Made by a program: the position numbers and the translations under genes | Part shown: positions 1-64,000 of the stretch, piece by piece | Layout of the letters: every line of letters begins with the position of its first letter | Position numbering within the stretch: the first letter of the stretch is position 1 | The notes under the pieces: model-generated | What the model was told of the DNA's origin: nothing | Database searches by the model: none | What the model saw: the letters and a program-made list of their open reading frames with translations, nothing else | From: Scolanthus callimorphus | Taxonomy: Eukaryota > Cnidaria > Anthozoa > Actiniaria > Edwardsiidae | Direction: 5' to 3' | DNA: 64,000 nt | Assembly (NCBI GenBank): GCA_033964015.1 | Contig: JAWWUD010000057.1 | Span: 310,001 to 374,000 of the forward strand

Positions 1-1282
1 AATATCAATGTATATGTATGTTTCTGGAATCAGGTTCGTGTGAATATAATTTCTAAAGCAGGATTTTCCATTGCAGTAGCTTCGTTTCCTGTTTTGGTAG
101 AATATTCTAGCTGTGGGGCCATTTTCTTGATTCAGTTTGTTCCAAGTAAATATTCTTTGAACTTGTAATGCATAAGATACTCTCTTTAACCAGTTTTTAG
201 ATATTGTTTGACCAAGTCAGTCATTTCTGTTCTTGAGATAATTATTCCCATAATAATAGACACTGGTGTCTTACAAATTAAAGCTTGGTGTCTTTTACAC
301 TCTGTAAAAGCTTCCAGATCCTCTGTTGATTGTCTTCATTCAAATAATTCTGTCACAATTTTTCATAATAATATAACAACGTGGCGCCTTGTTCCATAAT
401 TGTACAACAACTTCTTGTACATATCAAATTTGTAAATGTTGATTGGAAGCAATGGTAACAGTTAACTTTGCCTCCTGTGACTGTTTTTTTTTCTCTCTCT
501 CTCTGCCATGATAATAAACAGTGTCATTCCCTTGATTTGTTGCTTGCTCACAGGGCACCAGTGTACTATACATGTCCAGTCTTGTTATCATTTTCCATAG
601 GAAAAATTCACCATAGGAAAAATTCAACTTGTGACCACTGCAGAGTATGTTGTTACGGATGGGGAGATTTGGTAAAACCAAACGTGTTGTGTTCGATGGC
701 CACCGTCGGACTCGCAAATCGTCTTATTAGTCGTCGAGAAATCTGCTGTGAAAATGATCTCATACCAGTGAATAACATGCTTTGAAAGCTGTGATAGCTT
801 TCAAGAATAGAACTAAAGTGATTCATAACGTTTATACTTACCGAATTCCCAGAAATTTCCACAAACACGTCGCTTCACTTCTGTTGAGTGTTGTGAAATA
901 GCAGCAGAACACGCTTCGTCGAGAAACCAAATTATGGTATACCAAACTGCGTGGCCGACAGGACCTGGTAACAGGCTACTTTTGCATGCAATCAAACGGG
1001 TACCCTGTGGCATGTTGCCGCCAGCCCGCCCAAAATCTATTCCGTCTCACATATCATCGTACTGCGCATGCGCGAGAATCAAAGAGGGATAATGGCGAGC
1101 TCGTGAGTACGGTACAAACTGGTACGAAAAGAATCAAAGAGGGATAATGGAGAGCTCGTGAGTACGGTACATTTGTAAACTGGTACGAACTTGTAAACTG
1201 GTACGAAATTAGAGTTGCTCTCGCTCGCTGCGCTCGCTCGAGCAAATAGGCTATCAGCTATTTATCTAGATCCTAGATATTT
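1..1282. other. Upstream region, no confident gene
   Basis: No confident gene is visible. Positions 1071-1185 hold a short direct duplication (units starting GAATCAAAGAGGGATAATGG) followed by two copies of TGTAAACTGGTACGAA. The stretch from about 1040 to 1560 is richer in CpG than the surrounding DNA and lies just upstream of NCKAP1, so it may contain its promoter; this is inference. On the minus strand, bases 1-207 stay open for about 70 codons to the window edge without resembling a family I know. Confidence 0.4.
653..763 (-). CDS. Possible first coding exon of a divergent gene
   Basis: A 36-codon open frame starts at an ATG at 763. Its product begins MRSFSQQISRRLIRRFAS, which is rich in Arg and Ser and free of acidic residues, as in mitochondrial import sequences. 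A possible GT donor lies just before the stop (GTAACA, 656 downward), so it could be an exon that continues to lower coordinates beyond the window. Upstream on the same strand, GTAAGT near 840 followed by a CAG at about 745 could be a small intron. None of this matches a family I recognise. It may be chance; the frame is short and the local sequence has many open frames. Confidence 0.18.
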   Translation of the reverse strand: MRSFSQQISRRLIRRFASPTVAIEHNTFGFTKSPHP

Positions 1283-1528
1283 TTGAAAGTTTACGACTTA
1301 CCAAAGGCGAAGAAACTCTCCATTTGCAGCCCAGCTCGTGTAGGTAGTGTTTCTGCCGCGCAAATTCAAACCTACCAGCATGCCTTGCGAGACATGAGCC
1401 GCACGACCGGCCAGGTTACCAAGGGAGGCGTCAACATCCAAGATGGCCACTTCCTGAAGCTCAACTCACAAATTGCCAAAACTACTGGCCAAAAACACGG
1501 GAAAAACGGTACTACGGGTCAAAATTAG
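1283..1528 (+). promoter_or_regulatory. NCKAP1 5' leader with in-frame upstream ORF
   Basis: An 81-codon open frame lies in the same frame as the NCKAP1 start codon and ends in TAG at 1526-1528, only 27 bp before the ATG at 1556. Its product is Gly/Thr/Lys/Gln-rich and unlike the N-terminus of NCKAP1 homologues, so it is more likely 5' leader than coding. The TAG also fixes 1556 as the first in-frame Met. Whether it is transcribed cannot be told from sequence alone. Confidence 0.3.
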
Positions 1529-1555
1529 GGTAAAGACGACAACATCTACATCAGG

Positions 1556-4500
1556 ATGGATCGCGGGTTGTCTGTTACTGAGCAGAAACTCGCGGAAAAG
1601 CTCACGATTTTGACTGAAAGGGGCGAAGGAATGTTGACTAGAATTTACAACATAAAGAAGGTAAATTTAACCTTATCTAACATAACTTGTAGTAAAGAAC
1701 ATCAGTTTGTCTTCTACGCGAATTCGATTATCAGAACCAAGGAGGCCTATATTCTCTAAGGATGAAGTCAGCTCAATTAATAAATCAGAAATAAATAATT
1801 GGTAGAAGATTGCTGAATTCCGTGAGCGTGTTTATGCTTTCAAAAAGTTATTGTAAGAACCATTCATGCCTAACCTTCGATAGTGATTTGTTTGCAGGCA
1901 TGTTCAGATCCAAAGTCGAGGCCGGGATTTCTTACAGACAAAACTCTCGAGCCTGCAATCAAGTATATTATACGAAAGTTTCCTCAAATGGACACGAAGG
2001 TGAACAACATTGACTTATACTGTACCGTACCGCTCTCGAGTAACGTAACATTTTACTCGCGAGCCGCGAGTCAAAAGTCAACACTCGAAAGACTCGCGGC
2101 TCGCGAGTAATTTTATAATGAGGAGCTCATTAAACAAGTTCACTCGATCCACTCGAAATGCGTTTGCTCGGGAGTCTTGCGAGTGTAGGAAATTTACAGG
2201 CGAAGATCAACCCATCTAAATCCGATAGAATTGTTCAGAAGGGCTGTGAACGCTTTCAGCGAGGGATTCTTTTCATGTTACAAAACTAGAATTTCGCAAG
2301 AATTTCCAGACTACCGTAACGTTAAAAGATATAGCTACCGTACAAACTAATGAAAGTAATATTTGAAGCGTTCTTCTCACGTAAGTTTTGTGGGGTCTAT
2401 TTTCGAAGCGAGCGCAAAACTTCGAAGTTTAGGTTTGAATTTGTGTCCGACCTTCAACAAACTTAGCGTAGCGACGAGACGCTAAAGTTTCCGTGAAATG
2501 TTTCGCTGGTTTTTCTTTCCTAGTAATAAAACACTAAATAATAACTTTGAAATAATTAAAGTACTATAGGTAAGCTTTCTTCTTTCCTGAGTTTTGTAGG
2601 GTTTATTTACGAAGCGAGATAGAAAACTTGGAAGTTTACCGTGGGTTCGTGCCCGGCCTTCGTGCTTGGTATCAACGAACTAGTGAAAACACGCTAGAAT
2701 ATAGGTGAACTGTTTCGCCGATACCGGTAGTAATACAACACTCAATAATAACTATGAAAGTACTATAGGTAGCTTTCTTCTTTCGTAAGTTTTGTGGGGT
2801 TTATTTACGAAGCGAGCGAGAAAACCAGGAAAACTTCAAGGCTTTTGAATTTGTTCTATCGGTATCGGCATTCAACAAACTTAGGTGTTATTTTAGCAAA
2901 AAGACGCTAAAGTATCGGTGAGTATTCCTTTCTTAGAAATAAAACACTAAATAATAACTATGAAATATTTAAAGTACTTTACTAATATGCTTTCTTCTGG
3001 CGTAAGTTTTGCGTATTTTATTTACGAAGCGAGCGCGAAAACTTCGAAGTTTTAGCGACGAGACGCTCGAGTATCGTAGAATGTTTCGCCGGTTTTCTTT
3101 CCTAGTAATAAAACACTAAATAATAACTATGAAATAGCTTACTATAGGTAAGCTCTCTTCTTTCGTAAGTTTTGTGGCGTTTATTTACGAAGCGAGCGAG
3201 AAAACTTAGAAGTTTACCGTAGGTTTGAATTCGTGCCCGGACTTTTCGGCGACAACGAGACGCTAAAACATAAACTTAAATTATGCGCCTGCTCGCGAAT
3301 CTTTGAGTGCAGGAAATTTACAGGCAAAGATCAGCCCGTCCAAACCGGTAGAATTGTTTATTATTTCAGAAGGGCTTGTGATCGTTTTCAGCGATGGATT
3401 CAGCGAAGTCTAGAGAAGTACAGCGCCATAATTCTTAAACGCATATTTGTGTTTGGAGTCTGACTAGAGTGATAAACAACAACATGGCGCTGAAAAAAAT
3501 TTCCGGCGTCTTCTTGAATAATCGCTTGATAAGAACACGCCACTTTTTCGTTTGAAGCTAGTATGATATTTTTATTTCAAGAACTTCTTTTAAACTGAAA
3601 CTTAAGATTAAAAGAAGTATATACGGGTGGTCTTCTTTTCTGAACCAGTTCGCGATCTTCCGTGTAGTTTCGGTACGATGTTTTTGCTTTGGACGTTCAT
3701 CGATAAAGTTTACTCGTTTGAACCTAGAGCCGCCAGTCACTCGCAAAATGCGAGTGACTTTTTACATATCATGAATATTCCAATGGAAAAATACTCGCGA
3801 GCCGCGAGTCTTTCGAGTCTAGAATTTTCACTCGCGACTCGCGATTGGAGGTTACGTTACTCGAGAGCGGTACGGTAGTAATGAACCCTGTACCACATTT
3901 AGTTGCTCACGCATTCCATTCCAAACAAAGCACGTCTGATAATAATTGCCATGTATGATACGTATTTGTTTTGCTTCGCAGGCACCTCAGCTACAGCCAA
4001 TACAAAGCTTACAAAACGAAGTTGTGAAAGGGTTGTCTAATTATTATTTTACCTTTGTTGATATCATGGAATTTAAGGTAAAGTTATTTCGGATTAAGAA
4101 TATATTTTATTATGGTTTTCTCGAGGCTGCAGGTTTGGACAACAGCTGGAAGTAGTACCTTATATCATTATTGTAGTTTTTATAATTCTGTGAATTTCCC
4201 ATTGCCGAACTGTGTATTGACGTCCATGCTGGGAACTAGGTTGCACTGCCATTTGTTACCAGAAACCCAGGCAAAACAATCATATGTCTAGGGTTTTTAC
4301 TGGAGGGGGAGCGAGGAGTTCATGGCCCCCCTTTCTGAGGAGATGTTCCCATACATTTACTGTATTTTGCTGAAGGAAATTCAAAATTTTCTGCTACCCT
4401 GCCTTTTCTAAAAATCCTGATGATATAGGACAACATAGGTAACAGGGGTAACATGGATAAAAGGGATAACGGAGATAACATGGGTAACACGGATAATACA

Positions 4501-7500
4501 CAAGTAACAGGGATAACACAGGACCCCTGTTACGGGTAACACCAGGGGGTAACACTGATATTGGTTCCCTAAATCGTGACTCATATGAAAGAAATGCCTG
4601 AAAAAATGAATAGACATGTGCAGAATCAAATGATGGTGAGCTCGTTTGACAAACAGTACATAATGTTTTTTTTTACTTTTTACAGTACTGTAATAAATGT
4701 ATGCCTCATCATTTTCTCCTGCAGCTCTTGAAAGTTTTTGCCCCTTTATATCCTATTGTATGGAAATACATGTTCTTGTTGATATTTCAGGATCATGCTT
4801 GTGAACTGCTAACAGCAATAGATGCCAGCTTTGTACACTTTGACATTGTAAGTTGTAGTATAGTACAAAAATGTATTAGTACAAAAAAGCATTTGACAGT
4901 AGGAGGAATAATAGTATATGGTACAGCCTATTGCATTTGACTGTTTAACCCCAACAGTTCGCACGTTATGTTAGAACGTTGGAACATTGTGTTTCTAGGA
5001 TGGAACGAGATGTTTCTATGGAGAACCAGAGTTCTGTCTTCTCTGATTGGTCAGTGAAAATAAACATGGTAGTTGCCCTTAGAAACATCTCACTTTTTCT
5101 CTCACAACGCAACTTTCAAACGTAATGTGCGAACTGTTTGGGTTAACAGTTTTCAGAGAGTATAGAGTTGTGAACTACGCCATGTTTATTCTCCAAAGAA
5201 GTGTGTAGTTAATTACAAGCATACGTCTGTGATGTCATAAATAGTGTTCTTAATTAATCTTCAGTATATATTTTACAACAACAGTCAAACGCAATCGGCT
5301 GTACAATCATGTGTTAGACATCCTGTTGATGCTGAAATTGAATTTACTTTTATTTAATTTTGCTCATCAGACTTTAAACTTTGGGCTTACCAAAGCATAT
5401 CTGGATTTGATAGTAATCCTGTCATCCCTAATGATCATGGTATCACGTGTAGAAGATCGCAAATCTGTACTTGGATTATTCAATCATGCTTTTGAAATGA
5501 GAAATGGAAGAAGGTTTGTATAGCTTTATTTTTTGCACTCTGCCCCCTGGTCATTTGGCTATTGTACCCAATAATGTAATATTATACAGCTACATGATGT
5601 ATTTCAAGAGGCATTGTCAGATGCTATGCTCACCAAGACCACAAAAGTTGTCTGGGTAGGAGGCCTTTGATTGACCACTCTTTGAGTACTCAAGTTACTA
5701 GTTAACTACTGGATATTAGAGCAGATTTCAGATGGCCATCGTGAAGGTAAACGCAATTATGTAATCAGTAGCCAATCAGAAACAATTAGAGTAATTATAA
5801 GTTACTGTTGAATGGTTTCCAGCCCAGCCAATCAGGAGCCGAACCAATTCAGGATTACTTGTAGTCACACAATTGCTCTTGAATTTGATTGATTAGTAAT
5901 TCCTTGCTTGTAATTAGTTCGCAATTTGATTGGTTTATAGAAATAAGCAGCCAATGAGAAAGCAAACCAATTGCAAACGCAATGAAATCACGACAGTCAT
6001 CTGAAATCCGCTCTAATAGCTAGGCCCATTGCCAACTGGTGAGCCTTATTTTTGTGGCTGAATAACATTCTTATGCTCTTGCCTGACAACCTTAATAGGT
6101 CTCTCCGAATGCTCATGATTTCATGAAATGGAAACAACTCAGAAAATCTAACAGCTCAAAACTGCAGCTATTTTTATTCAAGCCATAAGACTTTCCATAT
6201 ACGGAAACTTGGGAGTGATGATGGGCCTTAAACAAAGCTTGTTACTTAGTCGCTGTTGCTAACTCAATCTATGCCCATGATAAAAGGTCATTGTGCAATT
6301 CCAGAAAAATTCCATATCCCCACATTGGAGGGAATTGGAAATTCCAGAGGGGTGGGGTCTGATCAATTTACCTGTTATTTTCTATACAAATGTATTTTTC
6401 TTTGGAAATTCCAGAGGGGTGGGGCTATGGATTTTTTCTGGAATTGCACATTGCCATTCTTGATTTTGATGATAGTTCATTGTCTTTCTTTCTCTACCTG
6501 AGCAGTGAGGAGTCATTTCCAAGACTTGGCCAAATGATTCTAGAGTATGAGAACCCTATCAAGAAGCTGGCAGAGCAGTTTGTCCCTCACCAACAGGTCT
6601 GTATATGTGCAATGTGTGGTTCCAGAAAATATCCATACCCCCTCCACGGAAGGGTGTTGAAAAGTGACCCCCCCACCCCTCAGTATTTACAGTATTTGTA
6701 TGGAAATGATCAGGTAAATTGACCCCCACCCCTCCAGAATTTCCATTTTCCATTGCCCTTCCGTAGAGGGGGGGGGGGTATGGATAATTTCTGGAACCAC
6801 ACAATATTATATTAATTTTTATTGTAAGCAAATTATTAAGAACCCTATAGTAAAACAAAAATCACAGCTGAAGTGGTTTGAATATTGAACGGAAATGTTA
6901 GATGTTTCAGAGGCTTGATGTAAAGGTTGTCTGGCCTGAACAAATCTGCAGGATCATATCATACTCTTTTGCCTGCCTTTTCAAACAACAGACAATCAGG
7001 AACAATGGAAGAAACATGGAGGGGGGGGGGGGGGCACTGTATGAATATTTTTCTTCCTATGTTCCCTGCAATGGGGTTTCTTCCCTGCAATAGGGGCTAT
7101 AGGAGCATGCTCCCCAAGAAAAAGTTTGAAATTAAAGGCTGCATCTACTAGACAGCTGGAAATGCATCAAAAGCTGGTGGTCGATTCATAAAATTTGGCT
7201 GAGATAATCTAAGCAGTTGGTAGATGAAAAAAATGTGACATGAAACAGGAGAAAGGTCCTGCACACTTTCAAAATGCACTTGGACTAATTATAAATTTGG
7301 AAAATATCAGGTTATTGCTTTTCTATTTTGGTCCACTATCAAAATATTATTGGGGAGCATCCCCCCCCCCAAATTTTTGGGGTCAATGCATGTGCAACAA
7401 GATTGGCTCCAAGACAGGTCTACAGGTACAAGGGAATCAGCCTTTGTGATAACTACTTTAGTGTGTGTTCAATAACTTGTAGCCACAATTTTGAATAAAA

Positions 7501-10500
7501 TTGGCTGATTCCATTGAACTTGCAAAATGTACCTGTTTGTGATTCTGTCTGTAGTTAATGGGCAAAACTAATAAATAAAAATTATAAATTTATTAAATTA
7601 AACTGTTGCTTTTTTGTTTTCCAGAGAGTCTCAACAGCTCTGCAGTCCTTACATGAAATCTATGGCAGGAAAACCATGTCAGGGGAACAGGTAAATATTA
7701 TACTACTACTACTTCTTCTGTAGAAAACTAAATAAAACATGAAATCACCTGTTTTTGTTTCAGTGGAGGCAAGGTCAGATACTAAGCATCATCAGCACCC
7801 CAGCAGCAATGCTGAGCCCTGCACAAAGTGATGTAGTAAGTATTTAATAATATGTCATTATACGCATGGTTCTCGTAGACACTTTCATACCATATGGTAG
7901 GGGCTCAACCGTCCATTTGGAGTCCAGGGATACACCTTACATTGTCGTCCACGACTGCAAACTACACCCTCTCTGCAATAAACAGGTTGATCACTTGCTT
8001 CTTGTCCTCGGTGTTGAGTCCGCTCACAGTACATGAACGTCAAATGTTCCTTGGACTTCCCGTACCTTGTACCTTGTTACTGTGGACTGCATTACATTTA
8101 AATTATCTAATCAAATGATGTTTTTTTTTTCAGCCTGCAGTAGAATATCTTGGTATGAGTACAATACAGAGATGGATTATGAGTAAGTTCGAACTACATC
8201 AGTAGTTCCTACTCGTATAATGCAAAAACGTTTTTCATATCATATGGGATTCCATGAAATGATGGTACACTTCCCAAGGCAAAAATGCCCTCCACTTCTT
8301 TGGTATTTCACAAAATTACTACTCCCTATTTGTATGTGGAATGCTTTCAAATTATTGTGGCTGCTTCCAAAAACATGGCTTCTGGTATTTCCCGCGGTCG
8401 CGTCCCCGCTAAATTTTGGTAAATCTGCGAAGTCCCATTAAATATACCAAAGCACGCGAGATCATGCGAAATCCAGCGAAATCCGTAAGAATTTGCTATA
8501 ATTCTCAAAGAATGATAATGACACAGCATATTTGAAACTCGTTTTGGTTTTTCAGTTATCTACTTGCCTTAAAAACAAGGTAAACCTGCAAATTTAACTC
8601 ACATTTTTCGCCACTGACTCGAGTACAACGACATTCAAAACAAGCAGGCGTTTAAAATTTCGCGAAAACTGGATACTAGCCAAGATGTAAGAAGCGTTCC
8701 TTTTGGCGCATTTCTCAGCGCATTGTTGTTGGAATAGCAAATTATTTCCTTTGTTATATAAAACCATTCCTAGGGACACACAATAGTAATTGCCTCAACC
8801 AATGATCACAATATTTCGCGAGTGACTAAGTTGTACATTCGTTTTTCATTAAAACATTAATTAAATTTAAATATATCACGCGACCATTTCCTCCAAAATT
8901 TGTTTGTAAAATTCACAGGCTATCTGCCATTTTTTCATGCAAATTTGACCCGCGGAAATCTGTCGCTTTTTTCACACGAATTTGAACCTAAAAAATCCCA
9001 CGAAATCGGTTGTTTTTCTTGCTAAATTGGCCTTTTTCCGCAAATTCTGCCACGAAATTTGCTGTTTTTTTTTTTTTTTTTGTTTAATTTCGTCCTAAAA
9101 ATCCCGCGAATTTTTTTTTCTGCGATTGGGAAACTGGTCATATATTAATGCAAAAATATCTAAATTTGTCCACAGTTGGGTACACCCTGTGTCACCAGCA
9201 GCTAGCCATGCCTGGCATCACCGACATCTGGAAACTGACACTACAAGATGGATACTGTTTCACTGTCTTCCGAGATGAGGTCTTCATGTTCCATAAGGAA
9301 TTCTACAGCTTGTTAGATGGAATGAAAGGGTATGATGGAATGTTCTCATTTAAACCTCTTCATAAAAAGGTACAAGCAAGATCGATCTACTATTGATTTT
9401 TCATATTGTAGATATAACAAAAGAGTAAAAGATATCCAGGATGCTTCAAATCAGTTGGCAAACAGGTATGGGAAGAACTAATAATTTGCACAAACATGGA
9501 TTGCCATGTGTGATGTTCTGTTCCAAATGTTCCATAAATGATGCAGAAAATGTGACCCGCTACACCCCTTAATTTTTGGACAAGAGAGTTTCTTCAAGAA
9601 ATGCTATTCCTTGTGCACACATACCTGTACTGTACACAGTCCTTGAGAACATACCAGCTGTTTAATACTGTATTGTTAACTGTGATCCCCTTTGAATGAA
9701 CTCCAGGTGACAACACTACTTGGTGTTTCAAAAAGAACTGTATACTTACTGATTTGAAACCTGTGTATTTGCAGTGTTGCTACGCATAGAGAAAGAAGAA
9801 ACTATCTCCGATCAGCCTTAGCAGAAATGGCGCTAATCTTAGCAGACCAACCAGGACTCTTAGGCCCAAAAGTGAGTTTTATCCTTCCAGAAATGGCCCA
9901 GGTAGATGTTCATTATCCCAACATGAACTAGGGGGTAGCACATGCACTCACCTCTCCTTTGGCCTTGTACACCCAGTAGTGCAGGGCGCGACTTTTACTT
10001 TTTTGGCTAGGCACCATTGGTGACTAATTAAACAATTTAGTCGCCAAAATGCAAAGATGTAGTTGCCACATAAACGTGGATCTCAGCTGAACTAAGAAAG
10101 ATGAAAGATGAAAGAAAGTTCTAAAATTGTGGTCGCCAAGCCCACAAATTTAGTCGCCATTGGCGACCATATGGTCATAGTGTCTGGCCCTGTAGTGGAT
10201 TCATGATTTGAATATATTTTCACACAGACAGGAACTGCCTTGCTTTCTTGTCATTAGCAATGCTGGTCTGAATTGTTGGTGACTCTACATTAACAACATT
10301 GCTTTATGGCGCCTCAGGGTTCTCCTTAGATTGGAGTAAAATCTATCTCCTTCCATTTACAGTTGCGATTGATACAAAAACAAGAAACTTCCAGTATAAG
10401 ATTTTAAATAGGATTCTACCAGTCAATAAATTTCTGCACAAAATTGGAAAGACGACGTCCCCGTTATGTTCACTTTGTCAGAGCTGTGTAGAATCTTTAG

Positions 10501-13500
10501 AGCAGTTACTTTTCGCTTGTGAGATGGTTCGCGATTTTTGGAAAGATTTCTACTTTTGGTTAGTGAAAAATAAAATAAAAGCTGACCCTTTGCGAGAAAT
10601 TGATGTCATTTTAGGGATCTATCCGGTTGAGAAGACTATTTTACTGAATCATTTAGTGCTGATTGCCAAACAATACATTTACAGTTGTAAAATAAGGAAC
10701 ACAAGGCCACGAATGAGAAGTTTTTTAACGTCTGATGTGGAACACGTGTTTAAGTTTGAAAGTATGATTGCTCGTGAAAGAGGAAACTTAAAATTTCATT
10801 TTGATTTAATGGGCTAAACTTCTCCCCAATTTCTTGAATAATAATAATAATAAAAAAAACAGTTTCGGTTTTTGTTTTGTTTTTACGTTTTTTTTTGTAT
10901 GCCAGTCTTGTATGTATCATTAGAAAAACTAAATGTAAAATAAAAATAAAAAAAACATGTCTACTCATATATATGTAATAATAATCTATATTCTTAATAA
11001 AAGTATACGTTCTATAAAAAAACATTGCTTTAGGGATCAGGGAGCATTTAGTGTTGCACAAAATGTCATGATAAGCAGGAGTTGGTGACAAAGAAAAAGC
11101 TCCTTATTTACCATGTTTGGGCTGGGCTGACAAACCTGAGGTTTGACAGTAAACAGCTTTACTCCCTTCTTTTATAAAACAGCTCCAGGTGAAAGGAATT
11201 TAAAGCTATGTGTGTATAATCAAGTTTCCTGCTAGCAGAGACCACTTCTATCTTGTTCTGTGTTTCACGAAGTTGAAAAAACACAAAAGAACGCTAAAAA
11301 GTCAAAGCAAATGCTGGGAGATAAAAAAAAGTAGTCTCTGCTTGCAGGGAAATAAGCAAGCTACTCAAAACAGAGAAAAGTTGGTGCAGTTGGCCAATCA
11401 ATCTGTCATTCAAACTTAGGAGTGTACACATACTAGTGCATCGCCGTCTAATCATGGCTAAAACGCTATGTGGCATTCTCACTACAGTAGTAGTAGTAGT
11501 AGTAGAACCTTTAACTTATAACGCTCTGGGTAGTCCCTTCAGATGCACAAAGCATGCTGTTATCAGTGGGAGCCCTGAGCACCTCGTACTGGTTGTACAC
11601 ATAGTGCATCGCCGTCTAGTCATGGCTAAAACGCTATGTGCAATTCTCACTACAGTATAGTGATAGTAGTAGAATCTTTAACTTATAACGCTCAGGGTAG
11701 TCCCTTCAGATGCACTAAGCATTCTGTTATCAATGGCAGCCCGGAGCACCCAGTACTGGTTGTACTATATCTGATTATGGACCTGTTAATTTAGATGCTG
11801 ATTATTCTTCATGGCTTGTCACTTGCTCATGATGAGATCCTATGGCTTGTCCGTCATTGCTGTAGCATCCCCCTAAGGGCAAGAAAATCACGCAAGATGA
11901 CATCTTTGACACGTGAGTACAGCATCTTTATAGAAGCAAATCTACTTCTCTTGTTGGTTAGCAACTATCCTTTTCATTTCCAGGAAATTGCCACAGCTCC
12001 TTTTTTCTGTAGAGGAGGTCCGAGGTGAGTAAACTAAGTACAGTATATCGAACAATGTGATTTATATTGTATACTGTTCAACATGTACAGCTGTTGCATG
12101 AATACACTTTTATCCACTATTGCGTCAGTGAAAAATTCATATTTTCAGTCAGTCATTGCTTTCTTCAGGCATGATCCAGAAATACTCCTCCGTTCTTCAG
12201 AGATACTTTGTCCAGTATATGTCCGGTTTTGATGTCACTGTCTTGAAAGAAGTAGTTCAGGTATCATCGTTTTTCTCTGTTTTCAACGTGATGCATTTCT
12301 CGGAGATAAAATGTTATAGTGTGCGTGGCACTAATATCGAAACTCCTTTTCAGAAAATATCCGTTTGCTCAGAAGACATCTCTTTGATAATGACATCATT
12401 CATTGATGAGCTGTCATCGCTAAGTGTCAAGCAAGGTAAAATATATACAACGTTTTCTGAACGTACACTGTTGTCTGTTTTCTTAGTTATAGACTAATGT
12501 AATTTAACTTTACAGTCGAAGCTGGAGAAATCTTTGACTTCAGTGGACTCCGACTTGATTGGTTAAGGCTGCAGGTAAGTTTAATACCTGAACCCTTTGC
12601 TTGTCACTTGTACACGAGGCATTTTTCTTGCAACTCACAACGCAATGATGACGAATTAAAAAGCGTTGCGAGTTGCCGCTGGATGTTTACACACTCGCAC
12701 TTTTGCAACTTGCAATGCGCCCGCATGGAAAATTATAAATTACAGCGGCACTATCAAAACCAAGCGCACGGATTGGCTCACTCAGGGAACCATTGCGTGA
12801 TAAAGTGCTAAGACATTTTAAAGGCCCATCACCAACCAAGAGCCTTTGCGGACTCTAAGCCAATCAGAGCACCCGAAAAACAATGGATCAATTTGAAAAC
12901 AAAAGAAAACGGGGCGCAAAGGCTCCCGGTTGGTGATGGGCCTTTAAGGTCATGTTACACGAGGCAATTTTTCTTGCAACTCCGCAATGCAACGATGGCG
13001 AATGAGAAACATTACTAGTTGCAGCTTGGATGTCACACGCTCTTAGTTTGTCTCACAACTTCTTTTCTCCTTTCTTTCTACGTCATAATTTTATTACAGT
13101 TTTTTTTAAATATATTTTGTAAATAATATTTATAGTGTGAGTAAATAAAATTGAATTGAAATTGAATTGTTACGCGCTCACTGCAAAATTACAAAATGTT
13201 CAACACCAAGAACATGAGTTGTCTTGATTTGCTCGTTTCGAAAACCATTGCGTTGCAAGTTGTCACACGCAGCAACTTGCGAAAGGGCTGGTTAACACAT
13301 CAACGCCAGAGCCCAATATTTTCTGCGCATGCAAATTAATTATGGCTCGTCTCCTTCGCTGGGGAGGTTCTACACGCTGGGGAGGTTCTACACGCGCAAT
13401 GCTGTAACCAGCATCGCAACAAAGGATGCGTTGCGAGTTGCAGGCAAAAAGCCTCGTGTAACATGGCCTTTATTAGAAAATACGTTGTTTCCAATCTCTG

Positions 13501-16500
13501 TGGTGTTTCAGGCCTACACAAGTGTGCGTGGATCATCACCAGAGTTAAAAGAGAACAGAGACCTGGCCATTTTGATGAACAATGTTATATTCCATACCAG
13601 CCTGGTGGATCAACAAGAGCAGACACTTGATGTAGTCTCCGACCTCTCATTGTTCTGGTAGGACATTAGATGATAACACATCCAGCAAATTGAAGAGCCC
13701 TGGTCTGTCGCCCGAGTCTCGAAGGCTCTCGAACTCTTTCTCAATAGATTTCGAGAAACACTAAAACTGACGAAATATATCTCGGTCTACTGTCTGCACT
13801 AGAGAGCGGTTTTCATCAGGATTTCCAAACACTGAGATGTGCGTTGAAAAAAACCGACCTCGAGGTGTTTGAAATCCTGATGAAAAATAGTTTCAAGTGT
13901 TTGATTTTACATCTCAAACTGATGATTTAATGCCGAGAAAAAGAAAGAATAAATATAAATATATGTCGGCGCAATAGAGCACGCGCGTTGTTGGGAGAGA
14001 CACGAGAGCGTTGTAAAATTGCACTACAATCTCTAAATTGCTCGATGGAAACGAATTTTTTCTTCACTTGGTATTTTACTAGCTTCACAAATGGCGACTT
14101 ACTGAGGCCGCCTTGTTAATGGTAAACAGCTTCACGCCTTGAAATCTCCATGTTTTCTTTAGTTTCTATCCAGGATTCTTTGAAGAATCGTTTATCAGAT
14201 CTTTAGAGGACATCTCACAGTCAAGGTACGTCTACTGATCTATTTGCCAAGATGAAATGTCCATAACAAAAAACACCGACACTGTAAAAGAACGAGAGCG
14301 AATAAAATGTGGGATACTCTTAGCAATTTTCGAGAATCTAGTGGCTGATTTACACACTGCATGTTGTCGGGCCGACTGTTTTCTGAGCCGCGACTTATTT
14401 GATCTGCGTTTGCTGACACCGAATGAAGCTTACAAGAAATTGGTTTGACAAATCGTAGCGTTAGAGAGTTATTGTTTGGTGGTCACTGACGCAAAGCATT
14501 GCATTATTTTCCGAGTTGGTGTTAGTGCATCAAGTAGACCACATTTTGTCCTCATTTTGTAGAGATGTTTTGTTCCCATTTACTGGTTCCAAGGGACATA
14601 TTTGCCAGGTTAATCACATGCAGTACACTTTTGTTTCAGATACTCCATAGCATTTCCTCTTATTTGCGGCCACTTTATGGCCTGTACTAATGAATTTTGT
14701 CCAGAAGAGGTAGGAATACAGACCGAGTTTCGATACCTTCTCAAAATGAATTTCTCTTGCGCCCTACGAGGACTTCTGTGCTTACGTAAATGTTTCTTCT
14801 TAGCGGCATCCGATTGGCGAAAGAAGCCTGTCTGCTGTGAATCTCTTCCTCGATTCCATGGCGAAAGAAGCACGCAACATCCTGAGTCAAGTTTGTTCCG
14901 AGCACATAAAGCAACATCAACAGGTAAAAGGGGGTTTCAAGGCTATTCCCTGGCCTTCTGTGCGGGTTCCCTGTGGTACGAGTGAGCTGAGTGGAAGCGT
15001 TAAGGCTGGGTCGAAAGCATATCTCCCACTTAACACACAAAACACACCCAGAAAGCCTAGGACTTTTTATACGCTCCACTTTCGCGCGCCTTGTTTTCTC
15101 GCGTGTGAGCCGGTTTCAGATGAGTTTCGAAAATTATTTGTGTTTTTGTTTACTTTGCATTCTCATTGATCCCTCTTTTTATCAACCAATCAAATTTTGA
15201 ACTAAACGCAGCTGTATGCCTTTTAGTCTTTTACTTGGCTTACAAAGAAACCAGTTACGTGCTCAATGCGTGATAGTGGTTTTACTCGGCTTGGCTTACA
15301 AAGAAAGCAGTCACGTGCTCAATGCGTGATAGTGGTTTTACTTGGCTTAGCTTACAAAGAAACCAGTCACATGTTCAATGCGTGATAGCGGTTTTACTTG
15401 GCTTGTGAGTGGCTCACAAGAAAGCCATTCATCAGCAACGTGTCATTTCTCTCGTTCATGATTGGCTAGATGTATTTGGTATTACTACAGCCATTTGGAC
15501 TTTGCTCTATATTTCTGTCTTGTAGTTATGGCACACGGGAGCTGTTCGTCTGCTGGCGGACATGGCAAGTGACCGTAAGAAGGACAAAAACAAGAAGAAT
15601 GTAGACAATGAGTTCAAGCCACCGGGAATCGAGAGCTTCAGGAAGAGTCGAGAGACGTTAACATCGTAAGTAGATCAGTATTGTTGAATTTTCCCTTTCT
15701 ATGTTCCCTCCCGCTTATTAAACCAATTTGGCAAGCAAGAAAGAGATTCTTTGCAGGATGTGTGAGTGGCACATTATGTAATGATGCCAAAATAACCGTC
15801 GGAAATCAAAAATACCTAGCCACAGACATTTCCAGAAGCTTTTTTTTCCTTAAAAGAACCAGATTTTCTAGGATCACCCGAAATCCTTACAGTGTTCAAC
15901 AATTTCCGGGTGATATTTAGCGAAATAACACCCTAAAAAATGCCTGGTTTTGTTTTGATAGAGACCCAACATTTTTGTAAGCCACCTGGAAAACCTGGAA
16001 AGTCCTGGATTTTTATTGTACTCCTGGAAAGTTCTTGGAACTCCTGGAATTTCGAACAAACTCCTGGAAAAATGAAACGAATTTCATCATTCACTATATC
16101 AAGAATGTAGTCATTCTAAAAATCGTTTTCAAGCTCGAAACGTTATCGAAAATGGACTCGAAAGGCTGAAAATTATCTTGGAAAACTCCTGGTAAAATTC
16201 CGAAACATCTCCTTAAAACTCCTGGATTTTGTTCCAATTTCTGAGCGTACAAACCCTGGAGTGTATAAAAAGAATAACAAATATAGATAATAAAGTTCCG
16301 AAAAACGTTTTGGTCAAGTGGAGAATGCTAGTAAAGACGTTTCCCTTGCAGATTGGACGCTAAACTTCTGGCGCTGACAGAGCTGTGCCTGGCCATCACT
16401 CATACGGAAGCCATTCCTGTCTGGGAGCACGTGTTCGCACCCAAGGAGTACCTCAGCAGTCACATGGAAGAGTTATTTGCCAAGTATGTTGTGATATTTA

Positions 16501-19500
16501 AGAGTTATTTGCCAAGTATGTTGTGATATTTAAGATTTATTTGCCAAGTATGTTGTGATATTTAAGAGTTATTTGCCAAGTATGTTGTGATATTTAAGAG
16601 TTATTTGCCAAGTATGTTGTGATATTTAAGAGTTATTTGCCAAGTATGTTGTGATATTTAAGAGTTATTTGCCAAGTATGTTGTGATATTTAAGAGTTAT
16701 TTGCCAAGTATGTTGTGATATTTAAGAGTTATTTGCCAGTATGATATGATATTTAAGCGTTATTTGCCAAGTATGTTGTGATATTTTCATATATAAGGCT
16801 GGGGCCAAACCGGCTAAACGCCCATCATCAGCAGCCTGTTGGGGCTACTAGCCAATCACAGCAGCCGAAAAACAATGGATCAATTTGGAAACAAAAGAAA
16901 ACGGGGCCGCAGGGGCTGCCGGTTGATGATGGCCCTTTCACCATTGCCAATATTTATTCATATCAACGCGACATGTTCACCATTCCTCAGATCCCGTTTA
17001 CACCAGACCGGTACAAAACTGGACCGGTACAATTCTGGTACGGTACCGTCGCGTGTTCACACGGGACCTGCGATGCCGGGCCGATTTTGGGTAGATCCTT
17101 CATATATGGTACACCATAGTGTCCTCCGTATAAATATCTCCCATGTGTTATAGAACGAGGATATACAGAAGGACACTATAGTGTACCATATATTAAGGAC
17201 CTAGGCGATTTTGGCACGGCTAGGCATGCTTTTTGGGACCAGGTCCCGTGTGAACATTGTTACAAAAGGTGCCAGAATTGTACCGGTGCCGTATGAACAG
17301 GCGGTACCAGAATTTTACCGTCTCTGTGTAAACGGGGTCTCAATAGACACTCAACAAGTTTCAAATCAGATGAAAGCGATGACTCAACAATAGCACTTGT
17401 GAAGATTTGAATCATTTTACACGACGTAGTATACCCTGATTTGTTCGGATCTTTTTCACGAATGGTGTACGGTTCAACGTCATTGAACATGATCCATGTG
17501 GTCTTTAGCCTGTAAGCATTGAAAAAGAGAACACAGCATCTTAACTTGACGTGATTTGTTCTGTAGGGCTGTTGTAAACATGGTACAGTACGATATTGAC
17601 AACGGGAAAATAGCAAGACCATCTGAAGTCCTTAGTAACGTGAAGGTGAGAACACATGTCCAGTCATAGTCACCACCGTTATATACACCAAGCCGCATAC
17701 AATACAGCCAATTTTAACGCAGGAAAGCTGTATATTCGACGGTATTCTCCACAACCGTCCAATCATACACTGCGCCTAAACCTTTCATTCAAACTATCCC
17801 CCTGTATTTTCTGTAGCGCGGAATAAAATAGTTATACAATGATTTCGAGTACCATACATATATTTTTTTTTATACACGGAGAGTCATTCAGTACAGATAC
17901 ATTAAAAACAGTCAGGGCTCATACGCGCCCTGGAAATCCTGGAATATCGTGGATTTTCATTTCCTTTCTGGAAAGTCCTGGAATGTTAAGGAAAATCCTG
18001 GAAAACTCCTGGAAAATCAATAAATGTTTGTCAACCCAAATGTATTTCGTGAATCTGATTTTGGGCTGCAAATTATGACATCAGCGCTCATACTGCAACA
18101 AGAGTGAATAGAAGTATGCAAATTGCCGTAGATCGGTCCAATATCCTGGAAAACTCCTGAAAAAATGACTAAAGACCTCCTGGAAAATGGATTTTTGTCT
18201 TCAGAAAAAGCGTACGAATCTTGAGTGATATACATTTAAAACATGAGTACTGGTTTTCAAGATTGCTGTGCGGGAGTTCCATGGTCCTATGCTTTCTCAT
18301 TCGTTGACTTGGGCTAAAGTTCGGTTATGAATTAAATGAAACCCCCAATTCCCAGTATTTCATTCGGCACAAATATTTCCGTCTAAAATTTATCCAAATT
18401 GATCCACTTTTCAACCCCTTCCGTTGGGGGTGGGGGTGGATATTTTCTGGAACCACAGATTAGACAAGTGAAGTGTCGTCTGTCGCAATGTTTTCCTTGT
18501 CATTCTACATTAACGCGTGCCTGTTTCATGTTTTATTTTCAGGCGATGATGTCATCTCTTAGAAGTCTAGAAAACTACAGTAAGTTGATAATCCACCTAA
18601 GTTTGATCATAGTCATCGAAAGCTTTCCTGATTTTCATGAGAGAAATTATAATGAGTTATAATGAGATAGGGGCTATCGCACGCTTGCTGGACACTTCTC
18701 TGACAAGAAATAGCTCAAATCGCAATCCAATTCCATCCTCTTGATAACGGGCCAAAACAACCTAGAATAGACCAATTTCGATATATTAAAATTCTTACTT
18801 GAGTCCGAGGCTCATGGGAATAACACCAAAGAAATTCCATCGTCATCGAAAAATGAATAGTTTGTTTCTTTTGTTTATTCCCATGAGCTTCGTATCCAAG
18901 TTTGAATTTTGGTCTATTGCATTTGTCTAACAATTGAAATGTTTTTCTATTAATCTGGAGGATTATTTTGATTCCTACGGGCAAATGTACATGTGTTTTC
19001 ACGGTTACAATTTTACTTTATGTCCACGGTGGACGAATGTTAAGCATGCGAGAGCTCTTTAATGACTGTTTTACAGTCTATGTAAGTAATTTTTCCGGAT
19101 ACTGCGAGAAATAGACCAATCTGAATTGGGCGGCAACAAGATGTAAACACCGCTATCCGATTTGGTCTATACTACCAAATTACACCGAACTAAAAGAAAT
19201 CAGTCCTTTCATACATTGAAAAGTATTTTCAACAGAAACCAATATTTTCATTGAAAAAAAGAGAAACAATTTCCAGTGGGATTCGAACCCCCGACCCTAG
19301 CTTTCACGAGCCAGCGCTCTACTAACTGAACTATGGAGCCAATCGGAGGCAGATCATGGAAAGTTGCATCGCGACTCACGTTTTCAAAACATTGATTTTT
19401 GGCTTTGCTGTTCCGCAAATCAAACCACCTAAGCCATGAAACTCTTGTCCTGTTTCGCCTAGTGCAGTCAACTGGCTTCCCTCTTAAATGAAACCAGACA

Positions 19501-22500
19501 ACGTCGCGACGGAAAGCCAGGCGACTGCACTAGGCGAAAAAGGGCGAGAATCTGATTGGCTCATAACATTTGACTGGCAGAACAGCAAAGCCAGAAACAA
19601 ATCGATGTTTTGAAAACGCGGGTTGCGATGTAGCGATTTTAGCTGTAAGTCACAGCGGAGTAAATTATATCAAGGTGCAACATAATGTTGTTACGCTCTC
19701 TTCTAGCTGGTATCGACACAGCTCGAGTGTTCAACCACGTGTTGCTCCAGCAGACGCAGCCTCAAGACAGCCAAGGCGCCAACACTATTACTCAGATGTA
19801 CTCTACTTGGTAAAGTATTCACTGTCTTTTACCTACTGGCACTCTAGTCAAGCGTGTTTAGTGAAAAGGGAGGTCTCAAAAAGTCGCGCTATTCACGGAT
19901 TTTCCATAGCAGCTATTTAGCCCCAAATCAGTTATAGTTTGAAGTCTGATGGCAGAGAAAGAAAGAAACATAAAAGTAAAAAGTAAAAGTAAGGAACTTT
20001 ATTAACGTCTCAAATGTATTTAGCCGTGCACTACGAGTGCACTACTAATTGGGGAGACGGTGCACACCTTACCCCCTTTCTCTGTCAGAGCTCCAGGTGA
20101 AAGGAATTCAAAGCTATAAGCAAGCTACTCGGAACAGAGAAAAGTCGATACGGTTGGTTGATCCGGGATTCGAACTCAGGACCGTACGCACAGTGTGCCG
20201 TGCACAAACACACTGCGCCACCTAGCCGTACCTACATATGGACATGTCAACGTACTTATAACTATCATCCAGGGGGCCGGTTCCTGAAAGGTTGGATAAA
20301 GTTATCCATGGATAAAAGTTATCTGTTGTATGGATTTGTTCTGGATTTATCCGTTGGATAAGCGTTTATCTACAGATAACTATTAACTGACCTTCTAGGA
20401 ACCGGCCCCAGGTAATCAAGTTTGAGGCTTCCCCAAGATGATATAGGTTAGCATTTGAGAAGAAGCTTGAACAAAATTAGGATGCTACTTCTTACTGCAA
20501 GTATAAGGATATCTAACTTAAATAAAAATGTCAACGAGGCAGAGTACTTTTCCTTTTAAAAAGCCCTAGCCATCCGCCATTTTGTCACGTTACCAGCATA
20601 CCGAGTCAAATAAAGCATCCATTTCCATCGTCTGATTTAGGTAATGTCATGTAAAAATTTTCAATGAATTCGGTAAATGAAAGATAAAACTTTGTTTGTA
20701 GACGGTTCTTTCGAGATTTCTACACGTAATTCGTCTTCTTATAACGAATGAAAACAATAACAAAGGAGTGGCTAGGGTTCTTTGAAGAAGAACATTACCC
20801 GTGATTATTATTATTTTTATTCCAAATTGTTCTTCAGGTACCTGGACGTCTTCTTGCGGCGTGTCATGACTGATGGTATCGTGTTCTCTCCCCGCCGCAT
20901 GGCGTTTGTCAACAGACCTGGTCTTTCGTTCAGAGCTGAGGAATATACTGATGTGAATGGTAACAACTAAATTTACGATTTGTTTATGTAGTTGTATATT
21001 TGTTCCTTTGACTACCGTAACCTAAATTACTCAAACAAACTGGCAACTACCAGATGGCACGGCATAATGCATTCGGCGCGTGGATATTTTAAAATCCCTT
21101 CTCACAACAAAACAAGCAATGTTCACCCATCCGTGGTGGGACGTTCAATTTTAATTTTTCAACAACACTCATAATGCTTTGTTATAAGATTGATATACCA
21201 TACTGTAAAACAGTGATTGTAAGCTGCACGACAGCAATTTGCACCATCTAATGCAGCCCGTTAAGTCCTCCATCTTTGTTCAGATGCTGTTTTCCTGACA
21301 CTGGTATATCTAACCAACAAGCCGATATTAAAGTTATGAGAAATGACATGTGTACTATACTATAAATTGTATTTATACTATATATAGTATATTTATAGTA
21401 TATAGTATATAGTATATAAATTGCATTTATAGTATAGTACACAATCATTTTTTCTCATAACTTTAATATCGGCTGGTTGGTTGGCTTATCATAAGTGTAC
21501 ATAACACATACTTAATGTGCGCGCGTGATGCGGTAGTTCGTTTGAACCTTGAATGTGACGCTTATCTAATGCGGTAGTTATAAGTTATAACCACTTAGCT
21601 GCGACCGCTCACCATAAGAGTCTCCATAGCTCAGTGATAGAGCGTCCGACAGGTATCGGGAGGGTCGCAGGTACAATTCCTGCTGGAAGCTCGGATATTT
21701 GACGAGCAATAAACTACTCTATTGACAATTGCTTCTCTTCTGCAGAGTTACAAGCCCTAGCCGAGCTGCTTGGCGCTTATGGCATGAGATACCTCGGCGA
21801 GAAAATGATGACTCAGATTGCTAGTCAAGTCAGCGAGCTCAAGGTATTGCTTGATCACGCCCCGGGATAAAATAATAATACAATGCTATTAAAGCTAACA
21901 TGCCAGGGTTAAATACGGATGTGAAAATCAAAGCACGTTCCTTATTGGTCTATTGGTCTATTTGATTCGTCTTCTTTTCCGCTTCCATTCAATTGATTTC
22001 CACTACAACTTAAGGGATGGAAATGGAGAAAGAAACGTAAGTAGAAGGAAACATTCCGTTCTGCTTTCTTCGCGCTTACGTCTCCTTCTCCGCCTCCGTT
22101 CTTTGATTTCCATACCTTACATCTCCGCTTACTTCAATAGTAAAACAAATTTAATGGCCACTCCTTTGTTTTACTTGGCCACGCAACGAATTACTTTGTT
22201 GTGGCAACATTCATGTCGCCGTTCCATTGTATACAGCTATTTCAATGTCAATTCAGGTTGTCAGCCTTGTGAGCGCTCAAGCTCGCCCAGACCGAAAGGC
22301 TGCATGAGCAGAAACAAAATATCCCATTTTAATGATGCCACACTGTCCCTACATCTTACAGAACAGACCTTTGAGCTTGTAATGTGAAGTAGTTTTAGCT
22401 AGTAATTCCCATACTCAAGTTGGCCAATTCAATACCTCCTACCCAGACAACTTTACGGCCTTGTCCCTTGCAGCTTCCCGCAACCTTTTTTTTTTAAATA

Positions 22501-24236
22501 GGCTCTCGCCAGAAGGGTAAACTACCCAAATAGACTTAGATATGGATAACCTCCGTTTTATTGTGTTTTTTCAGAAACTCGTGATACAGAACAAAGATGT
22601 CCTTGTCACACTCAGAACAAGTTTTGACAAACCAGATCAGTGTATAGAGCTCATCAGACGAATCAGAGGTATGTTTCGTTAACCTGTATTAAAGGGGCTC
22701 TCGCACGCTTGCTGGTCACTTCTCTGACAAGAAAATAGCTCAAATCGCAATCCAATTCCATCCTTTTTGTAACAGGTCAAAACAACCCAGAATTGCATTT
22801 GTCTAACTTTTGAAAGGTTTTTCTATTAATCTGGACGATTATTTCGATTACTACGGTCAAATCTACATGTGTTTTCGCGGCGGTGGACGAATATTACAGC
22901 TAAAACCGTTGTTACGCGCTGCGCGTTTTCAAAACTTCGAAAGGATTTATGGATTTGCTGATCCGTCAATCATCTGAAGGGAGCGGGGCAATACAAATAA
23001 CAACACAATATTTTTCAAGTAGCTCGTCCAGATTCGTCCGCTTTCGAATTTTGCGAGACGGGTAATGAAGTTTGGAACAGAGATTGAAGCAGAATTGAAC
23101 ACAGTTGGAATAATCTGGGAACAAGAAAATGAGCTGCGGCCAACAGTTAATTCAATACAATAACTATAATAAAATTCGTCGCCTGCGACACAAACGAAGC
23201 TTTCTAGCGCTTTCGAATTCTGCGAGACGGACGTAGACGGGAATGAAGTTGGATCAGTGATGGACGAAGAATTCAACGCTGCTGGGATAATATCTGAGAA
23301 CAAGAAGACGAGTCAATAAGGAGAACGGCTCTACAGTACAACATAGTTTCGACGTTACAAATCTACAAACCTTACTTTCACGGTGTTTCACTTCGAAAAT
23401 GAAATCAGTGAAACACGAATAAATCACTTGTAATAAACAGCTTCTGCGGCTCCAAGTAAGCAGAAGAAAAACACGATATTGCATTCGATCTCTTGCGTTT
23501 CATGTGACCGAATATTTTTCCGATTCTAACGCGCTTCAGCTCAATTCAAGGCGACCAGTTCATGATGGCAATGCAAAGCTATATTCCTTCGATCGACACA
23601 AGCGAATCTGTAGTAACGTGCAGAACAAAATGCCTGCTACCATCTATCCCTCCTAGGAAGCATAAATACGACTTTCCAACGCAATTCTGTTGAAATTTCT
23701 CGAGTCATTTCTCCTCCTGTACACGCAGAATTCGAAAGCGGGCGAATCTGGACGAGCTACTTGTGTTGCTATTTATATTGCCCCGCCCGGATCAGCAAAT
23801 CCATAATCCTTTCGAAGTTTTGAAATCGCGCAGCGCGTAACAACGGTTTTAGCTGTAAGCGTGCGGAGAACCCCTTTAAACTGAAAATCGCGGCACTTTT
23901 CATAAGAATCTGCTCTAGTCGCCCCTAGCTGTGTGATTAGGCAAGAGAAAACACAACTCTAAACCAATCAGCGCACGGAATTCCGTATAGTCACTTGAAC
24001 AAAAATTGTATTATATATGTTAGACTGAGTTTGTTTTATGTCTGTAGGATTGGATGATGTGGTACTGCGTATGATCATCATTGGAGTCATCTTGAACTTC
24101 AGGCGTCTCACTCAGCGGGCCATAGAACATGCAAGTAGCACTAGTAACATTGCACTTGTACATAACACAGGAAAAATAATTCCATAAAGATTGCCCTAGC
24201 CTGAGAGCCGGCTATCCAGAGGTTTTTTTTTTTTTT

Positions 24237-24267
<31 letters not shown>

Positions 24268-27200
24268 GGGCTCGGAGGCTAAGATTACCCTGAAAAAGCA
24301 AATAATACGCCTGCGCTTGTGAGACGCAATATTGGCTCAATTGCATTTTTAATCCGCACCGGGGGAGTTGAGGACCTATGGAAAATTTTCCAGGGGGTTG
24401 TTTTGGACTCTGGAAATTCCACGGGAGGGGGTTTGTCTGGAGACTTGAAATTCCATGGGGGAGGGGTAAAAAAGGTGACTTCAAGGACATTTTGTCTAAA
24501 AATAGAATTTCCAGGGGTATTTTACCAGAATAAATGGGAATTCCAGGGGGAGGGGGGTCCTTTATGAGGTTGGAAATTCCAGGGGAGGGGGTCCTTTATG
24601 AGGTTGGAAATTCCAGTGGAGGGGGTCTGTTCCACGAGTGGAAATTCCAGGGGAGGGGATCTTTTTAAAAGAGGTCCTCAACCCCCGGTGCGGTTTAAAA
24701 ATGCATTCAGCCATTTCTGAAAACGAGGTTGACCCGCGACAACCGAGCTGTTCGAAGAACTCGATTTAAGTCCAAATGGAAATATTCTGTCGTATGAAAG
24801 GATCAAACTGGATTAATGAAATGTGATGTTTACATTTTGTTTTTTGTGCCATTTCGCTTGTCCTTTTCGCTATAAACAAAGGGCTCCAGCCAAGCCTTTT
24901 GGACCTGGACAGTAGCATATTAAATGACAATAATGTTTGTCACTTGCATAAGAACAATGGAAAGCAAAATAATGATATTCTACTGTGCTTGACGCCTGTC
25001 TGACTTTACAGAAGTTAAAGGCGCGAGTTCCATTCCTGATGAACTCGGTAACAGACTTCAAAGAGAACTTCCCTCGCGTCACTAATGATAGACAGGTAAG
25101 AGATAGTCTGGTTGAAGGTGATCGAGCTGTGGCCATCCATCCTCGGAGACCCAGGGAATTTTTTCTCTGCTCCAGGAAAAATTCCCTGGTCTCCGAGGAT
25201 GCGTGGCCATCTTGGACGCGCGCGAAAGGAGGAAAGGGGCTCGTCACAGACAGTTTATACTAGGCTCCGGAGCGCCTGGGAACCAATCAGAGCGGGTGCC
25301 CTCTTTGACAGATTCTGGACTCTAAATGTTTTTTGGGGGGAGATGTTGTAATGATCATGATTATTTTTCTAGGTCGTGGATGAAATGGCCACGTCCGCGG
25401 GTCAACAATGTGAGGTGGATCCTCTCCTCTGCACTGCCCTCAGGACTCTGAGAGGTAACACGTCATTACTGTTACACCTTCAATGGTGATTTGCGCTTTT
25501 TTGCTATTTTATTTACCTTTTATCTGCCCAATACCGAATAAATAATATTCTTTTTGGCACCCCTAGCCTGCGAAAACTGACACCACTTAGTGCTCGTCGA
25601 AAGAGACTCTCGCAAAGAGGCGTCTGCGCACTCAAGACAAACATTATATACTAATGACGTATTTTGACCCAAATCTTACTGGTCAAAAGAATTTAACGTT
25701 TTTGTATCTGTTTTCGTCTTATTCGGATTCCTTACTACAAAATACTTTGTGTGCTTTAAAATTTAAAATTGGCCACGTAATTCTTTTGACCAGATCTGAG
25801 CCATAATACGTCATCAGTATGGAATGTTTGGCTTGAGCGCGCAGACGCCTCTTTGTGAGTCTCTTTGCACGAGCGGTAAGTGGTGTCAGCTTTCGCAGGC
25901 TATAGCACCCCATACTTAGCTAAATATTGGTATCACCTGTGATAACACTCCAAGGCTTTCGCATGATAGTTAAAGCATCACGATATTTTTTTCACACAGA
26001 AAAGAAAACAGATGACGATGTGCTGATGTGGTCACTTCTCTGGGTGAGTTTTCTCTTGATTTGTTGTTTCCAAGAAAAGACTTCCGCTCGCTTATCCTTC
26101 CATTGTTTCCGAGAAAATATTTCCGCTCGTAGTCCTTCTCTTGTTTCCGAGAACAAAAGGGCGTGAAGTCGTCTGGAAATCATTTATAACGCATTCCGCT
26201 AAAGAAAGACCAGCGGTTTCAATACAATGCGGCTACCTGCGGTGAACCACGGTCTACTCCACTGCAGACCTCCGCCTGCAACTTCATTATGACTTCAATA
26301 TTAAAGCAAAAGAATACATGAATATGCCTATTATCTTACCCTCAAAACGCAGGAAAACACCTTTTCTGCTACCGAAATTTCGAAATGTCCCGGGGAGCAT
26401 GTCCCCATATCCCCTAGAATGCTCAGGCCTTACGGCCTTCATTATCGGACCACCAAACCCAGCCACCTACATCCGAGACTTAGCCTCCTGCTTAAGACTT
26501 ATTGAAACCCCTAAAAGACCCTGCGTATTTGGTCTCTACTATAATACTGGTGTGCACAGGATTTACTGTGGTAGGGATAGGCATATCGTCGTCGATAATA
26601 GCCTGATATGATTATTGTATTTTTGGCGTTAAAAGAGAAAGACACGGGTCCTTCTTCATCTGGCTATACCCATGAGTCTCTAAACCTCCAACATTTTCTC
26701 CTCAACGTCTGTCTGTCTTTTAACATGACAACTATCTGTTTGCAGGTTTTTGTTGCCATAGCGATGCCATCTCTAGCTTATAAGGAAGCCTCTGAATACA
26801 ACTGCGAATTAGAAGGTAAGGATCTGTAACTGCGTTATACTAGACATTAAATTTTGTAACCAAGGTTGATGAGCGTGAGATAAATTGGATGCTTTAGAGT
26901 GAATCTCAAAACTGTCATCAACCTGCAGTTGTAATTAGATCGAAAAATAATATTTTCATGGTATACTTCGGTACTTGTTGCCTCATGAATGAGATGGCTT
27001 TACGAGCACTTGATCTGTTCTTTTGTAGCCCACGAGAACAATGCGCATTGTATTGCCAGCTCCATTAACAGCATAGCTGGAGGCATGTGCAACAACAATG
27101 GAGACAACCCTGAAGACAGACTGCGGGAGTTTTTAGCCGTGAGTTTCTAATTACACATTCATGTTGGAGTTTGTGATCGTTTACATCCTGAGCTTATAGG

Positions 27201-28617
27201 TAGCAGTTTTAATACTGAGGTATAATATGCTTTATTGACAGATTGCATCGTCGAGCTTACTCAAGCTTGGGATGGAAGCCGAGAAAGACCTTAGAGCCAG
27301 GGAATCAGTTTATCTTCTACTTGACTTGGTAAGATTCCCTTGCTTGATTCTCCCTCTTATTCCTATTGCCATTCCCATGGGCTGCCGTATCAGCTCACTC
27401 CACTCCCTTGTTGGCCCAAGAGCCGCCGCTTTCTCATAGCCGAGCTCACTATCAACCCCTTGATTGTCCTTCCCTCGTCTTTTTCAGCACATCCCAGTCT
27501 ACCTGTTTTGATTTCTGAATATTCCACGGCCTTCGCCACCAATCTCTTCTCAACTATCTCTACCATTCACTCTTTCCTCGATACATATCTTTTGCTTTGT
27601 AGTTAGGTTTTGTTTATTATGTTGCTTTCTCCGTTGTGATCCTGTTGGCATTAAACGGCCAATCGGAGCCATCAGAAAGAACAACTGTTTTACTCATCCA
27701 CAACTTTTACTGCCCGCTTCCTCCTCCTCCTTCAACTACTCATCCTTCTTCTTCACTTCCTCCTTCTGATCCTACTACTCTTCCCCCTCTTCTTTCCTCC
27801 TCCTCCCCCCCCCCCCCCCCCCTCCCTCCCCCAACCCTCCTCCTTCTCCAACTTCCTACTATTACTCTCTTCCTTCTTGTTCTCCTCCTCCTGCTTCTGC
27901 TCCTCTTTGTTTCCTTCACCATTTCCATTTCACCATTTCCATTCACGCTCCTGCTACAGAAATCGTTCTCGTTTTCCCTCGGCGATTAAGTTTAATATAT
28001 TTCTCTTTCTCTTTTGTAGATTGTCCAGCAGTCGCCTTACCTGACTATGGATGTGCTGGAGTCTTGTTTCCCGTATTCGCTTTTGAGGAATGCCTATCAT
28101 GAGGTCTACAAGGTAAGACAATGTACACACTCTACCATTTGTTAAATCATTACATTTTTAGCTCCGTGTACCTTACATTTTCGCCCTGTATCAAGAGCTC
28201 TTGCTTTTGTCGTAAGATATCCCATTGCGATAGCCCGGTCTAGATGGCATACATATCATTTGAAGTTATAAGCTGCAGATAATACATCCCATATGCTCTT
28301 TGTTCGCTTGGAAATCTCCCACGCAGATGGACAGATAGAGTATGCCTCGAAAACCTCTTTCTTGAAAGTGCCTTACATTACCCTGTGTACCAGTCTTTAA
28401 CTTTACTCGTTTGATTATGCGCGCGAGCTGAGACGACGCACGAAGACGAGCGAGCATGGAAGTGAGACTAGGTTTCCACCGAGGCTCCTCGATTCGCTTG
28501 TTGTTTTACGAGCCTCGCGCATGCGCTCTAACGAGTGAAGGCCTCTGATTATACTATTTTTGAACTGACGTCTTTTTTATTTCCCGATCCCAGAAACGAA
28601 GAGAACCAATGCTGTAA
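1556..28617 (+). CDS. NCKAP1: NCKAP1 (HEM/Nap1), WAVE complex subunit, 38 exons
   Basis: Product is the Nck-associated protein 1 subunit of the WAVE regulatory complex, which pairs with CYFIP and links Rac signalling to Arp2/3 actin branching at the cell cortex. Coding exons: 1556-1660, 1898-1999, 3982-4077, 4791-4847, 5371-5513, 6506-6596, 7625-7690, 7764-7835, 8134-8182, 9176-9329, 9412-9465, 9775-9871, 11795-11912, 11984-12024, 12169-12260, 12354-12435, 12516-12574, 13512-13657, 14163-14225, 14640-14709, 14804-14923, 15526-15665, 16352-16483, 17567-17645, 18543-18579, 19707-19809, 20838-20959, 21746-21843, 22575-22668, 24048-24130, 25012-25095, 25373-25454, 26000-26043, 26746-26815, 27029-27138, 27242-27328, 28020-28112, 28594-28617. 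Phases match at every junction. Recognisable family segments include [20 protein letters not shown] (start), [42 protein letters not shown] and ESVYLLLDL (near the end). Length is about 1119 residues against 1128 in human. Oddities: one base is missing in the C run 11869-11873 of exon 13, exon 30 ends with a GC donor, and a 32-bp array starts at the exon 23 donor. Family identity is certain; exact exon edges rest on splice consensus and homology. Confidence 0.96.
2023..3877. mobile_element. Foldback DNA element with perfect 27-bp TIRs
   Basis: Bases 2023-2049 and 3851-3877 are perfect inverted copies (outer end TACCGTACCGCTCTCGAG). Subterminal palindromes built on ACTCGCGAGCCGCGAGT sit inside both ends. 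The core carries about five degenerate direct repeats of about 200 bp, starting near 2368, 2577, 2777, 2992 and 3157, each with a block like TTACGAAGCGAGCGAGAAAA. No transposase frame is visible, so it is non-autonomous. It fills almost all of NCKAP1 intron 2 (2000-3981). No clear target duplication was seen. Confidence 0.8.
4430..4556. repeat. Short-period minisatellite (GGTAACA/GGATAACA)
   Basis: A purine-rich run of variants of GGTAACAGGGATAACA in NCKAP1 intron 3. The unit is about 8-10 bp and the copies are diverged. No coding capacity. Confidence 0.6.
4945..5146. mobile_element. TTAA-flanked MITE
   Basis: The left end TTAACCCCAACAGTTCGCAC and the inverted right end (TTAACCCAAACAGTTCGCAC) differ at one base. 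Both are bounded by TTAA, the target of piggyBac-type elements. The internal arms continue as an imperfect palindrome. It is 202 bp, without coding capacity, in NCKAP1 intron 4. Confidence 0.75.
5714..6018. mobile_element. MITE with TATTAGAGC termini
   Basis: The left end TATTAGAGCAGATTTCAGAT and the inverted right end match with one mismatch over 20 bp, and the similarity continues for about 40 bp. The core is AT-rich and contains several CCAATCA-type motifs. It is 305 bp, in NCKAP1 intron 5. Confidence 0.75.
6292..6450. mobile_element. G-rich palindromic MITE, family A
   Basis: The inverted ends are TGTGCAATTCCAGAAAAATT and its near complement ending GGAATTGCACA. The arms include GGAAATTCCAGAGGGGTGGGG, present twice (about 6338 and 6404). 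It is in NCKAP1 intron 5, just upstream of exon 6, and is related in style to the elements at 6613 and 50000. Confidence 0.6.
6613..6803. mobile_element. G-rich palindromic MITE, family A
   Basis: The inverted ends TGTGTGGTTCCAG and CTGGAACCACACA match perfectly. Each is followed by an A/T-rich ATATCCATAC block and a C- or G-rich run. It starts 17 bp after the exon 6 boundary in NCKAP1 intron 6. Confidence 0.7.
10299..10817 (+). pseudogene. LINE ORF2 C-terminal fragment (zf-RVT region)
   Basis: This is the open frame inside the LINE insertion above. About 170 codons are uninterrupted, but the endonuclease and polymerase domains are absent, so it is a dead 5'-truncated copy and not a gene. 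The frame is intact, which suggests a fairly recent insertion. Confidence 0.85.
10307..11030 (+). mobile_element. 5'-truncated LINE insertion with 12-bp target duplication
   Basis: The insert holds the last about 170 codons of a LINE ORF2 (to the stop at 10815-10817), followed by a 3' tail of ATA/AAAAT-rich sequence. The protein end shows the reverse-transcriptase-associated zinc-binding region: [16 protein letters not shown], then CSLC, a spacer, and [12 protein letters not shown]. The 12-bp sequence AACATTGCTTTA sits on both sides (10295-10306 and 11031-11042), as expected for target-primed reverse transcription. It is severely 5'-truncated and not autonomous. It lies in NCKAP1 intron 12 in the gene's orientation. 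Confidence 0.92.
11165..11420. repeat. SINE-like segment shared with 20085-20165
   Basis: Blocks AGCTCCAGGTGAAAGGAATT and AGCAAGCTACT...ACAGAGAAAAGT occur here and near 20090-20150 in the same order. The copy near 20 kb continues into a tRNA-like head. The shared blocks imply a dispersed repeat family; the copy here is interrupted and diverged. Confidence 0.5.
11433..11776. repeat. Tandem duplication, about 175-bp unit, two copies
   Basis: The unit starts GTGCATCGCCGTCTA, runs through GGCTAAAACGCTATGTG, a TAG-rich microsatellite and AGTCCCTTCAGATGCAC, and ends near GTACTGGTTGTAC. It is present twice in direct orientation with roughly 90% identity. It ends about 20 bp before NCKAP1 exon 13. 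Confidence 0.8.
12609..13474. mobile_element. Composite element with TACACGAGGC ends
   Basis: The left arm (TACACGAGGCATTTTTCTTG, then a TTGCAACTC-like block) reappears inverted at 13430-13472 and directly near 12956. The element is broken up by a TTAA-flanked MITE at 12818-12947. Intron 17 of NCKAP1 consists largely of this material. Confidence 0.55.
12818..12947. mobile_element. TTAA-flanked MITE nested in a larger repeat
   Basis: The ends are TTAAAGGCCCATCACCAACC and the inverse of that sequence with one or two differences. The element is 130 bp. A degenerate relative lies at about 16796-16942 (shared GAAAAACAATGGATCAATTT block). Confidence 0.75.
15239..15410. repeat. Three-copy tandem repeat, about 59 bp
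   Basis: Three direct copies carry CTTACAAAGAAACCAGT, then GCTCAATGCGTGATAGTGG and a TTTTACTTGGCTT block. It lies in NCKAP1 intron 21. Confidence 0.8.
15925..16260. repeat. Degenerate CTCCTGGAA-type dispersed repeat
   Basis: Many variants of ACTCCTGGAAAA at irregular spacing. A second block of the same family lies at 17925-18200. There is no coding sequence. Confidence 0.5.
16471..16787 (+). repeat. 32-bp minisatellite containing the exon 23 splice donor
   Basis: About ten head-to-tail copies of a 32-bp unit. The first copy overlaps the end of NCKAP1 exon 23 (…TTATTTGCCAA at 16483, then GTATGT). Nearly every copy therefore repeats the last exon bases plus a consensus-like donor; the ninth copy is altered (CCAGTATGAT). 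Copies are almost identical, which implies recent expansion. Confidence 0.95.
16990..17338. mobile_element. Nested MITE pair
   Basis: The outer element has inverted ends around CCGTTTACACC and GTGTAAACGG, with paired GGTACCG/GGTACAAAA blocks. An inner palindromic element at about 17093-17206 (arms TATGGTACACCATAGTGTCC) interrupts it and is flanked by CGATTTTGG on both sides, a 9-bp target duplication. Confidence 0.7.
18668..19062. mobile_element. MITE related to the 22.7-kb element
   Basis: It starts AGGGGCTATCGCACGCTTGC and ends AGCATGCGAGAGCTCTTTAA. It shares the block CTCAAATCGCAATCCAATTC with 22738 onward. The left TTAA is not intact. It is in NCKAP1 intron 25. Confidence 0.65.
19266..19342 (-). 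pseudogene. tRNA-like pseudogene or SINE head
   Basis: On the minus strand the A-box-like TAGTTCAGTTAGTAGAGC and the B-box GGGTTCGAATCCC are correctly spaced, with a plausible T arm. The 5' acceptor strand GGCTCCA has no complement at the 3' side and the anticodon loop is not seven bases, so it is not a functional tRNA. Confidence 0.55.
20155..20240 (-). pseudogene. tRNA-like SINE head
   Basis: The minus strand has AGGTGGCGCAGTGTG and, downstream, GAGTTCGAATCCC, resembling tRNA A and B boxes. The body continues to lower coordinates through the block shared with 11.17 kb to an AATAAAG/(ACTTTT) tail near 19985. This layout fits a tRNA-derived SINE. Confidence 0.5.
20273..20409. mobile_element. 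MITE with GGGGCCGGTTCCT ends
   Basis: The inverted ends GGGGCCGGTTCCT and AGGAACCGGCCCC are perfect over 13 bp. The interior is a series of GGATAA/TTATCC blocks that can pair. It is 137 bp in NCKAP1 intron 26. Confidence 0.75.
21618..21694 (+). pseudogene. tRNA-like sequence
   Basis: D arm GCTC/GAGC and T arm GCAGG-TACAATT-CCTGC are well formed, and an anticodon-like hairpin TCCGA/TCGGG lies between. The anticodon loop has six bases and the acceptor stem has mismatches, so I take it as a tRNA pseudogene or SINE head. Confidence 0.45.
22689..23879. mobile_element. 1.2-kb TTAA-flanked foldback element
   Basis: Bounded by TTAA at 22689-22692 and 23876-23879 with outer ends AGGGG/CCCCT. Arms such as TTTTCAAAACTTCGAAAGGA and CAAATCCATAATCCTTTCGAA pair across the element. 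The middle holds diverged direct copies with AATTCGAAAGCG. No transposase is seen. It is in NCKAP1 intron 29. Confidence 0.75.
24223..24680. repeat. Poly-T/poly-G tract and GGAAATTCCAGGGGAGGGGG repeats
   Basis: A run of about 24 T is followed by about 24 G. Then several direct copies of GGAAATTCCAGGGGAGGGGG with TCCTTTATGAGGTT spacers follow. The inverted flanks CGCACCGGGGGAGTTGAGGAC and its complement near 24672 close the structure, so it is probably a G-rich MITE. It is in NCKAP1 intron 30. Confidence 0.6.
25564..25904. mobile_element. MITE, TAGCCTGCG family, copy 1
   Basis: Long inverted arms start TAGCCTGCGAAA and include CACCACTTAGTGCTCGTCGA. The element is flanked by GCACCCC on both sides (25557-25563 and 25905-25911), a 7-bp match next to one differing base. 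The same family is inserted at 60159-60520. It is in NCKAP1 intron 32. Confidence 0.9.
27715..27960. repeat. Pyrimidine-rich low-complexity tract
   Basis: A CTCCTC/CTTCTT-rich tract with an 18-base C run. Long open frames here on both strands are compositional artefacts. It lies in NCKAP1 intron 36. Confidence 0.8.
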
Positions 28618-30469
28618 CAATCATATCGACGCACTATTAGCTACCTGGAGCGACTGCACAGTGGACCAGTGCTTCTTTTATCCTCGGCTATCGAGCTACC
28701 GTCCATACATAATAGATCCTGGAGTAGAGATATACGATGCTTCTACAACCTCACAATTGTGAACAGACATTGCAGAGGTTTCTTGGACTCTTTACTATAA
28801 AGGAGTAGAATGAAACTGGACGATTAAGAAATAGCAGTATTGGGAAATTTGTAAAGTATAAAGAAACGGTTGGGTAATTGCAACTGTCAAAGCGCTGTTG
28901 GACGAAAGAGCTTGACGTTATCCTTGATGGTTGTTAAGCTTACTCCTCAGGTATTGCGATTTGTAAAAATGAATTCCACAGACTTCAATGTCATAAAACA
29001 CAAAAAGAGCAGTCAGTAGAGTTTTCAGTTAGAAAGTTTTAAACGGACTCGCATGCTGTTCGTGTGGAATGTCGTTGGTCGTGGTCAAAGTCACAGATAC
29101 GCAACATAGACGAGGGGTTTCATGGTATTGTCTCAAGAATTGCTAGAATGCCAAACGTATAAATAAAAGCGAGACATCATTTTCACATATAAAACCAATA
29201 GTTAACTTTAGGGATATCAATATATATATTTTTAATAAAATGTTTTATAACAGTTATCCCTTGTAAACGGCGTGCTCAGTTTATTTAAGGAATGGTCCAT
29301 GCTTAGCGTGTGTATATCCAGTTCTGGAAGCACGCGGATAGTTGTGATAACACGATGGTAGCGTAAAGCCGGTTTACACTTGCGATTTTGTTGCATTTGT
29401 CGCGGCGATTTTTCTCGCGCGAGTTGCAATAACAACTCTTTAGTGTAAACGAGATGCAAATCCGGTGCGATTTCTGTGCTCTCTTTTCTTGACATCGCAT
29501 CAAGTTGCAAAGAGTTCGGACAAGTTTGAAATCTCCGCGACATCACGCGACAAAAATTGCGGTCGGTTGCGCCGAGTTGCACTTCGTGTCTATGTTATAA
29601 TCTTCCTTCTTCTATCAGATAATCTTACCCCAAATTGTAAATCATGCCAGTTTGTCGATCTTTTAATGTCACGAGTGCTTTAAAAGTCATTTATGTATTT
29701 TATTTACTTTTAAGTTTATAGAGGAAGATACTTTACTAACCATCCAATTCCTATTTACAGCCAATCAACTCAAATCTCTCTACTTGCCGAGATTTATGAA
29801 ATAAATAGTTTATTGCTCGCTGGACAGCTCGTCGTAATAGGGTCTCACAGGCATTTGCGATGCGGTCACCATGTGAAAGACGCTTGTCAGTCGCCATCTT
29901 GACGACTAATAATTACCCACAATGCCCTGCTGACGAGGTTGACAGTAAGTAAAATGTCAATCTCGTCTCAGTCGCTCAAACAATCGAAGGCCATGGAGAC
30001 GAGAACGGTGAAACGCCAGTTACAAACGTGAGTGCATTTGCGATCGCGCTCATTATCGACAAACAAGAGCACGGCTTTACGCTCTGGCATGCGATAATAT
30101 GTAAGCATTCTCGTACCCAGACCTCCTCTGCTCGTCTACTCACAGGCGAGGCTCTGGGGCATCATTTGAGGTGCTTTGCTGATTGGCTGATTTTGAGCGT
30201 TGGAGCATGCGCTGAAAGCTCTTTCTCTCAGCGGCTCTGTATCAAATCACGCGCAAGCGTCAGTGGCTGTCACCACAGCCTCCCCCGCGAAGTGACGAGC
30301 CGGGGAGCTCTGGGTTCGAGAATGATCTCTAAGAAGGGAAGACATACTCATGCGCCTTTGTGCCACCGAGGGAAATTTATAGCGGCGATTCCGGAGCATT
30401 AAAAAAATAGATTTCGGCAAGTAGAGAAATTTGATCCTCGTTGAAAAATCGTGTCAGACCTTGGCCAGC
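28618..30469. other. NCKAP1 3' UTR and intergenic DNA
   Basis: The NCKAP1 3' untranslated region presumably runs to the first AATAAA at 29162. Beyond it there is a diverged palindromic repeat at about 29365-29600 (GCGATTTTGTTGC-type blocks) and another at about 30107-30325 with inverted ends TCGTACCCAGA / TCTGGGTTCGA. No gene is seen. Confidence 0.5.
29162..29167 (+). terminator. Candidate NCKAP1 polyadenylation signal
   Basis: First AATAAA downstream of the NCKAP1 stop codon at 28617. It is a consensus match only; cleavage site unknown. Confidence 0.5.
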
Positions 30470-32049
30470 TCAGTTCTTTTTTCCATGCTTATGTTTTTTC
30501 TTGTTGTGTAGCACCGTGGGCTGTCCTCTTTGAATCCTCGCAAATACTAAACTCCGGTGCTCAAAACTCGGTAGAAACCAACAAGCTTCTTCTTCTTTGG
30601 GGCAAATGATTGCATGACAGTCGTACCTGGAAGTAAAGGCGATGGAGAAGCTTTCATTCTGCACGCTTGTTTAATGCAGTTCTCCAGGGGTTTCTCTGTG
30701 AAGTGTCCGATAATAGCGGTCTTTATTTTTGGATTATCCATGCCGTACATTAACGTCACGTTAGTCTCGGGCTTGCCAACTTGCCCGCACGTGTTTTGTG
30801 GTTTGGTTTTGTGGCCTCTTGGTTTGGAAGCAGCCAACCACAGATAACCTGTCATGACAGCGAATGAAAGAGTTAACAACTCCACGGCAAAACGGGCGGG
30901 CAACAACTGCGGGACAGCGCCTAGCTAACCTAATCATATGTACAAAATCCCAAATATTAACCTATCGAAAACCAATTTACCAATGTAAAACTATCCCAGA
31001 TGCGTTTATTTGATTTCAGAATGAGGAGCGCTTTTGGAACGAAACTTATTTTGCAATATGAAAATCAAAATATTTACACACGCTGGAGTTTCAGCTTGAT
31101 CAACCGAGTGAATTCTATAAACACAGTGCCGAAATGGAAATTTCGTCCCAGTTTGCCACGGCAGCCCGTCTCATAAACGTGTCTTAGAAGAGGGCTTGGT
31201 TCACACTAGACGCAGATCTTCATTCTTTGACGAAGAAACAACTACGGGAGCAACCTTTTGAGACCCTGAGATCACCATGTTGAAATCACTGATACGATTA
31301 TGTGATCTCTTTACACTGGAACCATGCACAGTCACGGACGTTCGAGGGCACTGAGCTTGGAGAGTCATTAAACCGAGCGACATTCTACAGGTTCTGCAAC
31401 CATGGGTAGTGATCTTTATGCTGATAACCAAGACTCATACAGGGGTCGTAAATGTTTCTGCATTTGCGGTTAGAATTTGCGACCGTCGCTTTGCTCGTGA
31501 ACTATGAAAACTTTGCCAGCTGAACAAAACACAAGCGTCAAAAGAGCAGCCTTTGAGAGATGTCCTTTATTGGACATAGTAGTCCCAAGACTGCTTTGCC
31601 TTCTTCGGAATAACAGAATTCGCAGGCAATCAAATTAAAACCCTACACAGAAGTAGAATAGCAGAAAAAGCGCTTTCGCGCTAGTGCGACCACAATATAT
31701 TTGGAGCAAAATACTTTGCCTAGATCGGAACGCCGTTGCTGGGAACAAAACGGACATCGAGGGAAAATTCGATGTCGATGGTTGGCGCCACCATTAATAT
31801 ATACTGTGGGGGACTTTTTACAAGCCGGTTCTAATATCCCAATGCCATTTAGCTGTATGGTCATCCTTTTACTTTTCCATAGAGACTAAGCATTATGGAA
31901 ACATGTTTTTCTTCAATCACTACAACTAGTCATGGTGTTCGATCAATTGGCACACAGGTGGCAGAATACATCAACTTCTTACCTTGAAGTAACAAGATCA
32001 TCAACATGGTCCCGTAAAAACATCCTCCTCTTGATTCTATTTGTCCCAT
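30470..32049 (-). CDS. Candidate small secreted cysteine-rich protein, 2 exons
   Basis: Exon 1 is 31983-32049 (ATG at 32049-32047; hydrophobic TMLMILLLQ just before a consensus GTAAGA donor, phase 1). The next exon is 30470-30848 (acceptor TGACAG, phase 1, stop TGA at 30470). The joined N-terminus looks like a signal peptide ending near WLAAS. The body holds cysteines spaced C-x4-C-x14-C-x4-C, recalling MANSC-type extracellular domains, but only if one base is missing in the A run at 30652-30654; as written, the frame leaves the cysteine pattern and stops at 30547. Total length would be about 148 residues with a Lys-rich end. An alternative middle exon from about 31530 (acceptor TTGTTCAG, also phase 1) gives a short frame with stops. 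I do not recognise the family, and function is unknown. Confidence 0.4.
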
Positions 32050-32642
32050 GGCGACAAGACGCTATTTAACGTCCCCTCGGTCTTGTCCAAATGATAAAGC
32101 AAACCAATAGAAAATCAAGTCAAAATGTACTTTTGTTATAGATCCTGTTGACTCTCGTAGCAACCACCCGTTAACACGATGTCATATCGGGTCTTTTTAG
32201 CAGGTTTTTCCTTATCAAATAAGTTTTAAACAACAATCCGAGTTTTATAGACCTTACGCTTATACACCTAACAATAACGAGTTTCGATGTTAGTTTGAGC
32301 ACCAGGCTAATATGTAAGGCAGACTATCTGAGACCTGCTACATTTTCGACGTCTTTAACTGGTTGTGGCGTCATTGTTGAAACGCCATTTCCCCTGAGAT
32401 GTTTGGGACGTCAAGCATTGAATGTTTACTACTGAATACTACACAGTGGCTGCGCAAACCCCATACCAGGCTAAGTGATCCATTCAAGGGTCGGAAAATC
32501 TGGATAAGACATTTTGAAAAGAGGAAAAGAGGCCTCTGCTAGTAGGGAACTATAATAGCAGTGGTTCCAAAGAAAACAATTTGTGTTTCCATATTTTATT
32601 GAGATTTCCCCAGTGGCGGATCCAGGATTTTACAAAGGCAAA

Positions 32643-32675
<33 letters not shown>

Positions 32676-32877
32676 AGTTGTGTCAGACTAAACGTGTTTC
32701 AAAATTTATCTCGTCCATTTTCACCTCCTGTAAAACATCACAAATGCCAATGTGTTGTTGTCTCTAATAATATCTATTATAATATAGCTACGATATAACG
32801 CGCGCTCTTATTGGTCCAAATCTATGCCCTATTTCACCGATAAAGCAATGGTTCTCCCCCGCGATATCATGGAAGCA

Positions 32878-33056
32878 TTAGAGCACAACTTTCTATGACT
32901 TTCTCGGCACATAGAGCACTTGTGATGTTGGCACAGACAATCGAAACGTTTTAAAATCACTCGCCTGAGGCTTGTGATTTTATAACGTTTCCGCGTCTCT
33001 CCCAACATCACGCGTGCTCATTGCGCCGATAAAGTCATAGAAAGTTGTGCTCTAAT
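32878..33056. mobile_element. MITE with ATTAGAGCACAACTTTCTAT ends
   Basis: The terminal inverted repeat is perfect over the first 25 bp (ATTAGAGCACAACTTTCTAT onward). A related end occurs at about 58905-58951 in a RUFY intron, so the family is dispersed. It is 179 bp with no coding capacity. Confidence 0.8.
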
Positions 33057-35245
33057 ATGGTGACATTTGTACTAAATTCTATCTGAGGATTAAAGTTATT
33101 GAGTTCGGAATATTAAACATGATACCGGACGAGCGGGAACGCACATACTAGTAATCTACATCAAACAGAACATGTAACAGATCAAACAACGGCATGTATT
33201 TACGCTAAAAATGTATTGCTTGATATGAGAGATTAGGACGCTATAATTAATTCAGAATGTTCTACATCTTTACAAATTTGTTGACTTCTCTATATCCATT
33301 TTCCAAGTTGTAGTAACTTATTCCAGAAGTCTGGAAGTTAGAAATTGATTACACTAGTAGCAGTCGTATCATGAAGTCTATTTCTGTCAAAGAATGCAGG
33401 TTATCACATCATTTATATTCTATGGTAAGCTGTTATTATCGAAGGTCGCCGATTTCTATCCTTGCCGTCTTGTCCAGACAATAGTTCACTTTCCTATAAA
33501 AGAAAGCAAATAATTGCCATATAATAGCGGAGCTCCTTGCGGCGGCCGAAGGCCGCCGCAAAGCGGAGCACCATACCTAAGAAAACAGCGTCAAAAACTG
33601 CAAATATAGTATTGGGTACCCTGTGTGAATTTTTTGTGTAACCTGTGCCAAATTGCTAGGGGTCGATCCGATTTTTGGACGTCTCAGAAAGCCCCGGATG
33701 TTGTACGTGTTCCTGAAGCCTGACGTCACAATAGCCCTATTGTGACGTCAAGCATGCTCAACTCACTGGGGGAGGGGCGCGTTGTCAGGAGGGAGGAGGG
33801 AGTGCTCAACTAATGGGGGAGGGGCGCGTTGTCAGGGGGGGTGATGCTGATGCTCACGTGAAAGGTAAAATCGCAGGCACAAATACCAGCATGTTTTGGC
33901 AACATCCAAAAAAGACTACAGGGCTGCTAGCGGCTGAAAAACGACCTACAATAATTACTCAAAGGAGAAAATGCCCTAAAAGAAGCCATGGAATCCAAAG
34001 ATTTGGTAGAATGGGGAATAATAATCAAGTTGGAGTATTTTCTTTGCCGGCTTGCTCCTGAAATTCTTCCAGTCGGAGTTCAAGGCCGAGAAATGACAGC
34101 TAACTGCAGAACCGTGCTATCACGCATTGTGCCTCAAAGGATAAAAATACGCGAAGAGGAAGCCATAGAATACAAACATTGGGTCGAGGGATGAGAAAGG
34201 GATCGAGGAATGATAAATTTGGTTAAAATTATCTCTAGTAGAAGAGCAGAAAGCAGAAAGAAATGGAAGCACCAGAGACTCTCAGAGAGACCTAGACGGA
34301 AATTGCGCCCGGGGAAGAAGGGGGAAGAAGCCGGGCAAAGCATGAGATCAGAGCAGAAAGTAACCACCAAAGAGAGGCATCCTGTTCTTTTCATCATATC
34401 TTTTTGAGACTACTCGATAGTCGAGGATTAACATGGAAACGGTTTAGTTGTTCCCCTATGGACTAACACTATTTTTTTGAAACAGAAACTTTCGGTACCT
34501 TGAAGTCCTTGAACGACACAAACGCCTGACGAGCGCATCACTTCCTTTACAGGAAGCGGAAATAAACTGGAAACAAGTTTCAAAGTTTCTATTGACAAAC
34601 GTCTTTGTTCATGACCACCACGTGACCCGAAGCGGCAAGATTAGTGAAAGTAAAGTTGTAGTTGTGTTCCTACAAACGATAGCCTGCTCTGTTTGTTTTC
34701 GAGAGGAGTCGTTTTCACGAGGAACAATTACAGGCTGCAATTCCACTGAATGCGAACGTGTGAGGACTATAGCTGAATTCACAGGAACTGAAAACGTTTA
34801 CAGTACAAACAAAATGGCGCCCAAAATCGAGCGCGGGAGTTTTCGTGTTTTGCCGTGTTTGTGGGTTCTTAACTCCCTAAAGACATGGAATAGCTTTGAA
34901 AGTCACGGATATAATGGGTGCGGTGTTGATTGGAAACTCACTGTTCGCTGGAGTTGGACAAACATTCAGTATGAAGTGGATTAAACTGCAAGCTCTTTGG
35001 TAAGAATGTCTTTTTGTTTTATGAGAAATATTTTCTCTGACTAGACGATCTCTTCAGGGAATTTGATCCTCGGCCGTACGATTTAGAAAAGATGATCATA
35101 GACTTTTTCAACTGTGTTTTGGCCATTCATTGAATTATAGAATTAATTACTTTGAATATTCTATCTATTGATAGCTATCTATTATTAAGTTGTTCTTGAA
35201 AACGTTCGACCCGTGTTTCAATTTGTTTTGGATTCTTCGTGAGTA

Positions 35246-35742
35246 ATGCACTAGTCAATTGAAACCCCCACCCCTAACCCAGGGAAGGGTGGCGTTATCG
35301 TTGGGGTTTAAAGCATTTTAAAACAAGAGTCTGTTCAGAGTGGGTGGTGGATTTGACTGGTTTTGATTCTGGAACCTGTCCCACCCCCGGGGAATGTTTA
35401 TTTGCTTTCAAATAAATTATTTCGGTCAATTCTTTCACTTTGATTTTGGCCATGCAAAATCTACATGTTAGCTACGATGCAATTCATTGGAATTATTCGA
35501 TTTTAATGCATTTTTCTGTACTTGCATCCCTTGTTTCATATAGGACACCACACTAGCTGAGGCCCACTCCCTTTGATGCTTGCAAGTAAAGGGTGATTTC
35601 GGAGGACCAAGGGTAGGGGCATTTCACAGGAATTTCATCCCGATGGAATGGGGACTTAAACAGCTTTTGTTCAGGGGTAAAATTAAATCCCCAACCCTTC
35701 CCCTGGTCCCTAGGGGTGGGGGTTTTCAATTGACTAGTGCAT
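35246..35742. mobile_element. MITE with ATGCACTAGTCAATTGAAA ends
   Basis: The left end ATGCACTAGTCAATTGAAAC is repeated inverted at the right end, followed in both by a run like CCCCCACCCCTA. It is 497 bp. No transposase frame. Confidence 0.8.
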
Positions 35743-37189
35743 AACCGTTTGTCCCCAGCCAAATATACGTTAAATGTTATGCATCAATAATATTTCCTTG
35801 CTCAAAGGAAAGTCAGCAGAGTGCACAGAACGTTTTCCCATTTCTGTTGGATCAGAATAAAGAGAGCCTCTGTTATATGTTTCTGCCATAGTTTCATTGT
35901 TTTCACCTCTTTCAAAAACCCAATAGAAGTATCTTGATCAAAGTTTTGAAACTTTTCTCAGGGGGAGCATGCCCCCTCAAACAGAAATTATTTTGTTTTT
36001 CTGTCTCATTTCTATTTTCTCTCCCCCCCCCCTCCCCCCCAAACCCCATTTTTCAGTATTTAAGTGCAATTAGGTGAAATTACCTTTTTTTTCCTTTTCT
36101 GACATCTTGTAAACCTGAAACTTCATGAATTTCAGACCCTTCTACAAAATTGCTCCACCATAATATGGAGTTATGTATTTGGAACACTTTGGACTTTGCT
36201 GCCTTCTGCTTACGGTAACACCCGTATGGCCAGGAGTAGTGTCTGGTCTAATATCTTTTGAAGGGTCTGCACGCAAGTATAGTAACTTGTGTTATTTCCA
36301 TTATGGAATCTAGATGGCAACCTGTTTCAATATACAGCTGAGGGTTTTTATAGAATTGGGTCGACATAGAGTTCATTGTAGTACTCCAGGGTGGAGAACT
36401 TTGACATTATATTTCTCCATTTTTCATTTTGTTGTTCATGGCATACATTTAATTTCCAAAATAGACCAAAATCAAGGAAGTGATTCTAAGTGTTCAGTAA
36501 CTGGATTTTTGGCCACTTTGCCAAAATTGCCCGGAATTCTCGTAAAATCTCTCTGGTAAAATGTCTCTGTCAGATAATGCAGTTTTTCCACTGAGGAATA
36601 AACATGTCCTGAATAAATCATGAAAGTTATTGTGTCCCTTGGTTATTGTGTCCCCCAGCTGACCCCCAGCCAGCAATCCTCGTGAGAGGGGTAGGCTGTA
36701 TTGGAAAAAGTAAAAAAGTAAAGCCCCCCCTGCTGAGAAGGGCGTTGAAAAGTGACCCCCACCCCAGTATTGTATGGAAAAGAGCAGGGAGCATGCTAAT
36801 TCTGACTGTAAGCCGTGGAACATGTGCCAAGCAATAAAATAAATCAAGCCAATCAAGCAATCTAATTTATTTGAAAATTTGAAAATTTAATCATTACAAA
36901 ATTTGAAACTGCAAACTTTTTTAGGGTTGAAAAGATTACCAAATATTTTAGGGGGATATTTTTTGGATATTTTGCAGGGATACAGCTGAGGCACCAAATG
37001 AGGCAAGATATGGGGATTAGGGGATATTTGGTCTCCAGACTTGCCTCTAGACAATCCCTCTGTGTTGAAATCAAACAATTCACTTGTGACCGAGACAACT
37101 CTGGGCTGAGAGATATGGTATTTGTTTAGGGACAGCATAAAACTGTCTATCTGAGGGGTCATATGAGTCAAGAAATAGGACAGGGCAAT

Positions 37190-37680
37190 TCTTGTTAGGG
37201 ACTGCTGTAAGGTCTAACAGCCCTATCAGTCTCAAACAGCATAGGGCTGCTGTTAGGGACAAACAGCTGGGAGGAAGCATTCCTTACGCCCACGTCTAAA
37301 AGGTGGGGCACATATTATGATCAACACCTACAGCCCTAAGAGCCCTGGCTGGCCTGACAACCCTAACATCCAACAAACTAACAGCCCTAACAAACCTAAC
37401 AGTCCTAAACAGCAGAGAGGAAGCATTCCTAAAAGGCGGGGCACATATTATGATCAACACCTAACAGCCCTCTGTTAGGGCTGTTAGGACTGTTAGAGCT
37501 GTTAAGACTGTTAGGGCTGTTAGGTCTGTAAGTGGTGTTAGGGTTGTTGTGTGTTATCATAATTTGTGCCCCAGGTCTTTTAAGAGGTGGAAGTAAGGAA
37601 TGTTTTCTCGATGCTGGTTTGGCTGTTAGGTCTGTTACACCTAACAACAGCCCTAACAAGAAATTCCCTGCCCTATTCCT
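37190..37680. repeat. Inverted clusters of a CTGTTAGGR 9-10-mer
   Basis: From 37200 to 37430 the plus strand carries CCCTAACA/CCTAACAG-like units, and from about 37467 the complementary TGTTAGGRC units follow. The two clusters can fold back. The unit is not the TTAGGG telomere hexamer. Confidence 0.65.
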
Positions 37681-39394
37681 TGACATGTCAGGGTTGGGCC
37701 AACTTTCTTGATTGTGCGTGACGCATGTGTTAGCCACAACACCAAGATATCCTTGCATTTTTTTTCTCATGTGAAACAGGTGCCAGTTTTGTCCCTACCC
37801 CAAAGTTGTCCCAGGGTCTTCTCTATCGTTTTTCAAAATGGTGGTTGACTCGGGAGAAGACCCTGGGGGAGGCTGAGTCACATGACCGTTCACAACAAAG
37901 GACAACGTCGTTCCCATGTTTTCAAACAGTGGTCATGTGACTCAGCCTCCCCAGGTTTTCTACTCGACAAACCGCCATCTTGAAAATTACCCACAAGACC
38001 CTGGGGACGAGGTTGATATCTCGCCTCATGCGAACAAGCCCTACGGGTGTCTACATTTTATTAGTTGAGTTGTCCTCATGCTTTTGTGTTTTGTAAAAGG
38101 CAGAAAGGCAATAATATTAGTATAAATATAATAAATGTATTTTTGATACTACAATTAACTACTACCATCTTTTATTCCTTATAATAGTTGGGAGCTCCGC
38201 TTTTAGGCAGTGCCTAAATCTATATATTATTCTTTTCGCAAAACTAGATACGCCAAGTTCCTGGACATTATACACTATCGAAGTTCCTGTCACTACTTTA
38301 AGACCCCGTCCACACGATTGCGGTTTTGTTTGAAAACGCAACTTTATCTCTGCGTTTTCAAAAAATAGCGCCCACACGTAGCGTTTTCGACTCGTTTTCA
38401 AAAAGTTGCGTTTTCGGTCATCGTTTCCATCGTATACGTGTGGACGATACATAGGCGGATTTAGGGGGGAGGGCTAAGGGGGCTACGGCCTCCTTCATCG
38501 GAAGATTTCCCCATACATTTACTGTATTTGCCGATGGAAATTTGCAATTTTTGGTCGCCAGCCTAAGAACAGGGCCTTAGACTTTTAGACTTTATTATTG
38601 AAAATAATATGAATATTAAATTACATCATAAAATGATCCGCAGTTTAAGCTAATCGTGGTGGATCAGTAAAATTAAAATATGTATATACCGTTTCCGGGA
38701 TATTTTGTCACTGGAAAAAGCAACAAAGCTTAGTGCGCTAGGGAGTATGGGTAAATATTTATTTGAATTTCTGTAAAATATTAGAAACAAACATGCTTAG
38801 AAATGTGCTGGAATTTAATGATTTTACCTGTGGTTGCGATCCTGTCTGAATTCAGATCAAACAGTAACAGTTTAGATGCCCCATTATCCTTTGCGCTTCA
38901 AGCTTATAGGCTTTTTGGGTGACAACGTTTTCCGGAAACGGTATATAAAGAATGGTAACAAGCAATTTTTAAGGCCGGCACAGACTAGGGGACAAGTCCC
39001 TGGGACTTATGCACACTAGAAAAAATGCGGGTATCTGTAAAGAGATTGGGAATATTACTAGGAGCACTTCCATTTCGTACGTCATGCATTAGGCAGCAAA
39101 CAGATTCAAAATACAGGAATTGTACAGGCAAAACATCAGCATCAACAAAGAGAGGCACAGCGTGATCGCTACGCCATACAGTGGTGGTTTCAAGGGAGGT
39201 GAAGGGTAGGATCAAAGGCGGTCCACTCTCTCAGCATGTTCTTGGACTCGTGGTTTTAGACACCTCTCTTTCTCTCATATTTAACACGGTACTATAGTCA
39301 CTCCCACTCCTCTCCAAACGTTCTGGGTCTACGATTCATTCGGTCGTTCACATGGCAAACGAAAGGCCAACACCAGGGAACCAAAAGAGTCGAG

Positions 39395-40830
39395 ATGGAT
39401 GGACCTAGGGGGACCACGTTACCGACCTGATGGAAGGGGGGATCTTTTGGGTATGAGTGGAAGAGAAACGAGTTGAGGTCACGATTGACCTGATATAGGG
39501 GACCACGTTACTGACCTGATAGAGGGGGGGGGGGGCACCTTTGGGTGTGGGTGGAAGAAAACAGAGTTGAGGTCACGATTAACAAGTACATGGATAGACC
39601 TGATATAGTGCGACCACGTCACTGACCTGATAGAGAGGGGGCACCTTTGGGTGTGGGTAGAAGAAAACAGAGTTGAGATCACGATTAACAAGTACATGGA
39701 TTGACCTGATATAGGGGGGCCACGCTACTGACCTGATAGAGAGGGGGCACTTTGGGTGTGGGTGAAAGAAAAACAAAGTTGAGGTCACGATTAACAAGTA
39801 CATGGATAGACCTGATATAGAGGGACCACGTTACTGACCTGATAGAGAGGGGGCACCTTTGGGTGTGGGTAGAAGAAAACAAAGTTGAGGTCACGATTAA
39901 CAAGTGTATGGATAGACCTGATATAGTGGGACCACGCTACTGACTTGATAGAGAGGGGGCACCTTTGGGTGTGGGTGGAAGAAAACAGAGTTGAGGTCAC
40001 GATTAACAAGTACATGGATTGACCTGATATAGTGGGACCACGCTACTGACCTGATAGAGAGGGGGCACCTTTGGGTGTGGGTAGAAGAAAACAGAGTTGA
40101 GGTCACGATTAACAAGTGTATGGATAGACCTGATATAGGGGGACCACGCTACTGACTTGATAGAGAGGGGGCACCTTTGGGTGTGGGTGGAAGAAAACAG
40201 AGTTGAGGTCACGATAACAAGTGTATGGATAGACCTGATATAGGGGGACCACGTTACTGACCTGATAGAGAGGGGGCACCTTTGGGTGTGGGTGAAAGAA
40301 AACAAAGTTGAGGTCACGATTAACAAGTGTATGGATAGACCTGATATAGAGGGGCCATGTTACTGACCTGATAGAGATGGGGCACCTTTGGGTGGGGTAG
40401 AAGAAAACAGAGTTGAGGTCACGATTAACAAGTGTATGGATAGACCTGATATAGGGGGACCACGCTACTGACCTGATAGAGAGGGGGCACCTTGGGTGTG
40501 GGTAGAAGAAAACAGAGTTGAGGTCACGATTAACAAGTGTATGGATAGACCTGATATAGTGCGACCACGTCACTGACCTGATAGAGAGGGGGCACCTTTG
40601 GGTGTGGGTGAAAGAAAACAAAGTTGAGGTCACGATAACAAGTACATGGATTGACCTGATATAGTGGGATCACGTTACTGACCTGATAGAGAGGGGGCTT
40701 CTTTGGGTGTGGGTGGAAGAAAACAAAGTTGAGGTCACGATTAACAAGTACATGGATAGACCTGATATAGTGGGACCACGCTACTGACCTGGGTGTGGGT
40801 GGAAGAAATGAGAGTTAAGGCCACGACAAA
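39395..40830. repeat. 106-bp minisatellite derived from the STAMBP last exon
   Basis: About 13 direct copies of a 106-bp unit (marker TTGAGGTCACGATTAACAAG at a 105-106-bp period from 39471 to 40729). Read on the minus strand, each unit contains a segment encoding FHPHPKVPPLYQVS, very close to the STAMBP C-terminus just upstream ([14 protein letters not shown]). Homology extends into the STAMBP 3' flank. Long minus-strand frames here are shadows of this array. Confidence 0.95.
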
Positions 40831-40840
40831 CTAGACTAGT

Positions 40841-43800
40841 TTATGTTTTAGACTGGTATAAAGGGACAATGTTACTGACCTGATAAATAGGTGGCTCCTT
40901 TGGATGTGGGTGGAAACCTGGCTTCTTACAAGATGAAATGAATGTAGTCCATAACTCTGGGTAAGTGTGAATACTCCCGTCCTGTATACAGAGGGTATGG
41001 TATTAATGGGTGGGATAAAAGGGCGACATTTGACCACCTGCCTTACGAAAAACGGGGACATTTTCTAAATAGGAGGATATTTTTTCTGTAATCAACGAAA
41101 ACCGAGAAGATCAACTAAACTGAAAGTAAAGGAAAGAAAAGAAAAAAGAAAGGCAAAACAGTGACGGCTTCCTTCATAGACGTTTTGGTATTTTGTGTAA
41201 TTGGTTTTCAGAACAAAGTTGAAAAAGGAGATTGACAAGGAAGCAAAATGCACACTAACAATTTATGTGTTTAAATTGATGTCAGTAGCGCAAATTGCTC
41301 AAAAATGTTAGCCCAGAATGCTAAAAGTGGTGTAGTCCTTCACTGGACAGTTTAGGACACGGTTCTAGCCCTAGCCTTCACATACATTTTAGGCACCTAT
41401 ATTTTAGCCTCTTATATTTGCATTCTGAGTAACGTGGATTGTAAAACGGAACATTTTTGGATACAAAGGCATAGATGTCATGTTGCAAAAAAGGTAACAG
41501 AAAGTTAGGCCCAGTCGAACTTCAGTAGAACTTCTTCTGTAGGACCTTTCCTTTTTCAAAGGATGCCGCTTCATTCGATTTTATAATGTTTTGGATTGGA
41601 ACGGCGCGACTCTGGCACGAAGTTTGGCGTAAGCCTACAGGCCACAAAAAATATGGTCTTGTGGTGTCATATAATGTTGTACGTTGACTTACTCTCCATA
41701 TTTGGGTGAGCACACGATGGCGATGGCCTCTGGCATCATCAGTTGGTAGGCACAATGCGTATGTAGATCAACACTCGACATGAAGGCAGTTTGTGATGGA
41801 TGAGTCTAAATACAACAACATATTCATCATCAGTTGGTAGGCACAGTGTGGTGTAGATCAACACTCGACATGAAGGCAGTTTGTGATGGATGAGTCTAAA
41901 TACAACAACATATTCATCATCAGTTGGTAGGCACAGTGTGTGTGTAGATCAACACTCGACATGATGAAACTGTATTTTGTGTACAGCAATAAAGCAATTT
42001 GCACGCGGTTTCAGACGTCTAATTCCCAACCTAATTACTATATTGTTTAGTGCCGGGATACGCGCTGAAATGTAAGGGGATATAATATAAACAAAAGCAG
42101 TGTTGTGTGTGAAATTATATTTCTGTAACTAAGACGAGAGAACTGAGTTTAATTAAACTGAGACACTAAACGAGTTTCAAAAGTTTTTCGTTCTACCGGC
42201 TGCTATATTTTTATTTATCGTAATTCTTTCTTTACCCAGAGTGCATTTCGGTCTTCTCTTGGTCTTTTCCCTTTTCTCTTTGGCACCGACAACGTTTCTT
42301 GAAAAGGCTATTTAACGAGATGTTATTAATAAAGAGAGAGAATTATGCTTTAAATACCCTCAACACTTACATGTATCCAGCCTAGAGTGATAAGGTTATG
42401 TGCATCTTGATATTCAAACATGTCTTCCTCACTCAGCGTGGTACAAGAGTCTGGTGTAGACGTCTGCTTAGGGACAACCAGATGGGTGATGCAAAACTGA
42501 TTTTGTTGCTGAAAGAAACAATATGGTGCTGGCATAAGTAACTGTAAAAGGTCACTGTAGCACAATCTGCTGCTGCTGCTACTACTGCTGCTGTAACTTC
42601 TGCTACTGCTGCTGCTATGACTACTGCTGCTCTTGCTCCTGCTGCTGATGGTACTACTGCTGCTATTGCTACTGCTACTACTGCTGCTGCTATTCCTGAT
42701 ACTGCTGCTACTACTGCTGCTACTACTGCTGCTGCTCTTCCTGCTACAATTACTGCTGCTGCTGCTACTACTGCTGCAGCTATTGCTGCTACAATTGTTG
42801 CTACTGCTACTACTGCTGCTACTAGTACTACTGCTCTGCTGCTATTTCTGCTGCTGTTACTGCTGCTGCTAATCCTGCTGCTGCTATTTCTGCTGCTGTT
42901 ACTGCTTCTGCTATTTCTCTGCTGCTACTGCTCCTGCTGCTGAGGCTACTGCTGCAGCTACTGCTACTAGTGCTGCTGCTGTTGCTGCTATTGCCCTGCT
43001 TCTACTACTACTACTACTGCTACGTCTGCTGCTGTTACTGCTGCTGCTTCTACTACTGATGTACTACTGCTGCTGCTACTGCTGCTGCTACTGCTGCTGT
43101 TGCTACTGCTGCTGCTGCTACTGCTGCTACTGCTACTAGTGTGCTGCTGCTACTGCTGCTGTTGCTACTGCTGCTGCTGCTACTGCTACTAGTGTGCTGC
43201 TGCTATTGCCCTGCTGCTGCTGCTGCTGCTGCTACTAGTGTGCTGCTGCTATTGCTGCTATTGCCTGCTGCTACTGCTGCTGCTGCTTCTACTGCTGCTA
43301 ATACTAGTGCTGCTACTGCTGCTACTACTGCTGCTGCTGCTGCTATTCCTGCTACTGCTACAACTACTACAACTACTACTACTGCTGCTGCTGCTACTAC
43401 TACTGCTGCTATTCCTGCTACAATTGCAACTACTGCTGCTGCTATTGCTGCTGCTGCTACCATTGCTGCTGCTGCTACTGCTCCTAATACAACAAAACAA
43501 CAATAAGCTCACAAGATGCCCTGTAAGTATTCCACATGTCTCCATGTTCCTTCTAGTGTTGGGTGATGCAATGTCCAGGAAGCGGCTTATTAAAACACTT
43601 GGGATATTCACTTTACGTAACCCTCCAACTGTTGAGGAATCTAAAAAGAAAACAATACAGAAATGTCCAAACTCAAATATATAAAATAAAAGCAACCCAA
43701 CAAAAAGTTATATTAATAATAAATTGATGAATCTATCATCCTTTAAAAGCCAGGGGCATTATCTCCCCTTTTTAGAGAGAGCTGTTAAATACCGCCTGAA

Positions 43801-46800
43801 CCATGATCATCTGCAGTGTGGCATATCCAGGGGAGGTGTGTTGGGTGCAGACACACCCTTTTGCAATACAAAAAATGGTTTAAAATGGCAAAATTTAGTC
43901 CTAAAGATGAAGTTCTAGTAGCCCTATTGGAAAATCTGTCTCTTCAAACCAGAAATGCACCCCCTTTCCAAAAACCTGGATCTGCCCCTGTTCTGCCCTC
44001 TTATAATTATGTTATTAGCATATCGAGCATGCGTTTTTATACTCTGTACAAAAATCATTTTGAAGACTTCTTCTTACAAAATTGTTGAGTCTGTCAGTGG
44101 ACCCTTGAAACTTGTGCACGCGTTGAGAGCCAGACCTAAGCGAATAGTTGTGGCTGACCTCAGATCCCCTTGGAAAAAGGTACTTAAGGGGGTAGACACT
44201 CTGACTTTAGCAACAAACTTCTTACAAATTTCCTCCCACAATTTCTTTACACCCACAGAAGCAGCTAGACAATAGTTTTGGTTTTTTTCCTCTTTCCAGT
44301 ATGTTTTCTATAAAAATTAACCAAGTCATGCATTTTGGTCATCCCCTATTGCGGTCAGCAAAGAATCAAACAATAACAAAGAAACACCAAGCATCACAGT
44401 TCACAGGTAGTATTTAAAACAGCAGGTTTCCAAGATGGCTAGACTGTCCTCACACACCCTGGTTGAAAATCCAAGCACCATATCGTGAAAAAGATGCTAA
44501 TCATCAAATTGAATTTGCTTCTTTAATGGCTTAGACACACAATGGTGTGAGAAATGGTAAGCATTCATTAAGTTATCAATTTTGATCACTATAAGCATAT
44601 CGATTGTACCTGATGAAAGGTCACTTGGCTTGGTTGATCTGTCTACAGATGGTGTGCTGCAAATGGGAATGAATAAGGGAGTGAGAACTCCAAGAATTAC
44701 AATTTACAAGGATCCTTGTTTCTCAGTCAAAGCTGATAGACTTGCAAACTTAGGATAATACTTGCCTTGATGCACAGAATAAAGAGAAGCAAATGAAGGT
44801 GGTGGTCTAGCTGGCTCTGTGCTCACACTTGCTGCCCCATGTGACCTGTTATTATCACCAGTTATGGTACTGTTGCTGTCAATTGTCTGATTGAGAGTGG
44901 GCGGGGCAGGATAGTCACCAATTAGAGTGGATGACAAAGGGCTCTCGGCAGGGGGGCACTAGGACCTGCGGCAGGTGTAGTATGACCTTGCTCCTTATTC
45001 TTTTCTCTCTGCTCTAATTCTTTGACAAGCTCCTCTTGTGCTCGTTTGTTCTCTTCTTCTTTGATTCTTTCTTGTTCCAGTCTAAGTCTTTCTGCCTCTG
45101 CTATCTGTGGATGATAATGGTGCAAACATTGTAAAACCCTGGTTAAACTAGGACACAAGTAGTGTGCAACATTGTAGCCAGACACATGTTTCCTTCATGT
45201 TTCCCTGTTTAGTCATGTGCGAAACATTGCCGCATACAACAAATTGGTAGCCAGGACACAAAGAAATGTTTCTTTGCAAGACAAGAAACATTTTATGTGT
45301 CCGAGACACACGTGTGCAATGTTTCCTAGTGTCTTAGTTCATGCCGTAGCTTAAGGATTTTGAGAATGTGTTATTCCAGAAAGGATCTCCACCCCACCAT
45401 GGAGGGAATTTTAAATTATTTCCCATAAAAAACATATAAAATATCAGTTTATTATCTTCAAAAAAAAAAAAAAATCAAATATAGTTCAACTTTTGGCAAT
45501 TGTTGTCATGTTTTATAGCATTGGTGTGGTGTGACGCAGCCCTTATACCAAAAAATGAAAAAGAGAGATGATGTTTTACCCTTTTCTTTTCCTCTTCCTC
45601 CCATTGTTTGTACTCTGTTTCATATCTCCTGGTTAGTATCCTCTTTAGCTCCTCTGCAATCTGAAATATCTGGGGAAGTTTCTGGAAAATAAAGAATAAT
45701 GTGAATGTGGTGATTAATTTATGCTGAATAGTAGTACAAGTTCATAGCAAACAAATCGGATTATTTTGATCTTGTTAAAAAATTTTAATTTTCATTACAA
45801 AGACTGAGCATTGGATAAGTGTGCACATGATTCTGCATAGTACTTATAGGTTGGAATAGATGACTAGTCTATCAGAGTGTCACAGTACATAGTCTAAGTA
45901 TCAGATCAGTTTACATTCTTTCATTCTTTAAGTTTGGTTTTCCCTCCCTCCCTCAGGAGCATATGGTGGGCAGTTTTATTTCTCCATGGTGATAGTCAGC
46001 TTGTTTATCAGGTAGTCTGGAAAATAAACCTCTCTCTGTGACAAACAAATGGAGTGTTGTATTCTTATGGGGCTCTGGGTAATATACCTTCATAGTTGCA
46101 CTCTTGTCATATTTTGTGATGGTGCCATACTCTGGATGCTGAGGTAACTTTTCAACAAATAACCTGCAAGAGGACATTGTTCTGAACCTGCTGTTTGATT
46201 AAAAAATAGACAAAATAGGGTTTTGTACTAACCTAGGATGCAATCAATGAACAATTTGCCTTTACATATTTTTAGTGAGCACACAAATAATATCAGGGAC
46301 AATGCAGTTACCCCGACTAATGAACACAGTAAGCTGCAAAGTTGAAAACCCATAGAAACCTCATTTCTTTTGTCCAATGCAGTAGGTGCAATGGAATTAT
46401 TGGTGCCTTCCTTACCTCCTCACCCAATTAGTTTCCATTCTATGCCTATTAGATGCTAGTTAATGTCTTGTATAACTAAGGGACCACAGTAATTGCCTGT
46501 TGTGGACTCCCTGCCAGATGTTTATGTTTTGTCTCGTGATGTGTAATAAGTCTAATATGTTTGTATAATTATTAATTTTCTTTGTTAATGGCGAAGCCGA
46601 ATAAATAAATAAATAAATGTCCTAACAAAACAAGTACACATCTTACTTACGTGATGTATTTTGAATACAAAATAAATGCACTCTCATAATTTCTCTCATC
46701 TTGGTATATCTTAGCCTACCAAATACAATAGAGAGACATGATACATAAGCAAGGGACATGCTGTCAATGGACAGACAGACTCGCTATCAGTGAGCCTTTG

Positions 46801-48122
46801 ATCATAGCATTGTTTAAATGATAAACAGAAATTAAGAAACCAATGACAAAGGACTTTACGGTTGAGCGGGACTTGAAGGTAACTAAATAACATTTTGCTT
46901 AAGGTTATTCCCCTGTTTTGCACGGCGCACGCTGTTCTGCGCATGGACGCGCGATCAATTCGTTCGAAAATGACGCAATCGAGCGCGCGCGCGCAAGCTA
47001 AATATCCCCATTTGAGCGAGAAACACCAAGAAAAAGTCACTTTTTGGGATTTTGCGCGAAAACAAGATTGGGCACCCCTATTTTTATTTTACCATTTTGA
47101 TAAGACTTTCATTCCCCTGTCATAAAAAATGTTTAAAGAAATTTCTACGACAAGTTTTTGAGCTATCGTCATAAAAAGCCCCAAAATGAGACACCAAAGA
47201 CTCTCAAATTATCACGAGCGGTGCGCACATTTTTGCACATTTTCAAGAGTAGCGTCAACACATATAGAAAATTAAACATTCCAATGTTCGTCCTAGGTAG
47301 TGAAGCATCCAACAGTTCTGTTCAAACTTGCAAGCGAACTGGATTGCTTCATTAGTGAGCGTTTTATCACAATTTTCTTGTTTCACGTAATACTTCACAA
47401 AATAGCCCTCAGGCACTAAAAATGGGGTATGTTTGCGCCATCACAGTTTCTAAACGAGCATGGGCGCCCCCTCTTTTTATTTCGTATTTTCATTCCTTAT
47501 ATACTAAATAGTAAATAGACAAATTAAGAAAAAAATTCTACGACAAGTTTTATTTCAGGGGAATTACCTTAAATTTAAAAAAAGAAACATTGTTTCATCT
47601 CTAAGTATGCATAAAGATATAAAATTAAATTATACCATTGTTACACATTCTAAAAAATCGTGTAGTAAAAAAAACCTACCCCTTTATCTAGAAAATTGTC
47701 AAATCAAAAGATTGATGGTCTATAAATAGTTTCTGACATCACTACAAACAAGACTTAATAGTAGCATCAGCAAGTACACATGACTAAGAAATCGTAGATA
47801 TAAGAATATACCAAAAATAGAGAAGGTGTATATATTTACAAATATAAATGAAAGCTTATAAATAAATTCACTTAAATAGCTTATTTTAAATATGGATGAA
47901 TTACAATTTTGGGTGGCGCTGTAATGAGAGTTGAAAATATTGACCAAGCCCACCGGAAAACCTGGTTAAAACTAGTCATTTAGCCATAAAACCTACCATT
48001 CTTTCTATCTCCACACCAGACCTGAAATAACGTTTGGGAGGAATGTCCTTTTCCACGTCCACAAGGCTGGCATGGTGGGATAAATTCCGTATTCTTTCAC
48101 TCGGTGGCTGTACAGCCGCCAT
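40841..48122 (-). CDS. STAMBP: STAMBP (AMSH) K63-specific deubiquitinase, 10 exons
   Basis: Zinc metalloprotease that cuts Lys63-linked ubiquitin chains on early endosomes with STAM and ESCRT-III. Coding exons, 5' to 3' on the minus strand: 48122-47997, 46715-46651, 46163-46088, 45681-45580, 45104-44762, 44656-44610, 43640-43513, 42508-42371, 41805-41693, 40981-40841. All phases agree. Features: N-terminal MIT-like domain ([15 protein letters not shown], then [12 protein letters not shown]), a charged helix, the STAM-binding motif PSVDRSTKP in exon 6, and the MPN+ domain in exons 7-10. MPN+ residues: Glu287 (METCGIL), His342/His344/Asp355 in [14 protein letters not shown], second zinc site His357 with C-x5-H-x-H in the last exon. 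Length would be 426 residues (424 in human). Two single bases are missing: in the run 44951-44956 (exon 5) and near 40943 (exon 10). The second zinc motif and the expected C-terminus lie in the shifted frame; read as is, exon 10 ends at 40831. Confidence 0.95.
41521..41645. mobile_element. Partial MITE, relative of 61749-61904
   Basis: Contains CTTTTTCAAAGGATGCCGCT and TTGGAACGGCGCGACTCTG, both present inverted at 61785-61850. Only one complete end is recognisable. It is in STAMBP intron 9. Confidence 0.6.
41734..41961 (-). repeat. Partial triplication of STAMBP exon 9, about 91-bp unit
   Basis: Units start at 41734, 41825 and 41915. The unit contains the first about 72 bp of exon 9 plus its acceptor (TTGTATTTAG). 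The copy at 41825-41914 has lost one base relative to the real exon (GTGTGGTGTAG for GCGTATGTAG), so its frame ends in TGA. The most upstream copy is cut short and lacks the exon start. Only the copy nearest exon 10 keeps an open frame and a donor. Confidence 0.9.
42568..43492. repeat. Interrupted CTG/CTA trinucleotide tract, about 0.9 kb
   Basis: Almost unbroken (CTGCTGCTA)-type triplets fill most of STAMBP intron 7, with occasional CCTGCT and GTGCTG changes. Open frames on both strands encode only Leu, Ala/Thr, Cys, Ser or Val runs and are not genes. In the STAMBP transcript the tract would read as AGC/AGT repeats. Confidence 0.97.
46899..47572. mobile_element. TTAA-flanked MITE
   Basis: The ends TTAAGGTTATTCCCCTG and CAGGGGAATTACCTTAA are inverted with one mismatch and are bounded by TTAA. 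ACGACAAGTTTT blocks recur inside. It is 674 bp in STAMBP intron 1. Confidence 0.75.
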
Positions 48123-48405
48123 CTTGGGATCCACCGACTCTTCTTACCACAGGCAACCGTCATCTACCTCTAAACCTGAAATTTCTTTCAAGATGAAAAC
48201 TGGAAGAAAAGCTGGAAAAAATAGTCTCTATGCTAGAATTGTATATGTCTATACCGTTTCCTTGTCTTCTTGTGTCAAAATAAAAAGCAAACAAACAAAC
48301 AAAAGGCAAAGAAAAATATTTAAAAAAAGTTTGTTTTGATTTGATGGTCACCCTGTGCATTTGTTTGCGTGCACAGCATGTGAGCGAGGCTCTTGCTGAA
48401 TCAAA
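48123..48405. promoter_or_regulatory. Probable bidirectional promoter, STAMBP / RUFY
   Basis: The two start codons face away from each other across 283 bp, which must hold both 5' leaders and at least part of both promoters unless upstream non-coding exons exist. Start contexts are good on both sides (AAGATGG for STAMBP, AAAATGG for RUFY). An A-rich CAAACAAACAAACAAAAGG stretch lies near the middle; no TATA box is clear. Confidence 0.6.
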
Positions 48406-51400
48406 ATGGCGACTGCGGGGACAGAAGAAGAAGAAACAACAGAAACTTCCAACAGATTACTAATTCGCACACTATCGAACTCAGGTTCCCTGCCGAGAAT
48501 GAAGCGCGAGATACACTGGAAAACCGAGAGGTCGAATTTATTGAATATTGCCAAACTGTGCATCAAAAATCTTATCGAATCAGCTCTTGAGGTTGGCAAA
48601 GTCATCGGAGAAGAACATGAGCCTTTTCAACAGTTCTTTGTTGTTGCTGAAAACATCCTTAGACATGGGCTGAAATGTAAGTGTTCTTTGATTATTTAAG
48701 TAGCAGCTGGTTTTCTGTGCCACTTGGATATGAACTCTTTTGCATTTCACCTTCATCAGCAAGGAAAAGGAAAATGTTGCACCCTGCAAAGTACAGCAGC
48801 TCATCCAATACCTATGCTTTCAATAACTTCTTAATTCTCTCATCAGTGAAGCGGAATCTCTTGGGTCAGAGGCGAGACTACTGGGGTCCCCTGGAATCCC
48901 TAGAGAGGATCTCCTCAGATGCTTCTGAGATCACTAACAGTGTCAGGAACCTGCCTAGTATTAAGTGAGTTACGTAGGCTATTGATGATATTCATTCTTG
49001 GATGAAAACACATGATAAGCATGCACCTTATCTTATATCTTACTCAGGGACGTCAACCCCAGGACTTCAAAAATCTGCATACCGCCTTGAAGTGGCAAAA
49101 TTTCCTAACTAACTCATACCATTTTCTTCTAAAATACAGAAAATAGTGTGAGAACATCAAAACATTCTATTCTTGTTGTGGTTTTGTCTAATGTGAGCTG
49201 TTCTAAAGAAAGAGTGCCATATGTGTTTTTGTTGAGCTAAGTTTCATATAATTTTCTTCTAGTGTTTTGTGTCAGCACTCATTTTGGCTCTCTCTTCCAA
49301 TGTTCGCTGGTACAAGTCTGAAGTGATTGATTTGTGTAATAACAACATCAGAAATGGTTGTTGTCCTTTTTTGTGACACAAAAATATTGTGTCAGTGATT
49401 GTAGCTGCCTTTAATCTTGCTGATTGTTTTTTGTTTCATCCTTTGCACTAATATTGTCATTCTTGCTGGCTCGGTTGGGGAATTATTAAAAGTGTTCTCT
49501 GAAACGTGTTCTGCACCTCTGTGGTGTTCAGTTCTGGAAAATAACCTTCTTGTTCACAATATCACTCTAAGTATTGTTTTGTTTTAAAGAAAGGTATCAA
49601 AACCTGGCATTGGTATGTGTTTGGAAGAGGCAAGCAGTAAGCCTTTGTGTAGGCTACTGAAAATGCAGTTCTCTAATATTGGTTATTAATTTTGATGAGA
49701 TATTTTCCATTTTTCCTAACTAGATCCAACCATGGTCGAGGAAGGGCCTGGCTTAGACTAGCACTCATGCAAAAAAAACTTGCTGACTACATGAGGATTA
49801 TGGTAGAACACAAGGCTGTTATGGCGTAAGTGGTCAGGTTTAATTGTCATGCCAGGACAAAAAGTTATGGCAGGATTGTGAAATCTGAAGGTGCAGACAA
49901 TTTACTGGAAGATGCACACCTCCACATCCCATTAGATGTCCTGCATATTAGGCAGGATTGGAAATTGGAAAGGATTTGAAATTCCAGAGGGTGGGGGATG
50001 GGGGGTCAATTTACGTGTCAATTTCTTCCATACAAATGTAGCCTGCTTAGCAAGTGCAAAGGAAAGGGGAGAGAAAAGGGAAAAGGGAGAGAACGGGTGT
50101 GTCCCCAGCGACGCGCGCAGCCCTTCTGGTCCTTTTCCCTTTGTGCTTGCTACGCTGGCTAATACAAATGCTTACGTATTTTCCTTTGGAAATTTCAGAG
50201 GGGTGGGGGGGGAGTCACTTTGAACACCCTTCTGTGGGGGGTGGATATTTTTTGGAACCACATGTCAATTAAGCTTTGGATCAGATGCACCATATAGATA
50301 AATTTTATAAACTCCATATCATAAATTGATTATCCATTTTATACAGGGAATGGTATGAGAGTAATGCAGTGCTGATGCAAGAGGAAGGGGTCATTATTGC
50401 TGGTTTGCTTGTTGGCATTAATGTCATTGACTGTAACTTTGATCTCAAAGGAGATAATCTTGATACTTGGGTAAGGATGAACCAAATGCACTTGATGTTA
50501 TTTATTGTGTACAAATCGTATATGGTATTTTATAGAAATAATGTGCCTATTCAGGTCACAAGCCTTAGGATGGTTCTTTAAAGTGGGTGTTACTTTATCC
50601 TGCAGAGGTCCCATCTTGTCCTGTATCCCAGTCTATACTAGGCAGGATTTCAATTGGGCAACCTGTTGGATTCCACCTGTCTTAGGCAGTATGGCTGGAA
50701 TCCCACCTCTTCTTGAGGGAGCCAGCTGGGATAGCCAAAATATCCCACCTACATTGTATGCAGTACCCAGTCCCCAGTGATCTGAGAAAACGTCCAAGTT
50801 TATTTAGTATGCATTTGTTATTATGTTTCAGTCTGCTGTGTTAGACTTAAGTCTCTACCTGAAAGAGGGGAACTATCTTGAAAAGACTACAGAGGATGAA
50901 ACAAAGAAGTAAGTGGGTTGAAATAGCTGCAGTGTGGACATCATTCTATTGAAGAAGTTATCAATGTTTTATAGCACATGACCTTACTGTGGAGTTCAGC
51001 AGTTTTTTTCTGCATTGTCAATCAATGTGAACTGATTGACCCAATGAGATCCTTGCACAGCTTTGTCCAATACTGTTGCTTTGACTTCTCTTGAGAGATA
51101 TGGCCTGATTGCACTAGGCAAAAACTGAGCAACAGTCTGATTGGCTCACATGTTTGATTGACATCACAAAAAAAGAAGCCCAGGCATTCAATGTTATGGC
51201 CATACTGTACTGGATTGAATGTTAACTGAGAGAGCTGTAAAAGTGAAATTATATGAAGATTTCACACAATTTGTATTTTCCTATGCAGAACTGACCCTGG
51301 CGGTACAACAGACCTGACTGTTCTAATTGATCAGAAAACCTACCTTGAAGAGGTCAACAAGAGCTTGAGGTAAACTTATTTTGTAAGGCATTACTGATTA

Positions 51401-54400
51401 TTCCAATCACAATAGTTTATAGTGTAATCTAAAATTGTCTTAAAGAGAATATGCAAGTTTCCCTTCTATTAAAGTTTGATATTACTGTCAAGCTCTTTTC
51501 TTGGAAAGAAAAAAAACTAATAGTAAGTCTTCATTACTTACCTGGAAAGTCAGTCATTTATTCTGACCTACATGTATGCTTGTAATGAAAAGTTTGAAGA
51601 ACAAAATAAATTATAGGTTCTGCCTTTGAAGGCAATTTAAGGATCTCCATGTGTCTGTTTTCAGATTATTGTTAAGTTAATGATTTTGTTTTTCCAGCTC
51701 CTCTGTAAGTGATCTGCAAAGCAGAATGAAAACGCTACTGAATTCAAATGATGAGCTCATAACCCAGGTAAATCCTGACAAGACATTAAAAGGGCAGACT
51801 CACCTGTCCATAATGCATTACTTTGTTTTTGTTTGCATGACTCATTACATCAGAAACTCTGACTTAATACTGAGTACAGCTACTAGGGCAGATTTTGTAT
51901 GGCTGTGAAAAGTGCCGCAACACGGCGTGGCATGGTCACAGTCATGGCATGGAACCTGGCCTGCTGTAGATATAGAATGAAATCATGTAGTTGCAGCATG
52001 GTCTGGCTGTGGCGTGGCACAACTTTGTTGTGGCACTTTTCACAGTCATGCAAAATCTGCTCTATTACAAGTTTTTCTCTCATTTGTATGGAAAAATTTG
52101 CTAAGCTGAGAAATAATAAAAGCTTTTTTGTCAAGTCTCTGAATTTTAATGGTATTGATAATATGAAGCAGTGCATTATGGGTAAGGTGAGATATCGGAA
52201 GAGGTTGGGTACCTGTCAAAAGACACTCGCTATCTGGTTAATGTCTTTAACACTTAAAATGTGACTGACATTGCCTGGGCTAGCTGCTTCCTTCTCCAAA
52301 TGGCTTGGTCTTGGTTGGCATGCTACATTCTCTTAGATCTTGGGTAATAAATTAATAATATGATTGGCAAAGCTAGAGATTCTGTACAAGATTTTGCATG
52401 TATATCTTCATCAAGTGCCCCTGAGTGGCAAACGTATTGTATTCTGTTGTGTTTCCAGCTAACTGCAGAGAGGCAATCCTTGGCAACAGTAACTGAACAG
52501 AAAGACAAGCTCAAGGCAGAGAATGATAAGATGAATCAAGCTAGTGCTAAAAAGATTCAGGTGATAGAGCAAGTTGGAATTGTTGTGGCTCCAAAGTTTT
52601 GACTTTACTGATTTATTTATGTTGATGCCCTCAGCTTGCACAGGCAGATATTGATGTAGAACGAGAAACATATCAGAAATCAAGGTAATCAAGTGTAATA
52701 ATGCAGTCCATGCGACCCTGGTTTTGTGAGAAGGAGCGACATCGCATAAGCAGATCAAAACATTTTGAATTGTTTTCTCATTCTATTGTGTGACACTCTA
52801 TTGTTTTTGCTCTCCAATCAGCCAATGAGAATATGAGTTATGTTGCATTGCCAACCCGGGGGGTACTCCACTGATTTTTGTTAGGTGTGTGCTGCCGAGG
52901 TTTCCAAAACCTGACCCTATCAGAGACAAAAAATCCTCGTTTTTTATACCCTACCATAGACCTACAGTTAAAATTGTATAGCCTACCACAGACCTAAAGT
53001 TAGTCACCAGTGTGCTCCAGTTGGTTGCGATCAAAGGGGAATTTTGTGAATATGTAAAGGTTTTAAAATAAACTGTCTTTATCACTAAAATGCGACACAA
53101 CTTTGATCAAAATTTGTTTGTAGGGTACCATACTGAAATACCCACCCAATTAGCGACAAAACAAGCCAAAAACCATACCCTCACAGACCTCAGGAGCCCA
53201 AAAACCATACCCTATATGGCGGCACATACCCGTATACCATATATGAGGGAGTACCCCCCTGGGATTGCCAATCATTCCAAACAATTGAGCACCATTTTTT
53301 TCAAATCTCATAAGAAAATCTTGTCTATGTCAACTGGAAACAGGGTTTGACTAGTAAAAACGTGGTCCAAGGAACGTTTCATTTTGGCAAACAATCCTTA
53401 GTGCACCATGTGGTGAGATGAGCTGAGTGGTTGTTTTTGCATGGCCTGTCTATTTATTTATGGCCTGTCTCGTTATGTTCCTATAGGGAAGGCCTCAATG
53501 AAATGTATGATGCTGCTCAAAAGCAACTTGACACAGAGATGCAGTTGAGAAAGGTGAGTGAATTGCAGAGACTGACATGTATCAACAGTAGAATGAGCCT
53601 AAATGTTCAGTACCGTAGCGCTTACAGGGACCGGGAGGGGGGCCGTCCCCCCCCCCCCCCCCCCCCCCTTTTCCCCAAACAATCCTTTAAACTCCCGATT
53701 TTGCACCCTGCATATCAAAGTTCCCCAAAACATGCCGGTAAGTTCACATGCTGGGCTCTAAATTTTCGCAGCACTTCGCACGCAAAAGAGGTTTACACGT
53801 TCCCTAAAAACTGGCGTGTATTTTATATGTCGTGCCCCCAGGTTTTGGAGTCTTGCTACGGCCCTGTTGTTGCTCCGTAATAAAATAGGTTGACATAATA
53901 AATAGGTTGACATGTTTTGGTAAAACCAAGGAGATACACGATTTGTTTTCCGAGGACGTACGCGAAGGTTCTTTTAGTAACCTTAAGGCTTGCACTTACG
54001 TTGCTATGATTTACACTTGTTTTGACTTTGCGTCTTGCACTTGTGTTCGTATGTAAAACAGCCCTAAGCATGACACTTACTTGCTGATGTTTAGGAGACA
54101 GAGCGAGAGCTAGAGATGATGAAATGCATGAAAGAGGAGAGTGAAGTGGCCATGAGATTGCTGGAGAAGGACATCCATGACAAGCAGGATACTCTGATTG
54201 TACTCAGAAGACAACTGGACGACATCAAGAAAATAAACCTAGACCTACACAGACGGCTACAGGTATGCCATTGATAGTCTGTAAGAATCAAAGCGAGAAT
54301 CCGTTGATCAAGTTTGAAAATTAATAGCGGCAGTTACATGTGGATTTAGGTTTTCATTCAATATCAGTACTAAATGAAATACAAACAATATGGACGATAA

Positions 54401-57400
54401 TAGGCGTAACGCGAAAAAAGACAGTTAAATAGGCCATGTTCGAATTACGCTCTAATGCCTACAAATAATAACCTCAAGTTGAGGCTCTCCTAAATTTACT
54501 GTAAATGTATTAGAACTTGGAGTGAGCCTCGATTTGAAGCATTGGAGCGTAACTCGAACCTGGGCTATTTCCAGCCCTGTTTAGTTGGACTACATGACTA
54601 TGTAACAGCTTCCAGTTTTCAGAGTATTACATACATCATCATATTATTACTATGATGACGATATGATCATCATCATATTAACGTTGGGCATCGTAAAAAA
54701 ATCGATTATCTCCCTGAAGTACTTTCCACTCATCAGAGTCCTTTTCGAAGGTTTAAGGCAATTCGACATGGGGCCTACCAGGACGTGCCATATTAAGTGT
54801 TTCTACTTATCTCTCGTCAGACATGTGAGTCGTCTAACCGACAACACATGGAAAAGTGGTCTTCACTGGAGGAGAACTGTGCTCGCCTCATGAGCCAGAT
54901 CAAGGAACAGGAACAATTGTAAGTGGTAATTGTAAGATTCACCAAGAATGGGGGGTTTCCGTATGTTCCTCCTGTTTTGTCCGTTCAATTCTCGGGTTTT
55001 ATTGTGAGTCGCAATTCTTGGGAATTTAGAGGGGCTGTGTTAGGTTGTTTTGGTCAGTTCGCAATCCAATTCCATCCGCTCCATAACACACGAAAATACT
55101 CCAAAAAGTAAAATACTATAGAAAGGTTTAACAAACTTGGACTTGGAATTAGACTCCTTAAACGTTTCCTACAGTACATTAACCCTACACTCGTGATACT
55201 GCGCCAGCCCTTTAAATGCTTCGTTCCTTAGAGGTAGCTCCATGTGGTTCCGACTTACTCTGCTGAACTACATTCTACAGGCTGAAAGAAACGATAGCAG
55301 AGAAGCTGAACACAGAGGAAGCAGTGGAGGAACTCCGTAACAGGGTGTCTGATGTTGAAAGTGAAAGGTATTTCTTCTAATATCTTATCCAATCGCAATA
55401 AACTAAATGGAACTGCTGGTGCAGTTCGTGGTAATGGGCTCTCAAACGTGGATGATGTGGTGGCCCTATACTCTACGCAAAACCTATCCAGACATCTTTC
55501 TTTAGCATCAGTACTATCAGATATTTCCTCGTGAAATTGCCAGCATATTAATACCAAGTTATTTCAAATCATAGGCTGGCACTAGAGACGAACCTAAGGA
55601 TAGAACGAGAATGGCGGACAAATCTACAAGAAGAACTTCACAAGGAAAAGGAGCGGGCTGGCGCCATGCAGCACAGCTTGAAGCAATTGGAAAACTTGAA
55701 AAAGGTAAGTCAAGAAGGGGGAGTAAATGAAGAGAATCGTGTAAATTTTCCTCGTACCCCTGCCAGATACTTCAACCGGAGTTGATAGAGGCAACTAAAG
55801 ATTTCCGGGATGGCTAGCGGAAACGGTTCCTTAAAGAGCCTGTGTCAGCCGCCATTTTGACAGCATAGCAACATACCAAGTCCGAGAAAGCATCCATTTC
55901 CATCGGCTGATTTAGAGAATATAGAGCAATGTTCTCAATTGAATTTGGTAAATCAAATCTGAAACTTTGTTTTTAGGTGTTTATTAAGAGATTTCTACAT
56001 GTAATTCATCTTCTAATATCGAACGAAAACAATAACAAAGGAGTGGCTGACACAGGCTCTTTAACGGGCGCTGGCGATGGTGACTTTCACTATTTCTTCC
56101 GACAGCCTATCGTTACAGTGCACCCATGTTAACAGTATCCACTCATGACTTGGGCCGCGAAACACACTTCAAGTGGGGATGAAGGATGCTAATAAGCATC
56201 ACAAAAGTGCGGGCGTTGACGTACACAAATGTGGACATTTTTTGAAAAATGTGTGTGCGCCGGGGGGAGGGAGGAGTAGCCTCCTTCCCTCCCTGGCCCC
56301 TGCTGAGCATGGGGAGGGGGATCTCTTATTTCCTCAGACGTGGAAGTCACCCTTTTTGCTTGTGCCCCTACCAGGAATACCAAGTCCTCCTTGAGAGAAA
56401 CTCATCGCTGAAGAAAATTAACACAGAACAAGAGACGGTACGTACAGGATTTGTCATATCAAAAGCAACGAATGGCTGGGCTGGATTAAAGGGACAGGGT
56501 CACCTATAGGACACGCAAAAATAATTGTTGTCACAAAATACAAAAATATTCTCTGAAATTGAAAGGTGGTGTAATAACTTGAATGGTGGTGCCCTAACTT
56601 GAATGAAGCAGTATAGATAATTTCATGGGATTACGATGAAGGATTGCTAAAATTTGAGCTTAAGATGGAACATTAAGTATGTTTGAAAAAAAGATTGAGG
56701 TAAAAAAAATCGATTTAAAATGAGTCGGATTTCTTCATGAATGCTGTAATTACAATCCACTAATATCTTTGCAATCCAACATCGACAATGATCTCAGATT
56801 TTCACCATATCAAGTTAAGGTGACTCATTCAAAATTCAAAATGCACCCAACTGTGTCTAGAGCGCAAATCTGGGTCGCCAAACTCAAGGCTATAACGTTT
56901 GTGTCTTTTCCTCTATTGTTATAATTCTTTTTTCAAATCCTACCTTAATGATGTATAAATAAGTTCTTAATAACCGATCTTCTTGGAAACATTTTCAGAA
57001 GTCACAATCTAATTTTTGTGAGGCCCTAATTTCATATTCAGGTCGTACTAGAAAAAAAAAGTTGCCGTGTTTTTTTTTTCAATAGCAGTCACGCTCCGAA
57101 AATAGCAATTGTCTGATTAAGTCCCTATGGAACATAAAAACTTGCTATGATAAAAGCTTTCTTTGTTCGCTGATTAGAGTAGGCCTAAATGTGCTCCCCC
57201 TGGCGAAACGTCAGATTTCATTACCATTCATAAGCAAGAGAGCTTCAAATCTGCGTGCAAGACTAGAGGGTGAATGTCGTAACTTGGTCAAATTTGGTTA
57301 CTACGTTTTACCAATGCCCCAAGCTTTCGTCTATATAAATCTTAGCAAGAAATTATACGTAATAACGACACATTTTAACGCGACATTCTTGTAATAAATT

Positions 57401-60060
57401 CATTGCGCTTTCACGATTTCTTTCCTCGGTAGATAATTTTCCAACATTTTAGTAGTTCATGGTGTTTACAATCTGACCTTCGGTAAAGTTTAATACGTTA
57501 CTATACAATATAGTGCCGAAGGAAGAGCCCCAAATAATGAGTTTTCGGAGCACTATTAAAATTCAATTTTCCAACATTTTAGTAGTTCATGGTGTTTACA
57601 ATCTGACCTTCGGTAAAGTTTAATACGTTACTATACAATATAGTGCCGAAGGAAGAGCCCCAAATAATGAGTTTTCGGAGCACTATTAAAATTCAATTCA
57701 AGCCAAGCTGAATGAGCCTTCTAATTTGGCCAAAGTCGACGGCATTTTTATTACCGTTTCTGTTCCGACGAATTTTCTGTAACTTAGCTCGATTTGAGAT
57801 TACTTCAACTGGAATCGATTCCTGGAGTTTGAGCCAAAAAAACCGGCAAATTTTTTTTCTAGTACGACCTGAATATGAAATAAGGGCCTCACAACAATTT
57901 TGATTGTGACTTCTAAAAATGTTTCCAAGAAGATCGGTTATTAATAACTGATTTATACATCATTAAAGTAGGATTTGAAAAAAGAATTATAACAATAGGG
58001 GAAAAGACACAAAAGTTATAGCCTTGAGTTTGGCGACGCAGATTTGCGCTCTAGACACAGTTTGGTGCATTTTGAATTTCGAATGAGTCACCTTAAAAGT
58101 ATTCTTCACAAATTTGAGTTGTTATTTTATAATTGGTGTTGTTAAAATATTGATGTTTTCCACCAACGACTGGAAATTTTAATAAAAACAGTGTCCATGT
58201 ATTTTTTTATGCAGGCGCTAGTAGAGATGGGATCCACGTTAAGCAGGTGTGTTCTTCTACTGTAATGTATTCTTGCGTGGCATATGAAAATGGGCTGTTT
58301 GCTGGTATTGCGTGACATGTTTACTGCCATTTTCGTTCAATGCTGATGCGTGACGAATTTTTCGCAATAAAATATTTTAGGTTGTTTATGTTGTGGTGGG
58401 TAACAGTAGACCTCATGCACTCCATTTCTTTTTTGTGTCGGGCGTTCTACCCTTCCATGCCGTGAAACGTCTTAATACAAATTGCACCAACTAAGAGGTC
58501 GGTTTATTTGAAAGGTATACGTGCCTGATTATTTGTTATTCTTTTGATCTGACAGCTCTCAGCAAAAGGTAGAGGAGATGAAAGAAGTGACACAAACTAT
58601 GAAGGTAACCTTGGTATTGAGTAATGTTGAAATGACTGTAGTAAAATCAATCGCAAAGTGATTGCACCAATTCTGAGACCCCGTCCACTGGTATCCGGAT
58701 ATTTCTCCGTATTTAGAAAAAAATCCGCGTCCATACGGACCGTATTTAAATCGTATTTTCCCGTCCTCACGTATACGCGAAAACGATTCCAACGCGCAAG
58801 ACTTCACCTCTCGGGCATGCGCAGTGCTCTGGACCCTAACTTTGACGTCATCGTAAATGAAAACCTCCATTTTCGACCGTTTGCAACGTTCTCGTCTCTC
58901 TCCCAACATCATTTTGTGCCGATAACGTCATAGAAGGTTGTGCGCTAATGCTTAATTATATATGTTATACCTTGTGTAGCCTTCTGTTAATACTGAGCTG
59001 CTGTGTGTCTTTGTTGCAGGAAATGAAGTGGACAGAGGACAAGGAAGCGATGACCTGTCAGCAATGTGAGCAGCCATTCTCGCTCTCAAGACGAAAGGTA
59101 ATGACGTGTTAGACTTTGTGTCCTAAGGCTGATGTCTGTTCTGGCAAGGAAGAAGAGAAGGGAAAAAATGACTTCGTGTGATCAGGTCTTGTAAAGGCCC
59201 ATTCACACGCCTCGATTTTCAGCTGCGATTTGTGGCGATCCCATGGCGATGCCATATTGCGCGATGTGAATGGCCGGCGATCTTATGGCGATTTCAATTG
59301 CGATGTCGCCGCGACGCCGCAGACGTTTTTGAACATGTTCAAATTCCACTGCGATACGGGTGCGATTTCTTCAGATCGCAAGCAGACGGACAAATATCGC
59401 AGAGCCAAATCGCCGGTCGTTTACACCGCACGATACGACGTCGACGATCGCCGCAAAAATCGCAGCTAAGATCGCGCCGTGTGAACTGGTCTTAAAGAGA
59501 TTCAACTACTTTTTCAGACTTGAAAAAGATATATAAATTTAAAGATGGTTGTGAGTGGCGCCATTGGGGCCCAGCGTAATTCAGCTTACGAGCTGCAAGT
59601 TTGGGGAGTCGGTCGCGAACACTTTTAGGCATTGCCTAAATCTGTATATAACATTTGTCAAGTGATAACGGAATGGATATGACTTGGTGGTAATGGATTC
59701 CTCGACTCGATGGGTTGAGTCAAAGGTTTTGCAATCAATTTCATTGGATACTTCTATACAACGTACGGAATGATAATATTAGCTGGAACACTTTGAGCGT
59801 CATTAAACCTCGATCCTTCCATTAGCGTAGATGAATGTGAAAACAAATTTAGGACCTTTAAAGGGCAGGTTCGTACAGAGCAGTACGCAAATGGCAAACT
59901 AAACCTGACTTGTTACCTTTACCAGCATCATTGCCGTAACTGTGGAGGGATCTACTGTCATCCGTGCTCTAATAACACCATGCCTCTGCCGTCATCAGCC
60001 AAGCCAGTGCGCGTGTGCGATAGATGTCATACTAGTCTGTTACAACGCTACCAGAGATGA
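48406..60060 (+). CDS. RUFY: RUFY-family protein (RUN + coiled coil + FYVE), 19 exons
   Basis: Endosomal adaptor that binds PI3P through FYVE and small GTPases through the RUN and coiled-coil parts. Exons: 48406-48676, 48847-48964, 49724-49825, 50347-50470, 50832-50908, 51289-51369, 51698-51767, 52459-52560, 52635-52684, 53487-53553, 54095-54262, 54821-54918, 55281-55367, 55575-55704, 56375-56437, 58215-58246, 58556-58604, 59020-59097, 59926-60060; total 633 residues plus stop, all phases consistent, no frameshift. The RUN domain occupies about residues 40-190 ([45 protein letters not shown]). A heptad-rich coiled coil follows (about 225-560). FYVE residues 567-625 show WTED, RRKHHCRNCG and RVCDRC with all eight zinc cysteines (576, 579, 592, 595, 600, 603, 620, 623). 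Closest to RUFY1/2/3; paralog not assigned. Exon 2 has an alternative acceptor 87 bp upstream. Confidence 0.96.
49953..50265. mobile_element. G-rich palindromic MITE, family A
   Basis: Blocks GGAAATTTCAGAGGGGTGGGG and GGATATTTTTTGGAACCACAT match the right ends of the elements at 6.3-6.8 kb and the half element at 18405-18456. The core also holds a paired AGGGGAGAGAAAAGGG / CCTTTTCCCTTT section. It is in RUFY intron 3. Confidence 0.55.
51884..52064. mobile_element. MITE with TAGGGCAGATTTTGTATGGC ends
   Basis: The inverted ends match at about 30 of 33 bases (TAGRGCAGATTTTGYATGRC, then TGTGAAAAGTGCC). It is 181 bp in RUFY intron 7. Confidence 0.75.
53648..53668. repeat. Poly-C tract in RUFY intron 10
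   Basis: A run of about 20 C within a diverged dispersed repeat (about 53620-53875). A long open frame across it continues exon 10 but loses all coiled-coil character after the GTGAGT donor, so it is intronic. Confidence 0.7.
56815..58096. mobile_element. 1.28-kb TTAA-flanked foldback element
   Basis: The ends TTAAGGTGACTCATTC and GAATGAGTCACCTTAA are perfect inverts, and homology continues as arms of about 260 bp. The centre contains a perfect 130-bp tandem duplication (57437-57566 and 57567-57696). No transposase. It occupies most of RUFY intron 15. Confidence 0.9.
58675..58952. mobile_element. Dispersed MITE-like repeat
   Basis: It begins GAGACCCCGTCCACTGGTAT, resembling the CCGTCCACACG end at 38.3 kb. 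Its other end (CCGATAACGTCATAGAAGGT) resembles the right end of the 32.9-kb MITE. It may be a composite. It is in RUFY intron 17. Confidence 0.5.
59192..59494. mobile_element. MITE with TTCACACG ends
   Basis: TAAAGGCCCATTCACACGCC at the left and CGTGTGAACTGGTCTTA at the right are imperfect inverts. The GATCGCNGCAAAAATCGCAGC and CAGCTGCGATTTGTGGCGAT arms pair. The plus-strand open frame inside is not a gene. It is in RUFY intron 18. Confidence 0.65.
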
Positions 60061-60158
60061 CGACCAATCAGAGCACAGTAGCACATCGTTCTGTGTTAGG
60101 TAGTGATTGGAGAGAGACATGTACTGAATACGACAAATTGCATTGACGTCACAAGCGT

Positions 60159-60520
60159 TAGCCTGCGAAAGCCGACACCACTTAGCGCTCGTCGAAAGAG
60201 ACTCGCAAAGAGGCGCCTGCACGCTCAAGCCAAACATTCCATACTGATGACGTATTCTGACCCAGATCTGGTCAGAAGAATTACGTGGCCATTTTAACTT
60301 TGTTGCATCTTTTTTCGTCTTATTTGAATACCTTACCATAAAATGCTTTTTATGCTATAACAATTAAATATCAAATAGTCAAACTGGCCACGTAATACTT
60401 CTGACCAGATCTGGGTCAAAATACGTCATCTGTATGGAATGTCTGGCTTGAGCGCGCAGACACCTCTTTTTGAGAGTCTCTTTCGACGAGCGCTAAGTGG
60501 TGTCGGCTTTCGCAGGCTAC
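60159..60520. mobile_element. MITE, TAGCCTGCG family, copy 2
   Basis: The inverted arms start TAGCCTGCGAAAGCCGACAC and extend about 150 bp on each side. A perfect 8-bp target duplication ACAAGCGT flanks it (60151-60158, 60521-60528), suggesting a hAT-like mobiliser. It inserted about 100 bp after the RUFY stop codon. Confidence 0.92.
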
Positions 60521-60587
60521 ACAAGCGTACGGGCAACCGCAAGTTTTCATAATGTTTAGTAAAAAATATCCAAAATTGAAAAGATGA

Positions 60588-60593
60588 AATAAA
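60588..60593 (+). terminator. Candidate RUFY polyadenylation signal
   Basis: AATAAA downstream of the RUFY stop and just beyond the MITE. The insertion may have displaced it from its original position. It is a motif match only. Confidence 0.35.
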
Positions 60594-61748
60594 TTATAAA
60601 GCGGCGGAGAAATAGTCGGAGTGGGGTATTCACAGGAATTTCTGCAGAAACCAATCCATGGGAAAAGCTGAATTTCCCATGGTAGAAGAATGGGAAGTGT
60701 TCAAATTTCCCATGGCTATGCATGTGAATACCGAACACTTTCCTTGCATTTCCCATGGATGGCTTTCTGCTGAAACTGTGATACTACCCTCCGCCCTAAG
60801 AAAAACTGCTAGCAGAGGTTTCTTTTTGTCGTTATCGTGTTTGGTATTTCAGGGAACAACTTTGCTAGATAAAAGACTAACAGAATGAAACCTCTGCTAG
60901 CATGGTACCAAAACAATATCTACCACAATTTCTGTCCTAAAAATTACTGATCACCCAACTAGTGGACTATTGCCAATGCTGCGTTCTGACTGGCTATGCT
61001 ACTAGGGGGCTATTATTTATAGACCTCTAGTAGCGAAAGCGCCGATTTTGAACAGGAAAACAATGGCGACCGCTTCTGGTTTTGTCGTGGTTTCTGGTAA
61101 TTTTTTAGAAACATTTTCACTTTTTTTGTCCAATAAGTTGGGTGATACTAAAGCAAATAGTGCGGCCTCATGGGCTATTGGCCCGTAGCCCTTTCGGGCT
61201 CGAGGTTTGTTGTGCGAATTTAAGGAAGGGGAAGGGTGATTAGCTTGGCCCCCCATTTTGTCATACATCCAGGTTGTTCTCAGAGTGTTCTCGGATTACC
61301 ATATATTCTTTTTAATCTGTGGGTAAGCCACTGCTAACGTAAAATGATCTCTTGCAGCCGCGCAGTGGGCTGTTCCATTTAATATCCGTTACCCTGCTAT
61401 CGAGGAACATAGAATTTCTATAGGAGTCTTTGTGCTTCACCCTTGAATGTCTATAGGGGTCGTTGTGGTTGACCCCGGAATTTCCATAGGACCTTTTGTT
61501 TTACCCCAAAATTTATATTGGGCCTTTCGTTTTACCCCAGAATTTCCACAGGTATTCATTTGCGATTATTTCCACAGCAATTGCAATTTCCTCAGGGGCT
61601 TTAAATTTCCACAGGGGTGTGCAGGAACCTGGAATTCCACAGGGATAGAGGAGCGTTTTGAAAATTTAGAGTTTCTCGTTAAGGGGTACTGCTATATTTG
61701 GAACAGCCCAATATGAAACCCCTCCAGCTTTTTCAACTAAGCCGCCCC

Positions 61749-61904
61749 TTAGGCCTACGGCAAACGCCGTGTCAGAGTCGCGCCGTTCCAATACAAAACA
61801 ATAGAAATTTATTGATTATAAAGTATAATGAAGCGGCATCCTTTGAAAAAGGAAAGTTTCGACAGAAGAAGAGCGGCTGAAGTACGGCGTCTGCCGTAGG
61901 CCTT
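61749..61904. mobile_element. MITE with TAGGCCTACGGCAAACGCCGT ends
   Basis: The left arm TAGGCCTACGGCAAACGCCG and the inverted right arm (TAAGGCCTACGGCAGACGCC) agree apart from the first bases and one substitution. It is 156 bp. A partial relative lies at 41521-41645. Confidence 0.75.
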
Positions 61905-62229
61905 ACTTCTGTGTGAAACCTAAATGTGTTCTATTTTAGTGAGGCCTAAGAGACCGCCACTCTTGACTAACAAATGTGTTAATTTTATAGGAGTGTTCTC
62001 ACTGGAATGATAATTTATATATGATGTTTGGAAAGAAAATCAGAAACCTATCACATGAGCCAATGGTATCCCACGATATACGTGCCAACTTTCAATGCAA
62101 CAACACAAGCATTTTCTACAAACATTCTGAGATTTTTTATGAAACTGAACAATTTGTAGTTTTATACATATAGTGCTACGTCTGTTAAAGCTGTATCTAG
62201 GGATAATGAAATAGAATAGATGGGTAATT

Positions 62230-62340
62230 ACCCTGCGAGCAGTGATTTCCTCCTCTCTTAGGCCGACGATCGCTAGCAGTGGTTTCTCTCCCTCGCTAGC
62301 CGCCGGCCTAAGAGAGGAGGAAATCACTGCTCGCAGTGTA
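62230..62340. mobile_element. Short palindromic MITE with ATGGGTAATT duplication
   Basis: The arms CTGCGAGCAGTGATTTCCTC and inverse are perfect over at least 30 bp and meet at a short loop. ATGGGTAATT occurs immediately on both sides (62220-62229, 62341-62350), a 9-10-bp target duplication. Confidence 0.88.
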
Positions 62341-62639
62341 ATGGGTAATTTATTTATGACAAATAATATGAAAAATAACAAATAAATAATCTTTAGCCAC
62401 GTTTTTTGTAAGGTATTTTATTAGTTTATTATAAAATATGGATGATCTATGTCAACCAGGCACTTGCATTCTTGTAACTTTACGCTTGATGTTTTGTTGT
62501 TTGTGTTTCGCATCATGCTCTCTATTTTGCTGCCTGGCATGGCCATTCAGTTTCATTGTCCCTCTAGCATCGCCTTTTATGATCACGCCGTGTTTCGAAG
62601 CATAGCATTACCGTTATTATCACTAGATTGTAGCTTCAC

Positions 62640-62945
62640 TCCCCTTTTGATTTCTACTTGGCGTAAGTGAGACCTGTCGAGTTTCTGTACGGATGTGATG
62701 TCTATGGTTATGTCTGGTTGCTAGGGCTGTGATATCTACACTAATGTTTGGTTGCTAGGAATGTGGAATATCGTGGTTGCTAAGGTAGTGTCGTTTATTG
62801 TCGTCTTGGTTGTCACGGCTGTGATATCTCGCATTATTTAGGTAACTCTAGGAAGTTTTGTGTTTTGCTGGTTGCTAGAGTGGTTTTAATGGTGTTGGTT
62901 GCTAGGCAATATGAATCGTTTTGGTTGCTAGGGCTGGGAGGTTGC
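62640..62945. repeat. Dispersed GGTTGCTAGG motif cluster
   Basis: About eight copies of TGGTTGCTAGG or close variants at irregular spacing of 20-60 bp, with ATGTGATATCT-like text between some of them. Non-coding. Confidence 0.6.
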
Positions 62946-64000
62946 CAGGTGTGGCTGCCATCCCGCCCGTCTACATTTGACCTGTGATGGCGCAGTTTTG
63001 GACTTTAACTTATCGCTGGATACTGAAACCGCACATGCATCGGTAGCTGTCCACACGCTTTGGCATCAACTTTTTTTCAGACAGCATTCCAACTGGCATA
63101 ACTTTACCATATCTGGGCGTATCCGTGCATCTAAGCAACTTCGTGGTTTCTATTGTGCGCTATCCATTATTGTCTTTAAATCCCCTTAAAGGTGCATAGG
63201 TGCTTAGATTATCGTATTTCCATTCAGCAACACCACTTTGATGGCCGTCGTGAAGTATGCTAAACTGTTTTTGTATCGTGTGTCTTTTCGAGCTGTGCAT
63301 CAGCTTGTCGCCAGGCCAGTACTCTCGAGCATCGCCAGGAAAGCGGCAGCAGTGATAAGCAGGGGATGCAACAGAAGTCGTCCGGCTAGGAAATGAGGGA
63401 AGAAAGCTCGTTATTACCAGGACAAATAGACTCACCGAATTGTTCACCTATATCACTGTGACGTCATGGTTTGTTTACATGAACAAAATAGCTGAAATTT
63501 GGTTCAAATAAAAGTACCATTCGAGATGTGGGTCCTGATATTCTAGCGTACAACTTTGCTTTACATCATGAATGGCATTTTCATAATGTTTTGGTCATTT
63601 CCAAATGCTGCTGTCCCCTCTGGCGACCATGATTCATAGCGTTAAACAATAGAGTGTTTTGCCTTTGACGTCAAAGTGAAATAGGTCAAGGCGCGTGGGG
63701 TATCCCAAATAGCGATTCGTCCATTTAACAATTAGACCTCGAGTCAATAGCCATGAGCCCGCAGACCGAATGGGCTGCTGGCCCGTGACCCTTGAGGGCT
63801 AGACATCTATTTTTTTAGTATCACCCAACTAGTGGGACAAAAAAGTGAACAAATCATCAGACATCTCGACAAAACGAGAAACGGACGCCATTGTTTTTAT
63901 GTTACAAAACAATCGGCACTAGAGGTATATTGATAATAGTCCCCTTGTAGCGTAGCCAGTCAGATTGCAGCATTGACAATACTCCACTAGTTGTGTGATA

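What the first reader, a model, noticed from the sequence alone, without database searches (positions are those of the whole stretch)
39395..40981. STAMBP terminal coding segment has expanded into a 106-bp minisatellite
The unit of the 39.4-40.8 kb array, read on the STAMBP strand, encodes FHPHPKVPPLYQVSNVVPLYQ, and the gene's own last exon ends [21 protein letters not shown]. Nucleotide similarity continues into the 3' flank, so the gene end behaves as the founder copy of about 13 further units. The FHPH part carries two ligands of the second AMSH zinc site. Units of 106 bp shift frame each time, and each copy carries its own stop in the homologous frame. The array could serve as a source of alternative 3' ends, or it could simply be transcribed as a repetitive 3' UTR.
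Basis: seen in the sequence. Interest (0 to 1): 0.75.

Follow-up and report, generated by a model that had tools for sequence, protein, structure and literature searches.

The report
Repeated splice boundary inside STAMBP intron
The repeat is not the tail of the gene copied over and over but an exon-intron boundary (a splice site) copied about fourteen times inside the gene's last intron, a kind of repeat known from amphioxus and found here in a relative of sea anemones and corals.

Summary
The 106-bp array is real: 14 copies follow a founder segment of a STAMBP (AMSH) gene on the minus strand. The claim that the gene ends there is not supported. In 10 of 12 aligned relatives about 19 residues (ESxHV...DLR) follow FHPHPKEPP. 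A last exon with its own acceptor and the tail LDKTARIEIGDLR-stop lies 7.4 kb downstream, at 33493-33436. The array therefore sits in the last intron. Each unit holds the last 36 nt of exon 10, its donor and about 70 nt of intron; GT is kept in 14 of 14 copies, CAGGTCAGT in 11. A smaller array (90 bp, 2.5 copies) repeats the acceptor and start of exon 9. Such 'mirages' are published for amphioxus genes, where they reportedly do not disturb splicing. Best reading: a neutral mirage made by tandem duplication and removed with the intron. Most units are also AG|GT sites that could act as acceptor and donor; stepwise or alternative splicing is possible but untested. New member of a known kind.

The parts
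40880..40981 (-). STAMBP exon 10 ([12 protein letters not shown], 1-nt frame break, [21 protein letters not shown]), ending at the donor
   Evidence: alignment with 12 relatives; acceptor and donor
40874..40882 (-). 5' splice site CAG|GTCAGT of exon 10; score at the 99.1 percentile of 3538 GT sites on the minus strand
   Evidence: frequency table recalled, see Tried and rejected
40805..40915 (-). founder segment: last 36 nt of exon 10 plus 75 nt of intron 10
39396..40804 (-). 106-bp boundary array ('mirage'): 14 copies of exon-10 end + donor + intron start
40841..40843 (-). first in-frame stop if exon 10 is read into the intron ([12 protein letters not shown])
33494..40879 (-). intron 10, which contains the array at its 5' end
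33436..33493 (-). STAMBP exon 11, acceptor TTTCTTTTATAG, tail LDKTARIEIGDLR then TAA
   Evidence: tail score 32.9; 0 of 1000 simulated strands reached it, 0 of 40 simulated windows; acceptor 99.7 percentile; not found by an earlier 69-sequence profile
41693..41805 (-). exon 9, carries the JAMM motif ([18 protein letters not shown]...)
41806..41964 (-). second boundary array in intron 8: 90-bp unit of intron tail, acceptor and start of exon 9; one full extra copy and one partial copy
42371..42508 (-). exon 8
43513..43640 (-). exon 7
42567..43482 (-). 3-/15-bp AGC/AGT-type array filling about 91% of intron 7 (916 of 1004 nt)
   Evidence: intron ends
44610..44656 (-). exon 6
44761..45104 (-). exon 5, with an apparent 1-nt deletion in a C6 run near 44950 (end set by reading at the GT donor CAA|GTATTA; searches used 44766)
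45580..45681 (-). exon 4
46088..46163 (-). exon 3
46651..46715 (-). exon 2
47997..48122 (-). exon 1, start codon

Best explanation
The array is an intronic minisatellite of the 'mirage' kind. A segment straddling the exon 10/intron 10 boundary of an anthozoan STAMBP gene (36 nt of exon, the donor, about 70 nt of intron) was duplicated in tandem and then expanded and homogenised, most likely by unequal exchange or slippage. It lies at the 5' end of the last intron and should normally leave with it: exon 10's own donor joined to the acceptor of exon 11 gives the standard ...PPIYQ-ES...DLR end. If a downstream donor copy is used instead, the mRNA keeps intron and repeats and reads [16 protein letters not shown], a protein with the FHPH pair but without the conserved last 19 residues. 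Shown: anatomy, founder, retained splice signals, a matching last exon. Inferred: duplication mechanism, neutrality, splicing outcome.
For: 10 of 12 aligned relatives continue after FHPHPKEPP[L/I][Y/F][E/Q] with about 19 residues ending in DLR plus 0-3 more, while the window reads [12 protein letters not shown]. The two exceptions stop at this very place: Orbicella isoform X3 (P0003) diverges there with VRLS, as expected if a GT donor is read through, and the partial Nematostella model (P0001) stops at PPLY. The donor scores second of the 8 gene donors scored (behind exon 8's; exons 2 and 5 not scored) and at the 99.1 percentile of GT sites. Exon 11 tail: 0 of 1000 simulated strands reach its score, its acceptor is at the 99.7 percentile, and it begins E-S as most relatives do. 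Founder-unit homology covers 36 exonic and 75 intronic nt. The outermost copies are the most divergent (founder 73-77% and u14 78-86% to u02-u13, which are 89-98% alike), a turnover pattern that PMC3087553 also reports. Same class of structure in amphioxus, where Adh3 data and globin RT-PCR are said to suggest no interference with regular splicing (passages of PMC3087553; passage of PMC3902484).
Against: No RNA, no second genome and no DNA of any relative were available; the own-genome search did not complete. The donor has C at +3, which is uncommon (recalled). Against relatives exon 11 as assembled lacks 2 nt, exon 10 lacks 1 nt and exon 5 lacks 1 nt. As assembled, exons 7-11 splice into one open frame that reads FHPH out of frame and returns to frame for DLR. 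A 69-sequence profile of tails did not find exon 11; it was first seen by a pattern search and only then scored. AATAAA at 38763 and ATTAAA at 38819 lie 2 kb past the read-through stop, so a transcript ending there is not excluded; the first AATAAA past exon 11 is at 32600. Not all edge copies are divergent: truncated u01 is 92-97% like u02-u13 where it aligns, and u13 is 90-94%.
Confidence: 0.83

Rival explanations
1. One reading: the gene ends with ...[21 protein letters not shown] and the array is a transcribed repetitive 3' UTR or a source of alternative 3' ends.
For: An in-frame stop follows soon after the boundary. No AATAAA or ATTAAA occurs between the stop and 38819, so a transcript ending at 38.8 kb would include the array. 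Orbicella X3 shows that a predicted protein ending just past this boundary exists.
Against: The ESxHV...DLR tail is missing from the read-through but present at 33.5 kb behind a strong acceptor; a donor sits exactly where homology with relatives stops.
Confidence: 0.08
2. The copies act in splicing: most units are AG|GT sites with a pyrimidine tract, so exon 10's donor can splice to a unit's AG, regenerate CAG|GTCAGT, and the intron is removed in steps (recursive splicing), or donors compete and set the level of a short isoform.
For: 12 of 14 units keep AG|GT. In the same call the AG scores at the 99.3 percentile of 4019 AG sites in 7 of 14 units and at 97.0-99.9 in 5 more (2 have no AG), against 91.7 for the founder. 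Duplicated AGGT can serve as both donor and acceptor (review PMC3443670, passages).
Against: The donor 9-mer is not clearly protected: 2 substitutions in 108 positions of u02-u13 where the unit-wide rate (55 in 1265 bases) would give about 4.7. Amphioxus mirages are reported not to disturb splicing. No RNA data.
Confidence: 0.06
3. A decayed or duplicate STAMBP copy in which repeats accumulate freely.
For: Three frame breaks against relatives, in exons 5, 10 and 11.
Against: Only 1 of 109 columns invariant in the other 12 sequences differs (I to V; one further column is a gap because the query given lacked exon 11), within the 0-6 seen when each other sequence is left out in turn. The breaks are best read as small deletions, one in a C6 run, as in assembly error (inference).
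Confidence: 0.08

Closest known systems
[quoted passage not shown]
   Same: Unit straddles a boundary and many units carry splice signals; both 5' and 3' boundaries can be affected; repeat units partly homogenised with the cluster ends excluded (PMC3087553 passages; PMC3902484 passage)
   Different: Anthozoan host instead of a cephalochordate; 14 copies here against the 6 and 3 repeat units given for the two BflGb6 haplotypes (Adh3 copy numbers not seen); length instability and splicing not tested here
Intron gain by tandem genomic duplication of AGGT-bearing segments (Rogers model, as cited in PMC3087553 and PMC3443670)
   Same: Duplicated AG|GT creates potential donor and acceptor pairs (PMC3443670 passages)
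   Different: Here the duplicated AGGT is an existing exon-intron boundary, so no new intron need arise
Recursive splice sites (ratchet points; definition recalled)
   Same: Pyrimidine tract followed by AG|GT in most units
   Different: No RNA evidence, and the sites arise as copies of an exon end

Membership tests
Mirage (boundary minisatellite) | tandem repeats whose unit spans an exon-intron boundary | tested here: met
   36 exonic + 75 intronic nt founder, both parts above 1000 shuffles; boundary from relatives, donor and last exon
Mirage (boundary minisatellite) | copies carry splice signals (many but not all, in amphioxus) | tested here: met
   GT in 14 of 14, CAGGTCAGT in 11 of 14, AG|GT in 12 of 14
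Mirage (boundary minisatellite) | concerted evolution within the cluster, ends excluded | tested here: met
   u02-u13 89-98% alike, founder 73-77%, u14 78-86%; but u01 is 92-97%
Mirage (boundary minisatellite) | length instability between haplotypes or cells | not testable with these tools
   only one assembled copy at hand
Mirage (boundary minisatellite) | regular splicing not disturbed | not testable with these tools
   no RNA data
STAMBP/AMSH (MPN+ JAMM deubiquitinase) | sequence relationship to the AMSH and AMSH-LP catalytic domain with HxHP...D motif | tested here: met
   E about 1e-63 to AMSH-LP and STAMBP chains; [14 protein letters not shown] present
STAMBP/AMSH (MPN+ JAMM deubiquitinase) | intact reading frame | tested here: inconclusive
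   apparent deletions in exons 5, 10 and 11 against relatives; residues otherwise conserved
3' UTR minisatellite from a terminal exon | founder is the end of the last coding exon | tested here: not met
   founder crosses a donor; last exon found downstream
Recursive splicing array | stepwise splicing at AG|GT sites in RNA | not testable with these tools
   only sequence scores

The most novel reading that the evidence does not exclude
The array is a working chain of AG|GT sites: exon 10's donor can splice onto any of about a dozen near-identical sites, each regenerating the donor, so that splicing cleans up the repeat stepwise and tolerates any copy number. Tandem expansion of a boundary would then be self-neutralising, which would explain how mirages persist in conserved genes, in cnidarians as in amphioxus.
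Probability: 0.08. Interest if true: 0.65.

Novelty: new member of a known kind. Interest (0 to 1): 0.36.

Why it matters
In the papers I saw, boundary minisatellites are reported from amphioxus and proposed as raw material for new introns. A 14-copy case plus a small second one in an anthozoan gene suggests the process is broader, and gives a natural test of how a spliceosome chooses among many near-identical donors. It also corrects the gene model: the last exon is 7.4 kb further on.

Tried and rejected
Rejected: terminal-exon/3' UTR reading (see rivals). Rejected as evidence: the coincidence of two arrays on exon edges of one gene. Placing 11 hand-listed arrays of unit 30 bp or more at random gives a mean of 0.64 arrays covering an exon edge and P = 0.13 for two or more (which used exon-2 edges 4 nt off and exon-5 end 5 nt off), so it does not show a special mechanism. 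No further boundary repeats: of 22 windows of 100 nt at exon edges (start and stop included), only the exon 9 acceptor and exon 10 donor had repeat hits at E up to 1e-3, plus the exon 7 donor hitting the AGC array. No other copy of the 106-bp unit was found elsewhere in the window (blastn, E up to 1).

Led nowhere: a profile of 69 C-terminal tails (those of 120 listed proteins that passed a length and motif filter) did not find exon 11 (best E 2.2 elsewhere). A pattern search had already shown the candidate, so the later matrix of 9 hand-picked anthozoan or presumed anthozoan tails (the medusozoan or unnamed rows P0014 and P0015 left out) is not a blind test. Zinc-ligand roles of FHPH are recalled, not tested. 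Host identity rests on STAMBP alone (75% aligned identity to Nematostella, 63% Actinia, 57-62% named stony corals).

Full report
What is there. TRF lists a 106-bp array at 39483-40791. Cutting the minus strand at TTCCACCC gives a founder segment (40915-40805) and 14 further copies to 39396: one truncated copy of 86 bp, twelve of 103-107 bp, and one divergent partial copy. The founder's exonic 36 nt agree with the consensus at 31 positions ([12 protein letters not shown] against FHPHPKVPPLYQ), and the following 75 nt also align; both beat 1000 shuffles, while the exon just upstream and the 196 nt beyond the array do not.

The gene. Exons of a STAMBP homologue run from 48122 down the minus strand. 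The assembled protein's best named hits are STAMBP-like proteins of Nematostella (618 bits), Actinia, Orbicella, Pocillopora and Acropora, and its catalytic part hits AMSH-LP and STAMBP chains at E about 1e-63. Residues are well conserved: 1 of 109 columns invariant in the other 12 sequences differs, against 0-6 when each other row is left out in turn. Aligned identity is 75% to the partial Nematostella protein, 63% to Actinia and 57-62% to the named stony corals, so the host is most likely an anthozoan, nearest to Nematostella among the sequences seen.

Why the gene does not end at the array. Of the 12 relatives aligned, 10 continue after FHPHPKEPP[L/I][Y/F][E/Q] with about 19 residues ending in DLR plus 0-3 more. 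In the window the match to relatives stops exactly at TATCAG|GTCAGT. This donor scores at the 99.1 percentile of 3538 GT sites and second among the 8 gene donors scored. The two rows without a tail break off at the same residue: Orbicella isoform X3 goes on with VRLS, and the Nematostella partial model stops at PPLY, which fits a conserved boundary. A pattern search then showed LDKTARIEIGDLR-stop on the same strand at 33477, behind the acceptor TTTCTTTTATAG ending at 33494 (99.7 percentile of 4019 AG sites), with the exon opening E-S as in most relatives. Scored with nine tails it reaches 32.9; the next best place in the window reaches 19.7 and is on the other strand. None of 40 simulated windows (maximum 28.6) and none of 1000 simulated strands of 40880 nt (maximum 27.2) reached it. 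Against this, a 69-sequence profile had not found it, and the test was made after the candidate was seen.

So the array sits at the start of a 7.4-kb last intron. Its unit is a copy of an exon-intron boundary. GT is present in 14 of 14 downstream copies, CAGGTCAGT in 11, and AG|GT in 12. The unit also has a longer pyrimidine run before the AG than the founder has: the AG scores at the 99.3 percentile in seven units and between 97.0 and 99.9 in five more, against 91.7 for the founder; two units have no AG there. The donor 9-mer has 2 substitutions in 108 positions of u02-u13, where the unit-wide rate would give about 4.7, so it is not clearly protected. The consensus unit reads PPLY where the gene has PPIY; 11 of 12 relatives have L at this place, so the array may keep an older codon, while its K-V-P is a change of its own.

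A second case in the same gene. The 90-bp array at 41734-41964 repeats the end of intron 8, the acceptor and the first part of exon 9, which carries the JAMM motif. One full extra copy and one partial copy lie in the intron; blastn gives 95.7% over 94 nt and 94% over 50 nt. The full extra copy has lost a base and would run into a stop if used. Intron 7 is filled to about 91% by an AGC/AGT-type array (with intron ends). Under random placement, two arrays on exon edges is not unusual (P = 0.13).

Known kind. [quoted passage not shown] PGBD5 and troponin C are further lancelet cases (PMC3902484, passage). The anatomy here matches, with one difference in the turnover pattern: the truncated first copy u01 is not divergent (92-97%). 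Two searches of the open library with minisatellite, boundary or mirage and cnidarian terms (15 of 18 papers listed, 2 of 2) showed no cnidarian mirage in titles and starts of abstracts; most subscription papers are not held, so this is weak evidence of absence.

Mechanism. Shown: boundary-spanning units, founder, retained donors, a matching last exon downstream. Inferred: tandem duplication followed by unequal exchange or slippage, and removal with the intron. Using a later donor would retain intron and give a stop after [12 protein letters not shown], a form that keeps FHPH (recalled to include two ligands of the second zinc) but loses the DLR tail. Stepwise splicing on the AG|GT sites is possible in principle (review PMC3443670, passages) and is kept as the novel case. 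A transcript end at the polyA signals at 38819 or 38763 would make the array a 3' UTR in that isoform and is not excluded.

Open point. Against relatives, exon 5 as assembled lacks one base (in a C6 run), exon 10 one and exon 11 two. The last two add up to three, so exons 7-11 as assembled form one open frame that skips FHPH and recovers DLR. Since the FHPH codons are intact at DNA level and exon 5 is broken without compensation, deletions in the assembly are the likelier cause, but reads are needed.

Noticed in passing
41734-41964: Second boundary-spanning array (90 bp, 2.5 copies) on the acceptor of the JAMM exon of the same gene
   Followed up: yes
42567-43482: AGC/AGT-type 3-/15-bp array that fills about 91% of intron 7
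   Followed up: partly
about 44950, 40945 and 33485 (minus strand): Three small apparent deletions in coding exons; the last two together keep an open frame that reads FHPH out of frame
   Followed up: partly
57435-57698: 130-bp tandem duplication with 100% matches
   Followed up: no
16468-16786: 32-bp repeat, 10 copies, 96% matches
   Followed up: no
21620-21691: tRNA match in Rfam (40.2 bits) that ARAGORN does not report; may be a tRNA-derived element
   Followed up: partly
10299-10817: 172-aa open frame that by eye resembles the end of a retroelement polymerase; not tested
   Followed up: no
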